Below the pieces are notes generated by a model. It saw nothing but the letters and a program-made list of their open reading frames with translations. It searched no databases and was not told where the DNA came from. A stretch of 64,000 nucleotides of DNA from Bryum argenteum (lineage: Eukaryota; Streptophyta; Bryopsida; Bryales; Bryaceae): positions 7,675,409 through 7,739,408 of the forward strand of contig CM073328.1 of the NCBI GenBank assembly GCA_037043015.1, in the 5' to 3' direction. A program made the position numbers and the translations under genes. This document shows, in pieces, positions 1-64,000 of the stretch. Each line of letters starts with the position of its first letter. Position 1 is the first letter of the stretch.

Positions 1-2
1 AG

Positions 3-123
3 GGCATCACGGACGAGGAAGAAGAAGTCTTGCTCGCCTCCGACCCGACATTATACACCCTCGGGACGATCGACTGCCATGCGCTCACAACACTCCCCCT
101 CGACCCGACTGCCCCGGTCGACC
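3..123 (+). pseudogene. Gypsy polyprotein fragment upstream of the MULE insertion
   Basis: Frame 3 is open from the window edge to the insertion point at 123 and encodes an acidic, Asp/Pro-rich stretch (EEEE run near the start, LPLDP near the end). The same frame resumes immediately after the 10-bp target duplication at 38218-38227 and leads into the reverse transcriptase ORF, so this is the part of the gypsy gag-pol polyprotein just upstream of RT. No protease motif is visible in these 40 codons. Gag and the 5' LTR must lie to the left of the window. Confidence 0.7.
114..123. repeat. Target site duplication, left (outer MULE)
   Basis: CCGGTCGACC occurs here and again at 38218-38227, exactly flanking the outer element. 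A 9-11 bp duplication is typical of Mutator-like elements. The ten bases are themselves nearly palindromic. Confidence 0.9.
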
Positions 124-180
124 GGACGTTACTTGGGCGTGAGCGTAGAGCATAGAGCGTAGAGTGTAGAGGGAGAATTT
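124..180 (+). repeat. Left terminal region of outer MULE
   Basis: This is the imperfect terminal inverted repeat. It begins GGACGTTACTTGGG and continues into a short repeat of GAGCGTAGAGC-like units. The inverse is at 38163-38217. The inner element has the same organisation at 9724-9775. Confidence 0.75.
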
Positions 181-535
181 CAGATTGGAGAGCGGTGGTG
201 AGAACATTTTTTTGGAAAATTTTACTAAAAATATAAAAATTCTAAATTTATACAGAATATTCTAGAGAATATTCGAATATTCTGGACTTATTACCGTGGA
301 TTTGGGACCCGAACCCGTGGAAATGAGGGAAAAAATTCTGAAATTTGGCAAACTTCAATAACATTCAGAAGACATGGAGACACTTATGGTGTGACATTAC
401 TTAAACAATTTTGTGGACATAGATACTAATATATTTTTTATAATGCTATATTGCAAAATATAGTCACACAACGTGTAAACTACACAGTCTAGGGATAAGG
501 GCGAATAGGGAATATAGTGTGGAAAACTATGACAT
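181..535. other. Subterminal region, left, outer MULE
   Basis: AT-rich sequence with no gene. It contains an ATTACCGTGGA motif near 290-301 and a second CCGTGGAA near 315. The same motif follows the left end of the inner copy (about 9890-9925) and, inverted, precedes its right end (near 26436), so it is a candidate subterminal transposase-binding motif. Confidence 0.5.
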
Positions 536-1934
536 CTAAACTATGGCGAGCTCAAGGATGCCTCTCTCCATGATCATCTTCACCTCGTTGAAACTTAGGG
601 TAGGCGCATGAATGAAGAGGTCTACATCTGCTTCAAACTTGCACACCAACACAAAGACATAGTATAGGTGCTTGCAAGGTCTATACGGTTCTCCTCTGCG
701 CCCTACTTTTGCAATTGTGCTTTTAAACACCGGACAAGTGCAATTTGGTAATGCACCTATTGATAGTTGATAAATCGCTTGCGAATCTGACTCCATGGAA
801 ATAATGCATCCAATTCCTGGCGATGGGACCATAGTGACCTTTAGTATCTTTGCCTGCATCGCACGGGCAGAATCAATATTCCGTGTGTGCTTAGAAGTTA
901 CGTTGCAGATGCGCCGGAGGTTCCTTGACTTCCTTGATTTTGGGAAGACATCTGCATTCTCCGGCACTGGAATATGTGAAAGGTCCCGTGGCGCAGATGC
1001 AGTGTTGAATGTGCGGTTGAGTGGAAGTCTCTCCTTCTGAGGGAGTCGGAAACCAGCATTCTCTAACGCCTCCATCTCCGAACGTGTCAGATTTGTCCCT
1101 ATCTTCACGGGCCAGATTGCTGGGATTGGGGGTTGATCTTCTGTTCGAGAGAACGGCTCCACCCACTTCCGACGAGTGCCCTTCACACACCTCTCAATAT
1201 CGTCGGGGCAGAAGTAAAACTTCTCCACCTTCTTGCGGTGACCATTTTTAGGAGGCATCCATATTCCGGTATAAGTTGGTGCAGGTGTGGACTTCCCGTT
1301 TTGCACTATACGAGACTCGCATTTCTTCTTGGTCATTGCATGTTGTGCCCAACAGGACTTGGCTGAGGGCTCCTTCAATCGAGCAATATGCCATAAGTTT
1401 TCGTTCACTTTTGTCTCTTGTACAGCTGTCACTCGATTAATAGAGGCACCAGCGGATGTGGAAGATTCGATTGGGCGTGCTTCGTCTTCGTCGTCCTCGT
1501 GAATAGTTGTCAGACTTTCACCGCAACCCCGGCTAACCCTTCTGCCGATTCGGGGACGCGAGAAATTCACAGTGTCAGGCCTATGGGTTTCTCTTCCGCT
1601 CCGATTGGAACATCATGCTTACGTTTCTTCGAACCAAAAATCTCGGCACCCTCCAAGTGAGCATCGCGAGTACAAAATATCTCAGCCTCCGGGAACTTTA
1701 TTACTGCCTAATTGAGAGCTGATGGATCGCCGGTTCTATGAGCCTTACGTTGTGCACTGCGAAGTCGGAGTTCCTCCCTAGACGGACCATGTCCACCCGC
1801 TCCACCTTTGGTGTATTGATAGTAACCCACAACTTGAAGGAAAGCACGAACGTAATCATCAACGGCTGCCATATAGAGATCACCACCCTTATTTCCCAAA
1901 GCTTGCAACCATTTGTTATGAATGGATTCTGCAA

Positions 1935-1939
1935 GGTTG
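1935..1939. repeat. 5-bp target duplication GGTTG, left
   Basis: GGTTG here and at 6945-6949 flank the TGT...ACA insert. The uninterrupted coding sequence can be inferred from the inner transposase copy near 13990. Confidence 0.85.
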
Positions 1940-2379
1940 TGTCAAACCTCATTTTTTCGTTTTTGCCCCAATTTGGTCCGGATAGTACTTAGTAGTAGTT
2001 AAATAGAATAAATAACGCCTGGGTAATCACCTATCCGGGTAAAAACCGGGTAGGGTTAGCCTAGCCAGGAACCTGCCTGCCCAGGGACATCCTAAAGCTT
2101 AGTAGGCGGGATAGGATAGCGAAAATTCTAACCCGCCTTTTGCTTTCTAATCTTTTCTTTTGAAACCCGGGCACGGACTCACCGTACCTAGTCCGACCAC
2201 TGAGTGCCCGGGTAAGGCTTAACCGACTGGTCTCGGGTCTGCCTCAAACCGGGAAGGCATATAATGACCCGGGATGCACCGATCGGGCATGTACCGACCG
2301 GGTATGAGAGGCCCAGGTACGATCTGCCCGGGCATGACCCGAACAGTCAGCGTCCGACCAGCCATGGTCCGACCCGGCT

Positions 2380-2420
2380 ATGGCCGGCCCGGCTATGGCC
2401 GGCCCGGCTATGGCCCGGCC
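2380..2420 (+). repeat. 15-bp GC-rich tandem repeat
   Basis: Three copies of CCGGCCCGGCTATGG-like units lie inside a longer stretch of CCCGGG/ATG-rich short repeats (about 2270-2480). The apparent ORFs here are by-products of the repeat. Confidence 0.6.
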
Positions 2421-3723
2421 GATCATAACCTAACCGGTTATAACTCGGCCGGTTATCAATGGCCGGGGAAACCGCCGGGTACAAGGACGGGCCGGCGGTA
2501 GAACCACCGTGGGCGCCGACGACCCCGGCCGACAAGCCCGTGATTAAGGCCGCGCCGCCAAAAGGGTACCGCCACCTCCCCCACTCCTTTTTGTCGTTAA
2601 TGGCACGGGGAAGGCCGTTGTCCTTCCTTTTTGATTTCCCCCCCCCATTCTCTCTTCCTCGTTTTTCGTGCGCCATTGCCGGCCGTCTTTGCTCCCAATT
2701 CTCGCACGAACAGACACACGCGGCCGCCCCGCACACCATAGCCCGGAGAGGAGGAGTACGGAGACATGGCGGGAGAGAGCTTCGCGGATTAGGAGCAAGA
2801 TTATCCAGTGGCATCCCAATGGCGGTGGATGCCCGGACACGCGATTGGTGCGGGACTTGACGCGGATGGGGTGCGTGGGATTATCTTGGGTGCCCTGGAA
2901 TGTGGAGGATGCGGGGATTATCGAGGAGGCCGTGTCCGGACAGAGATCCACCGACTTTCGCCGACAACCTGTCCGGGCCAAGCCGCACTTTTGGCGGGAG
3001 GCGTCTTTGGAGGGCGACGTATGGCTTTCCGGATTCCTCCACCGGGTACATCCGGTGAGAATGATCCCTCCCGGAGGAATGTTCCACAATCCCCGCGACG
3101 AGCATGACGGCTACCGAGTAGAGGATTGCGCAAATGCCCGGAGCGGCGTCTGCCGAGGTTCCTGCACCGATCCTCAACCCGGAGAAGCCACGATTTGTGT
3201 CAAACCGACGACTCGAAGGCAATCATGGAATCCTACGGGACGGAAGCGCGTAGGATGGGGGCACATCCTCGAGGAGGTGGTAGTCCGGGCCTCGAAGAAG
3301 GCCACCGGTGTGAAAGGGTGTCCCCTGGCGGCACCATACGTGTACCACCAGACGCGCATTACGAGTGCCTCAATCCGGGTGAGATCACCCTCCTCGGGAT
3401 GCTCATGGAGGCGGAGAGGAGACATGTTTCCGGGAGCGGATCCCCGAGGTGGGAGTCCCTGCTGCGCGCCAAGCCGCCTCGCTCCCGGGATGCCCGCCCC
3501 GGAGCAGGGGCACTCCCACCTCCTCTCCTCCCCGCACCACCCGGACCGCCGGGCCTGAGAGAGAGCGGCGACCGAGGAGGACAGGAGAAGAAGCACCCCG
3601 GCCAGGAGATGAAGGAGCGCGGGACACAGTGCGGGAGGAGCGACCATCCTCCGGCAGAGGGAGGTCGCTCCGCTACCCCGCCCGGAGGGAGCCACTACAC
3701 CCCGGCCAGCCACCAGCCACCGG

Positions 3724-5103
3724 ATGGCAACCCGGAGTGGAGCTGCAACCGGATCGAGCCACCAGAGCCCGATCCTACCCGGACTGGAGGATAACTCCCC
3801 AGTAGCCATGGCAACCCCTCCGACCTCTGCGATCGCCTCCCCACCACCTCTCAGACCGGTGCAGGGGAACGACAGTGACGGAGAGGAACTCCCCGTCCTA
3901 CACCGGAGAAAATCCGGACGGGTACTAAGGTTTGTGGAGGCAGAGGCTTCCTCTCCCCCGGTAAGGCAGGAGGTAGCTGTTGTAGCACAACCAGGAGAGG
4001 CTGAGGCGGAAGGAGCACCCCCTCGAGGAGATCCTACCCCGGAAGCACCTACTCCGACCCGGGAAGTACAAGCCGAGAGCATACCTGCCGGACTTCTTCT
4101 CCTAGCAGACAGTCCGGTAGGTTACACCGTGCCCCCGCCAGCTGCAGGGGAAATTGAGTGGGGAGACCCAATGTACGCCAAGAAGAGGAGGGCTTACCTC
4201 CCCGCCGAGAGTCCTCGACCCCGGGTTCGGAGGAAACTTACCAGGCCCAGGGAGGACACTGCCGCGACCCCTGCTACTTCCCCTGCAGTCCGGACCGAGC
4301 CCCTCGAACCAGTCGTCAGGGCTATTCCGGCCATACAACGACCCACCTCGCCCGGGGAAGGAGAAGCCCGGAGAAAAGGAAAAAGGGTGATGGAGGAGTC
4401 CTCCGACTCGGAGGAGGAGGGGGCGACTGGACAGCACTCTCCTGTCCCCACTACCCGGGCACAAGGAGAGACGGCACCAGCCAACACCGATCGGTTACCC
4501 GGGTGGGAGGATTTCACCCCGCGGAGGCAGGAGATCGACCTACGCCTCCCGGTACCCCCATTCCGGATAACGGAGGAACACCCCTTGCAACCGATCGCCC
4601 ACGCTTTGCACGTATGCACGCAAGAGCATCTGCAAATGCATAAGGCCCTGCGCGGGATATCGGTAGCTCTCCGGACTGGCCAGGTGGAGCGGTACCCCGA
4701 CATGGTGCGGGATCTAGTCCAGGAGAATGCGGCAGCCCGGGCAAGCATCAACGAGGGGTCCCTCATCATCCTTCGGCAAGCCCGGGAAATCCAGCAGTTG
4801 GAGGAGGAACTGTCTAAGCAGCAGGGGTACGCTCGGCAGCACCTTTTCGGGCTCAGGAGATTCCTGTATGCACCCGGAGAGGCACAGCTGAAGGCTCAGC
4901 TGCTCGACGCCCAATTCCAGGCATCGGGATCGGACCTCCCAACCCGGATGGCGGCGTACATGAAGAAGGCCGCGGAAAGGATGGAAGGAGCCCTCCAGGA
5001 GATGAGAGGACTCATCGGAGAGATGGCCCGGACCTTTCCCGGGGAGGCACCTCCCCTGACGGTAGTAGAGACACCCCATCATCGGGTACCCCGAAGTGAC
5101 TAA
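3724..5103 (+). CDS. Pro/Glu-rich coiled-coil protein of the TGT...ACA element
   Basis: This is a 459-codon open frame. A second in-frame ATG at 3808 (MATPPTS) is an equally good start. The first half is Pro/Ser/Glu-rich and low-complexity with basic patches (RRKSGR, RRKGKR). Residues about 330-440 look alpha-helical with coiled-coil character (LEEELSKQQ, AYMKKAAERMEGALQEM). No RT, integrase, zinc knuckle or DDE motif is present. The deleted inner copy keeps only the C-terminal part (AYMKKAA... region near 12500, minus strand), with frameshifts. It resembles in style the coiled-coil extra ORF of the gypsy element at 42.6-45.1 kb and may be a retrotransposon accessory protein. Function is not recognised. 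GC content matches the element, not the host MULE. Confidence 0.45.
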   Translation: MATRSGAATGSSHQSPILPGLEDNSPVAMATPPTSAIASPPPLRPVQGNDSDGEELPVLHRRKSGRVLRFVEAEASSPPVRQEVAVVAQPGEAEAEGAPPRGDPTPEAPTPTREVQAESIPAGLLLLADSPVGYTVPPPAAGEIEWGDPMYAKKRRAYLPAESPRPRVRRKLTRPREDTAATPATSPAVRTEPLEPVVRAIPAIQRPTSPGEGEARRKGKRVMEESSDSEEEGATGQHSPVPTTRAQGETAPANTDRLPGWEDFTPRRQEIDLRLPVPPFRITEEHPLQPIAHALHVCTQEHLQMHKALRGISVALRTGQVERYPDMVRDLVQENAAARASINEGSLIILRQAREIQQLEEELSKQQGYARQHLFGLRRFLYAPGEAQLKAQLLDAQFQASGSDLPTRMAAYMKKAAERMEGALQEMRGLIGEMARTFPGEAPPLTVVETPHHRVPRSD

Positions 5104-5569
5104 GGAGGGCCGGGCAGAGGAGGAAGAGCATACCGATCCCGTGGCCATGGAGGAGCTAGTCCTGCCACCAAACCCGAGCCCGGAGAAGACCATGAGGGAG
5201 ATGGGGGCCTTGCACTCCCCCTGCAAGGACGCTCCGGAGAGTATAGAGGCAAACCGGGGAGGCACAACCCCGGTGGAAGGAGAGGCTTCTCGGATAGCAG
5301 AGGAGGGTACCCGGGTAAGGGATCCTTCCCCCATTTCCCTGGTCCGGACTGTGGACCCCGAGGACAGGAGTCCTATTCCTGCCGAAGAGGCCACAATCCA
5401 ACGAGGACAGGAAGGTGAGGCCGATACCCGACCAACCGGATTTGGGAAGAGGAGCCGCGGGCACCTCATTTGTCCGGGTTTAGCCGCCCCACGGAGCCCC
5501 TCGACGGCGAGGTCCCTCCCAAGAAGGCGCCGACCGCGGAGGCCGTCCCCCTCATCCCCGAGGACTTGA
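5096..5569 (+). CDS. Possible continuation of the Pro/Glu-rich ORF
   Basis: An open frame overlaps the stop of the 459-codon ORF and encodes the same kind of acidic, Pro-rich low-complexity sequence. A further overlapping frame runs 5470-5757. The inner copy also keeps Pro/Glu-rich frames in the matching region (about 11460-12250, minus strand). This could be the frameshifted C-terminus of one longer protein. There is no domain evidence. Confidence 0.25.
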   Translation: MTKEGRAEEEEHTDPVAMEELVLPPNPSPEKTMREMGALHSPCKDAPESIEANRGGTTPVEGEASRIAEEGTRVRDPSPISLVRTVDPEDRSPIPAEEATIQRGQEGEADTRPTGFGKRSRGHLICPGLAAPRSPSTARSLPRRRRPRRPSPSSPRT

Positions 5570-5757
5570 TCGAGGTCCCGGAGATCGGGAGGCACTCCGG
5601 ACACCTCAGCCCGATGCCTCAGGGGGACACTGAGATCCTTGGGAGTGAAGAGACCGCTCCAGTGCTCCAGGAGACGGGGAACGAGGAGGAGGAGGTCACC
5701 TCCCAAACCGGGTTGGGAGCGCAGAAGGTTGAGACCGCCGAGATCGCGAGGTGCTAA

Positions 5758-6944
5758 GTAGGATGAGCGACGGGAAGGACTAGGGCCGAGTTGATTGATG
5801 GCGGGTGCACCTGGCCGAGGATAGGGTTAGATTTTAGTGCCTTTATGGCGAGTAAGAGGATGACGGCGCTAGAGTGTCAGAGGCTAGATTTAGAAAGATT
5901 CCCTGGCACAGGATTTTGTCCTCTCTGGGATGCCAGGGAGGATCTGCTACTTAGCCGAGGGGAGGATACTCCCTCGGGGTCTTTTTGTGCCTTTTGCGCA
6001 CCTAATGCGATTTGCAAGCACGCCCTTTTCTCCATCCTCATTTGTGTGTGTGTGTGTGTGTGTGTGAGGGGTGAGTTTGTGCAAACTTCTCTTTCTTTCT
6101 GTCTTGTATCTTTGTCTTTGGGAGTATCGCTTGAAGTCCGAGAAGGCCCTTCTTTGTCCGGGCAAGAGATAACGGTTCCGTCTTTGAACGGAGAGTAGAA
6201 AGGAGGGTAGAGAAGCTGGTAGGAGAAGAGTGCGGCCAACGAACGGCACCTCTTACTTAGGCCTTCGCCTAGTCTGTCCGTGCGACTTCCGGGATTACAC
6301 GGGCCGGGAGAGATTCTTGCCGTTTAACCGACTCGAGGCCGCACTCGGTTGAGTCCCCCCAGTTCTTCAAGTCCGGGTAGGCGGGTTGGTTTATAGGTAA
6401 TCGCGGTGAACTCCGGGTCAGTCGCACCACCCCCAGTCCAGTAACCCGGGATCTCCTAACCCGGGTAGTAAGTTGTGATAACCGGACCATAGGAGAACCG
6501 GATACCAACCTTTGTGACATGCGTGTGGATTTAGAGTCCAGGCGTAGAGGGAGGTATAAGGGAAGTTCCTAACAGGGTAAGGAGAGAGAGAGTCTCGGTG
6601 ACCTTTCCGGTCACGTTAATCAACGGGAGAAGTGGCCTAATCCCCCCACTTATCTAAGTCCGGGAAAATCCCTCTGAGGTGAATACAGAGGCTAAACTAA
6701 ACCACAAAGACTAAACACCCTCTCCTCTCCTGTCCGGGCAGCTCTTCCAGGACAGGATATAGGGCACAGAGGGGATAGGATAGTACCCGGATAGCACAAA
6801 TCCGGGTTAGCTAACTGGTGGAAACTGTTGCGTTTGCACTTCACAGGATCTCCGTGGAACGAATACTCGGGTTCTTGTTTAGGAAACCTCTTTTACCGTG
6901 AAAAAGGGTTATCCGGACACGAATCGGGAAAGCACGTTACGACA
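5758..6944. other. 3' part of the TGT...ACA element, no gene
   Basis: This holds a (GT)n microsatellite (about 6043-6066) and several CCGGG-rich patches. It is matched, inverted, by 10517-11640 of the second copy, including the microsatellite (as CA at about 11385-11405). No coding signal was recognised. Confidence 0.5.
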
Positions 6945-7044
6945 GGTTGCAGGATGGCATCTCAGCTAGCTCTTCTGCAGATAATTTTTGCTCCTGCCAG
7001 GTACGTAAGTGTTGATGTCAAGCTCAAAGTGAGGGAAGATGTAA

Positions 7045-7058
7045 TTTCGTTGACGAAA
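7045..7058. promoter_or_regulatory. Palindrome TTTCGT-TG-ACGAAA in transposase intron (outer)
   Basis: This perfect 6-bp-arm palindrome with a TG centre lies inside the 194-bp transposase intron. It matches the centre of the motif repeated about 24 times at 29.6-31.9 kb in the same element. The inner copy has the equivalent palindrome with its own centre at the same gene position (14109-14132). Confidence 0.6.
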
Positions 7059-9428
7059 CTGCCTACTAAAAATAGATTTTTTTTTTTTTTTTTTTTGGAA
7101 AGAGATAATAATTTACTTTTATCCCGACTTAATTGTAAAATCGAAATTACTATAACTTGAAAATTACCGAAGTAAACATTTACTTACCAGTTCCATGAAT
7201 CCACCCCACTGTCTATAGCGGTGATGCCAATACGAAAGCCATAGGCCTACGTGGTAGAGGCCATTCTCAGAGGTGGCATTTGAGGATGACCACCACGCTC
7301 TGATTGCCAAATGCCGGGTCTCAGCTTCATCGGATGAACAAGCATCCTTATATTGCTTACAGAGAACCCTATGTTGATCTTGCAATTCGTGGACGATGTA
7401 CTTCTTGGTATGAGTTTCTAATGATTGCGTCCAATGAAAGTAACAAGTCCGTTCTTGGTCTTCCATCGGAATTGAAGGATCTCCAGAGCCGTAAACAATG
7501 CGCACTGCGTTCCAGTTGGCTTGAGCACTGTCAGCCATAAATCCTTGAAACTTAGGTTTGGGTACTCCGTGCCTAGCCATGACGTGGTTGAGATTCCTCT
7601 AGAAGACGAGCTGAGCTTGAGTATCTTCAGATTTTCAATCTGAACATGCAATGGTTAGAATGCGCTGGTAATTAGGGTCGTACACATGGCACGCCATGGT
7701 AGTCCATGGCTTCACCCGTTTAACATGGTCAAACATCATCCATGCATTGGAGAGGTCGCCTCCAGGCTGCATCCGGCGAACGAGGTCGACACCACTACCG
7801 GGTCCAACTTCTGACATCTTAAAAATGAAGACTTTGTCAGAATCGTCTCCTTGGCCCGGGAACATGTTGCGTTGCACATAAGCCCAGTTGCTGAGTCCTC
7901 TAAGCTTCGTGATGCCATCAAGGATGCCGAATCTGCGCATGTACTTGAAAGAGTATATACGATTCCGCAAGCTCGGAGAGTTCAAGAGTTGACATCTATC
8001 AAAGACTGGCTCAAGTTCTTTCAGAGTTAGGTGGCCGGATTTGGGGTCATCTTCATCACGTAGAAGAATGTTACCTACTACGTCCTTGCTAGTCTCCAAG
8101 ACAATTTTGGAAATTGTTGCTTGGGGGTTGCGATCAACATGCTGTTCGATTAACTCATCTATCATTTGACGTGCGCATCTATAGTCTCCGACTTTGACAG
8201 GGTGCTCGTGGGTACCGATATGCACACAAGCACGCTCTTGAATATCATCTCCAAATACGTAGAAGATTCTGGCAGGACACAGAGCAACGCAGACTGGAGG
8301 TTCTCTACAAATCTTACAGACTAGGGTGGACGATGAGGGAGGCGGATCGCTTACTGAGAAAGGTTCTTTGGTGATACCTTCAAACTCCACCTCATTGACT
8401 CCCGTTGCACGATCCGGGCGTTCCAAGAAAGGGCACTTGTCATTGTGGCATTGGAGATGACCCACGCAATTTGAAAATCGAAATGACAAGCCCAGGGTGT
8501 TGCTGATATTAGTTGTCATCGTCCTAGTCCAGACATGTCCGTCATACTGTTTGTCCATCCCTTCCATTGATTTTGCATTCTTGAGTACAGCGGAAGGAAG
8601 TGCCGGGGGGAGAACATATAGGGCATCTCCATTGAAAGATGGAGGCAGAAACGATACAATGTGAGTAGGGATGGAATTGAAATCTAGTTTCTTCAGTATA
8701 TTCTTGCTACCGGGCATGCTACCAAGTTTGCGTAGACATGGGAGAATTTTTTTGGGTTTTCCTGTTTGAGAAGATGGTGAGAGAGAGGCTAACGAAAAGG
8801 GCGTTGATAGAGAAGAGTTCTGAGAAATAGAGGAGATGGATGGAAGCTTGGCAGAAGGACGACGGGGTGGAACGGATGGCTTTCGTTCGTCATCGGATGA
8901 ATCTGATATATCAATACTAATACGCTTGCCTGGTTCGATCTTGACACTAGCAAAGAGGGGACCAACGTTAGAGATCGTGGAGGAGCTACGAGGTGTTAGA
9001 AGTTGAGTGGAGGAGTTCATAACTGACTCTGTCAAACCGTATAGGCGATACTTTCCTGACTTCAGCTTCCACATGGTAGCGTTATTATCTAAGACGACAG
9101 GTTCTACAACCGTGGAGTACAGGACATGATGAGTATGCGGTTCAAGAACGTCGGTTTCTAACCACAATGAGGATACGTCATAGCCAAAGCGGATTGCAAG
9201 CCATGAAGAGGTGACTTCAGCCACACCATGAGGGCCAATGGGAAGACAGAGAGGGACATCAGAGGCAACTGACTTAATCTCGATCAAATCCGGAGAAGGA
9301 GGCTCAGTGGTGGAAGCCATGACTTCAGCCACAATATCAGGGCAAGAGGGAAGACAAGCCGGGACATCAGAGGCAACTGACTTAATCTCGATCAAATCTG
9401 GGCAAGGTTGCTGAGAGGAGGAAGCCAT

Positions 9429-9723
9429 GATAGAAGCTAGGACAAGAGAATGGACGAACGAGTGGTACAAAGGAGATAATGAGGTCCTGTGGCGAAGTTT
9501 ATGTACTGAAATAATGTACTATTGTAATTAGTGAATGTAAAAAAGAGTTGCAAATTTATCTAGTTTATTTATGAAGATGGGAAAACTAATTATGGAACTA
9601 AGAATTGAATTTGTGACGGCGGCCGCCACTGTCAGAGTATAAGAGCGCCAAAAATTATAATTGAAAATAGATTAGTATAGAGTGTCAGACACGGAATCAG
9701 ACTAAAAGATTTTGTACTGTATA
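9429..9723. promoter_or_regulatory. Divergent promoter region of outer MULE (left half)
   Basis: This non-coding stretch lies between the transposase start and the inner insertion. The right half continues at 26544-26748. It contains a GC-rich block (GGCGGCCGCCACTGTCAG near 9620) that recurs at the same place in the inner copy (GCGGCCGTCATTGTCAG, twice). It is inferred to drive transposase leftward and the plus-strand genes rightward. The inner MULE now separates the halves. Confidence 0.45.
9714..9723. repeat. Target site duplication, left (inner MULE)
   Basis: GTACTGTATA occurs here and at 26534-26543, exactly flanking the inner element. Confidence 0.9.
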
Positions 9724-9775
9724 GGACGTTACTGTGGCATGAGCGTTGAGCGGTGAGCGGCGAGCGGTGAGCGCT
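9724..9775 (+). repeat. Left terminal region of inner MULE
   Basis: GGACGTTACTGTGG is followed by GAGCGGTGAGCGGCGAGCGG-like tandem units. The inverse is at 26490-26533. Confidence 0.75.
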
Positions 9776-10165
9776 GAATTTCAAATTTTTTAGCTAGGAA
9801 AAGTTATTAATAGTAAAAAAATTACTAAAAATATTAATAAAAATTTAAAAAACGAATATTTTCAAGAATATTTTCAAGATTCTCACCTATTACCGTGGAT
9901 CTGAGTACCTATAACCGTGGAATTTTTGGGCATATACTGTGGATTTTTTGTGGTGAAGACACGTTGTTCACAACAAATTGAACCAAGTTTGATCACTTGG
10001 ACAATTCATCATATATCCAAAATTAGTGACGACTGTGACACGGAAAACATGGTATTCATATAAATATATTAATGTTTAGATATATCGTGTTACATAATGT
10101 TTATAGGTCTAGCCAATACGAAAAACTATAGAGAGTAAACTAGAAAATAAAGTGAATGGGGTGAA
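9776..10165. other. Subterminal region, left, inner MULE
   Basis: AT-rich with no gene. It carries ATTACCGTGGAT and ATAACCGTGGAA motifs (about 9890-9925) matching the subterminal motif of the outer copy. Confidence 0.45.
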
Positions 10166-10516
10166 CTAAGAAGTAACGTGGTCTAGTACCCCCCTCTCGA
10201 GAATTGTCTTGACCTCGTTGAAACTAAGGGTAGCCGCATGCATGAAGAGATCCATTTCGACATCTAGTTTGCAGACTGACTCTAGAATAAAGTAGAGATG
10301 CTTGCAGTTTTTATACGGGTTCCCACGTCTACCTAACTTAGCCATTGTCTCTTTGAATGCTGGGCAATTGCATTCCGGGAACGAGCTGATCGAGACTTGA
10401 TAGATCGACTCGGTCGGAGGCGGTTTAGACTGCAACGTAACCACACACCCAAAACCGGGTTCGGGGATCATAGTCACCTTCAAAATGGTTGCCTTCATCG
10501 CCTTGGCAGAGTATAT

Positions 10517-12921
10517 TGTCGTAACGTGCTTTCCCGATTCGTGCCCGGATAACCCTTTTTCACGGTAAAAGAGGTTTCCCAAACAAGAACCCGAGTGTTC
10601 GTTCCACGGAGATCCTGTGAAGTGCAAGGACAACAATTTCCACCTGTTAGCAAACCCGGATTGGTGCTATCCGCATCGTCCTATCACCCTCGCATGCCCT
10701 ATATCCGTCCCCGAAACATTTTGCCCGGACGGGAAAAGGGGCGGGTTTAGTCTTTGTGGTTTAGTTTAACCTCGTATTCTCTCTCGAGGGGTTTTCCCGG
10801 ACTTAGATAAGTGGGGGATTAGGCCACTTCTCCCGTTGATTAACGTGACCGGAAAGGTCACCGAGACTCTCTCTCTCCTTACCCCGTTAGGAACTTCCCT
10901 TATACCTCCTCTACGTCCGGACTCTAAATCCACACGCATGTCACAAAGGTTGGTATCCGGTTCTCCTATGGTCCGGTTATCACAACTTACTACCCGGGTT
11001 AGTAGATCCCGGGTATCGGATCGTGGGGATGGTGCGCGGCGCCCGGAGTTCACCGCTATCACCTACGAGACAAACCGCCTACTCGGACTTCAGCGATCTA
11101 GGGGACTCAACCGATGGTGTTCTCGGGAGTCGGTTGAGCGGCCGGAATCCCTTCCCGGCCGCTGTAATACCGTGACGCTACACGGACAGACCGGACCGAA
11201 CCCTAAGTGGCAAGTGCCGTTCGCTAGCCGCACTCCTCCCCGTCGCCTTCTCTACCTCCCGTACTACTCTCCGTTCAAGGACGGAACCGCTCTCTCTCTT
11301 TGCCCGGATAGCAAGGGTCCTCTCGACTCTGCAAACACCCCGACCACCAGACAAGACAGGGGAAAAGGAGAAGGACACACAATCGTCACACACACGCACA
11401 CACACGAGGGAGATGAGAAAGAGGCGTGCTTGCTTTGGATTAGGTATTGCGAGAATCACAAAAAGACCCCGAGGAGTATCCTTCCTCGGCTAAGTGTGAG
11501 ATCCTCCCCGGCATCCCAGAGAGAGGACAAAACCCCTGTGCCGGGGAATCTTTCTAAATCTAGCCCTCGACACTCTAGCGCCGTCATTCTCCTACCGCCA
11601 TAAAGGCACCGAAATCCAACCCTATCTTCGGCCAGTGCATCCGCCCTCAATCGACTCGGCCTTGGTTCTTCTGTCCCGCCCATCCTACTTGTGACCTCGG
11701 AAGCCTCGCGATCTCGGTAGTCGCGACCTTCTCGCGATCCCAACCCGGGTTGGGAGGTGACCTCCTCCTCCTCGTTCCCCGTCTCCCGGAGCACTGGAGC
11801 GGTCTCTTCACTCCCAAGGATCTCGGTGTCTCCCGAAGGCATCGGGGTGAGGTGTGCGGGAGGGCCTCCCGATCTCGGGACCTCGATCAAGTCCTCGGGG
11901 ATGAGGGGGCGACCTCATGGTCAGCACCTTCTCAGGAGGGCCTCGCCGTCGAGAGGGCTCCGACGGATTGGTTAAACCCGGACAACGAGGCATCGTGGCT
12001 CCTCGGTTACGAGTCCGGGTGGCGGGTATCGGCCTCCCTCCGTCTGTCTGGTTGGATCGTGGCCTCTAGGGCGGGAATAGGAGGACTCTGTCCGCGGGGT
12101 CCACGATCCGGTCCGGTGGAATGGGGAGGATTCCTTACCCGGGTATCCTCCTCCGCTACCCGGAAACCTCTCTTCGACTATCCGGGAACCTCCTCCGATT
12201 TGGGGTATGCCCTTTTGAGCTTGCCTCAAGACTCTCGGTATGTCCTTCTTTGAGGGGTGCAAAGTCCCTGTCTCCCTCGAGGTCTTCTCCGGGCTCGGAG
12301 TTCGTGGCGGGACCGGCTCCTCCATTGCCGCGGGTCGGTGGGCTCTTCCTCCTCGGCCCTGGCATCCTCGGTCGCCGGGGTGGCCCCGGATGCGGGTATC
12401 TCTACAAAGCGCAAGGGGAGGTGCCTCCCGGGAAAAGTCCGGGCCATCTCCCCGATGAGGCCTCTCATCTCTGGAGAGCTCCTTCCATCCTTTTGCAGCC
12501 TTCTTCATGTACGCCGCCGCGGTTGTCCCCGCCCGACCCGTTCGTGGCTACCGACCCGCCGCCGCGCTTTCCCGGTTGAGGTATACCCGGTTGAGGCGAG
12601 CCCTTTCCCGGGTAGGAGTCAACCCGCGAAGAGCCGCTACGCGTTATCCGGGTCCGCAGCGGGCCGATTTGGATACGACTAGGCGGGATCCTGGCTCGAG
12701 AACAGAGAGATACAAAGCAAAAGAAAATTCAAAAAGGTAGTGCTACCCTACCCCGTCCACTAAGCCTAAGGATGCTCTGGGTGGGCGGGTTCTGGCCGAG
12801 CTAACCTTACCCGGTCATTACCTAGGTAGGCCAGGATATGGGCGTTTATTTCTCCTAATTAGCTATAACTAACCGCTATCCGGACTTACGTGGGGCAAAA
12901 ACGAAAAAATGAGGTTTGACA
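10517..12921 (-). mobile_element. Deleted copy of the TGT...ACA element (2.4 kb)
   Basis: It has the same termini as 1940-6944 in opposite orientation: starts TGTCGTAACG, ends GGTTTGACA, flanked by TATAT at 10512-10516 and 12922-12926. The first part of the ORF and most of the 5' region are deleted. The tail of the coiled-coil ORF (about 11970-12510, minus) and the CA microsatellite (about 11385-11405) remain. The inner MULE transposase reads through on either side of it. Confidence 0.75.
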
Positions 12922-14108
12922 TATATGTTCTTCATTTGCTTTGACGAGGCTGTCGGACATGAGCGACGGATGGTCTTGTAGTTTCGCGTCTTCGGAAAAA
13001 CATCTGCGTTATCCGGTACAGGAACATTGAACAAATCACGAGGTGGAGCACCATTCGTAAACGTTCGGTTTACAGGGACACGCTCCTTTTGAGGAAGTTG
13101 AAATCCGGCATTCTTCAATGCATCAATTTCACCACGCGTGAGATTGGTCCCGATTTTCACCGGCCAAACCAAAGGGATAGGCGGTCGTTCATCCGTCTCG
13201 CTGAAGGGCTCAATCCACCTACGACGAAATCCCTTCACGCACCTCTCAATATCATCTGCACAGAAGAAGAACTCTTGTACCACCTTGCGGGGAGCTTTCT
13301 GAGGGTGGTTCCAAACTCCGGTGTAAGTTGGAGCTGGGGTGCTCCTCCCGTTTAGGACTATCCGGGCGGTACATTTCTTCCTAGTTACAGCCATCTGTGC
13401 CCAACATGCTTTAGCGGAATGCTTACCGACATGGGCAATATGCCATAGCTTCTCGTTCACTCGAGTCTCTTGCACGGCACTAACGCCACAAATATCAGAC
13501 CCAGCGGAGCTCAAAGGTTGAGCAGGACTTTCCTCCACTTCATGTTCTTCACGAATTGTGCTCAAAGTATGAGCTCGTGCTCGAGTAACTCTAATGCCTA
13601 CCTTAGGTCGGGAGAAGTTCACAGTGTCCGGTCTATGAGTTTCTTCTTTAGCACCAATGGGAACATCTGCCTTTCGTTTCATGGAACCGAAAACCTCAGC
13701 TCCCTCGTGATGTGCATCACGAGTGCAGAACTCTTCGGCTCCAGGCATCTCGAGAACTGCCTTGTTGAGGGAGGAAGGATCTCCAGTGCGGTGCGCACGT
13801 CGTTGGGCTGTTCGAAGTCGAAGTTCCTCCCTCGACGGTCCAGAACCACCCGCTCCGCCTTTGAGGTACTGGTAATAAGCCACCACTTGTAAGAAGGCTC
13901 GAATGTAATCGTCCCTTGTACCGCAACGCATGTGTCTCCACCTTTGTTGCCCGAAGCTTGAAGCCATTTGTTGTGTACGGACTCGGCAAGATTGCAAGAT
14001 GGCATCTCCGCTAACTCCTCTTGAGTGTATTGTTTTTCCTACATTCAAGAACATCAAGTTTTTGGTCATGAGAGGATGAGAAAAGTCACAAGACATTTGG
14101 GAGGTAGG

Positions 14109-14132
14109 GGCTCCCTCGTACACGAGGGAGCC
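14109..14132. promoter_or_regulatory. Hairpin palindrome in transposase intron (inner)
   Basis: Arms GGCTCCCTCGT and ACGAGGGAGCC surround an AC centre, within the transposase intron (14039-14238). The core CCTCGT-NN-ACGAGG is the motif clustered at 19.1-21.0 kb of the same element. Its counterpart in the outer copy is at 7045-7058, also in this intron. Confidence 0.6.
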
Positions 14133-16344
14133 TCCTAAATATAGATTTTTAAAAAAAATTTAAAAATTGAGTAAAAAAATTTACTTTTTTTGGAGTAGTA
14201 AAAGGCATAACTCATAGAAACACGTAAGGTTGAACTTACTAGCTCCATAAACCCCCCATTGGCGATATCGAAAATGCCGAATGCGAGCCAAAACCCCAAA
14301 TGTCTCACTCCATCCTCGGAGGCGGCGCGTGAAGACGTCCACCATGCTTTGATTCCCAAATAGCGTGTCTCGGCCTCTTCCATGGACGAGGCATTTTTAT
14401 ATTGAAGACACAAATGCTTGTGTTGGTCTTGTAGTTCATGGCGAATGTCTCGCTTGGTGTGTTTCTCAGCGATCGAGACCAATGGAAGAAGCACGTCCTC
14501 TCTTGTCCTTCCATGGGCACGGTAGGGTTGCGAGAACCGTATATGATCCGGACCGCATTCCAATTGGCTTGTGCACTATCGCCCATGAAACTTGAAACCG
14601 AGGCTTAGGGACCCCATTTCTTGACATCACATGGTTGATTCTTCCAAAAACAATTTGAGCTTCTCTATCCTCGGACATAAAATCACAACAAGCAATTGTA
14701 AGTACTCGTTGGTAACTGGAGTCGTACACGTGGCACGCCATGGTCGTCCAGTGGATAACACGTTTGACGTGATCAAACATCATCCAAGCATGCTCTAGGT
14801 CACCACTAGGTTGCATCCGCCGGACCAGGTCCACTCCACTAGCAGGGCCAACTTCTGACATCTTGAAAATGAAGACTTTGTCCAAGTCGTCTTTTTGCCC
14901 TGGAAACATGTTACGCTGAACAAAGGCCCAATTACTAAGCCCTCTGAGTTTGGTAATACCGTCCATGACTCCATAGCACCTTAGAGACCTGAACGTGTAG
15001 ACACGGTTTCTAATACTTGGAGAGTTTAGGTCTTTACAACTATCGAACACAGGCTCTAGTTGTTTCAAAGATAGGTGGGTATGAGGCTCGTCCTCTTGAC
15101 GTAAAAGGTAGTTTCCTAGAAGGTCTCTGCTGGCCTCCATAACAATCTTAGAAACAGGAGCCTGTGGATTGCGTTCGACATGTTCTTCAATCAACTCGTC
15201 AATCTTGCTCCGTGTACCTCTGTAGTCCCCAACCTTGATAGGGTGGTCGTGATTGCCGATATGAACGCACGCACGCTCTTGGTTTTCATCACCAAAAATA
15301 TAATAGATCTTAGCTTTACAAGTGGCAACGCAAATAGGAGGTTCCTTACAAATCCCGCAGACGATCGTGGATGCGGAAGGAGGTGGTCCACCAACTCCGA
15401 ATGGGTCTTTAGAGGATCCATCGAACTCAACTCGTTCACCTGCCGCACGCTCAGGTCTGCAAGAATGGACAATTCGATTGCGACCTGACATGGACATGAC
15501 CAACACAATTAGAAGATCCGAAAGTCAAGCTCATGGTGTTGGAGATGTTAGTGGTCATGGTTTTAGTCCATAAGTGTCCGTCGTAACGTTTATCCATTCC
15601 ATCCATGGATTTTGCATTTTTGTTAGCAGCAGATAGAAGAACGGGTGGAAGAATGAAGAGAATGTCACCATTGAAAGATGGTGGTAAACTAACTACACGG
15701 ACTGTCTGGATGTTAGCATAATCTAGTTTCTTCAAAGCATCGTCTTGCCACTGGGCATACTACCTAACTTGAGGAGGCAGGCGAGAATGTTTTTGGGTTT
15801 TGACGTTTGTGAGGAATGTTGTTGAGGGATAGGGGTAGACAATTGAGATGTAGTAGACGGGGATTGAAGCGGAAGAGGAGAACAATTACTTGGAACCGAA
15901 GTGTTGCGCTCGTCATCAGATGACTCAGTAAGGTCTATGCTAACACGTTCACATGGTTCGACCTTTATACGACGTAGAACGGGAGTGATCGTTGATGAGT
16001 AGAGGAACTACGGGGTCGATGGGGCGATTGAAGCACCATTATAGATTCTCGACAATCCGTATAGGCGGTACTTGCGGTATTAAGATCCCGACTTTGCTTC
16101 TCATTCACAAGCACTGGACTAGGTTCAACAACCATGGAATACATGACGTTCAAGGTGATAGGGTCTACAATGTCCTTCTCTAACCACAAAGACGACGAAT
16201 CGAACCCGAATCTAATTGATAACACTTGAGCGATTCACGCGAGCTACTCCTTGGGGGCCTCTTTGGTATGCGAGAGGAGGCGGAGCACCGGGAGAGAGAA
16301 TTTCGACAACGTTCGGACTAGTAAGCTCTGAAGACGAGGATGCC

Positions 16345-17143
16345 ATGATGATAGAACGAGGTACGACAATAGTAGAAAGGAGAATGGAAGTCTTTCTGCA
16401 GAATATATGTATTTTGAATAGTTATTACCTCTAACCCTAGATTAGTATAAATAAAACCATTTGTATACTCCACCTCCAAAGGCCGTGAGTAAGTTTGAAA
16501 GTTTGCTACATAACAAAAAGTAAGTCACATTGAGTTAGAAATAGCCTTATTTGGATTTTTGCAGATCACACAATGGTGTTATGTAAACGTGTAAAGGTGC
16601 GGCGGCCGTCATTGTCAGGTAGACGCGTAGATATTCTTAGTGCTTTAAGCGTAAGATAGAATTTAGAATCCTATGTTAAGCCATCCTATGTTAAGCCATT
16701 TGTATACTCCACCTGTAAAAGGGTGTGAGTAGGTTTAAAAGTTTGCTACATGACTAAAAGTAATTCACATTGAGTTAGAATTAGCCTTATTTGGTTTTTT
16801 GCAGATCAGACAATGGTGTTATGTAAACGTGTAAAGATGCGGCGACCGTCATTGTCAGGAAGACGCGTAGATATTCTTAGCGCTTTAAGCGTAAGATAGA
16901 ATTTATAATCCTATGTTAAGCCGGAAACATAGAGGATGTCAGATGTTCAAGATTGGAATGACGGGTGCGCCGGCTGTAGATCTATTTTATTATATTTTAA
17001 AATTGAATCTGAGTTCCGGGGACAAGGTATATAGTAAGAGTGGAGCAAGGATTCAAAATCATTTAATCTTGAGAGCTAAAGTAGTGGACATCTAGAGCTG
17101 TATTCTTGTTTTCTTGTGTGGTGTTCTCAGTTCTAGAGACTAC
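16345..17143. promoter_or_regulatory. Divergent promoter region of inner MULE
   Basis: Non-coding region between the transposase start (16344, minus) and the first plus-strand ORF (17144). It contains a 239-bp tandem duplication (separate entry) with the GCGGCCGTCATTGTCAG block shared with the outer promoter. An acceptor-like TTCTCAG lies just before the 17144 ATG. Confidence 0.45.
16457..16921 (+). repeat. 239-bp tandem duplication in the inner promoter
   Basis: Two units begin CCATTTGTATACTCCACCT at 16457 and 16696. They differ at only scattered bases. Each carries one GGCCGTCATTGTCAG-like (GACCGTC in the second) block and one CTTTAAGCGTAAGATAG. Confidence 0.8.
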
Positions 17144-17548
17144 ATGAAGGACATAGTTGAAATACCAGAGAGTAGTGCAGACATTCAACAGAAACGGAAG
17201 AAGAAGAGAGGAGGTTTGAAGTTTAGTGGTTCTAAACAGCGCAGGCGGATGGCGTTGAGGAGGAAAGAGTCAATGTCTCAATCCAAATGCGATGGATCAA
17301 GAGAGGAGCGCGAACTTGAAGGGAATGCGGAGCGGCCGGAGCCAACCCCATTCCAACTGAGGTGTATTAGACGAGCCACTAACTTAGAGAGTGTTTCAGA
17401 GGTCGATGAGTATGAAAAAGTAGAGGAAGATTGCGAGAACACTATAGACGAGGTCTTCTCTACTGCTTCAAAGTATTGCACTTCCCAGAGTGATTCTCGC
17501 CACGCCGAGAATGACGATGAAGACCAAGGAGTTGATTCGGATGAATTG
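17144..17548 (+). CDS. Small basic-acidic nuclear protein gene, inner copy (exon 1)
   Basis: The chosen ATG at 17144 gives MKDIVEIPES. A strongly basic motif follows (QKRKKKRGGLKFSGSKQRRR), then an acidic tail. A GTAATT donor at 17549 ends the exon in phase 0 after an acidic Asp/Glu run. The outer copy has the same motif (KKKRRGGIKFSGSKALRR) at about 26810 with a recognisable second exon. No such exon was found here, so this gene may be truncated. The KRKKKR stretch looks like a nuclear localisation signal. Function is unknown. It is the first gene rightward of the divergent promoter in both copies. Confidence 0.5.
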
Positions 17549-18000
17549 GTAATTTTTCAATTGCACATTAACTTCTCTATTTGCCTAATCTAAGTACTTG
17601 GATATTTGGATAAAAAAAGTTGATACTTTCTTTCCACATCCTTGTAGATTGTATAAAATCAATTTTGTTAAGTAAATAGACCATATTCTCCATCTCCCTG
17701 TAGATAAACCCTTATGGTTGCTTCATAAAAATCATTTTATCTGAATCTCCATAAAGGTAAGAGTCACAAATCCAACAAACAAGAAATGAATAATCTATAA
17801 TCTAGTGTATAAGTAGAGTGTAAAAGTAAACCGTTCCGCATTCTCTCAGGTGCCGAATAAATGAGTATAAAACAGCCTTCATACTCTTTTGGTAGTTCAC
17901 AATCATTTAAACCAAAATTCTGTCCAATGATCACAGAGACATCGATGCATACTGATACATCCATAGACTAGATTATGTACTTCAGTTTACTACATCCATA

Positions 18001-18227
18001 GACTACACTAAATTTGATAATTAGTGTTAGATTATTATAAGATTTGAAAATGCTATAAGTTTTTACTTTTGTTTCTAAAAATTTACCAAGATCATTGATT
18101 CTGATACTATTTAAGGACCCCCATCTTGGCCAATATAGTGGGTAAAATTATTGAACAACAATAAAAACTTATAACGTGTTTATGTAAATTAGTGAATCTA
18201 ACACTAATTACCAAACTTAGTGTAGTG
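18001..18227. mobile_element. MITE, about 227 bp with 34-bp inverted ends
   Basis: The left arm 18001-18034 (ACTACACTAAATTTGATAAT...) is inverted at 18194-18227, whose outer end reads CACTACACTAA. The ends look CACTA-like. No convincing 3-bp target duplication was seen. Confidence 0.6.
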
Positions 18228-18344
18228 ACTGGGGAGATGTCTCATCCACCTTGCGGGGCACCATCTAAAATGACATTCATTCATTGGTGTGAACTTGTTG
18301 GCAATCCCCTCCAGAATGAAATTAGCTGAATCCCAATACCATGC

Positions 18345-18660
18345 TCGATACTATGGCCGATACCATGCCAGATACGATGGTCCATACCATGGGCGATACC
18401 ATGCCCGATACCCTGCCAGATACGATGGTCCATACCATGGGCGATACCATGCCCGATACCCTGCCAGATACTAGGCTCAATACCATGCCAGGGCCATCGC
18501 GCCGAGTCTCCAGGCCATCGCGCCAGTCTGCAGGGCCATCGCGCCGAGTCTTCAGGGCCATCGCGCCAGTCTCCAGGGCCATCGCGCCGAGTCAGGGGCC
18601 ATCGCGCCGAGTCTCCAGGGCCATCGCGCCGAGTCATGGGCCATCCGCAGGGCCATCGCG
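18345..18660 (+). repeat. Two arrays of short tandem repeats
   Basis: 18345-18480 is made of GATACCATG(C/G)(C/G)(A/C)-like units. 18487-18660 is about nine units of a roughly 22-bp GGGCCATCGCGCCGAGTCTC sequence. ORFs on either strand here are repeat artefacts. Confidence 0.7.
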
Positions 18661-18732
18661 CCATTTTTTTTCTATGTTGTTTTGTGAAGCGAGGAGTTTT
18701 TTTCTCTTCCGTTCCAAGTTATCCTCACAGAA

Positions 18733-18975
18733 ATGGCTGGGCAGATTGGAGGAGAGATTCACGTTGGAGAAGGAACCCGAGTCGGAGGGGAGATGACGAT
18801 GTTGGAGCGCGGAAGGGAGGGTGCAGACGTCGACGTGGTGAGCATTCAGACAGAGGATTCGTTTTGGGAGCATCTAAGAACTTGTGGGAAAAGTTTTCCC
18901 ATTTCGATAGAGGTAGGAAGGGAGAGTTTCGTCGCCGAATTGGAGACTGAGACAGACACACAAGAAGAGGTAAGA
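18733..18975 (+). CDS. First coding exon of the long plus-strand gene, inner copy
   Basis: The ATG at 18733 is in good context (AAATGG) directly after an acceptor-like CAG. The exon encodes an 81-residue Gly/Glu-rich stretch (MAGQIGGEIHVGEG...) followed by VSIQTEDSFWEH and an acidic end, then a GTAAGA donor at 18976 in phase 0. The outer counterpart begins MANPGGEVPNPGG at 29195 and shares the D-V-S-I stretch. It can join in frame either to 21122 (short acidic protein) or to 21624 (ParB-methyltransferase exon), since both acceptors are phase 0. Confidence 0.5.
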
Positions 18976-19225
18976 TCGACCTGTTCAAACCCTAAACCAT
19001 TCTGATGAGCCTAAACCCTCATTAACTGCTCTTCGTGATAATGCTCGTCGTGGTCCTGTTCAATCCGAAGGCTCCCTCGTGTACGAGAATGTTCTCAGTT
19101 CTAGGTCCGAAGGCTCCCTCCCACCACCTCAAATATCTTCAATCTAGCCTGCTCTTCCCAGATTCGTAAGCGTAGTGTGATGAATCGCGGAACGAGTCAT
19201 ATGCACGCCCGGCGTACGATCGCTC

Positions 19226-19306
19226 TGATGGTGGCTCGTATCTCATCGCTCGTATCCCATCGCTCGTATCCCATCGCTCGTATCCCATCGCTCGTATCCC
19301 ATAGCC
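19226..19306 (+). repeat. 14-bp tandem repeat GCTCGTATCCCATC
   Basis: Five consecutive units, the first with a single change. They are followed by unrelated GC-rich sequence. Confidence 0.75.
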
Positions 19307-19399
19307 GGAGTCTCGCGTTGCTTGGCACATTCCGTGGCGAGTCTTACCTTGCGGCGGCGCCGGAGCGCGTTGATGCGGGTGAGCTCGGGCTCTGGTGCG

Positions 19400-20080
19400 C
19401 CCCAGACGTGGCATCGTAAGCTCGCGCTTTCGTCATCAGATGGCTCCCTCGTGTACGAGGAAGTGTAGGGATTCAGTGGCCAGGTGCGCCCCAGACGGTG
19501 GCATCGTAAGCTCGCGCTTTTGTCATCAGATGGCTCCCTCGTGTACGAGGAAGTGTAGGGATTCAGTGGCCAGGGCCGGATCGTGTTGATCCAGCCGTTC
19601 CGGATCCTCATGCTCGTGATGCTCGTGAGCAGGTCTTACCTTGCGAGCAGCTTCGGCGGCGCGTTCAGTGCAGGTGAGCCCGGGCTCTGGTGCGCCCCAG
19701 ACGGTGGCATCGTAAGCTCGTGCTTCTATTTCCGAAGGCTCCCTCGTGTACGAGGAAGTGTAGGGATTCAGTGGCCAGGGCCGGATCGTGTTGATCCAGC
19801 CGTTCCGGATCCTCATTCTCGTGATGCTCATGCTCGTGATACTCGTGATGCTCATGCTCGTGATACTCGTGATGCTGTCATCCTCAGCCGTTCCGGATCC
19901 TCATGCTCGTGATGCTCATGCTCGTGATGCTCATGCTCGTGATGCTGTCATCCTCATGTTCGAGTAGGTTTGTGAGCGGTGTGTGAGGTTTGTGAGTGCG
20001 GTGTGTGAGTGCGGGGGTGCCCTCGTGTACGAGGATGGCACCGGGATTCATTGTCCAGGGCCGGATCCTCATGCTCGTGA
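19400..20080 (+). repeat. Long tandem units with CTCGTGATG short repeats
   Basis: Units built of GCGCCCCAGACGGTGGCATC, a CCTCGTGTACGAGG palindrome and ATTCAGTGGCCAGG recur three to four times. 19800-19960 is a run of CTCATGCTCGTGATG-like units. The GATCCAGCCGTTCCGGATCC block recurs. Reverse ORFs here are repeat artefacts. Confidence 0.7.
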
Positions 20081-21121
20081 CGTTCGGGAGTCATGGCGGC
20101 CTCTGGCTCTGTTGGGTCTGGTGATGGCCGCGTTCTGGTTGGTGGTTCAAAAAATTGTGATTTTGGTGGTTCAAAATAAAAACCCAGAATTCATGAACTT
20201 GTACCTGTACCCTCGTACATGAGGGAGTGTTCGATGCTGGACACCGTCTGGACATATGTGGTAGTTTTGTCTGATCCATTCATGCTGACGGTATGAGGAT
20301 TTCAAGCGAATCGGGTACTGGTATTCGTGATGCTGTTCATCTCTTTGATCTTGTCACGCAGACATTAGAGTGGTCAAACCAAGGATTGGTCAAGTACACT
20401 TGAGAGCTGAAGTAGGGTGGTTCAACCAGTGTGACCTCGTATACGAGGTTGTAGTAATGGGAGTCATATTTGCTACTATGTTGTCTTCATAATGCTCTCA
20501 AAATCTATAATCTTCTAAGTTTAGATAATTCTTTTAATTCATTATGATTAAATTGACCATTCTTGCAAATTATTGTAGTTTTTTGTGAATTCAGGTTGTT
20601 TCCTCGTTTACGAGGTAAGGTACGCATTAAAATGTTTCTCTATTGAACCGATTTTTTGATTATAATACGTTTATGAAGAAGGATAGCAAATACAGTTTTG
20701 ATGGGTGCCTCGTGTACGAGGTTGGGTAAAGAATTCGGTTCTTGATCGTATTTTTGTCTATTCTTTTGATTACACTTTGGGCATGGGCATTGGGCTTAAG
20801 CACTCTCCACTTGTGTTAGGTATCCTCATATACGAGGGTGAGATCGACTCTTAACCAGTTAGATCAAAAGTTTGTGAATGTTGATAATCATTTTAAATAT
20901 ATGGGCTTTGGAATTGGGCATCACTTCATTTGTGGTAGGTATCCTCGTATACGAGGGTAGGTGTATACAAGAGAAAATTTCAGCCAACTTTGATCATTAT
21001 AATCTCACAACTGAAGAATAATCAACGGTTCATATTTGAGATGTGATTAGAATGTCTAATTCAATTTGCCAATGTGCACTCGTGATTGTGACTAAACCGC
21101 TATATTTGTTTTTGTGTGCAG

Positions 21122-21448
21122 GAGTTCTCTGCGGATAGCATGGAGCATGTCATTGAGTCTGACACTGATAGTAGTGATTTTGATGGAATGAGTCACGGTG
21201 TTCAAAATTGGATTGGAGACCATACCGTTGTCTTAGGTTTACCTGCCACGATCGTTCCCATGGCTGAGCCCTCTAATGGGGATTCTTTTCCCCGTTCCAA
21301 TGTTGTATCATCCAATATTGTTGACAAGGAGGCTCATGCTCTATTCATGAGAGAATGGCGACGTCATACACGTGAGAAGAGACTAGAAGCTCGAGATGCG
21401 GCCCGTTTAGCCCCTAGACGGTCTCCTAGGCTAGCAACTTTTACTTAA
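21122..21448 (+). CDS. Short acidic protein exon ending in RRSPRLA, inner copy
   Basis: A TGTGCAG acceptor precedes GAG at 21122, phase 0. The exon encodes a Glu/Asp/Ser-rich stretch (ADSMEHVIESDTDSSDFD) and a basic C-terminus (MREWRRHTREKRLEAR...PRRSPRLA), ending at a TAA at 21446-21448. The outer copy has the same arrangement at 32401-32709 (ESDSS... LRARKKQLRLEALERARLGP... RRSNRIAAKSN, stop). Retention of acidic-then-basic layout and stop in both copies suggests a real product. Function is unknown. Confidence 0.5.
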   Translation, partial: EFSADSMEHVIESDTDSSDFDGMSHGVQNWIGDHTVVLGLPATIVPMAEPSNGDSFPRSNVVSSNIVDKEAHALFMREWRRHTREKRLEARDAARLAPRRSPRLATFT

Positions 21449-21623
21449 CTTGATTCATGATTTGACTCTCCACATTGTATTGTCTTTGACAATACAATGA
21501 TTTATATTTTGTATTATCCATGGATGATAGTTTACTAATCATCATATTTTTATTGATATATATCTATTGACATTTGTTGTTTGCATAAGTTTAATTTAGT
21601 GTTTTACCCTTTCAATTATCCAG

Positions 21624-24600
21624 CCAAGAGATGGCGATGACGATAATGAGAATGGCGAGCATACTCCCTTGAGTATTCCGGAGACCCAACCCATGGAAGA
21701 GGATCGCAGTCTGCCGAACGTCCCGACACCATCCACTGGACAAGACATCCCCCCGCGCCATCACGTAAGTGACATTGAGAATGGGGACGGGCCACCGCTT
21801 ACTCCGGATGAAGGGGCCCAAGCACTGCTTCCTAGTGAGCATCTTGCTATTGTGCACGCAACGCACGCCCTTGGGCTTGCTTCACCGGAGAGAGAGCAAC
21901 AAATGGAGGGCCCGTCATCTCTTTCCGAGGATTCCGATGATGATGAGACCGCTAAACATCCTTCACATCTCAAGGATAAGGATATGAAGTTTAGCGAGCA
22001 CGAGATTCGAGTTTGCACCACGACGGACTCCGTTAAGGCCATCAAAGGGATTCTCAACAAACCGGAAGATAAGTCCCGGTTTCGAATTCCTTTATGTCGC
22101 CTTCAATCTTACCCGAAGGTTAGACCTGTTCTTGAAGCCGACGTGCAGAGGCTTCAAAATGAGTTTGCCCGAGGTTATAGGGAGGGTGATCGCGTCATGT
22201 ACGTCTCGTTATATGACGAGGATAGTCGGGATCTTCTTGTTTCCCCGGAGATTGTCAGCACTTGGGATGAACATTGGATGAATGAAAATAGACGATTCGA
22301 GGAAGACCTGTCTCGTGACGTCCACCTCCATCAATTTCAAGGCAAAATGTTTTTTGTCTATGAAGGGAATCATCGTTTGGCTGCATGGATGCGAGAGATT
22401 GCAGAGTTTCACCAAGAAGATCCTTCTTGGCACATTCGGGTTGACTGCATCGTGCTTCATGCACGGGGAAGGAATGGCGTTCTCGTCAATGCCATGGCTG
22501 ACGTCAATTGGTAAGTTGGTTGTCTTCCATGAAGTTCGATTTACATTTTTTTTCATTAACCTTAACTTCTTACATCCTCATGCATATGGTTTGAATTGTA
22601 GGTCGACCGAGAACGACTTCGTGAAGAGTAGTCTTCCAGCGAAGTTACAACGAATTCGGACGTTCGGATCCATGAAACTTGAGGCTTTCAGGGACTTGAT
22701 TTTGGAAGAGGCATATGTTTTTTGCCAAAAAGAGAAATCAAGGCGTACCACTTGGTATTCTCTGACAGTTGACGTATTCGTAGCATTCTTGTTCAAGGTA
22801 ATAATTTTAAGTATTGATCTTCCAAATACTGCTTATGACTATTGTCAATGTTATGTAATTTGTACTGTGTGATTTTCGTAATTCACAGAGAGAGGTTTCT
22901 CGGGCTCAAGACCTTGCTGCAAAGATTTACAAGGAGACCACTGCTAAAGAGAAGCAAACCGGACACGGGGTGTGGTTGGCTATGCATCATGCGCAACAGA
23001 AGACCATCAAAATCTTAAAGGGTCGAAATTTTGAGAAATTTATCGCGGTGGCTAATCCACAAAATGGCCCCAAGTTCTTCGACGAGGTACGTATAATATA
23101 TTATTGCTTTCTATTTGATTACCCGTAATATGATAATTGACGTGAGTTATGTCTTAATCAGATTACTACACATTACTCGACTTTTCCAGTACCCGAGTTG
23201 TCAATTGAGCGACTTCAAAAGATTGCTACATCTCATGTTGAGCCGGAATTCAAGGCAAAGTGGTTTGTCTTGGTGGAATAGCACGGATAATGAAAGACGA
23301 CTTGTGTGTTTTCCTTGGATCGTCCAATGAAAGAGAAAACCTTTGACTTTGGATTGAAGGCTTCTTTTTGGGCACAAGTATGCATGCTCTCTGATCAAAC
23401 TTATATTTTGGGTTGTTCGAATCTCTGAAACTATACCATGCTTTAATTCTCATTTACGTGATTCACAATCGTTTTTGCAGTTGGAGTTCGAGCTCGTACA
23501 AGAGTTCAATAAGATCCTCGAAAATCACGCTATGCCTATTGTGTGGAAAGAGGACGTTCTCCCTCCATCCGCTTACGTAGAGCATTGGAGGGTGCGCCTT
23601 TGGGATCACGCGTACCTTGCATATCTCGCACCAACAGCAGGCCCAAAGTTTGTCAAAGGAACCGATTTGAAGAAGTTCGAGAATGGCACGTTGATCATCA
23701 AACTCTTGGTCTATAGGTATTTTATGCTCCCCGCTTACTTATTTATTTGCTTTCTACTTGGTAATAATTGGTTTTCTTAACCATTTTGTTTTTCAGGTAC
23801 TTTACCCGCGAGTTGATGACCAAAGGTGCTCTTCGTTTGTCTTCTCTTCCCGAGTTTCTGAAGGATGCTCGTGATAAAGACTCCAAGCATAACGCATTCA
23901 CTCCTCGCCAAGATGAGAGGTTCTCAACAGTAGCCCTCAAGACTGGAGCTTGGTTTTTGGACTGCTCGGCCCCGTTCGTTCCTACGGAGGAGCAAGATCT
24001 TGCAGTGTCAATGGGCGTTGTCTCTGCACCTCAAGCTCGTATCGACATTGAAGACGACAATGATGCAGGAGACTTCGTCGACGATATGCCTAACCGAGCT
24101 CCTAAAGTTGGGAAGAAACGTGCTCAAGTGCCAAAGAAGATCACGACTGCGACCATGAACGCATCAATGTCTCAAGGTGGTCCTTCGTCACAAGCTGAAT
24201 CTGGTCCTTCCCTTACTCAGGCAAGTGAACGTCTTGGTGACGTTGATGGCTTGCCATCCCACGCCACAAAATTCAATCGGCTTGTTCGCGGTCGCGATGT
24301 GGTGCGTCCTGACTTGTCTGAGAAAGTAATTGCTAACGTATCACCCTTGCCCATATTCCTCGAGCACGGAGACATGGGTGAGGTTTTGAACTTGAGCGAC
24401 ACTAATTCCCGCATGGAACCTCAGGCTGTACGCATTATGCAGCATATTCGTAAGGTAAATCCATATTCTCATAATTTCATATTGTTTTCAATGTCCCTCT
24501 TTAATCGTGGTGATTTTATGACACTAATAATTGTTATACTTTATCGTCCAGGTTGGGAAAGGTCGTGATAAGCCCATTCAAAACATGACTATGAAGCCCA

Positions 24601-25862
24601 AACATCCCGGCATTGACCTAATCATCGCTGATGCACCTGAAAACCTTACGGTGCCTCTCATCGAACCACACGTTGTACCCATGTGGAACATGCGAGATGA
24701 CGATTATTTCGATAACGTGTTCGCATTTGCTGATGCGAATCTAACGGATGATGGGGTTATACTTCTCATGCACCCAAGGGATAGGGCCATTGAACGAGAG
24801 TTGGACGAGTGCACGTATAGTTACCGAGTTCAAGATTGTTCGTGGATGTGGGGTTATAACCCACTTCGTTTGACGTCCGCTTGTACTCTGCGGCAGAACG
24901 GTAAATCTCTGACGTTTATATTTCTATATTCTTTTCTTCGTTCAATTTGATAGATTGTAATGTGGTTTTCTAATCGCCCGATTGGATTGTGTAGACTCAG
25001 AACTTCCACATCAAGGTCTTTGCAAGAAAGGATGCAAAGTTTGAAATAAAGAGATCGAATGGTCTGGGGCGACTCGACATTCTCCCGGACGACAATGACA
25101 ACTTAACCAACTTCACCCACGCCGAAGACCGGATGTTACGCCCCGATGGGAAACCGTGGCGAGGCGCTCGGGAGAAGCATCCAGATTTCATCCAGTGTTT
25201 TATCGAGTGCTTGACCGACGAGAACGACATTGTGTTTGATTGGAGTGTTTCTACGGTATGTGGTTTATGTCAAGATTGAGGATAAATGTGATCAAGTGAT
25301 TTATACTAACACTTCCTCGAATTGTTTTTGTACGGGAGGAGCTTCGTTATCGCATGCAAACGAACGAATCGTTTTCTCATCGGCTTGGAGCGAGATGAGG
25401 AAATCTTCGCGACGATCTTGAAACCGATGTTAGAGCAATCGCAAAGTCGGCTTGATGCAAGCTCATCCAGAGATCTTACGAGAGGATGTGGAGCCTAGGA
25501 GGAAGAAACCTCGCAAGTACATGGGTGCGTTATATCGCGCTCTTTGTATTTTAACTTTTTATGACGCTTTTGTCAACGGGAATTTCTAAACTTCACTTTG
25601 GAATCTAGTCACACAGGATTGACTCAAGATTATCACTCCATTCGGATCTCATTCGAGTCCTCCATCGCCATTTGCGCTTTCCTCGTATCTTTGAGCGACT
25701 TGCGAAAAGCGGTGGGTGGCGGCTCCATCTCCTATTCGTGCTCAAGCCCCGTGACCAAAGTTTCCTCAGAGTGTATTGCGCTTCATAGATTTTGAAGTCG
25801 ACCAATGTGATGAAGAATTTGACTCGCCCCACGATAGCGACCATTCTCTTGATTACTATTGA
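21624..25862 (+). pseudogene. ParB-like/amino-methyltransferase-like gene, inner copy
   Basis: At least nine exons with GT-AG borders conserved against the outer copy: 21624-22510, 22602-22797, 22889-23086, 23162-23377, 23481-23716, 23797-24454, 24552-24900, 24995-25255, about 25339-25524, and a last exon ending at TGA 25862. Exon 1 carries a ParB/Srx-type domain: IPLCRLQSYPKVRPVLEADV, FFVYEGNHRLAAWM (G-N-H-R-x-x-A box), RVDCIVL. Exons 7-9 carry a permuted N4/N6 DNA-methyltransferase-like fold. First comes motif IV (DLIIADAPENL, where DPPY is expected) with FAFADANLTDDGVILLMHP; then GKPWRGAREKHPDF...DIVFDWSVSTG (motif I, FxGxG expected); then CKRTNRFLIGLERDEEIF. This is beta-class order. The middle (24.0-24.3 kb) is acidic and basic low complexity (GKKRAQVPKK). 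Frameshifts occur in exon 4 (two), near the exon 7/8 junction and in exon 9, so it is probably inactive. The assignment is by motif only. Confidence 0.62.
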
Positions 25863-26489
25863 ACTTAGCCTCCTATAGCTTTTGGCAACAATATTCGATA
25901 TTTTGAATTCGTATGTTTTCAACTCATTTATGAGTTACTATTACTTATTTATACATCTTGGCGTATTGGTTATATATTAAACCGTTTTAATTCTAATTAC
26001 CATGTCTAAACCGCTCTAATATTTTTTTGATCACGCCAATTCAAATTTGTTGTTTGAGTGAGAATCGGTGTATATAAAACTCAGTTTGTATTAAGAATGT
26101 TTATGAGGTAATTGGAATTTTGAAACCATAATATGTAAATTGAACAATTTTTTTCTTAAAAAAAAAAAAATCTATTTTTAGGGGTTCCCTCGTGTACGAG
26201 GAAGCCCCCTACTTCTGACAATTATGTCACCTTCTCTCCCCCTTCACGACTTTTGCTTGAGCGAGAGAAACCCTAAACCACCTAAACCCCTAAAGTGATG
26301 ACGTCTGTGATGACGTCAGCCCTAACCTATTGTATAGTGTACCCAAAAACCTAAACAAATGTGACTTAAGTCCACGGGTTTGGGAGCATTTACTTCTAAA
26401 CCCTATACCAATATTTCAGTTTTATTTACCCTAAACCGTGGTAATAGGATACTTAATATTCGTAAACTCAGGGGGATTTTTTTGGAAAT
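25863..26489. other. Right subterminal region of inner MULE
   Basis: No gene. It holds an isolated CCTCGTGTACGAGG palindrome (26188-26201), TGATGACGTC twice near 26297-26320 (palindromic TGACGTCA core, bZIP-type), GAAACCCTAAACC and the inverted CCGTGG motif near 26436. The outer copy also has TGATGACGTCAGCCCTAA near its right end (about 37809). Confidence 0.5.
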
Positions 26490-26533
26490 TTTCTCACCGC
26501 TCACCGCTCACCGCTCACGCCTGTGCATTCCCC
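26490..26533 (-). repeat. Right terminal region of inner MULE
   Basis: CTCACCGCTCACCGCTCACG... ending GCATTCCCC is the inverse of the left end. GTACTGTATA follows at 26534-26543. Confidence 0.75.
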
Positions 26534-26543
26534 GTACTGTATA
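26534..26543. repeat. Target site duplication, right (inner MULE)
   Basis: GTACTGTATA, identical to 9714-9723. Outer-element sequence resumes immediately after. Confidence 0.9.
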
Positions 26544-26748
26544 GGTGTGCTGAAGTGGCGATGAGTGTTATTGAGATACGCGTTTAGAGTAGTTAGGGTT
26601 AGAAGAACGGCGCATTCAAAGAGTATACAGTCATTGGGTTAGAAGAGATAATCCTCTTTGTTTTTAGTTGTATGATATAGTTTTATTCACAGAGTCACCC
26701 AGTTCAGAATATCGTGTCTTAAGTGGCAGGAGTTTGTAATTGTTCCCA
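26544..26748. promoter_or_regulatory. Divergent promoter region of outer MULE (right half)
   Basis: Before insertion of the inner element this was contiguous with 9429-9713. It leads directly to the ATG of the first plus-strand gene. No certain TATA box was assigned. Confidence 0.35.
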
Positions 26749-27551
26749 ATGGAGGGTGACAGTAGTCAAGTAGAGAGAGGGAAGGATGGCGGACGCGGAA
26801 AGAAGAAGAGAAGAGGTGGCATAAAGTTTTCTGGATCGAAAGCTTTGCGAAGGAGTGCGATGCGAAAGAAAGATGCGCCGGATGTGTCTGATGACGACCT
26901 CATGCAAGATACGGAAGAAGCGATTGATGAGTTCCTCCCCGGGAGGTTTAGAAAGAATGTGAAGATGCGAATGTTGAACTTGGACGCCATTACTGAGAAT
27001 ACTGGCTGTGAAGACAAAGGAGAACGGATTGACTGGAACGAAGGAGTGGAGGAGCTAGAGTCTAGTAAGCAATCGCTGAGCAGGAGTGGATCTCAAGAAT
27101 TTGGACGTCAGAGCATGGAGAAAGAGTTCGAAAAAGTAGTAAGTTTAAATGGTTGTTTGCGTTTGCAGTATGTGTAAAAATTGATGTGATATACAGTCTC
27201 AAATGTTTTGATGGATTTGTTTAGTGGGATGATATGGAGACATTCGTTGATGACATCTTTGGTGTTCATCCTCAGCAATTTGAAGCAGTAGCACATGGAA
27301 CAACCCAAGATTGTGAAGTGGAAGAACAGAAAGCGATGGATGGCGACAATGAAACAGACGAAGTGGAATTAGATCTGGAACGATCACCGGTACAAATCCC
27401 CAACTTTGGAGAGGAGGTTGATCTAGGGTGTCGTCCTGAGTTTATGATTTATGAACACCCTAATGGCTTCATTCAATGCTGGTTGATAGATAATAATGAG
27501 TTCCCATGGGCTGACGATGAGGACGTGAGCGAAGCGGTTCCTGATAGTTAA
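26749..27551 (+). CDS. Small basic-acidic nuclear protein gene, outer copy (two exons)
   Basis: Exon 1 is 26749-27138 and exon 2 27225-27551, joined in phase 0 across an 86-bp GT-AG intron (GTAAGT donor, TTGTTTAG acceptor). The ATG at 26749 gives MEGDSSQVERG (an in-frame ATG at 26740 is also possible). There is a basic motif KKKRRGGIKFSGSKALRRSA near the N-terminus, then an acidic second half. Exon 2 is acidic with YEHPNGFIQCWLIDNNEFPW near the end. The frame is intact, unlike the element's other genes. About 239 residues. The basic motif and the position next to the divergent promoter are shared with the inner copy at 17144. A nuclear regulatory role is guessed from the basic signal. No known domain was recognised. 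Confidence 0.6.
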
Positions 27552-29194
27552 TGTGTCACTAGTATGTAGACACAATGAAGCCTTTGATTAAACGTGAACT
27601 AAAACAGAAAGCGGATGTACTATTAGAAACGTCAGAATTCAATTCATAAAGATCATGTTCACAAACTTATCACTAAACTATGACTAGCATGTATTTTGTG
27701 TTCTTGTTCATGAATGTAACAAACAAAAATTCCTTTCTCTGAACTTTTATGATCCTATGAATTGCGTAATGATTTGTACTCATGTTCTTTGAACACACTC
27801 AAAAAAACCACGCCTTGCAAAAAACATTGGTAGTACAGATGGTCATAAGAATTTCATGCTCATAAAATTCCACATATCTGAAAGACCTCTATGCGATTGC
27901 ACACCTGAAAATGGAACGCCATCGGTAAGCTTCGGGCATTATAATTAATTCCAGTAAATAATATAAATAAAATTAAAGGTATCTTATCTATAATTTATGG
28001 GACTTCACTTCAAACACTCATGACACATAGGATCATCATAATTATCTTGAATTTTAAGGAAGTCTATAGAGAAAGCAAAATGTTCACTGAATTGGGTTAT
28101 GTAATGATTTCTTTATTAATTGGGGTATGTAATGCTATGAGTGAACTAAAATAGTTGTTACAAAACTAAAGCAGGATTTATTTGGGTGCAAAATTTCGGA
28201 AATAATGTCATTGAATAATTTAAACCGTTATCGATTAATGTATTCCAAATTGCTCACTAAACATTCTCGTTATATTATATTAGACCGTGCATGGTTTTTT
28301 ACAATGGAAGGTTAATGGAGTTTAGGAGAATGAAAACGATGTAAGGAACCCAATGCTCAGTATTGGTTTCCGGTTGGTGTGCAGATCACTGTATTTTAGT
28401 CGTACGAGCGTTTTTCGGTGCCCTCAGAGGGGCTGCGTAATGAGCCCCCCAATTTTTTTATGTATAGGCTGTAAATGCCTAGGAGTAGCATTCCATGGGT
28501 AATTTGGGGTCGCTGACCTTAAATTTAAATTGGAAATCATCGAAATCGGTCACCAGGGGGTCGAAATGGTGAATTCCACAAATTTTGATTAAAAATCTCA
28601 TTGCCTGATGGGCTCTTCGAAAAACGCTCGTAGGAGTGCACAACAGGGATCCCTGGTGTGCCGCCCCAGTCAAGCTCTTACTGGCCGCACCGAGGCTTGC
28701 AATCTGCTGCAACCTCAATATGATCGGCAGCATGCACTGAGAGCGTCACACAGCCCCCCCTCCACACTCTCTTAGCGTCTGTGTAGAACAGGCCGTCATG
28801 GCAGCGATAAATCATGCATTGGCGTCACCGCGACCCCCCCCACCACACTGTCTTAGTGGCTGAGTAGAAATGGCCGTCCCGGAGAAGATCCACATGGACT
28901 GTGGGTAGGCAGCGCAGAGATGGTCGGCGCATCAGAGCGCTCATCCTGCCGCACTTTTCGCGGACTCGGCGAGCCGCTAAGTTCGATGACTCGGCAGGGG
29001 CGCCGAACCTTTTCCCGGCTTTCAGCACCAACTTGCTTCTTTCAGTTCACGAGGTCGCCGTTTCTGAAGATTCCCTTCGGGACTGCGATGACCGGTGCTT
29101 GAGTGAATCCTGTTGTGAAGTGGTAGAGAGCTTGCAGTGAATCGAGAGAACTGAGAGCATCTTTTGAATCTGTTAGATGCAGATAGTTCCAGCA
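27552..29194. other. Intergenic region of outer MULE
   Basis: 27552-28400 is AT-rich with no gene recognised. A MITE-like element lies at 28403-28632. 28750-28900 contains two diverged units of a CCCCCC(T)CCACACT-TCTTAGYG sequence. An acceptor-like TTCCAG lies just before the 29195 ATG. Confidence 0.4.
28403..28632. mobile_element. MITE-like element with TACGAGCGTTTTTCG ends
   Basis: TACGAGCGTTTTTCG at 28403-28417 is inverted at 28618-28632. The internal sequence (GAGCCCCCCAATTTTTTTATG... AAATGCCTAGGAGTAG) is shared with the MITE at 57022-57221, whose inverted ends are different. Confidence 0.6.
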
Positions 29195-29449
29195 ATGGCG
29201 AATCCTGGAGGGGAGGTTCCGAATCCTGGAGGGGAGGTTCCGAATCCTGGAGGGGAGGTTCCGAATCCTGGAAGGGAGGTTCCGAATCCTGGAAGGGAGG
29301 TTCCGACGCCGCAGGAATCAAGCGACGATGTAAGCATCTTCACTCCCCCGACCATCTTCCTCATCTCTGGGGGGAGACAGTTGCAGTGCAAATTGAAAGG
29401 GAAAAGGGTGGTGATGAAGAAAGATATGAACCAGGAAGTCCACAGCAGG
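29195..29449 (+). CDS. First coding exon of the long plus-strand gene, outer copy
   Basis: The ATG at 29195 follows an acceptor-like TTCCAG, as in the inner copy. It encodes MANPGGEVPNPGGEV..., five heptads from a 21-bp tandem repeat (29202-29306), then DDVSIFTPPTIF and a basic stretch. A GTACGC donor follows at 29450. In the ATG frame the exon ends out of phase with the next exon at 32401. The neighbouring frame would be in phase, so a one-base shift within the exon is likely. Expansion of the 21-bp repeat distinguishes it from the inner exon at 18733. Confidence 0.4.
29202..29306 (+). repeat. 21-bp tandem repeat, five units
   Basis: Units of GAATCCTGGAGGGGAGGTTC+C (three) and a variant with GGAAGGG (two). 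Being a multiple of three it keeps frame and encodes a Gly-Gly-Glu-Val-Pro-Asn-Pro heptad. Confidence 0.85.
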
Positions 29450-29629
29450 TACGCTTTCACTCTCGCAAAGTAGACGTTCCCTCATTCACATTCCACGTTC
29501 GAAATACTGAACTGGAACTCTCGATTTCGGGGAGGCTCTCCTTCATGACATTTCTGTGCTTGGCATTTCGTGATTATGTGCTTGGGATTTCTGTGCTTGG
29601 CATTCCGTTTTTGCAGAGCCTTTGAAGCA

Positions 29630-31950
29630 GGCTCGTTGACGAGGCCTTCCTTCTAGCATCGGAAATGCCCAGAAGTTGAACTGGTTCTGAACTTGACTCG
29701 CGATATAGCGCTGTTTATGTAGTACTTCGATGCAGGTTCGTTGACGAGGCTTTCGGTCTTGCCTCGGAATTGCCCAATAGTTGAACTCCTTCAATGAACT
29801 TGACCCGCGATATAGCGCCGTTTATGTAGGCTTCGATGCAGGCTCGTTGACGAGGCCTTCGGTCTAGCCTTTGAAATGCTTGAAAGCTGAACTTATCAGA
29901 ACTGGTGCTCCAATATTGTGCCGTTTATGCAGAGCCATCAAGCCAAGTTCGTTGACGAAGCAACCGGATTGGCCTCCGAACTGCTCCATGCCGACTTGTT
30001 TTGAGTATTTGAGCCGTCAATGTTGTGCACTCTCGTTGACAAAGCCTCCCGTCTAGCCTACGAAATGCTTGAAAGCTGAACTGGTTCAGAACCGAACATG
30101 CGTGTAGTGCCGATTTTGCAGAGCCTTTGGTGCAGGCTCGTTGACGAGGCCTTCCGTCTAGCATCGGAAATTCCCCAAAAGTTGAATTGGTTCTGAACTT
30201 GACTCGCGATAGAATGCCGTTTATGTAGTACTTTGATGCAGGTTCGTTGACGAGCCTCCAAAACTTCGTAGCCTAGACCGAAGCCTCCGAAATGTGTGAA
30301 ACTGAACTGATCAGAACTGGTGCTCCGATATTGTGCCGTTTATGCAAGCCATCAAGCCAAGTTCATTGACGAAGCAACCGGATTGGCCTCCGAACTGCTC
30401 CATGCCGAATTGTTTTGAGTATTTGAGCCGTCAATGTTGTGCACTCTCGTTGACGAAGCCTCCGGTCTAGCTCACGAAATGCTTGAAAGCTGAACTGGTT
30501 CAGAACCGAACCTGCGTGTAGTGCCGATTTTGCAGAGCCTTTGGTGCAGGCTCGTTGACGAGGCCTTCCGTCTAGCATCGGAAATGCCCAGAAGTTGAAC
30601 TGGTTCTGAACTTGACTCGCGATATAGCGCCGTTTATTTAGTACTTTGATGCAGGTTCGTTGACGAAGCTTTCGGTCTAGCCTCGGAATTGCCCAATAGT
30701 TGAACTCCTTCAATGAACTTGACCCGCGATATCGTGCCGTTTATGTAGGCTTCGATGCAGGTTCGTTGACGAGGCCTTCGGTCTAGCCTCCGAAATGCTT
30801 GAAAGCTGAACTTATCAGAACTGGTGCTCCGATATTGTGCCGTTTATGCAGAGCCATCAAGCCAAGTTCGTTGACGAAGCAACCGGATTGGCCTCCGAAC
30901 TGCTCCATGCCGAATTGTTTTGAGTATTTGAGCCGTCAATGTTGTGCACTCTCGTTGACAAAGCCTCCCGTCTAGCCTACGAAATGCTTGAAAGCTGAAC
31001 TGGTTCAGAACCGAACATGCGTGTAGTGCCGATTTTGCAGAGCCTTTGGTGCAGGCTCGTTGACGAGGCCTTCCGTCTAGCATCGGAAATTCCCCAAAAG
31101 TTGAATTGGTTCTGAACTTGACTCGCGATAGAATGCCGTTTATGTAGTACTTTGATGCAGGTTCGTTGACGAGCCTCCAAAACTTCGTAGCCTAGACCGA
31201 AGCCTCCGAAATGTGTGAAAGCTGAACTGATCAGACTGGTGCTCCGATATTGTGCCGTTTATGCAAGCCATCAGTGCCAGTTCGTTGACGAAGCAACCGG
31301 ATTGGCCTCCGAATTGCTCCATGCCGAAGTTGATTTGAGATTTTTAGCCGTCGATGATGTGCCGTCAATTTGCACTCTCGTTGACGAAGCCTTCGGTCTA
31401 GGCTACGAAGTTCTCGGAAGTTGAACTGGCCCTGAATATTGAGTGCCTTCCTTCCCAGTTTCGTCAACGAGAGTGCAAACTTTATTTAGAGCCTTCGGCC
31501 TAGCCCCAAATGCTCGGAAGTTGAGTGCTATGATTGCTATGAGAATTCCCAGTTTCGTCAACGAGAAAGCAAACTGTATTTTCGAAAAATGAGAGTAGGA
31601 CCAGAAGTCCGGTTACCTCTACCAAATCGTTAGCTTCGTTGACGAAGCCTTGTGACTTGCCTCCGAAATGCTCGAAAGTTGAACTGATACTAAACTTGTA
31701 CTAATTTTTTAAGGCGCCAACTTCTTTCTTGATTGAGCACCTGGAGTTTATGAATTTTAAAATATTTGTTTAAGTGGCGTCAATACTAGATTCGTCGACG
31801 AAGTCCTCGGTTTGGCCTCCGAAATGCTCGAATTGGCCCTGAATGATGAGTGCCTTATTCCCTGTTTCGTCAACGAGAGTACAAATATTTTTGAACAAAA
31901 ATAGTGAGACTAGGACATGCTTCGCTAAGTTGTCAGTTTCGTAGACGAAT
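29630..31950. repeat. Satellite-like array of TCGT-TG-ACGA palindromes, outer MULE intron
   Basis: About 24 sites of YTCGTTGACGAR (or the inverse, TCGTCAACGA) are spaced mostly 85-117 bp apart, in units containing CGGTCTAGCCT, GAAATGCTTGAAAGCTGAACT and TGCCGTTTATG. Sites start at about 29631, 29738, 29841, 29948, 30033, 30137, 30243, 30360, 30447, 30550, 30656, 30762, 30867, 30952, 31056, 31162, 31279, 31377, 31463, 31553, 31635, 31791, 31866 and 31936. A block of about 919 bp is duplicated in tandem (spacing pattern of 29948-30360 repeats at 30867-31279). The last units decay while the palindrome core remains. The array fills the intron before the exon at 32401, the same place as the inner copy's cluster. 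Reverse-strand ORFs here are artefacts. Confidence 0.85.
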
Positions 31951-32400
31951 CTGCTATTTTGTAACCTTGACTTGGACTTCACTTGTTGTCATTTCCAATG
32001 CTATTCTCTATTTGCTCCGAGCAGGACGTTGAGAGGTCCGTATTGCTTTTTTTATGGAGTTTCACGGAAGGTCTAGATTTGGTATTTTAGTTTGCAACTT
32101 AACGACTAATGTGATGACTCTAAATATTTTTTGGTGTTTTTTTGTGGAAGAGTTAAATTTTCTTTAAGTCCTAGACTTTTGAAATTGAATTTTTTACTCG
32201 TATGTTAATTTATTGATTGCTATTATGGGGATCTCATAGATTAGGTGGGATATTGATATCAAGCACGGTATGTAGGAAATCATGAGTTGTTCTAGATCTA
32301 TACGTTTCATCATTAACATTTTAACACCAATATTTCTTCTCCTCTCTTATTGAGAATATTTTGCTTACACTTACAATTTTGGTTGTGTTTTTTGATGTAG
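31951..32400. other. Intron remainder, AT-rich
   Basis: No gene or repeat recognised. It ends in a T-rich tract and TTTTTTGATGTAG acceptor before 32401. Confidence 0.5.
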
Positions 32401-32709
32401 GAATCCATTGATTTCGAGCCGGAGGACTTGGAGTCTGAGAGCGATAGTAGTTTTTCTACCATGCAAGCTATAGTCTTAGACGTAGCTGATAATCGTTCTT
32501 TGGTTCGGGCACTTCCAGCTGCTACCTCAGATACTAACGCTGAATGTATTCAATCACCATTGACGGAGCCAGGGACCATGGTTGATGAAGAACAACCTAC
32601 TTATATGCAGGGTTTGAGGGCACGTAAGAAGCAATTGCGCTTGGAAGCTCTTGAACGTGCCAGACTTGGCCCGCGGCGTTCTAATAGAATTGCTGCAAAG
32701 TCTAACTAG
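32401..32709 (+). CDS. Short acidic protein exon ending in RRSNRIAAKSN, outer copy
   Basis: Phase-0 acceptor (GATGTAG). An acidic stretch (FEPEDLESESDSS) is followed by a basic C-terminus (LRARKKQLRLEALERARLG) and stop. It is the counterpart of 21122-21448 in the inner copy, with the stop at the same place. The frame is intact here although neighbouring exons are damaged. Function is unknown. Confidence 0.5.
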   Translation, partial: ESIDFEPEDLESESDSSFSTMQAIVLDVADNRSLVRALPAATSDTNAECIQSPLTEPGTMVDEEQPTYMQGLRARKKQLRLEALERARLGPRRSNRIAAKSN

Positions 32710-32867
32710 ATTTATATTGTTTATCTTCATGTCAATGTTCTGACTTGATACAATACGAAGGGTTCATGACACGGTTCATGTAGTTTTTAATTTCACTTTT
32801 TGCACTACCCTATTTCTATATGATTTGTCATTGTTGTTTACTAAATCTCATCGGTTCTCTTAAGCAG

Positions 32868-35800
32868 ACCCCACCCGAAGAAATCATTCCGGATACACAG
32901 CCTTCGCGCGATATTGATGATGTCGACGAAGGGGATACGATTTTGGTTGGAGAGGCTCCAATTGTTGGATCTGCCGGAGAACCTCCTTTACCCCCTGATA
33001 TTGTGCAGATTGGGGCTGTTGATATGCCAAGTCATTTGGCTGAGATGGATCCCATGTGGAGTGCCGATGAGTTACGAGCACAACACAAGGGAAACTCCAT
33101 CAACACCATATCGAGGTTGAGAATAAAACCTGTTGAGAAATCTCGACTACGTATTTCCCTCTGTCGCCTCTCTTGTTACCCCAAGGTTCGTCCCATTATA
33201 GAAACAGATGTTTGCAAGTTGGCAAACGAGTTTGTCAAAGGCTACCGAGAAGGCGACCGCGTTCTATATGTTTCTCCCTTCAGCAAGAACGGGAAGCAGC
33301 GGTTGGTGAAGGACGATGATGCGGTTTGGAATAACCCTCATTGGAAAGCGGCCAATGATCGGTTCGAAATCACGTTGCAAGCCGACCCGGACCTTTGCCA
33401 ATTCAGTGGAAAATACTTCTACGTCTATGAGGGGAATCATCGCGTCACTGCTTGGATGCGATACATTGAGCAAATGCGCCGAGATGATCCGGATTGGTAT
33501 TTCTTTGTCGACTGCATTGTCATTGACGGACGTGCAGAATACAAAGTACTAATCGACGCGATGAACGATATCAACTGGTGAGTTTGATTTCGTATAATAT
33601 TCTTTCAATTTTCTCTTTTTCACACACTCTGGACATCTATTGACTCACTTTCTGAACAGGTCTACAGAGCATGATCATGTCGAAGATAGCCTGCCATCGA
33701 GGCTGCAACGCATGCGCAAGTTTGGCAAGATGCCACTTGAAGAATGGAAACTCCTCATCTCTACTGAGGACTGGAAGTACTGTTACACTGCAAAAGATAG
33801 GCTGAGGCCATCTTGGTACTTTGTGACTAAAGACGTCTTCATCAAGTTCCTCTACGCGGTGCGTCTTTAACCATATCTTCTGCATTGATTAATTTCCAAC
33901 TAGGCTTTTTTAGTTCGCTAACATGCGTTCTGTGATCGTCCAGAGGCAATGTGCTAAGGTTGCCGACGAAGCCCAAGCCCAGTACTACGAAGACACTCCC
34001 GTAGACGGGAGGACAACGCAATGGACGAGGCTCTCAAGGCTGAGATTAAACGAATCCGACAAAAGGATTTCGACAAGATGCTTGCCATTGCTAATCCAGA
34101 GTTAGGAAAAGCATTTGAACAAGAGGTATGTATTCGCTCAACGGTTTTCAGTGTTTACTATTGATCCCTTGTCGACACCCCTCTTTTTAAATTCTAAATC
34201 TCTTTAATGTATTGCGATGTAGATCAATCTTCATTACAGCCATCTCAAGGATCCCGAGATGTCTCTGGAGCGCCTCCAGAAGGTCGCCACCACCAACGTT
34301 TCGAAGGAAGTTAAAACAATGTGGCTTCGTTGGTGGAACAACACTCCGGCGTTCTGACGTAGTGTTCGCTTTCCGGACCCAGTTGAGATGAAGGGTAGGG
34401 TGTTGGAGGCATGGCTTGCTCGTGCAGCACTTTGGTCGCAGGTACTTAATATCATGTCCATCAGATGCGTTACAACATTATGTCCATACCAGTTACACTA
34501 AACGTTACTAACTTCAAATTGTTGACTTCAGTTATCGACGTATCTGAAGGAGGAGGTGGACAAGTTCTTCAAACAAGAGAATCCCCACATCCCGAACCTT
34601 GACGCCGTTTTGATGCCCGTAGAGTACGTCGAAAAATGGCGTCTTCTATTATGGGATAAGGCTTTTGATGCTTACGTAGGGCCCAAAGCCAGCCCTAAGT
34701 TCATTAAAGGCTCCCACATCGACAAGATTGGCGGTGGAGCTCAAACTAAGAAGAGACTGATGTTGAGGTTCGAGCACACCGATGCATATTGTCTTGTTTC
34801 TTAACTTCAAATTCATCCAAATATTTATACTCCTTGTGATTGTACTCCTGGCAGATATCTCAAACAGGAGCTCGTTGCTAAGGGTGGTCTCGATACTCTG
34901 GGCATTCTATCTGAGTTTCAAGTCCCGTACTTGAAGAAAAAACCGATGTCGGTTTTTCCAATGATCAGAGGCAGCGCTTCAAGATGGCTTTATTGTTGAC
35001 TGGTGGTTGGTTTCTGGAGTCTCAAACCCACCATGTTCACAAGGAAGAGAAGCATCTTGTGCAGTTTGCGGAATCGGTCGATGCTGCTCCTGTGGCTCTA
35101 CAAATTGATGATGATGACGATGATTTCTGCATGCTTCCAGGCGCTCCACCTCCACCCCCCCCCCCCCCGACTGCACCAAAAGGTAGAGATAATGCAGGTG
35201 GCAATCGCAAACGTCGCAAAAAAGAGCCTACCCCTGAGCCAGAGGAGGAGGACCAAGATGAGGAGGTGGAGGAGCACGAAGAGAATGACGACGACGAGGA
35301 CGGAGAGCATGGAGATGCTCCCCTTCCCGATGAGCTTGCAGGTGGTGCATATTCAAATGTATGTACATTACCTTCTCCTAATATACTTTGTCATTTATCT
35401 AACATGTGCGCTTGTATCTACATTGCAGTTCAAAGAGAAGTTGATATGACACAGGCTTCCCAAGGGACGGTTGTCAACAACGGTGGACATGGTGTAAGAG
35501 GTCCAGCTGCCTCAAAGAGGCAAGCAGTTCTGCTAGGAAGGCATGCTCGAGGGTGGACACAAGCATCTGATGGTGGGGTTTCGAATGTGGGATCTACTCC
35601 TCCATCGTCGTCAGCCCCTCGTGAATCCCCTCTGTCACATGGACCGACGCAATCTAATAGACCCATGCGTCCCATAGTCATTCCCAAACATGTGGGTAGT
35701 ACTTCCTCTTCTCCTACAACTGTGACGCTCCCTATGTTCCTTGAGAAAGGAGACACGGCGGCCTTGGTTGAGCAGTCTACAAAGGGTGCAGGCTGGGTAG

Positions 35801-37211
35801 ACGCTATTCAGGCTATGGTTCAACACATCAGGAAGGTGAATCCCTCTCTAACAATGGATTGATTTCTTAGAGAAGTTACTCGATTATGCTTATTGGTTTC
35901 TAATTTCTTTGTGTCTAATCCACAGATTGGAAAGGGTAGAGACTACCCTTGCGAGAAGATGGAATACAAGCCCAATCACCCCGGGATTGACCTTATCTTT
36001 GCAGACGTCCCGGAGAACTTGCCCGTGCTTGGTGTCTCGCCGGCCGAAGTTCCCGCCTGGAACAAACGACCGTCGTATTACTTCGAGTCTGTGTTTGTCT
36101 TCGCCTCATACCATTTGACTGACCTTGGGACTATCCTTATTATGCACCCCAAGGACGTCAAAATTGACCGCATCCTACATGATCGTGCTAGTACTTACAA
36201 TTTCCGGCTTGTGCGAGAGTGGTGGGCTTATAACCCACTTCCTTTGGTTAGACCTGGCGCTACCGCAAGAGAGGTAAACTTCTAATATTGCACTCGATTC
36301 AATCTCTTATTTCAACTTTACGTTTTCTTATTTTGAATTGCTTATTGCAGACCCATAACTTTACCATCAAGGTGTATGCTCGTAAGGACTTCGTGAAGAT
36401 GTTCAATATACGACAGGTGGCGCAAGCATACGCAGGAGTCGCGATCATACCTGACGAGGATGACATGGTCAGTAACTTTGCTGACGCAACTTCCATCACC
36501 TACCGCACTAACGGGAAGCCGTGGCGCGGCGCACGGGAGAAGGATCCGTCGTTTTTGCAGTGCTTCGTGGATTGCCTCACGGACGATGGAGGAATCGTGT
36601 TTGACTTCAGCGCTAGTACAGGTAACAATTTGACAACCCATTTATAAGCAGTTTGCAAATTCATATTCTCAATGCTCATGTGGATTTCCAAATGCGCAGG
36701 TGCTTCAATCATCGCATGTGCACGCTCCAATCGTCACCTCATAGCTTTTGAGGCAGATGAGGAGATTTTTGATGGCCTGTTGGCGACCTTCAAACACCCT
36801 AAACCGTTCGAAGAAGAGAGTGGGGAATCAGCCTCTGGTGACGATTACGACTCCGATGAACCGTATCTGAAAAAGCCTCGCACTTATATTGGTGTGTACT
36901 CAATTCACTTCATTGACTTTTTTTTATTTCAAAGTCCGTACTACAATCAGAGCATTGACTGGTTATGATTATTTAGCTATGCAGGCATCTCAAGACACTT
37001 GACTTAAAACGCTCATCTCATCAATAGCCCACCTCCCACACTTGTTCTACCCTCTTATGCGGAGCATGTTGCTCGGGCATTCGTCGCGGCTCCAACTCCT
37101 CCTGTACCGAATGCTTCACGCCGACGCTTTAGAGCTGGTGTGCTTAGGTACATTGATTTAGAGGCAGATCAGTGTGACCACCATTTTAATGGTGCTTCAC
37201 CTTCATCGTAG
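32868..37211 (+). pseudogene. ParB-like/amino-methyltransferase-like gene, outer copy
   Basis: Exons inferred from GT-AG signals conserved with the inner copy: 32868-33577, 33660-33858, 33944-34125, 34223-34441, 34532-34767, 34855-35835 (with possible internal introns near 35340-35430), 35926-36273, 36351-36621, 36700-36892 and a last exon ending at 37211. ParB/Srx-type domain: ISLCRLSCYPKVRPIIETDV, FYVYEGNHRVTAWM, FFVDCIVIDG. Methyltransferase-like part: HPGIDLIFADVPENL (motif IV, expected DPPY replaced by DVPE), YYFESVFVFASYHLTDLGTIL, NGKPWRGAREKDPSF, then GIVFDFSASTGASIIACAR (motif I) and NRHLIAFEADEEIFDGLL. A poly-Pro and acidic linker lies at 35140-35340. Lesions are a frameshift in exon 3, TGA near 34356 and a frameshift near 34940. 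The C-terminus resembles 'FxGxG...R-x-i-g-x-E-x-d' of N4/N6 methylases. Activity is doubtful because both catalytic motifs are degenerate. Confidence 0.62.
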
Positions 37212-38162
37212 TGTGTTTATTTTTTTTACTATTTCAGAGATGACTATGTGAGGCCAACTCTCATGAGTTGCCTTACCCAACAAGTCATTACTTTCATGTG
37301 TTTTACATTATTTTCAATATATGTGTCTTTGCCCTAAACCGTATTTAAAAATTTCAAAGTCCAATTCTGTACTCAATCTATATGTTGGATTCACTTGTCA
37401 TACCCCACTATTTCAGATGACATTTAAAATTCTAAAATGTATACAAGGTCTTATAGGTCAATGCTTCCCTAAATTTGTCAATGTCTATAGGAGCCTCTAT
37501 TTTGTCCCTATTAGCTCACGATAGCTTCCTTGTGCGCAACGCGATGCTCAAACGAGCTCAATGGAGATCGAACCCGGACCTTCGCTATGCCATCGTTATG
37601 TCTAAACCATCCACTACATTAGAGTAAACGATGAGACAGTTTCTATTACTGATATTTGAATTATATAATCCTTTGCCATTTATTATTTTTCCTTTATCAG
37701 GACAGTTTCGAACATGCGCAATATTCCTTGCCGGGATTGTGTGAGCATCGTGTTACACAAGAGGCAACTATTCAAGGATGTAGTATAGATCTCTAGGGTT
37801 CTTTGCTTGATGACGTCAGCCCTAATTTATCCTTAAACCAAAAATCCAAAAACAAGTTTTATAATAACCTATGACATATGTTCGATTTAACCTTGAAATA
37901 GTCATGCCTCCAAATAATTCACAGGTTCATCAATATGATGACATCAGCCCTACTTTCAATATATTCACATAAAATCTTCAAGACAATACAAATGAAATAT
38001 TTTTGCAAGGTGGGACCCACATTTAAAGAAGACCCAACACCACGGAATTAGGGACCATAACCCCTAAAAATAGACATTTTAAAATAGTACAGTACAAAAT
38101 TGAGTGGTAATAGGGTTCTTTACTTTTTTTTAAAAATGTTATAAAATAGTCAAAATTGTCCC
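37212..38162. other. Right subterminal region of outer MULE
   Basis: No gene. It contains a degenerate tRNA-like segment (37564-37619), TGATGACGTCAGCCCTAA near 37809 and a TGATGACATCAGCCCTA variant near 37938. The first resembles the inner copy's 26312 region. The rest is AT-rich. Confidence 0.45.
37564..37619 (-). repeat. tRNA-derived (SINE-like) segment
   Basis: On the minus strand a B-box-like GGGTTCGATCTCC (37564-37576 complement) lies about 35-40 bases after an A-box-like TAGTGGATGG (near 37608-37619 complement). No acceptor stem or anticodon arm could be folded by eye, so this is a SINE head or tRNA relic, not a functional tRNA. Confidence 0.35.
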
Positions 38163-38217
38163 GTCACCGCTCTACGCTCACCGCCCACCGCTCTACGCTC
38201 ACGCCTCTACATTCCCC
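38163..38217 (-). repeat. Right terminal region of outer MULE
   Basis: GTCACCGCTCTACGCTCACC... ending ACATTCCCC is the inverse of the left end at 124-180. Confidence 0.75.
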
Positions 38218-38227
38218 CCGGTCGACC
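38218..38227. repeat. Target site duplication, right (outer MULE)
   Basis: CCGGTCGACC, identical to 114-123. The gypsy reading frame resumes from here. Confidence 0.9.
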
Positions 38228-41200
38228 CACTGGCACCCAACGGCCACGACAGAGGACACAGAATCCGACATTACCCAGGGTCGATGCCTGTCGATGACGC
38301 CCCAATCCAGGACAAACTCCAAACCATGGACATAGCCCATTGGAGCCATAACGAAGCAGATCGCCTCGACCTCGTCAATGTCGGCACCTCGGCCGACCCT
38401 AAGCTCCTCAAGCTCAACACCAACATCCGACCCGAACTCAAGACCGCAGCGACGGCCTTGTTTGAGGAATTTATCGACGTGTTTGCTTTCTCCTACAACG
38501 ATCTCCGCGGCATCCCAGAACAGGTCGCGACGCACCGTATCGAGCTCGACCCGACAATCTCCCCCAGCCACCAAGCCCGCTACCGCATGAATCCCAACTA
38601 TGCCAAAGCGGTCAAGGACGACCTCGAACGCCTCCTCGCCGCCGGATTCATCGCTCCTGTCGACCAGGCGTCCTGGCTGTCCTCCATTGTCGTAGTGCCC
38701 AAGAAAAACGGCAAACTCCGCATTTGCGTCGATTTTCGTCGACTCAATGCTGCTACCAAGAAGGACCCCTACCCCTTACCTTTTACAGACGAGGTCCTCG
38801 ACGCGGTAATCGGGTACGAGGCGTATTCTTTTATCGACTGCTTTTCGGGCTATCATCAAGTCCGCATCCACCCGACAGATCGCCCAAAAACAGCATTTAT
38901 CACTGAATGGGGCGCCTATGTTTGGGTAGTGATGCCCTTTGGATTAAAAAACGCACCCCCAACCTACCAACGGATCGTCAATCAGGTGTTTCGTGAGTAC
39001 CTCGGTGACTTTATGAAACTATTTCTCGATGATTTCAGTGTCTACAGTGACATCGACTCTCACCTTCCAAAGCTCCGACTAGTGTTCGAGCGCTGTCGAC
39101 AGTACGGGGTTAGTCTGAACCCAGAAAAGTGTCTTTTTTATGTCTCCTCCGGAGTCATACTTGGATACATTGTCGGCAAAGAAGGCAAGTTCCCAGACCC
39201 CAAGAAAATCCAAGCCTTGGTCGACATGCCGGCCCCAAAAGACGTCAAGGCTATACAAACCTTCAATGGGTTAGCACAATTCAACCGGTGCTTTATTAAG
39301 AACTACGCCGCCATCATGGAGCCGATTACTCGCCTCACCCGGAAAAACGAACCCTTCGCATGGACGACCGAGTGCGAAGAAGCTTTCAAAACTATTAAGA
39401 AGCGCTACAGGTCTGCCCCGATTCTCATCGGTGTCAACTGGTCGCTCGACTTCCATATACACACCGACGCCTCCGACATTGCGGTTGGCGCCCTCCTGGC
39501 TCAGAACCCGACCGGCAAAATCGACCAGCCCATCGCCTACGCCTCCCGACTCCTCAGCAAAGCCGAGAAGAACTATACGACTACGGAAAAGGAGGCACTT
39601 GCCATGGTATATGCGGTAAATAAATTCCGACATTACCTACTTGGCAATCGATTCGTGTTTTTTGTTGACCATATTGCTCTTCAATATTTAATCAACAAAC
39701 CACAAGTGTCGGGTCGACTTGCTCGCTGGCTGTTGCTGTTTCTTGAGTTCGATTTTACAGTAGTCTACAAGCCAGGCAAGACCCACGGCATTGCTGACGC
39801 ACTGTCACGAAATGAGGGAGCGGAGCCCGCTATCGGCATACCCGACCAAACGACGGACGCTCAGCTGTTCTCGGTCGACCCCGACTGGTCCCAGCCGATC
39901 AGTGCCTATTTGCGGCACGGTACGTTTCCACCATCGATGACAAAGGAAGAACGCAAACGCTTGGCCCACAAAGCCATCCCTTACCAACTCATCAAGAACC
40001 GACTTCACCGACTCGGCAAGGACAACCGACTTCGCCTGGTGTTAAACGTCGAGCAGAGTTGGGACATACTCCAGGTGTTACACAAAGGCAATGCAGGCGG
40101 CCATTTTTCCCACGACATCACGGTTCGCAAGATCCTCGACGCCGGATACTGGTGGCCAACCCTGTTTCGCGACACCATCGACTACTGTCGCAGCTGCCAT
40201 CAGTGCCAACTCTCGGGGGGCCTCCCAAAGACAGTCACTTCCAAACTCATTACTCAGCTCCCAGCCAAACCCTTCATGAAGTGGGGACTCGACTTCGTCG
40301 GACCTGTCAAAAAAACCCGACATACAGCCTGTCGGTACATCCTTGTGGCAACGGATTACGCCACTAAATGGGTGGAAGCCAGAGCCCTCCGCGGCAATAC
40401 AGCCAAGGAAACCGCTCAGTTTCTTTACGAAACTATTCTCACACGCTTTGGGTGCCCCCTACACCTCGTCAGCGACCAGGGCTCGCATTTCATCAATTCG
40501 ACAATCCAGGCGCTGACTGAACATTTCCTACTTCGATACACCACGTCTACCACGTATTACCCTCAAGGCAACGGCCAAGCAGAATCAACCAACAAAGTCA
40601 TTGTACGAATGCTCCAAAAGCTCGTCAATGACAACCGCAATGATTGGGATGTCCAACTCCACACCGTGCTATTCGCCTACCGAACCGCTTATAAGGTCGT
40701 CATAGGACATACACCCTTCCAGTTGGTGTACGGCCTCACCCCCCTCATGCCAACCGAATACATTGTGCCGACCAGCAGGTCGACTGACCCAGCCGACTTC
40801 ACAACAAGGCGGGTACTGGCAGCTCGAACCCTCGACCTCGAACGCCTAGACGAGACACGCCTTCACGCGGCCGCGCAACATGGTACCCGACAATGGAACC
40901 ACGCCCAATGGGCCAGCACCCACAACCCGTCGCACCAATATCACTTGGGCGATTACGTCGTGTGGCACCCTAAAGGTGCAAACGTTCATACGGGCAAACT
41001 CCGCAACAAATGGTTCGGCCCCTATCGAGTTCAATACGTACTCCCCAACAACACGGTTCTCCTGGTCAGCCTCCAACATTTCGACCCCGACCCCGTTGTT
41101 GTCAACATCAACAAACTCAAGCTGTACCGACTCCCCCACGACTCCCCAGCGTGTACCCTTCCAACTCCTGCCCTCAGTAAATCCGAAATCCAAGCATGGA

Positions 41201-42651
41201 GGCCGACAAACGAAGACGACTCGACACTCACAGACTCGATCCTCGTCAGTCGACTCGACGGGTCAACCCGACCAGCTGGTCAACGACCGCCGCCAAATTT
41301 ATGGCCAGCGCGCCTGAATGTCACATCAAGGCGCCAACCCGAATTCGAAATTCGGGTACTTACATCCATGGCGGCCCACACTCCTCCTCTCCTTCCACTG
41401 CGCACGCCTTTCGCATTCGATCCTGCCGCCGACACTATCGCCGCATCAATCCTTCACGAACTGCGTTTCGCGCAACCTCGAGAAGGGAGGGAGAATAGCC
41501 TCGAGAGTGAGAGCAGGGAAGCGCAAAAGTTTGCGCGAGCGTTTTGCCAGGGCCGCCCTTGCGGGAGTCAACCGCGTAGTCTCGGCCACAATCCATTTCG
41601 TCTCGGCAGTAGTTCAGTGAAACTTCTACATAAGAGAGAGCGCGGACGCAGTCAGCCACGAGAGATTCCACGAGTGTACAGCCGACCATTAGGGTTTCGA
41701 GTGATCCGCAAGCGCATTCGTTCAGCTGTAGGTTGTCGAGTTTCTCGAAAAGTCGGTGTTGGGGTTTGCTGGGCGCAGGTTTCACATACGCGAATGACAT
41801 TGACGAAGCAGACCGACCCCCTGAGGAGGCACATGGCGGCCTGGGCAAGCGCCGAACCAGTGCCGATAAGGATGCGGTCGGGCCGATACAAGACCCTGTC
41901 GAATCAGCCGATGAAGTCGATGGACGCCTGGTACAAATTCGCGCTAGCAAACCCGACGGAGCTGGCCTTTATGCGTAGCATTGGCGTAGAAGAGTTTGCC
42001 ACACTCCAGTGGAATCACCCCGACCGTGCCCCCCGCATGACCCTCATCGAAGAGTTCATCAACGCCGCAGTTTTCGTCGGCAACACTATTCAGGCCCAGG
42101 TCCGTGATCAGTTCGTCGAGATCACGGCCGCGACAATCCACGAGCAACTGAAGTTGCCATTTGGATCAATCCGGACTCACCTACCACAGGAGGAATGGAA
42201 GGAAGGCCTCTGGGATAACTTCTCAATGGCAGGACCCGGTAGTGAAGGCTACACGATCAGCAAGGTGGCCCGCAGGGACCTCCACCCGCGCCTATACGCC
42301 TTCATCAACGGCCTTAATTTCAAACGATGCCTCACTTACATCAGCAAGGAGACTTTGGCGCTTATGTGCACAGTCGAAACCTTAGCCGCACGGGAAGAGC
42401 GCTGGGATTGGGCGACGTGGATGTTCTTAGCCGTGCGCACCGACGCCGAGTGGCTTCAGCAGACCAACTCGTCCAGCTGCCCATCTGCAGAGGTACTGGA
42501 CTACCTCTTAGATCATTGGTTCCGGCCACCACAGTCGGATACGAGCACCTCTCGGTCGCTTCACAGCAGACGGCCGACCGCCGTCGCGCCACGGAGAACA
42601 GCGCGAATGGTTTCAGCGGCCCCAACTACATTAAATACCACGGGGGATTAG
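38228..42651 (+). CDS. pol: Ty3/gypsy pol (RT, RNase H, integrase) reading into an extra ORF
   Basis: An open frame from the MULE boundary to the stop near 42651; the first in-frame ATG is at 38284. Domains numbered from that ATG: reverse transcriptase at about 80-270 with KKNGKLRICVDFRRLN and catalytic FLDDFS (about 247); RNase H with HTDASDIAVGALLA (about 390) and TTTEKEALA; integrase HHCC finger HKGNAGGHFSHD...CRSCHQC (about 600-640), core D-D-E (GLDFVG, SDQGSHF, GQAEST; about 670, 730, 766) and a GPY/F module (KWFGPYRV, about 910). No chromodomain was seen. Past about residue 980 the sequence turns leader-like, and from an in-frame ATG at 41794 an accessory ORF begins in the same frame (TLIEEFINAAVFVGNT; FVEITAATIHEQLKLPFG), similar in feel to plant retrotransposon aORF proteins. 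The frame has no internal stop, but the 38-kb MULE splits it from gag. Confidence 0.88.
41480..41793 (+). promoter_or_regulatory. Possible internal leader/promoter before the gypsy extra ORF
   Basis: Between the integrase C-terminus and the ATG at 41794 the translated frame is Arg/Ser-rich without domain character. The DNA contains a TATA-like CTACATAAGAGAG near 41627 and resembles a 5' leader. This suggests separate expression of the accessory ORF. It is only suggestive. Confidence 0.3.
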
Positions 42652-45077
42652 GTTGCAGGAAAGGCGACATTGCAGCACCAACGCGGTCGTCAATGCTCGA
42701 ACTCGGCTATACACCAGGTCTCCCCTTCCGACACTTACCACTTGGGAGTTCGACACCTTCCGCGGGTTCTCCCGACCCTCAACAGGGCACGGCCTCCCCA
42801 TCGACGCCTTCCCGGAAGCGGGCACCCCCTGAGTCGTCGACCCAGGCACGCACCCAGGGCAAACGCCTTTTGGGCGCAGGCAGTAACCCCGCACCCGAAA
42901 TTACTGACATCACCGACCCGACACCCGCCACGGTCGACCCGACCCGCTCAACTCTCATCACTCCCCTTCGCCGGTCAGGCCGCCTCGAACAGATCGGACG
43001 TGCAGCAGCTGGTCCCAGCAATACCACCCGCCCGATCCTTCTCGACTCCCCGGACGCAGTTCACTCGACGGACACTGAGTCGATAGTGCCCCCCGCAGAC
43101 CCTGTCGACTCGGCCGCGATCCTACCAGCTCCAGTGAACCGGCCGTTGTTCCGACAACCCCCGCCTATTCAGGTGCCGGCCCCTACGGGCTCTCCTCTGC
43201 AACCTCCGCTCGCTTCTCCCCGCACTCCTCAGGTTCCCGACTCCCCCGAAGCCCGTGTGGTTGGCGCGTCGAACGCCATCGTAGTCGTGAAGGACTGGCT
43301 GACATACATCGAGGAGATTAACAAGACGAATGGCCAGGAAGTTCTCGACTACCACGAACGTCGAGCCGCCTTCCAAACCCAACTCGACCAAGCCAATCAG
43401 GAGAAATCCCTCGTGACACAGGAGGTCACCCAGTACAAGAAGGCGGTCCAGACACACCTGGACACCATCCAAAGCCTTCAGACGTCGCTCGCCAACTCGA
43501 GCACCCACCTCGAACACCCACGTCGAATCCCTGAAGAAGCTGCGAGATGAGCTTGTTCGCGAAGTCAACCAACGCAACGTCGACCTCACGACTCTCCGAG
43601 CACAGATCCAGCAGCAAGATGACCAACTCGAGGACTACAGGCTCAGAGTCGACACGCAGGAACAGACGATTCGCGACTTACAAGCGGCGGCCGAACAGGC
43701 TCGACAAACCATTGTCGACCAGAAGGCCGCGGTCCAGCAGACCAGCACGCAGACGTCCGCGTTGCACAGCTTACGGAGGAGCACTCGGAACTGTCGGCCG
43801 TCGCCACGACACGGGCCACCCAGCTTAATACACTCCGCCGACGGAAGTTTAAAATCCGCATGGCCGCTTGCCAGCGTATCGAAGATTTGAAGGCCCAGCT
43901 TCGACATGACCGAAGCCAGATGCTGCGTTATCAGAAGCAACTCGACCTCTTACAGGCCGAACACAACATGGCGATTCCCGAGCCGGAGGAAGACGAAGAT
44001 GAGCTCGAGGTCGACCCCAACGATGCCGACCCCACGACTTGGGAAAATCAATGCACCAGCGACGATGAATACGAGGATGAGTCTGACAGTAGCGAGGAGG
44101 CCAACCCCACGTTTCACAGGACCACACCAAAAAAGCCCGGACCCCGCGACGAGGATACCAAGGACGAGGAGGACGACCCCGCCACTGGAGGACCAGCCAC
44201 GTCGCGACGCTCTGACGGTCCAAGAGGTCCGGAAGGCCCTGGCGGCCCCGGCGGATCCGTAGGCGGTGGTAGTACTGGAGGAACAGGTAGTGCGGGTGGC
44301 CACACCGGCACAGGTGGCCAGGACGCAGCTCACGACACAGCCGCCTCCAGCAGCGCAGGGGGGACTGGCAATTCGGTCGGTGCCACGACCTCGGCGACAA
44401 CAGGCTGCCCGCCAGCAGCCGACCCGACTGCATCGCCCCTTTCATCCCACACGAGGTCAGCACCCCTTACGGCAACCAGTGGACCCATTTTCGCACCCTC
44501 GTCGACAGCGACATCCACATACTCCGGACCCCTGTCACCACTTCCAACACGGCCATTCTTTCCCCTGTCCCCCGAACATTCTCTCCTCTCTGACCGACAG
44601 GATGACTACCCGACAATGGAGGATTTGATGGAGCTCCAGGACGACTTCCCGTCCTTCAAGATTACGACCCTTCGACAGGAGACACCGCAGACGCATTCGA
44701 CAGATATGATCGAGTTGGCTCCACACTCCCACGATCAGGCCCACCCGAAGCTGGCCAGTACGATCTATACCCTGTCACCCCCAAAACGACAGCGTATTAC
44801 AACTCGACCGGAGGACGAGGACCCCCGCCCCCGGCCGACTTCCCGAGTGCTTCACCCGACCATGGTCGACTTCCCCCTTCAGGAGACGACAAACCGTCGC
44901 GCCATCCGACCATCCACCCCTTCCACGGGGAAGCTGAAAGCACCTCCGTCGTCCCCTTCGGCCGATCCCCAGACCACCAGTTCCGACTCGCCCCCTCCGA
45001 CCCGCGATTTTGCCGACTTCCCGAATCGCCCGATCACATGGCTGCCATCTGCTCGGTCCCATCGTGAAGGTTCTTAG
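42640..45077 (+). pseudogene. Gypsy accessory ORF, Pro-rich and coiled-coil, frameshifted
   Basis: The accessory protein continues through successive frames. 42640-43520 is Pro/Ser/Thr-rich, then coiled-coil (HERRAAFQTQLDQANQEKS). 43505-43790 is the coiled coil in another frame (SLKKLRDELVREVNQRN). 43760-45077 is coiled coil (CQRIEDLKAQLRHD), an acidic run (EPEEDEDELEVDPND), a Gly-rich segment and a Pro/Ser/Thr-rich tail, ending at a TAG near 45077. At least three frame changes are needed. It lies between pol and the 3' LTR in sense orientation. Function is unknown; coiled-coil accessory ORFs are known from some plant Ty3 lineages. Confidence 0.55.
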
Positions 45078-45103
45078 TTTCGTCCACAGGGGTGTACTCG
45101 GCT

Positions 45104-45117
45104 TAGAGGGAGGGCAA
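45104..45117 (+). promoter_or_regulatory. Polypurine tract
   Basis: AGAGGGAGGGCAA lies directly before the TGTTAAC start of the 3' LTR, the expected place for the plus-strand primer of a retrotransposon. Confidence 0.65.
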
Positions 45118-45717
45118 TGTTAACCAAATATTCTCCGAATATTCCCTTTGGTTAACTTTGGCTAGGTCGATACCCGGACGATAAATTGATACTAGGCTAG
45201 TATCCAGGATAGAATCAGCCATACCTACAGTAGATACCCGGCCTAGGCGGCCGACCAGTCAGCCGACCCTGCAGGTCGACTGACAGGGTCGACCCGACTA
45301 GATCGGGTTGATCAGGTCTGACAACTATGTCAGATCTAGGGCTATATGTACTTCTTCCCCGAGGGGAAGAGGGTTGCTTTTTGGATTATAACATACTTTG
45401 TGATTCTCTCCCAAGTCTCCGTCTCTAATTTTTCCTTGTGTTTTCTTTGTGATTAACTCGACCTGTCTACACTGTCTGGTCTAGTTGATTGTTGTTATGA
45501 TCTGGGGTTAGGAGAGTAGTGTGAGTAGATCAGAGTAGAGTCGATCTAGTGACTCCTTGTTGATCTCCCTTTGCTTCTCTCGTACTTTTGAGGGTCACGA
45601 TGTTCCAATCCAGGGAGTAATCCGGTCAACCTACTGTCGACCTCCTGGAGGGCTCCCTGTCGAGTCGAGTTCCAAGTGAAAACGGTTAGGTACTGTCCCT
45701 AGAAACAGTCCTTAACA
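45118..45717 (+). repeat. 3' LTR of the gypsy element (600 bp)
   Basis: It begins TGTTAACCAAATATTC and ends CCTTAACA, giving the inverted TGTTAA/TTAACA termini typical of LTRs, right after the polypurine tract. A TATA-like GCTATATGTA lies near 45343. The 5' LTR is outside the window, so LTR identity cannot be used for dating here. Confidence 0.75.
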
Positions 45718-45766
45718 GCTCCGTTTTAGTTGAAATTCTCTAAAACTAAATATAACCAAAAACAAA

Positions 45767-46828
45767 AAAAGTGATTATCTCTTAAAGATCCAAGGGTGTT
45801 TTCAGCCTTCAAAACCAAAAAGTGCAATTTTAGATCACTTTGTGCAAGTTGAGGTATGATTCGGTGTTTTTTTACTTTTTTGGTATTTCCAGCTGTAAGA
45901 TTTTTCAAAATGAATACTTGCACTAATACCATGTTAAATTTCAACAGTTGGATCTTTACCATTTGTGAGATCGTAATGTTCAAAGGTTGATGTGTCAAGT
46001 CTTTTTGCAAACCTTGAAGCTTGCTCTTGTAAATTTTGAAGGTTGCCCTTGTAAATTGGTAATAGCTTGAACATCGATTTCTTAAAACTTTGAGTAGTGG
46101 TATTGTCATAAACATATTTTCATTCTCGAAAAAGACTAGATTCAAAGCTGCTTGAATTGCCCTATTTGGGCTTGAAAACTTAAATTTGTGTTACTAAACT
46201 CTTAATATTTAAATTTGAGTTTGAAAATTCTCACACACACACCTTGTCGTATAGCAAACATCTAGTTAGAATTTTAGGTAACAAAATTGATTTGAACCCC
46301 TTCATCTAAGTTGCCCCTAACAACAAAAGTCCATTTTGATTTTTGAGTTGTTTGGGCCTCAAGGGGTTAACCTATGAAATTCCTCAAAAGTCAAAATGGT
46401 CTTTTCTACATTTGGGTAGCCTAAATGAAACTTTAGATATTAGTATTCTATACCAAATTTTGGCATGGGCATGATTATACGTTCAAGATGTGTGTAAAAA
46501 AAGTGAAACCATATTTGAGTTTTTAAAGATTTTTTATCCAAATTTTTGTTTCTAGGTCTAAGTGATACGGAAGAAAACTTTTCATATTGACATCTAAAAA
46601 AGATATAAAACTCCCTTGACATGATCTTCACCATATTCAGGCTCAGAATTCCAAGTGACCAACGTTGATTTTCTTTTTATGCTTCAAACAATGGCAGCCT
46701 TCAAAAATTACAACAGCCAGCACTAGTGTTTTTTGTAATTTTACCTTTTTCTTCTTTCAAAATTTGTCAAAATGTGGAATAACAATATTTCCTATTTTTG
46801 TTACTTCCTAGAGTTCCATATATATATA

Positions 46829-46884
<56 letters not shown>

Positions 46885-47380
46885 TAAAATATGCACCTAT
46901 TCACCATTCAAATTTTCTTTGACCAAATGTGTTTGACGATATCATGTTTTATTGTCCTTCATTTCATACTTTTCTAAGAAAAATAAATTGCTTAAAGGTT
47001 TAAGAAGCCAAATGAGTTTCAAAATTTTTGCGTAGAAATAGTCAATTTAGTTACTTACATGGGAAAAAAATAAAATAAAAATGTTTGAGGTAGCAATCAT
47101 CAAGTCCCCTTTGCACAAAGTATATCATGTCTCCCAAGCAATGACTAAAAAAGGTTCAGTATCAAATTTGAACATTATGATCTTACAAATGTCAAAGACC
47201 CAACGGTCTTAATTTATTATAGTAGTACTAAGAGTAGCAAGGTATAAGATCCTACAGTTGAAAATAAAAAGAAACCAATAAAATATATGATCATGCCTCA
47301 ATTCCAACAAGGTGGTGGAAATAATCACTTTTTGGGTTTTGGAGCTCCCAAAAACGCAAGGCTTCATAGGGGCTATTCCC
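45767..47380. mobile_element. Diverged foldback-type element
   Basis: 45779-45990 (TTAAAGATCCAAGGGTG... AAAACCAAAAAGTG... TTTACCATTTGTGAGAT) is matched, inverted and diverged, by about 47150-47380 (AACTGTAGGATCTTATACC, CAAAAACGCAAGGC). Related sequence occurs at 58272-58862. The interior is AT-rich with a long (AT)n run at about 46819-46877. No coding potential. Confidence 0.5.
46819..46877. repeat. (AT)n microsatellite
   Basis: Nearly pure AT dinucleotide run with one TTTAT interruption. Confidence 0.9.
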
Positions 47381-47533
47381 AAGTCCACAACTTCTCTAAG
47401 CAACGATAAATTATTGATGAAGAGCCCAAATTCATAATCAGTTCATAAATGATAAAATAATATGAAAAAGTCTGGATTTAGTTAAATGTGGCATTTAAGG
47501 TGCATCTCTCATAGGAATGTATTTAACCCTTAA

Positions 47534-48250
47534 CCCTTAAACGCCCAAGCAAGCCCGAGGTACATGATTCCAACAGAATCTTTCCTGTAGCTCTCACTGT
47601 ACTCAACATTTCACTTATATTTTGATGTCAAACTGGTCACCTTCTTCTGATGCATTCAAAAAGTGAAATTTCACAATTCAAATCACAATTTATGATGATT
47701 TTGTGCTTTGAAAGGGTTGTCGTAGGTAGGTTGGGGTTGTACATAACCTTGTAGGAGGTTGCAAGCTCATCATTGATTGGTCTATTCATGATGCCCAAGT
47801 TCAAAAAGTGCACTATTCATGATGCCCAAGTCCAAAAGATGCTGTGATCCAATTTTGGGCTGCCCGTTTCACACCCCATGGGCGTTTAAGGGTTAAACAC
47901 CTAGCTATACGGATTTGGGCAGCCCAGTATTGGATCACAACATCTTTTGCACTTGGGCATCATGAATAGTGCACTTTTTGAACTTGGGCATCATGAATGA
48001 TCCAATCAATGATGAGCTTGCAACCTCCTACAAGTATTGTACAACCCCAACCTACCTACCACAATCCTTTCAAAGCACAAAATCACTCATACAAATTGTG
48101 ATTTGAATTCTAAAATTTCACTTTTTGAATGCATGAGAAGAAGGTGACTAGTTTGACATCAAAATATAAGTGAAAAGTTGAGTACACTGAGAGCTACAGA
48201 GGAGATTCTGTTGGAACATGACCCCTCGGGTCACCTTCGGCGTTTAAGGA
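47534..48250. mobile_element. Foldback element with about 333-bp inverted arms
   Basis: Left arm 47534-47866 and right arm 47917-48250 are inverted copies. They share CTTAAACGCC ends, CCAACAGAATCT, GTGTACTCAAC, the twice-repeated CATGATGCCCAAGT and GGGCTGCCC, around a spacer of about 50 bp. The spacer itself contains another GGGCGTTTAAGGGTTAAA end motif. No coding potential. Confidence 0.8.
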
Positions 48251-48255
48251 TTAAA

Positions 48256-48420
48256 CCGATGAAGATAATTTCTCATAATGGACATTACTACTTTGTGAAT
48301 TTTATAGATGACAACAACTCTTACCGCTATGTCTATTTCTTAGTCATAAAAAGTGAGGTCTTTCCAAGTTTCAAGCTTTGTACAACCACATGATCAACAA
48401 ATCATTTGTACTAGAAGTGA
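48256..48420 (+). pseudogene. Ty1/copia integrase fragment
   Basis: The translation contains HNGHYYFVNFIDDNNSYRYV followed by YFLVIKSEVFPSFK, the copia integrase core signature (G-x-x-YFV-x-FIDD...VYFL-x-x-KSE-x-F-x-x-FK). It abuts the foldback element and decays after about 48430. No intact element surrounds it. Confidence 0.7.
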
Positions 48421-48966
48421 TAAATGAACGGAGTTTAGACAGAAATGTTTTCAACAATCATTTCTCAATGATGGTATTATCATATATTTCATATCTCCAT
48501 GTATATCGGAGCAAGATGATAAGATGACAAGAAATAGTTTGTCAAATGATGGAAAGAGGTTGTAGCTCCTCCGAATTCTTCCCAAGAAGAGAATGAATTT
48601 ACTATTCTCAAGAAGAGAATGAATTTACTATTCCCAAGAAGAGAATATAATTTATTCTCCAAGCCTGCTCCTAACAATCACATTCTAGTGACTTAAGTGC
48701 TTGTTTTGGTATAATGAAGCAAGATGCTCGTTGTATGTTTCAGGCTTAAAAGTTGGACCAAAACTCTTGACAGAGGTTGTTGCTTCTAAGGTCTATCTTG
48801 TATTTGTGTTGCCTCACAAACAATTTAGAGTACGACACCTTACCAGCAATTCTTTGACAAAATTCTATCTCTAACACATCTTTGTACATTTGAATGTGTT
48901 GCATATGTGGGTGTGTTGGAACAACTCCGCTGAAAGTTTGATAGTAAGATCATTATATATATATTC
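48421..48966. other. Decayed copia-like DNA with a 26-bp tandem repeat
   Basis: 48575-48660 carries three TATTC(T/C)CAAGAAGAGAATGAA units. The rest has no recognised gene. Confidence 0.4.
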
Positions 48967-51900
48967 CTAGTAGTAGAAAATGACACAAAAAGTGACATCG
49001 GATATTACTTGTCCGTAGTCACAAAGAGTGACTGTTTTTATATTCTTCCAAAAACATCAAAATAAATTATTATATTTGTCACTTTTTTTAAAATTTTTAC
49101 TAATCTAATATGCTACCCTCGCTTCTACAGGCGGGACAGGGAGGGACCTGCGCGGCTGCGCCTTATTGCCCGCCTTCGCCGTTGCCCAAGCCTGCTGCCA
49201 CTGACACACAACGTCGCCTCTCCATCTATCCGCGGCGAGGCACGCTCCTCCGCGTTCGCCGTTCTCAAGTCCGATCGAGCTCATCCTTGCATTCGACCTT
49301 CCTCTTTCCTTCACTTTCTTCAATCTGCTCCGATCTCCGTTCGCGCCTCTGACCTCTCTCCCTTGCTACTGCTGCTTCTTCCCCACTTGTCACACGTGCT
49401 TCAATCGTTGCATCTTCTAAGCAACATAGAAGCCTGTAGGTTTATACGCACAGACAATTTATTGAACAACAAATTGAAGTTGTTGCAATTCGAGGACCTC
49501 TCCAAATTCAAGTAGGAGGTACCAAACCAAAGATTCTTAACCTAGGAAGTTCTAGAACCAGTGTGTTCTATGAACGGAAGTAACATGGTTTTAGAAACAA
49601 TAACTATTCCAAATTTCAGTTTTCCCCTCAAAAATTCAAAGGGAGGTTTGCGGTCAACAAAGTATCGTAATTGAGGGTAGATTCGTTTCATCATGTAGAT
49701 ACTTTTTATATCATCAAGTTTTGTATTGGTCATCTATACAAGTAAGTATTGAACCAATAAATTGTTTTAATAAGCTTTCGAATCTCCATCAGTATGTTCA
49801 CTTGTGACCTTTGAGATTGAAGGTTGAGGTTATTCACGATGTGCTCATTAGAGACTTCAGTTAATTTATATGCACATAACATATTGAGGAACTTCTAGAG
49901 ATGCGAGATTCTTTATCTGTTGCTGATTTCACTTCTTAATAAATATGCAAAGAACATATTAAGGAAGTTCAAGAGATAAGAGATTCTTTATCTCGTTGGT
50001 TCCACTTCTGAGTCATGAATCGCTAAGTTTTAAGATTCATACATTCCATTATGTTTTTACCGTGCTTTTGAACTCCCTCCATGTTATCAAACCGGAACAC
50101 TCGACTAACTCCGGCAGAGTTAGTTTCTTATTTAGCACGCCTAATCCACCTTGAATGCGGAAGTTCAAGGTGCTACAATGCCCTACTATAGATGGACACC
50201 AACGCTAAAATAAGTAACACAAACCACAAACTCTAAAGTTAGAATGAAAGCATCATATATGAACCCTACAGTTTGAGATAAAGCATTGGAATATCCTTTA
50301 CAAAAATGAGTGATAATACAAAAAGCACGCGAGTCGACAAAGTTGTAAACTCGTGCTACAATTATGACAACAATTAAACTCCATTGATAAAGAGCCATAA
50401 TGCTTTTGATGAAACTCCAAGTTTAACCCTACTATAAGTCTAATTTTTTTTTCATTATTGTGAACCCAAAAACCACCATGAGGTGGCATTTGGTCACAAG
50501 GGGTTTTGAAGAGCAAGATTAGATGAGAAAAGAAGAGGGGAAGAAGGAAAGACAAGAAGAAGACAAGGAAATAGGGAAGAAGAAGAAGAGAACCACCGGC
50601 CGGATGGCTTGGAAGTGGTCTCTACTCTTTTGATTGCCATTCCTTCGTCTTAGGTCCAAATGGGGCGTGCCATAGCTTTTTGGAAAGCTAAGCTCAATGT
50701 GCACCCGCCCCTAAAATCTCAAAGGCAGAAGATCAACGAGCTAAGACTGATTGCTGTTTGACTGTGGCGGTTTTTGCCACTGCCGGGGGAAAACTTTTTC
50801 AACACCCCGACTTTGGAAGCTCATATCTCCCTCTCTACAACTCGGAATTGAGCATGCTTTATACCATTGGAAAGCTCTACTGGAGCTCTATCTAGTGTAG
50901 AAATCTCAAAGGAGTTGAAGAAAAATCGAGTGAGTTATGGGGGAAACAATCTGGCTGGCTTTCATAGGGCAAGAACAAGCTCTTATCTTAATAACAAAGG
51001 AACTAAATAAGGAGGAGGAAGATGAATGAGGCAAGACAAGCAATTTGAGAAGGGCTCTCCTTCTCCTAACTACTAACACTTCAACAACAAAATCATTTTG
51101 AGAAAGGCTTTCCTTCTCCTAACTACTAACACTTCAACAACAAGATCATTTTGAGAAGGGCTCTCCTTCTCCTAACTACTAACACTTCAAGAAAGATGAT
51201 CAAGGTGAACAAAGAGAAAAAGGAGGCCCATGGCCTTCCTCCTCCTAACTACATAGATGAATAGGTAGGTGAACAAAATGGAGGAGAAGGGGGCCCAAGG
51301 CCTCCCTTCTCCTACTCTAACCTAAACTAAGAGGAAATGGAAGAGGTGATGATAGCTTGGAAACAAGCTATTAAGTACCAAATGGGAGCCGCCAAAGAGG
51401 CGGCTCACCATAACCCTAACTAAGGCCTAAGCCCTAACTAAGGCATGGATGAATGACCGCCACTCCATGCGCTCCGTCCTTGAAGCCTCCATCCTATCAA
51501 CGACTTCATCAATGGATGTAGCTCCCACATGCTACCACAAGGTTAGATGAATGAATCTCTCAACAACCAAATTTCAAACACAACAAGGACATCAAAGACT
51601 ACTTGTACAAGGCCCATGGTAAATTTCTAACCCAACTCCAAGTCCCTAATTCTTACGCTAATCAAACCAAGGATCCACTAGGGGGCTTTTTACCTCCTCT
51701 AGTCCTTTCTTATCGAACCAAGGATCCACTAGGGGGCTTTTTACCTCCTCTAGTCCTTCCTTATCGAACCAATCACTCCTAATCTAAACTAAGCTCAAAA
51801 TTCATGCTAAATAATCTACCAAAGGCCTTGCGACAACTAATCTTTAATATACCTATTGCATTCAAAACTCAATTATCATAAATTCATCAAATTACCTCAA

Positions 51901-52609
51901 GATGTCATGGTTTGCAAACAATTCATTAATAAAAATCCATTATTAATAACACTTAAGCAAAAGAGAGCTTACACGCTCTCACAATTATCGATTCTCGGCT
52001 GTAACTTAGAGCAACAACAACAACGTTGAGATGAAGAAACCGTGCAATCTTGCAAACTAATGACGAAGAAACGGTGCAATCTTGTAAATTGAGAGCATGA
52101 ATTCATAAGAACGAGTTGAGTGGGGAAAAAGGGACAGCGGCAAGGGAGAGAGGTCGGAGGGGGAAACGGAGGTGGCAGCAATAGTGAAGAATGTGAAGGA
52201 TTGAAGGAAAGAAGAAGGTCTCAAAGGCAAGGATGAGCTCAATCAGACTTGAGAATGGCGAACACGGAGGAGCGTGCCTCGCCGCGGACAGATGGAGAGC
52301 GGATGCTGTCTGCTGGCGGTAGCAGGCTCGGGGAGCGGGGATAGCGAGCAATGGGGCGCAAGTCCCTCACTGTCATGCCCTTAGAGGTGAGGGTAGGCTA
52401 CACCGCTACAATAACTTTATTGAAGAAGAAAGAAAAAAGAAAAAAGAAAAAAAGAAAAAAAGGTAAAGAAAAGAAATAAAGAATTAAGGAAAAATGACAA
52501 ATATAATAAATTATTTTGATGTCATTAAAGGTACAATTACAACACACACTATGTGTCATTATAAAGATGTTATTAAAGACATCACATTTTGTACCCTTTT
52601 CTACTAGTG
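48967..52609. mobile_element. Non-autonomous CACTA (En/Spm-like) element, 3.6 kb
   Basis: The right end, read inward, is CACTAGTAGAAAAGGG, a typical CACTA terminus. The left end CTAGTAGTAGAAAATG is a diverged version. TTC flanks both sides (48964-48966 and 52610-52612) as a 3-bp target duplication. Terminal inverted sequence extends about 400 bp (CAAAATAAATTATTATATTTGTCA, then a GC-rich block at 49108-49330 inverted at 52140-52400, containing CCGCGGCGAGGCACGCTCCTCC). No transposase was recognised inside. Confidence 0.7.
49380..52000. other. Interior of CACTA element, no gene recognised
   Basis: 51027-51190 has three units of about 60 bp (GAGAAGGGCTCTCCTTCTCC TAACTACTAACACTTCAA). 51668-51775 has two units of about 53 bp (GGATCCACTAGGGGGCTTTT). 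Part of 50700-50960 resembles non-coding retroelement sequence but could not be assigned. No DDE, TNP2 or other protein signature was found. Confidence 0.45.
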
Positions 52610-52989
52610 TTCTTGGATATAGGGAGACTTCAAAGGCATATCTTCTGCCCCGCATGAATAAGAATTAGCTACTTATTTTAAGAAATGTAGTGTTCAATGA
52701 AAGACTCCTTGGAGCATTTAAGAAGTGTGAGATGTAATCTCATTCCAAATTCTATTTGGAACCTCTTTTTGTCATTCATTCTTCTGTAACAAAAGAAGCT
52801 CTTACACCTATCAAGATAAAAACTCAACCTCTCAAAGTGGACGTATCTCTAACAACACTAATATATACTTACATGACAAGCTTGTCTAGCTTCAAAGCTT
52901 CTCTAATAGCACGTGGTTTCTCATAAATTAGTTTTTACATTACGATGAGCATTTGCTCTAATTGCAAAAGTGGAATTACAACCATTTCA

Positions 52990-53240
52990 CCCATTGCAAT
53001 TGCAGAAAATTGTAAAATAAGGCAATTTGACATCAAGACAATATTCTTGTATGGAAATCTTGTTGAGGAGACACACATGATTGAAGTGTCGGGTTTCAAA
53101 GTTCTTGGTGGTGACATTAATAGGTGAAAGAAAAGTATCTATGAACTAAAGCAAGCACCTTATACTTGGAATATGAAATTTAATTGTTTCTTTCAACACT
53201 TCAATCTTCATCGAATTCTAGAAGATCCTTCTATGTAAAA
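52990..53240 (+). pseudogene. Ty1/copia reverse transcriptase fragment
   Basis: The translation shows RQFDIKTIFLYGNLVEETHM, the copia RT motif (x-D-x-K-T-A-F-L-x-G-x-L-x-E-E-x-Y-M), then after a TGA KKSIYELKQAPYTWN (K-K-S-x-Y-G-L-K-Q-A-P-R-x-W). It is short and decayed. A related decayed piece with LEDPRM follows at about 53400. Confidence 0.75.
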
Positions 53241-53258
53241 TTCTATAACTACTTCTCT

Positions 53259-53289
<31 letters not shown>

Positions 53290-53300
53290 GTTTTGTTGTT

Positions 53301-53302
<2 letters not shown>

Positions 53303-53342
<40 letters not shown>
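53303..53342 (+). repeat. Poly(T) tract
   Basis: About 38 T residues, preceded by an (AT)n run at about 53264-53283. No LINE or SINE was recognised next to it. Confidence 0.85.
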
Positions 53343-53343
<1 letters not shown>

Positions 53344-53857
53344 TTTTTGGGTTTGGGTTTGTTTGTTAACTTCCTTGTTTGCTTGTTTGTAAAGCTTCAC
53401 CCAACTCTAGAAGATCCCCGTATGTACACCTCTCGATCTACTGTTTGCCTTATACAAAAATTCCAGGTGACAATGACCTTGCTATGTGTAAGTCATGTGA
53501 GCTTTAGACGAAGCTTATTGCCTACCTAAATCAAGTTTATGAAGTTACTCATAAGCCAACTAAGGTGCATATTCACTATGAGATTTGAGAGATTTGTTTC
53601 CTCCAAGATTAAACTCTAAAAATGTTTCAAGATTGCTTGGACATCATACCTCTTACGGTGTTGGTTATGAGGGTCAGAGGGTGTGCTCTAATCGACCCTT
53701 TTGGAACTCCACATTTTGTATATCCATTACTTTTTGCCTATGATGCAAGATTTCATATATGTATGATATTAATAAGAGTTCATTTTAATTCATGTAGTGA
53801 TTGTATATGTGGTAAATTTGAAGAAACTTCCAAACTTAAAATTCCAAGATCCTATAA
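53343..53857. other. Decayed copia-like DNA
   Basis: Contains the LEDPRM-like remnant near 53405. No open gene was recognised. Confidence 0.35.
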
Positions 53858-54165
53858 CACCGGTAGAAATAGCACCAAAAAGAACAGTTTTTAGTGCCTT
53901 GTCCTTAATAACGGAAGAGTGCATGTTAAATTTGCTTCATATGATATCAAAATAAATTGTTATTCTTGTCACTTTTCCTTCAATTTTTAGTTTTTTACCA
54001 ATCTATTACGCTCTTGTATTGCTTATTACACCAAAAGAAATGTAAGAAAAAATGCAAATATAATAATTTGCTTTGATGTTATTATAAGCAGAATATAAAT
54101 AGGCACTCATGTGACACTAGGAACAAGTTATTAGAGATTGTATTTTTGTGTTATTTCTATTGGTG
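53858..54165. mobile_element. Mini-CACTA element, 308 bp
   Basis: The left end CACCGGTAGAAATAGCACC is inverted as CACCAATAGAAATAACAC at the right. The subterminal CAAAATAAATTGTTATTCTTG matches that of the large CACTA element at 49056, so it is a deletion derivative of the same family. The flanks TAA/CAA could be an imperfect 3-bp duplication. Confidence 0.65.
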
Positions 54166-56024
54166 CAATAACATGTGTATAAGCCTATCGAGTGGAGCCT
54201 TGAAGCAGCAACATCCAACATCTGTAATATTCTTAAAACATTGAGAAAAACGTAAAAGGAAATCGTATCTAGCTCGTCTTGTTCACCCCAAGAGGGGTTA
54301 GTAGTCCTGCCATTGGTGTGGTGACCTCGGGCATACATACAAGGATAGGTCGAACGAACACTCTATTCACGCTGACCTCAAAATAGGTTGGAGTTTCTCT
54401 TCTTCTTCTAAGAAAAAAACATTCCAAATAACAAGATATTGTCATTACATATCAAAAATCTGTTGAAGCTTCACAGTCAAATCATCAAACAATTTGAATC
54501 GAAGGCCCTATAATTTCATCGATCAAAACACTTCGAAGTAAAAAAGCAAGTTACCCAGCCATTATCGCTCACTTACAAGTAACTATTCCCGATCAACTTC
54601 TAGAGTACAACTTCATGAGTGTAAAGTGGGCAGTTATGACAGTTGAAAGAGTCGATCGATGACAGTCTGCGTCGACAATGCAAAGGCTTCATGCGACGCA
54701 GACAGGCTGAATTTCGGGGAGCTTTCTCGCACAAATCCTGCTTCTAGGTAGACTCATGGCTCGAGACTGGATTCAATTCGGGTCAGAAACCGTCATCGAG
54801 TTGCGTGCACAATTCGCTTTCCTGCTCCGCATGCTCATGCGATGCCCTTGCATCCTTTGTAGGGCTCGATGTCAACAACCAGAATCAAGGCAACAGATTC
54901 CTCCATCCGTCACTCTTTTTGCCCGATTTGGGACCAGGTGCTTCCGTGTGACGGCGAACCATCATTCTTTTTAAAACCGTGATCATGTGGTTGGTTGGTA
55001 GTCAGGATAGAACTTTCATTGCTCGGTTTTTCACGAGTCTGTCTGGTTTGATGCAACTTACTTACCTCCATGGCGGTATCCAAGGGTCACTTTGCCACAC
55101 CAGACTTGCATTTTAATGCTTGTAAAGTAGTGCTTTTCTTATGATATTGCTCTCTCCATGCTTGAAAATTAGTGCTCTCTCAGATGTACGATCATGCTAT
55201 GTAGTATCCTGTATTATCGATGTGGTTTTCTATCTCCGCAAAATCACATTCTTATAAAAATGGTTGTCTTGGAAGATGTGATTGGTGGGTTTTCGAGTAG
55301 TGAGATTGGTCAATTCCTCAAGAGGTGAGATTGCTTGACCAAACTTACGGGCTTACGGCATATAATACACAATTGTATTTTATGGTATAAATACTCCTAT
55401 GTTCCAAAATGTTTGATCGATACGCCTTTTTCATTTTTTCCCAGAATGTCTGATCCGTTTCAAACAAGCACAAACACAACATCTTAGTGAGCACTTTGAT
55501 CATCACACTACATTATATTGATAGAGCCTTTAATCACTTCATTATAGGTACCACTTCACTTTTTCTATGCTTGAGCATGATCAGCTTAAAATTAAAAGAA
55601 ACAAAATTGAATTCACAACCTTAGATGTGTCAAAACTTACAATCATTACTAGAATTAGACCCCATTTTCTAAGTATTTGTTTTCATAAAAACCATGTACA
55701 TAAGGAGTATAGGCATTAAGCTACTCTGCAAAAGTGGCTTTTATGAAAACACAAACGTAGCAAATGAGATCAAATTCTAGTAGTGAATTTACTGTCAGCA
55801 TTTAATGTCATATATGCTAGGTACAATTTTCATATAGTAGCACAAAAGACAAGTACCTACAATCAACTTTGTTGATAGCAATCCACTTGTTCATATCGAG
55901 ACCTATGCTGCTGAACTCCAAATAAATTATATTTTATTGAACAACAATCTCATCTCAACCACTAAATGCACCAAATGTTGAACAACGACATTATGCCTAA
56001 ATAATAAGCTGAAACTTTAAAGAG
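54166..56024. other. Intergenic DNA, nothing recognised
   Basis: A somewhat GC-richer patch at 54640-54960 has short ORFs without domain or splice support. The rest is AT-rich and unassigned. Confidence 0.5.
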
Positions 56025-56215
56025 TCATAACTTCTGCCTCTAAGATTTGATTTTGATGATATCATTTGTGTTTTGTCCCCTATCAAGTTTAGTTTTTATA
56101 GTGAAAATTGCAGACTCATCAAAGAAGTTATGGCTTAGCAATCAATGAGGGTCATTACTCAAAGGTCGACCCAAATGATATAGTACAAGATTGTACGGTT
56201 TTTTTCATCATATAT
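56025..56215 (+). repeat. Dispersed repeat, copy 1
   Basis: AAAGAGTCATAACTTCT..., TTTGTGTTTTGTCCC, AAGTTTAGTTTTTA and TACAAGATTGTACGG recur in the same order at 58860-59690. The element type is unknown. Confidence 0.5.
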
Positions 56216-56770
56216 TTTATTGAGGTGTGTATTTAAGGTAAAATTAGGTTGAGACATTCAAGGGTTGAGAAGTTATCATATAAAAATTTGCAAATGCACA
56301 AAAAGGGAGGTTGATAGGGGTAAGGTCAGGCCCATCTCACAGTCTACCATATCTTTCAAACACGTAATTCGTTATAATGAGAATATTCAAATGATCAAAT
56401 TGATGAAAATTAAGCTTGAGTTGAGCCAAATGTACTGTGTGGGTACATTTAGCTCGACTCGAGCTAAACCCACATTTCTCAAAATCACTGAATAATACCA
56501 TTATACCGAATTACGTGTTTTCGGGTCAATTTACCATATTGTTTCCTAAGAGAAAGTTCAATGTCGCTTAGCATATAGATTAGTGAATCAAATTTCAATT
56601 ACAGTTATTTATTCATCGGTTTGGTTTTGAAGATGGCGGTTTGAAGGAACCATATATAGTGAGCAAACAAACAGAAAGTGAGTACTTTTACATTGTCCGA
56701 CTTTGATTTTGACCAACCATTTCCTCCAAAACACTATAATTATATCAATATTGTAAGTACAAATGTGGGA

Positions 56771-56953
56771 TACCACCAATTTAATATGGTACCAAATATC
56801 AACACTTTAATAAGGTTAGTAAAATATACCACCAATTTAATATGGTACCAAATATCAACAATTTAATAAGGTTAGTACAATATACCACCAATTTAATATG
56901 GTACAAAATAATACCAATTTAACAAGGTTAGTACAATATACCACCAATTTGAA
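56771..56953 (+). repeat. 56-bp tandem repeat
   Basis: Units start TACCACCAATTTAATATGGT at 56771, 56827, 56883 and (partial) 56939. Confidence 0.85.
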
Positions 56954-57021
56954 ATAAATTATGATAAACTTGGCCAACTTGACATTATGTAATTGAAAAA
57001 TGTCCACTTTGTCGTGTAAGC

Positions 57022-57221
57022 GTTCGTAGCAGCTACCAAGGAGGATGGAGGAGGGGTAATGAGCCCCCTAGTTTTTTGATGTATAGACATTAAATGCCAA
57101 GGAGTAGGCTTGCATGGGTAACTTGGGATCGCAAACCTCAAATTTGAATTCAAAATTATCAAAAACGGCCTTGGGAGGTCCCCACGGATTCTAGGGTGCC
57201 TCCTTGGTAGCTGCCACAAAC
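57022..57221. mobile_element. MITE, 200 bp with 23-bp inverted ends
   Basis: GTTCGTAGCAGCTACCAAGG at the left is inverted at 57199-57221 with two changes. The interior GAGCCCCCTAGTTTTTTGATG... AAATGCCAAGGAGTAG is shared with 28403-28632. No clear target duplication. Confidence 0.65.
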
Positions 57222-58269
57222 CATTGCCCCACTTTGTCTCACAATTGAGATGGGATACTGGTATAAATCTCACAAAACTGAGAATTAATGAGATGGATAC
57301 TTCCCATCTGACAAAATTCTTCAAATGATAAATGTAATTCTTTCAATAAAAAATAAACACCATATTTATTGGGAAAATTTCATATTGAACTAAATCTGGA
57401 CTCATTCATGAAATATGGATTGAAATAGATTTTGAATTTTCTAGTTTCACAAAATGGTTACAGTACTAATTGAAGATTTACTTTGGGGATTTGAGTATCT
57501 TTATTATCTTGTGGATCCCCTAATTTACATGTACATATTCGGTTTTTATCTTGTTCACAAAACCATGAGGGGAACCCTAAGCTTGATTTCTTACTTTTCA
57601 ACAACAAGTAGTCCAAAAGTGGTTAAATGTGCCATAAATTCTTTCAATGCCAAGGAGTGTTATGGGTTTAGATTGAACAACTCTTGGTGTGCACATTTTA
57701 GATGATAACTAGAACCTTTGTATCTTACAATCTATAGCATATATGATTTATTTTCAATTTTTAGATAGGATGTTGCTCACGGTTTCCATGATTATGAACA
57801 AATTTATTAAAATGAGACTATAGGCACAAATTAAGACATTCTCGGATCAAGAGCCCTCCCTATATTTTTTTCCTTTCGATAGTTGATAGGCCCATCTCAT
57901 TCTCACCTCGAGAATAAATACACAAAACCAAAACCGCTTATTCAAGCCACATGACAACTTCTCATTGGTGAAATGTCGGATCCTCAATTGGGAGAAACAT
58001 TCTTGGACAAGAATCGGAGAATTCCAAAATATCAAAAGATACTATTTATTTACCTCAACGTGACAAAGTTGTTATAATTGGTTCTTGAATTTTCCCAATT
58101 TTTTGAATATAAATGTGGTGTTCAATATTTAAGATGTTGTCACTTGTATTCCAACTTTCGATATCACTTTCAAATTCGTAGACATCTTTGGTAGGATTTT
58201 TCTATTACTTTTTCATTAACCCTTGAGCAGGTGGAATGTTGAAAAAACAACATTTTGGATGAGTGCAGC
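57222..58269. other. Intergenic DNA, nothing recognised
   Basis: AT-rich, short ORFs only, without motif or splice support. Confidence 0.5.
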
Positions 58270-58271
58270 AA

Positions 58272-58862
58272 CCTTAACCCCTAAAGATCCAAGAGGACCA
58301 AATCGGGCTTTTGCTATTTTGGGCAGCTTAGATGAATAGGTTAAAAGTAATATTTTTGCCTAAATTTTTTAATGGGTGCTCCCTATACTGCAAAGTGTAT
58401 GTGGTAAAATTTACAAAGCCAAATTCCAATTTTTGAGCCTTCTACAACAATTCTTGGTTTGCGAGCCGAACTGGGGCAGTTTAAATTTAGTATTTTTTTG
58501 AGATTTTTTTTTGGAAATATGTTCATGACCAAATCACTACTTAAGTTCCAAAGGGCCCCAAGTCAAAAAGTGTACCAATTTTACAAGGGCAGCCTCCAAA
58601 AGTGTCAAAAATAATCTCAACAATGCCCAAAAAAAACTTCGTAGACAAACTTTGGATGTTATAATCTCTCAAATGGTAAACATCCAACGGTCAATTTTTA
58701 TATCAGATACTGAAAATTGGCTTAGGTACAAGATCTTACGGTTGGAAGTTAAGAAAAGAATAAAAAAATTGTTTCGCACCCCTTGAAGTGCATAGAGGTA
58801 GAGAATTGGAGTTTTGAGGTTTTAAGCTCCCAAAAACACCCAAGGATCTTTAGGGGTTAAAG
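58272..58862. mobile_element. Foldback-like element
   Basis: TTAACCCCTAAAGATCCAAG at the left is inverted as CAAGGATCTTTAGGGGTTAA at the right. The right part is related to the arms of 45767-47380. No coding potential. Confidence 0.55.
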
Positions 58863-59690
58863 AGTCATAACTTCTTCATTTTGAGTCCATTTTAAATGAA
58901 ATCACTTGGGTTGTGTCCCAAACCAAGTCTAGTTTTTGAAATGAAATTGCAGCCCCTTATAACAAAGTATGAATAAATGATATGCATTTTAGTAAAGAAA
59001 ACTCTTGATTTTGAGTTTTTGAACATGGGGCATGTTTTACCATTGGAGGCAATTATGGGAAATCAAAAAGATGTTTTCATGATTTTCTTCTTTGCATAAT
59101 CATGATCTTAAATGAATAGTAACACCTTTCTAGCAAGAAGATTTTTGATCCAAATTTTGCTGGTACTGGATTTTGCAACAATGTTTTTAGCTTCAAAGAA
59201 AGTGAATAAATTGATGAATTTTGAGGAGCTATATCTCCTTCATCCACTGTTGGATTTGACTTAATTTTGGGATGAATTCCATCGGAGTTTAGTTTTAGTG
59301 GTAAAAACCTTGACAAAATCAATATATAATGAAAACAAAGCATAGATATGAGTGCAAAGGGTTAAATTTTGGACTATTTTTCCTTTGTAAGTTTTTTGGC
59401 AATTTTCACCATTGCAAGGTCATTCTTTTCGCAAATAATTTTGTCTCATGTTTTTTTGTTGTTGTTCAAGGTGTTATTGTGATGAAAGTAAACATCTTTG
59501 TAGTCGATGAATTTTTTATTGCAGTACGTATATTGAAAACGTTTTCACTTCAAAGTGAAAATGTTGAGATTTTGTGATGTTTTTTGAGTATTAAAACGTT
59601 ATGATCTTGCAATTTCTGAGGCATCATGACTCAAAATTTGACCAACATGATGTACAATATGTCTACTACAAGATTGTATGGTTAAGATCT
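58863..59690 (+). repeat. Dispersed repeat, copy 2
   Basis: Shares ordered blocks with 56025-56215. The second copy is longer and interrupted. Confidence 0.45.
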
Positions 59691-60816
59691 TAATAACTTA
59701 CCCGTTTCATTCATGACAAAAAAAAATTTGAGAGTATGCTCTTTTCTCTGCCAATGAGTCAAACCGAGTTATGTTCAAGTGTTGAATCAGTAGTCGCTAA
59801 CATTTCTGAAACACATTTCTGAGACAGAAAGAGTACCGAAGAAATCAAACACCAAGACCGAGGTGATGAAAATGCGATGGAAACTCCGTTCCGAAATACG
59901 CAACATCCATCAATTTGATATTCAAAACATAAAACAGAGATTGTAGCTCATGACTTGACAAGTTATAAAGTACTGTGGCCGGGGCGGGCGAGCGAGCAGC
60001 TCGTTCTCACTAGCAAACTTACGCATTAATGCGGCGGTCGTCGACAAGGTAGGTCGGTGCCCACCTTCTGGACGGTGGCTCACAGCGTGACTGAAACGGT
60101 CCCTGGCTCCGACCATTCCATCAAGCCCCCGCCACACTCCAGTACTACCATGCATTCAGACCCCAGTCAATTCAGCAAAGTATACCACAATTCTTTCCTA
60201 TTCAATGCATGCCCAGTACTATCCGTTATATCCATGCATGCGTGCACCCCACTCTTTGCGTTTCCTCCACTCTTGCTCTGATCACATAATGAGACCTTTT
60301 CAAGTCCAAGCAGACCACCTGTTAGTCAAGCTCTTCGCTCAATTAGTAACACCTCTACACAGTTAGTGTTATACTGTACATACATAAATGGTACAGTTAA
60401 CGTAATGTTGACAATCACAGATTACCACCATCAGCAGTCAATAAATGGACCTTTTCATATTCCTAGTCAAGGTTTGATAGTCATACTCATCTAGCAACAT
60501 CGACATGCTGGTAATATTGAGTCGACTGGGGAATCACAGTAATCAAACGCTTTATTGGTTGGGTATTTTCACATATAAATACACGACCTGTTAGGCAAAG
60601 CTCTACAGTTGATTAGTAACACTAGTATATAACATCAATACCCAGTAAGTAATATCAATAGATACAGTTATTGCTGTTTTCAAGTGTCTCTGCTGATCGC
60701 GCAAATTTTCCATTTTTTTGGGGGAATTCAGGATCATCATTGGGATCGATTGGATCGGGACGGAAGAGAATCGCACTCCGTTAGCCAAAAAATGAATCTA
60801 AGTTACATATAGAAAA
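59691..60816. other. Downstream flank of the GARP gene
   Basis: No ORF with support. On the minus strand an AATAAA-type polyadenylation signal is possible near 60550 (TTTATT on plus), about 260 bp after the stop codon. Confidence 0.4.
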
Positions 60817-62821
60817 TTAGCTTGGACGGCGGTTGAGTTGCTCCGTGAGGTCTAGCGTCGTGATTTCGGATCTGACGTCGTCTGATCCGACTGACATGGT
60901 GAGCTCGAGCGCCGGGACCGGATCTGCATGATCCTCCAGAAGCTTCCTTTCACGCATCGCCATCAACAAATTGTGCGCCACAAGCTCCGCGGAGTCGTAT
61001 AGACTCGTTGCATTCGCATCGCCTGCTAGCAACTGGTCCGGTAGGTATCGTCTCCGATCATCCGAGTCGTCCGGGTTCTGCGGAACATGGAAACTGATCA
61101 AAATTTCAGACCTGATCCAATCACCATAATCTAAACATACCTAACGATTACTCACTAATAGAAAAACTATCCACTAGGACTTGTGCAAAATGACTCGAAC
61201 ACTAATGAAACTAGTTGTAAGGGACACTCTATGATTTGCTTGTTACCGTCCAAGTCCTTGCGACTTGTAATGGACAGTATATCTAATGGTGGTATCCTAC
61301 TCAAAACGAATGATCATATTGAAAAATGTTGAACCATGACTATTGTGTGAGGACATCTTGTGCGTCTAGGATTTCAGCAAATCTTGCATGTAGCGAGCAG
61401 AGAATCATCTTTGATTCGTTATCGTTTCGTACTTCGGTGCAAGAGTTGTACAAATTCAGTAGAGGTGTGCCCGATGCGAGCTACGTACCTCCAGGTCTCG
61501 GGACTTGGTGGTCCGACTATCAATGAAAACATCGGCCGCCATCTTGAAGACGTTCGGGTACACTTCTGTAGGCGTGAGTATGTCCCGCAGTAAGTCATCA
61601 GCTTTTTGTGATTCGTTTCTGTTTTCCTTTGAAGATATATTGTTAAGATGTTGACCACACTGCGCCGATAGGAATTGTGGACCCGTGAAATCCCCAGCCG
61701 AGGAGCTGTACTGTTCTACAATTTGTGACGGAACGGCTTGTTCACCTCCTTGCCGGTTCAAACCCAGTGATGCTTGACCCTCCATGAACGGCGAATTCCA
61801 AACTTCCGGTACCTCTGTCTGTCCACTCGGCCGCCAAATGTCTGGTACAATTCCCGAGTACAATCATCAAAACAAGCTTGGAATAACACATTAAGAGAGG
61901 AGGCTTGATGTCTCCAATAATGTCCAGTAAATTAAGCTGTATGGCCCCATGTCAACGCCGAGCTTCAAACTTTCAGTCGCTGATTACGCAAGTTTCGAGA
62001 AATGTGGGTAAAAATGGATGTTTGATTGATATAATTCAGTGTTCGAATAAATTCTACTTTCTCATCTCCATTTCTTGATGGACTCATTTCCACAACAGCA
62101 TTTCCAAATCTAGAATGCTAACTAATCACTCAAACGACTCGCCATATTGATGATTACTTATGATTTATTCATGTAGAATGTACGTACCTGGTTGAAGGCC
62201 GAAGCTCTTTCCACTTTTAGGGCTCCGATACATCTGCAAGTGGGACTTCACATGGGCAATCTTCAAACCTCGAATATTCATCTCTTGCAATATGGCTTTC
62301 GGTGTTGCTTCTGCACAGATTGGCACTCGTGCAATCAGACAGATAAAAACAGTGTTATCGAGTTGAATGCCGAAAAGCATTTCAAAATGTGATTCTCACT
62401 GGTGCAAAACCATGGTTGAATCACTTGTTGAATCACTAGTAGAGATAGTATTTGAACCATTCTCTTTTGGCACTAGTGACTTGCACTTACTGTCAGCGCC
62501 ACCGAGCTTTTCAGTAGCGACAATGAACCGGTGGTGAAGCTCCTCAGACCATTTCAATCTCGGTTCACTGGAACGGATATACCGTCGCGTTTTGCCATCG
62601 CTGCTCCTGGCGCCAACGCCCACTGCAGGTCGGGGGGATCTGGAGCTCGTGGCTGCGCTACTCTTGATGGGACTATCAATGAGGACTGTCGAACACCCGG
62701 GAATTCCATCTGCACTCGAGGTAAACCTCGTCGCCCGCTTCGTAGGAGAGTATAAGTCACCCTCATCAAAGAAACCGTAGGAGGATCCCCGTCCACCTGC
62801 ACTCGCATCTTCACCTTGCAT
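60817..62821 (-). CDS. GARP/G2-like MYB-related transcription factor, four exons
   Basis: Exons (transcribed leftward) are 62491-62821, 62188-62310, 61489-61841 and 60817-61077. All junctions are GT-AG and in register, giving a 355-residue protein. Introns are 180, 346 and 411 bp. The GARP DNA-binding domain spans about residues 86-143 and is split by intron 1: EPRLKWSEELHHRFIVATEK, then KATPKAILQEMNIRGLKIAH and VKSHLQMYRS. SHLQMYR is the variant of the SHAQKYF box typical of plant G2-like proteins. The N-terminus is Ser/Arg-rich, the middle is Gln/Ser/Gly-rich, and the C-terminus has PALELTM, a weak EAR-like repression motif. The product is expected to bind DNA in the nucleus. It is closest in feel to the Arabidopsis At2g38300/At2g40260 group (recalled, not searched). 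The ATG at 62821 was chosen because it is in frame with the domain. It is the only clear host gene of the window. Confidence 0.9.
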
Positions 62822-62874
62822 CTCTTAAACCGCTTCTGCCGATCCGCTGCTGCAACCACTTCAGCCAGCTTCAT
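62554..62874 (-). other. Overlapping upstream ORF of the GARP gene
   Basis: An ATG at 62872-62874 opens a 106-codon frame that overlaps the main start in a different frame (MKLAEVVAAADRQKRFKRC...). If within the mRNA it could reduce translation of the main ORF. Whether transcription starts upstream of it is unknown. Confidence 0.3.
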
Positions 62875-64000
62875 ACTCTTCCTAATACCGAATCCCCAAA
62901 CCTAATAGCTCCAAAACTGATCGTTTCTTCCTTGTCAAACGCATACTAGTACTTCCCTCCACCAAAGACGTGTTCACAATTCTTCGCAGACTCCTTAAAT
63001 CCTCAAATGTTGCTCAAATTTCCACAGCGAATATTACAGACCACTACTGGACGTATTCTAAAACTGAGTCTGGATGCATCAATGGTCTCGCTTGCTACGC
63101 ACGACACGGATACATATAATAATTTTAGCCTCAATTTTGTCGGCGTATCCTGAAAATAATTTACTATTCTTGTAAGCCTACAGATCGGCCGCTAATTGCG
63201 ATTCTTGACCGTAGAAAAGTTCAACTTCTTGACTTGGTCAAGGCCCCTGAAACCGACACTTGCCAGTAATCGTTTAATCGATCATCATTCTGTGGCTTAC
63301 CTTCGTCACCAAGTTTCTCGCAGCTTGAAGCCCAAGCTCAGCTCCGACTCACATTCTCCTTCGCAAACTTGCTGCCTACGCTGCTATCTAAATTCTCTAC
63401 AATCAGGCACGTTGTTGGATTCAAGCACGTCTTGGGTCCGCCGGAGGAGAGAGTACGAGATCCATATATGATCCAGTTCTACCGACATACGATACCACAA
63501 TCTTATTCTATGGCGAACCTAAATGCATGGGGCTGCACGAAATCAGCAGCTTGTGTGGTCCAATGTCATGCCTGGATTGTACAATACTACTGCGTTCCGA
63601 ATTCCGCTCCTCCAAGCCACGACTAGTTAAAAGCCGCCTCCCCTAGTGACAGACAAATCAGCAGAGAGGGGGGGTCACCAAGCTATTGACTACAGACTTG
63701 ATCGTGGTCATCTACTGATCTGGTAAGTTCCCTTTACGGGGTGATTGAAAGGATAAAAGTTACAAGTGATCCACTAATCATCACTCTAGCTAACGTAGAT
63801 GAACTGCTAGTACCTAGATCATGTCAAGCTGCAAGCTACCTAAAATGGTAACTATCTGACCAAAGTGATCTATTGATCTTCTCGCTACTGTAAATAGATC
63901 ATGACGTGATACAGTTTCTTACTGAAGGTGAAACTTGTATTCCTCCTTTGAAATCGCTTCAGAAGTAGCTGATCTAGGAGGCACTCTAGGTGATCAAGTT
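62875..64000. promoter_or_regulatory. Upstream region of the GARP gene
   Basis: About 1.1 kb to the window edge, without a supported gene. Pyrimidine-rich stretches on the plus strand at 62880-63000 would be purine-rich leader on the mRNA strand. No certain TATA box was assigned. 63720-64000 contains several GATCA-type words without larger structure. Confidence 0.35.

Follow-up and report, generated by a model that had tools for sequence, protein, structure and literature searches.

The TnpA protein of En/Spm, a CACTA element, has many short, subterminal sites in its own element and is linked to promoter demethylation. The elements that we describe here from Bryum argenteum resemble En/Spm in carrying clusters of short sites of their own, but these sites are mostly internal and the elements are MULE-like. 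The closest known system is VANC, an anti-silencing protein of the VANDAL transposons in Arabidopsis, which the present elements resemble in design. In the portions of the literature available to us, VANC diverges faster than VANA and has domains DUF1985 and/or DUF287 (PMC5735166), and its motifs are YAGTATTAY for VANC21 and AGTTGTCC/AGTTGTAC for VANC6 (PMC5735166, PMC10398659). As far as those texts go, both systems involve MULE-type elements with an accessory protein diverging faster than the transposase, and short motifs that differ between families and lie in non-coding parts, often as tandem repeats; such family-specific repeated motifs are found in the elements' own non-coding DNA here as well. 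Unlike the VANC motifs described there, however, the sites here are palindromic and contain CpGs, their arms staying constant around a two-base centre that varies, and the plus-strand protein appears to have a methyltransferase-like domain.

Dinoflagellate and charophyte retrotransposons carry cytosine-5 methyltransferases capable of de novo methylation (PMC5890265, in the part consulted). Our elements would share with them the uptake of a DNA-methyltransferase gene by a transposon, but differ in being MULE-like, in the beta-class (N6/N4-type) domain, and in a DPPY motif altered in every readable copy. A literature search, with subscription papers mostly outside its scope, returned no description of such an element.

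Two nested elements and their palindromes

The window analyzed is a stretch of 64,000 nucleotides (assembly GCA_037043015.1, CM073328.1, positions 7,675,409-7,739,408, forward strand). It contains 35 exact TCGTNNACGA sites, compared with 0.67 expected by chance, and none of 100 shuffles of the window reached this number. This bears out the description, in the first-pass annotation, of two nested elements with palindromes that have the same arms and different centres. The features are as follows.

9726-26534, no strand: MULE-like inner element; 16.8 kb, of which 2.4 kb is a nested insert
10517-12921, no strand: foreign insert within the inner transposase gene, missing from copies L070 and L074
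12922-16421, minus: inner transposase gene, multi-exon, with a C-terminal piece at 10166-10516
14116-14125, no strand: AC-centred palindrome, between exon frames of the transposase gene
17096-17593, plus: frame of a probable 5' exon of the plus-strand gene in the inner element, weakly homologous (E 8e-4) to the outer element at about 26821-27054
19077-20954, no strand: palindrome cluster of the inner element; consensus GnnnCCTCGT-NN-ACGAGG with centres GT, AT, and TT
21122-25859, plus: inner plus-strand gene, homologous exon by exon to the outer element
21600-22511, plus: exon B of the inner gene, its most conserved exon frame, EGNHR motif
24552-25500, plus: C-terminal beta-class DNA-methyltransferase-like region, DAPEN replacing DPPY
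26190-26199, no strand: GT-centred palindrome, some 335 bp from the right end of the inner element
7047-7056, no strand: TG-centred palindrome of the outer element, between exon frames of its transposase gene
29633-31948, no strand: array of YTCGT-TG-ACGAR palindromes in the outer element, mostly within tandem repeats of 105 and 414 bp
32401-37208, plus: outer plus-strand gene, exon B at 32784-33578
about 35902-36750, plus: outer methyltransferase-like exons, motif DVPEN

Flanking the inner element, at 9715-9725 and 26535-26545, is a target duplication of 11 bp, TACTGTATAGG; element T, a copy of the third clade introduced below, has one of 10 bp, and both lengths fall within the about 9-11 bp of MULEs. 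The inner ends are short and heptamer-rich, the right one matching three other copies and the left one a single copy, L070. The main exon of the inner transposase is 71% identical to the outer one, and the end of the protein is SWIM-like (CxC...CxH; Pfam SWIM E 0.074, below the cut-off); no MULE domain was found in the transposase exon pieces searched. The plus-strand gene in this inner copy has at least two probable frame lesions. Genome-wide, exon B has 133 matches (130 of 1147 candidates scored).

Eleven exact sites lie in the inner element (14116, nine at 19077-20945, and 26190), with centres GT (7), AT (2), AC (1), and TT (1); two one-mismatch sites at 20213 and 20826 make up the 13 sites counted earlier. 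GT and AC had been named correctly among their centres, and what had been given as TA is actually AT. The outer element carries 22 exact sites (7047 and 21 at 29633-31939; TG 17, CA 3, CG 1, and AG 1), which together with three one-mismatch TG sites (30033, 30363, and 30952) agree with the earlier figure of about 25. Neither type occurs in the other copy, as had been noted: exact TG/CA sites number 0 in the inner element, and exact GT/AC/AT/TT sites 0 in the outer. The two remaining exact matches, at 7387 (GG) and 24075 (CG), are both inside coding frames. The site at 26190 near the inner right end had been overlooked.

The palindromes sit in non-coding parts of the elements, mostly clustered upstream of plus-strand exon B. 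One site per copy had been assigned to a transposase intron, and 14116 and 7047 do both lie between transposase exon frames. The placement of the clusters in the same large intron of the plus-strand gene is only likely, because, of the two exons that bracket the inner cluster, the one on its 5' side is itself only probable and has a weak homologue in the outer element.

The 13 inner sites are spread over 9 dissimilar flank contexts, which tandem copying alone would not give; for the 22 outer sites there are 8 contexts, in an array made mostly of 105- and 414-bp repeats. Of the six contig-1 copies measured, five have a GT site about as far from exon B (4581-4621 bp) as site 26190 is in the window (4590 bp). 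Likewise, a counterpart of site 14116 accompanies six of the seven contig-1 matches to the inner-type transposase, at 472-484 bp (473 bp in the window). Seven of 30 inner-type loci had no exact site in their 1.5-kb flanks. Arm mismatches were found at 4 of 420 positions in inner sites, versus 39 of 376 at CpG positions elsewhere, and at 5 of 107 versus 65 of 251 for outer sites. The arms resist decay, though their CpGs would be expected to decay.

Central bases and clades across the genome

A third clade, not present in the window, has a third centre, CC. We observe three MULE-like clades that have the arms TCGT..ACGA in common and differ in the central bases, GT/AT, TG, and CC. To relate centres to genes, we listed 100 contig-1 sites per centre (93 for TC) and recorded the genes within 6 kb. 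Among the 100 listed for each, GT sites were near inner-, outer-, and third-type genes in 63, 1, and 0 cases, TG sites in 1, 48, and 0, and CC sites in 0, 1, and 66, the CC word having been chosen from a third-type array whose three sites are included in the 66. The expectation per cell was 0.3-2.0. The control centre TC gave 0, 2, and 2 among its 93 sites, formed no cluster there, and was not in excess genome-wide (488 versus 882 for the reversed control). No listed ORF lay within 6 kb of 36 GT, 51 TG, and 33 CC sites, each among 100 listed. Genome-wide, CTCGTGTACGAG, TCGTTGACGA, and CCTCGTNNACGAGG occurred 263, 1202, and 341 times, versus 43, 553, and 14 for their reversed controls, the compared words being unequal in length and in flanking bases (C..G around GT, T..A around CC, and no flank around TG).

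The centres are unmixed between element types, as the first-pass annotation had proposed to check, and the CC clade extends the pattern. Equal palindrome density outside the elements, the objection raised there, was not seen, as each specific word outnumbers its reversed control. The idea that specificity has diverged between copies stands in part: centres split by clade and a plausible DNA-associated protein is encoded, but some third-clade members carry other arrays. Centre also correlates with the clade of the plus-strand protein, but equally with that of the transposase; as the two genes are linked, this correlation cannot tell them apart.

Eighteen of the 34 third-type ORFs examined on contig 1 had no exact CC site within 6 kb, and one of these carries a CT array. 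The exon B sequences of L066 and L067 are 97% identical and their arrays visibly different; across the genome, a 13-mer from L066 is confined to three clusters plus a single stray site, and some close relatives lack it nearby. Of the 66 CC sites near third-type genes, 65 are upstream of exon B. Their strand agrees with that of the gene in 50, to which an initial 43 of 45 fell with a longer gene list, which weakened the idea that CC sites follow gene strand. In element T, CC sites and the plus-strand gene are both present, but no transposase exon was found. CT and TC were rejected as further addresses, neither being in genome-wide excess and CT amounting to one contig-1 array of five. Also rejected were a direct ACGA-GG-ACGA word of L066 as a candidate fourth address, since nearly all of its 24 matches fall into three clusters, and an ACGA half-site common to all clades. 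The half-site is enriched in inner, outer, and L066 but is not general, since enrichment was not clear in L067 or L068 and was weak in L069, the array of which consists of tandem repeats.

The plus-strand protein

The C terminus of the plus-strand protein appears to be a beta-class (bacterial-type) DNA-methyltransferase-like domain. Against PHROG methyltransferases, the inner C-terminal region gave E values to 9e-6 and the outer exons to 1.7e-5. Pfam PF01555 scored below the cut-off (inner E 0.0031, outer E 3.4e-4) and was the only Pfam match at E up to 10 in the spliced inner protein and outer C-terminal part, which gave no match to DUF1985 or DUF287. Profile-profile comparison with a beta-class methyltransferase (hhalign) gave 96%, E 3.7e-9 over 59 C-terminal columns, with negative swap controls; single exons of the region alone gave no methyltransferase match. 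The motif order is the permuted one of the PF01555 type (IV before I), motif IV being placed via phrog_67 and by eye. Instead of the catalytic (D/N/S)PP(Y/F/W), all six readable loci (both window elements, T, L066, L093, and L094) have D[AV]PEN; outside this count are L092, frameshifted there, and L095, which gave no match to that exon.

ParB-methylase is mentioned in the part of PMC5512222 available to us, and a phage ParB-DNA methylase fusion (L079) has Pfam ParB_N and N6_N4_Mtase. Like such fusions, our protein would have a C-terminal beta-class methyltransferase, and its exon B GNHR is placed like the ParB GHxR, but the relation to ParB is not significant here. Exon B, suspected from GNHR to be ParB/sulfiredoxin, aligned to the ParB N-terminal domain at the GNHR/GHxR position with an hhalign probability of 0.8% (E 0.067), none of 22 members had a Pfam ParB match, and a PDB profile search was not significant either, which leaves ParB kinship as no more than a lead. 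A viral-contig search with exon B confirmed nothing.

The gene is under purifying selection in two clades, as mean dN/mean dS for exon B was about 0.05 both among 28 outer-clade pairs and among 10 third-clade pairs; inner-clade dN/dS was 0.24-0.91. Between inner and outer, this protein has diverged faster than the transposase (48% identity for exon B, 71% for the transposase exon). Across the three clades, exon-B identity is about 48-60%.

Possible roles of the sites

We propose that the palindromes are cognate binding sites of the plus-strand protein from the same element family, a reading of the sequence patterns to which we give an even chance. The protein would bind as a (pseudo)dimer through the palindrome arms, and the two-base centre would supply the family address. 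As with VANC in Arabidopsis VANDAL elements, occupied sites may keep the element's non-coding DNA unmethylated and expressible. Tandem duplication and a single-base change of centre would move a family to a new private address. The family-specific centre, together with the methyltransferase-like gene, suggests a private lock-and-key for finding own copies.

It is also conceivable, though rather unlikely, that the sites bind the transposase for recognition or regulation and that the plus-strand protein has another role. One site does lie between transposase exons and another near the right end, and transposase clades also differ (67-75% identity for most non-inner matches), but the main inner cluster is over 5 kb from either element end and adjoins the other gene, and element T has sites with no detectable transposase exon, although the transposase could act in trans. 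We consider it unlikely that host transcription factors or chromatin proteins bind the sites as an element enhancer or promoter, the centres reflecting different founder arrays. The position of the arrays ahead of exon B, in what is probably an early intron, and the tandem outer array would suit such a role; it fits poorly with inner sites conserved across 9 contexts of 13, and with arms that stay constant while three centres partition by clade and TC goes unused.

Alternatively, the arrays might be neutral tandem amplifications of lineage-specific sequence, with the clade correlation only a matter of descent, which we judge improbable. The tandem outer and L069 arrays and the difference between the L066 and L067 arrays are what this would predict, but not identical arms in three clades so diverged in exon B, inner sites dispersed through different contexts, isolated sites at fixed places distant from the array, or the fewer mismatches of the arms.

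A wider reading, which we consider less likely than not, is a plant DNA transposon radiation with a methyltransferase-derived, sequence-specific self-recognition/anti-silencing protein changed at its catalytic motif and a switchable two-base address between constant arms, evolved independently of VANC. If the palindromes are indeed cognate sites of the plus-strand protein, one genome, with more than a hundred scored accessory-gene relatives, would offer a natural series of protein-site pairs whose sites vary at the two central bases alone. A bacterial-type methyltransferase fold would have been retained under selection after a change of its catalytic motif. The address change of a selfish element's anti-silencing factor would become directly testable, as would whether VANC-like self-recognition arose repeatedly from unrelated proteins.

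Nested elements and their palindromes

The two nested MULE-like copies share one layout: the transposase gene, on the minus strand, lies to the left, and a plus-strand gene of several exons lies to the right. The 259-Mb genome is that of a land plant, as the ARF activation domain matched it 15 times, at about eight places, and matched none of 14 control genomes. The window lies at G000:C8:7675409-7739408, and the elements occupy the following window positions.

9726-26534: inner element, flanked on both sides by the 11-bp duplication TACTGTATAGG
Right end near 38.2 kb, as judged by the heptamer repeats also seen at the inner element's ends: outer element, enclosing the inner one; its left end was not located

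Three other copies agree with the inner element at the right end and one at the left; two copies lack the insert at 10517-12921. The transposase genes of both elements are apparently broken by related inserts in opposite orientation (1940-6945 and 10517-12921), with inverted pairs that are 71-99% complementary and one short pair at 100%; the bounds of the outer insert are set solely by its inverted pairs. This pattern would fit a single element family with a preference for inserting into this transposase gene. Also, a 1505-codon open frame at the right end of the outer element (38134-42651), when judged by eye, reads like a gypsy-type polyprotein. The window's inner copy appears decayed, and many relatives have open frames for exon B, the most conserved exon of the plus-strand gene.

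Exact TCGTNNACGA sites number 35 in the window versus 0.67 expected, a count reached in none of 100 shuffles; 11 fall in the inner element, 22 in the outer element, and two in coding frames. The first-pass annotation had counted 13 inner and about 25 outer sites, and both figures were recovered once one-mismatch sites were added to the exact ones. Without exception, the 13 inner sites carry G at -6, CC preceding the core palindrome (TCGT-NN-ACGA), and G following it. There are nine flank contexts for the 13 inner sites and eight for the 22 outer sites, many of the latter being located inside 105- and 414-bp repeats.

The arms of these sites are conserved among copies. For the inner type (22 copies supplied, ~13 aligning at each of four cluster sites within 1.5-kb flanks), mismatches affected 4/420 arm cells, 114/3570 flank cells, and 39/376 CpG positions elsewhere. 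For the outer type (27 copies supplied, only about two aligning at each of seven sites), the values were 5/107, 127/751, and 65/251. Fisher P values for arms versus flanks and versus other CpGs (0.006 and 1e-9 for inner; 5e-4 and 8e-7 for outer) serve only as guides because the copies are related. In 6/7 inner-type contig-1 copies, the transposase exon match has a site 472-484 bp away. The distance between exon B and the right-end site is 4581-4621 bp in five of the six copies measured and 4203 bp in the sixth.

Centre type and element clade

Genome-wide, exon B matches numbered 133, 145, and 150 with the inner, outer, and third-clade (L066) queries; these are lower bounds, as only 130/1147, 144/1202, and 150/1212 candidates, respectively, were scored. 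They fall into three clades, inner-like, outer-like, and a third that shows ~60% identity with outer and ~50% with inner.

Centres were surveyed in the 1.5-kb flanks of 30 inner-type and 30 outer-type loci, the window's own included. The inner-type loci had AT, GT/AC, and TT/AA, plus one CG and one GC, with 7/30 lacking a site in these flanks; in the outer-type loci TG/CA prevailed, alongside a small number of CG, CC, AG, AA, TA, and CT, and 2/30 lacked a site. The third-clade locus L069 carries TTCGT-CC-ACGAA three times, a word found 424 times genome-wide versus 41 for its reversed control.

We then compared word positions with exon-B open reading frames (ORFs), using the first 100 places listed per word, all of them on contig 1 for the three family words. 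Sites within 6 kb of inner-, outer-, and third-type ORFs numbered 63/1/0 for CTCGTGTACGAG (GT), 1/48/0 for TCGTTGACGA (TG), and 0/1/66 for TTCGTCCACGAA (CC), where chance would give 0.3 to 2.0 in each cell. The three words are not alike in their flanks. For GT and TG, these counts test the prediction that the centre follows element type, which held among the contig-1 places listed. The CC row (0/1/45 with a shorter third-clade gene list) is a fitted result tested on other copies, because its word was picked from a third-type array. The control centre TC (TCGTTCACGA) gave 0/2/2, with no cluster among its 93 contig-1 places of the 100 listed, and is rarer genome-wide than its reversed control (488 versus 882). 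The CT centre (TCGTCTACGA) showed no general excess (256 versus 786).

Five TCGT-CT-ACGA sites, spaced 448-450 bp apart, do occur upstream of a third-type ORF at G000:C1:15532967-15534770; this array is a private, tandemly amplified centre variant. Contig 1 also has GT-type clusters, at 3.73, 20.91, 28.84, and 36.33 Mb, from which every listed exon-B ORF is more than 6 kb away. They may mark elements that have decayed or were not scored, and the first is adjoined by a transposase match at 3.736 Mb.

Of the CC sites near third-type ORFs, 65/66 lie upstream of exon B and 50/66 share the gene's strand. Four third-clade loci (L066-L069) have quite different repeat arrays in the same place upstream of exon B, with units of ~67-68 bp in L069, the only one of the four arrays with TCGT-NN-ACGA. 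The type of site is linked both to the clade of the transposase and to that of the plus-strand protein, and these two are linked to each other. The candidate divergence in specificity between families is best stated at the clade level, because 18 of the 34 third-type ORFs examined have no exact CC site within 6 kb (16 have at least one) and because the L066 and L067 arrays are unlike, with exon B 97% identical and repeated CACGA words in both.

The plus-strand protein

For exon B, mean dN and dS were 0.021 and 0.443 in the outer clade (28 pairs) and 0.062 and 1.284, the latter near saturation, in the third (10 pairs); dN/dS ratios in the inner clade were 0.24-0.91 (21 pairs). A ParB-like reading of this exon is unproven.

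The C-terminal exons are similar to beta-class DNA methyltransferases. Searches with the inner protein, which rest on a guessed exon junction, returned Pfam N6_N4_Mtase (E 0.0031, below cut-off), DpnA in PDB (E 0.013), and PHROG methyltransferases (9e-6 and 2e-4); all 15 phage tblastn hits listed (224 records) were annotated methyltransferases, at weak E values of 0.07-0.9. The outer copy, which needs no such junction, gave Pfam 3.4e-4 (below cut-off) and PHROG methyltransferases at 1.7e-5. When a profile of three element sequences was aligned with one of three phage enzymes, the match reached 96% (E 3.7e-9) over 59 C-terminal columns, and swap controls were negative. D[AV]PEN replaces DPPY in all six loci readable at the motif (one further locus is frameshifted and one has no match to that exon), the glycine loop is S-x-STG, and the acidic residue following it is retained. 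The protein is probably a binding-competent, non-catalytic methyltransferase.

A proposed self-recognition model

In VANDAL elements, an accessory protein keeps non-coding element DNA accessible (PMC5735166, PMC10398659). The present elements parallel VANDAL in three ways: the motifs lie in non-coding DNA and often within tandem repeats, related families have unlike motifs, and the accessory protein outpaces the transposase in divergence. Inner and outer copies are 48% identical in exon B and 71% in the transposase exon.

One third-clade copy bears on which protein is the partner of the sites.

C1:23257500-23272700: element T, which carries CC sites and a plus-strand gene and shows a target duplication of 10 bp

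No transposase exon was detectable in element T, which favours the plus-strand protein as the site partner. Elsewhere in the third clade, a transposase match does lie within ~8 kb of some ORFs (e.g., C1:11626849 and 11634951). At the transposase's expected place in element T (L076:4317-4715, minus strand) is a frame similar to the ADD zinc finger of ATRX/DNMT3, which is rich in cysteines (Pfam E 0.011 and 0.016, neither reaching its cut-off). The frame may come from a piece of a host gene that the element captured.

Self-recognition is the model best supported by our analysis: the plus-strand protein of each family would bind that family's palindromes and would probably keep the non-coding DNA of the element accessible, as in VANDAL elements.
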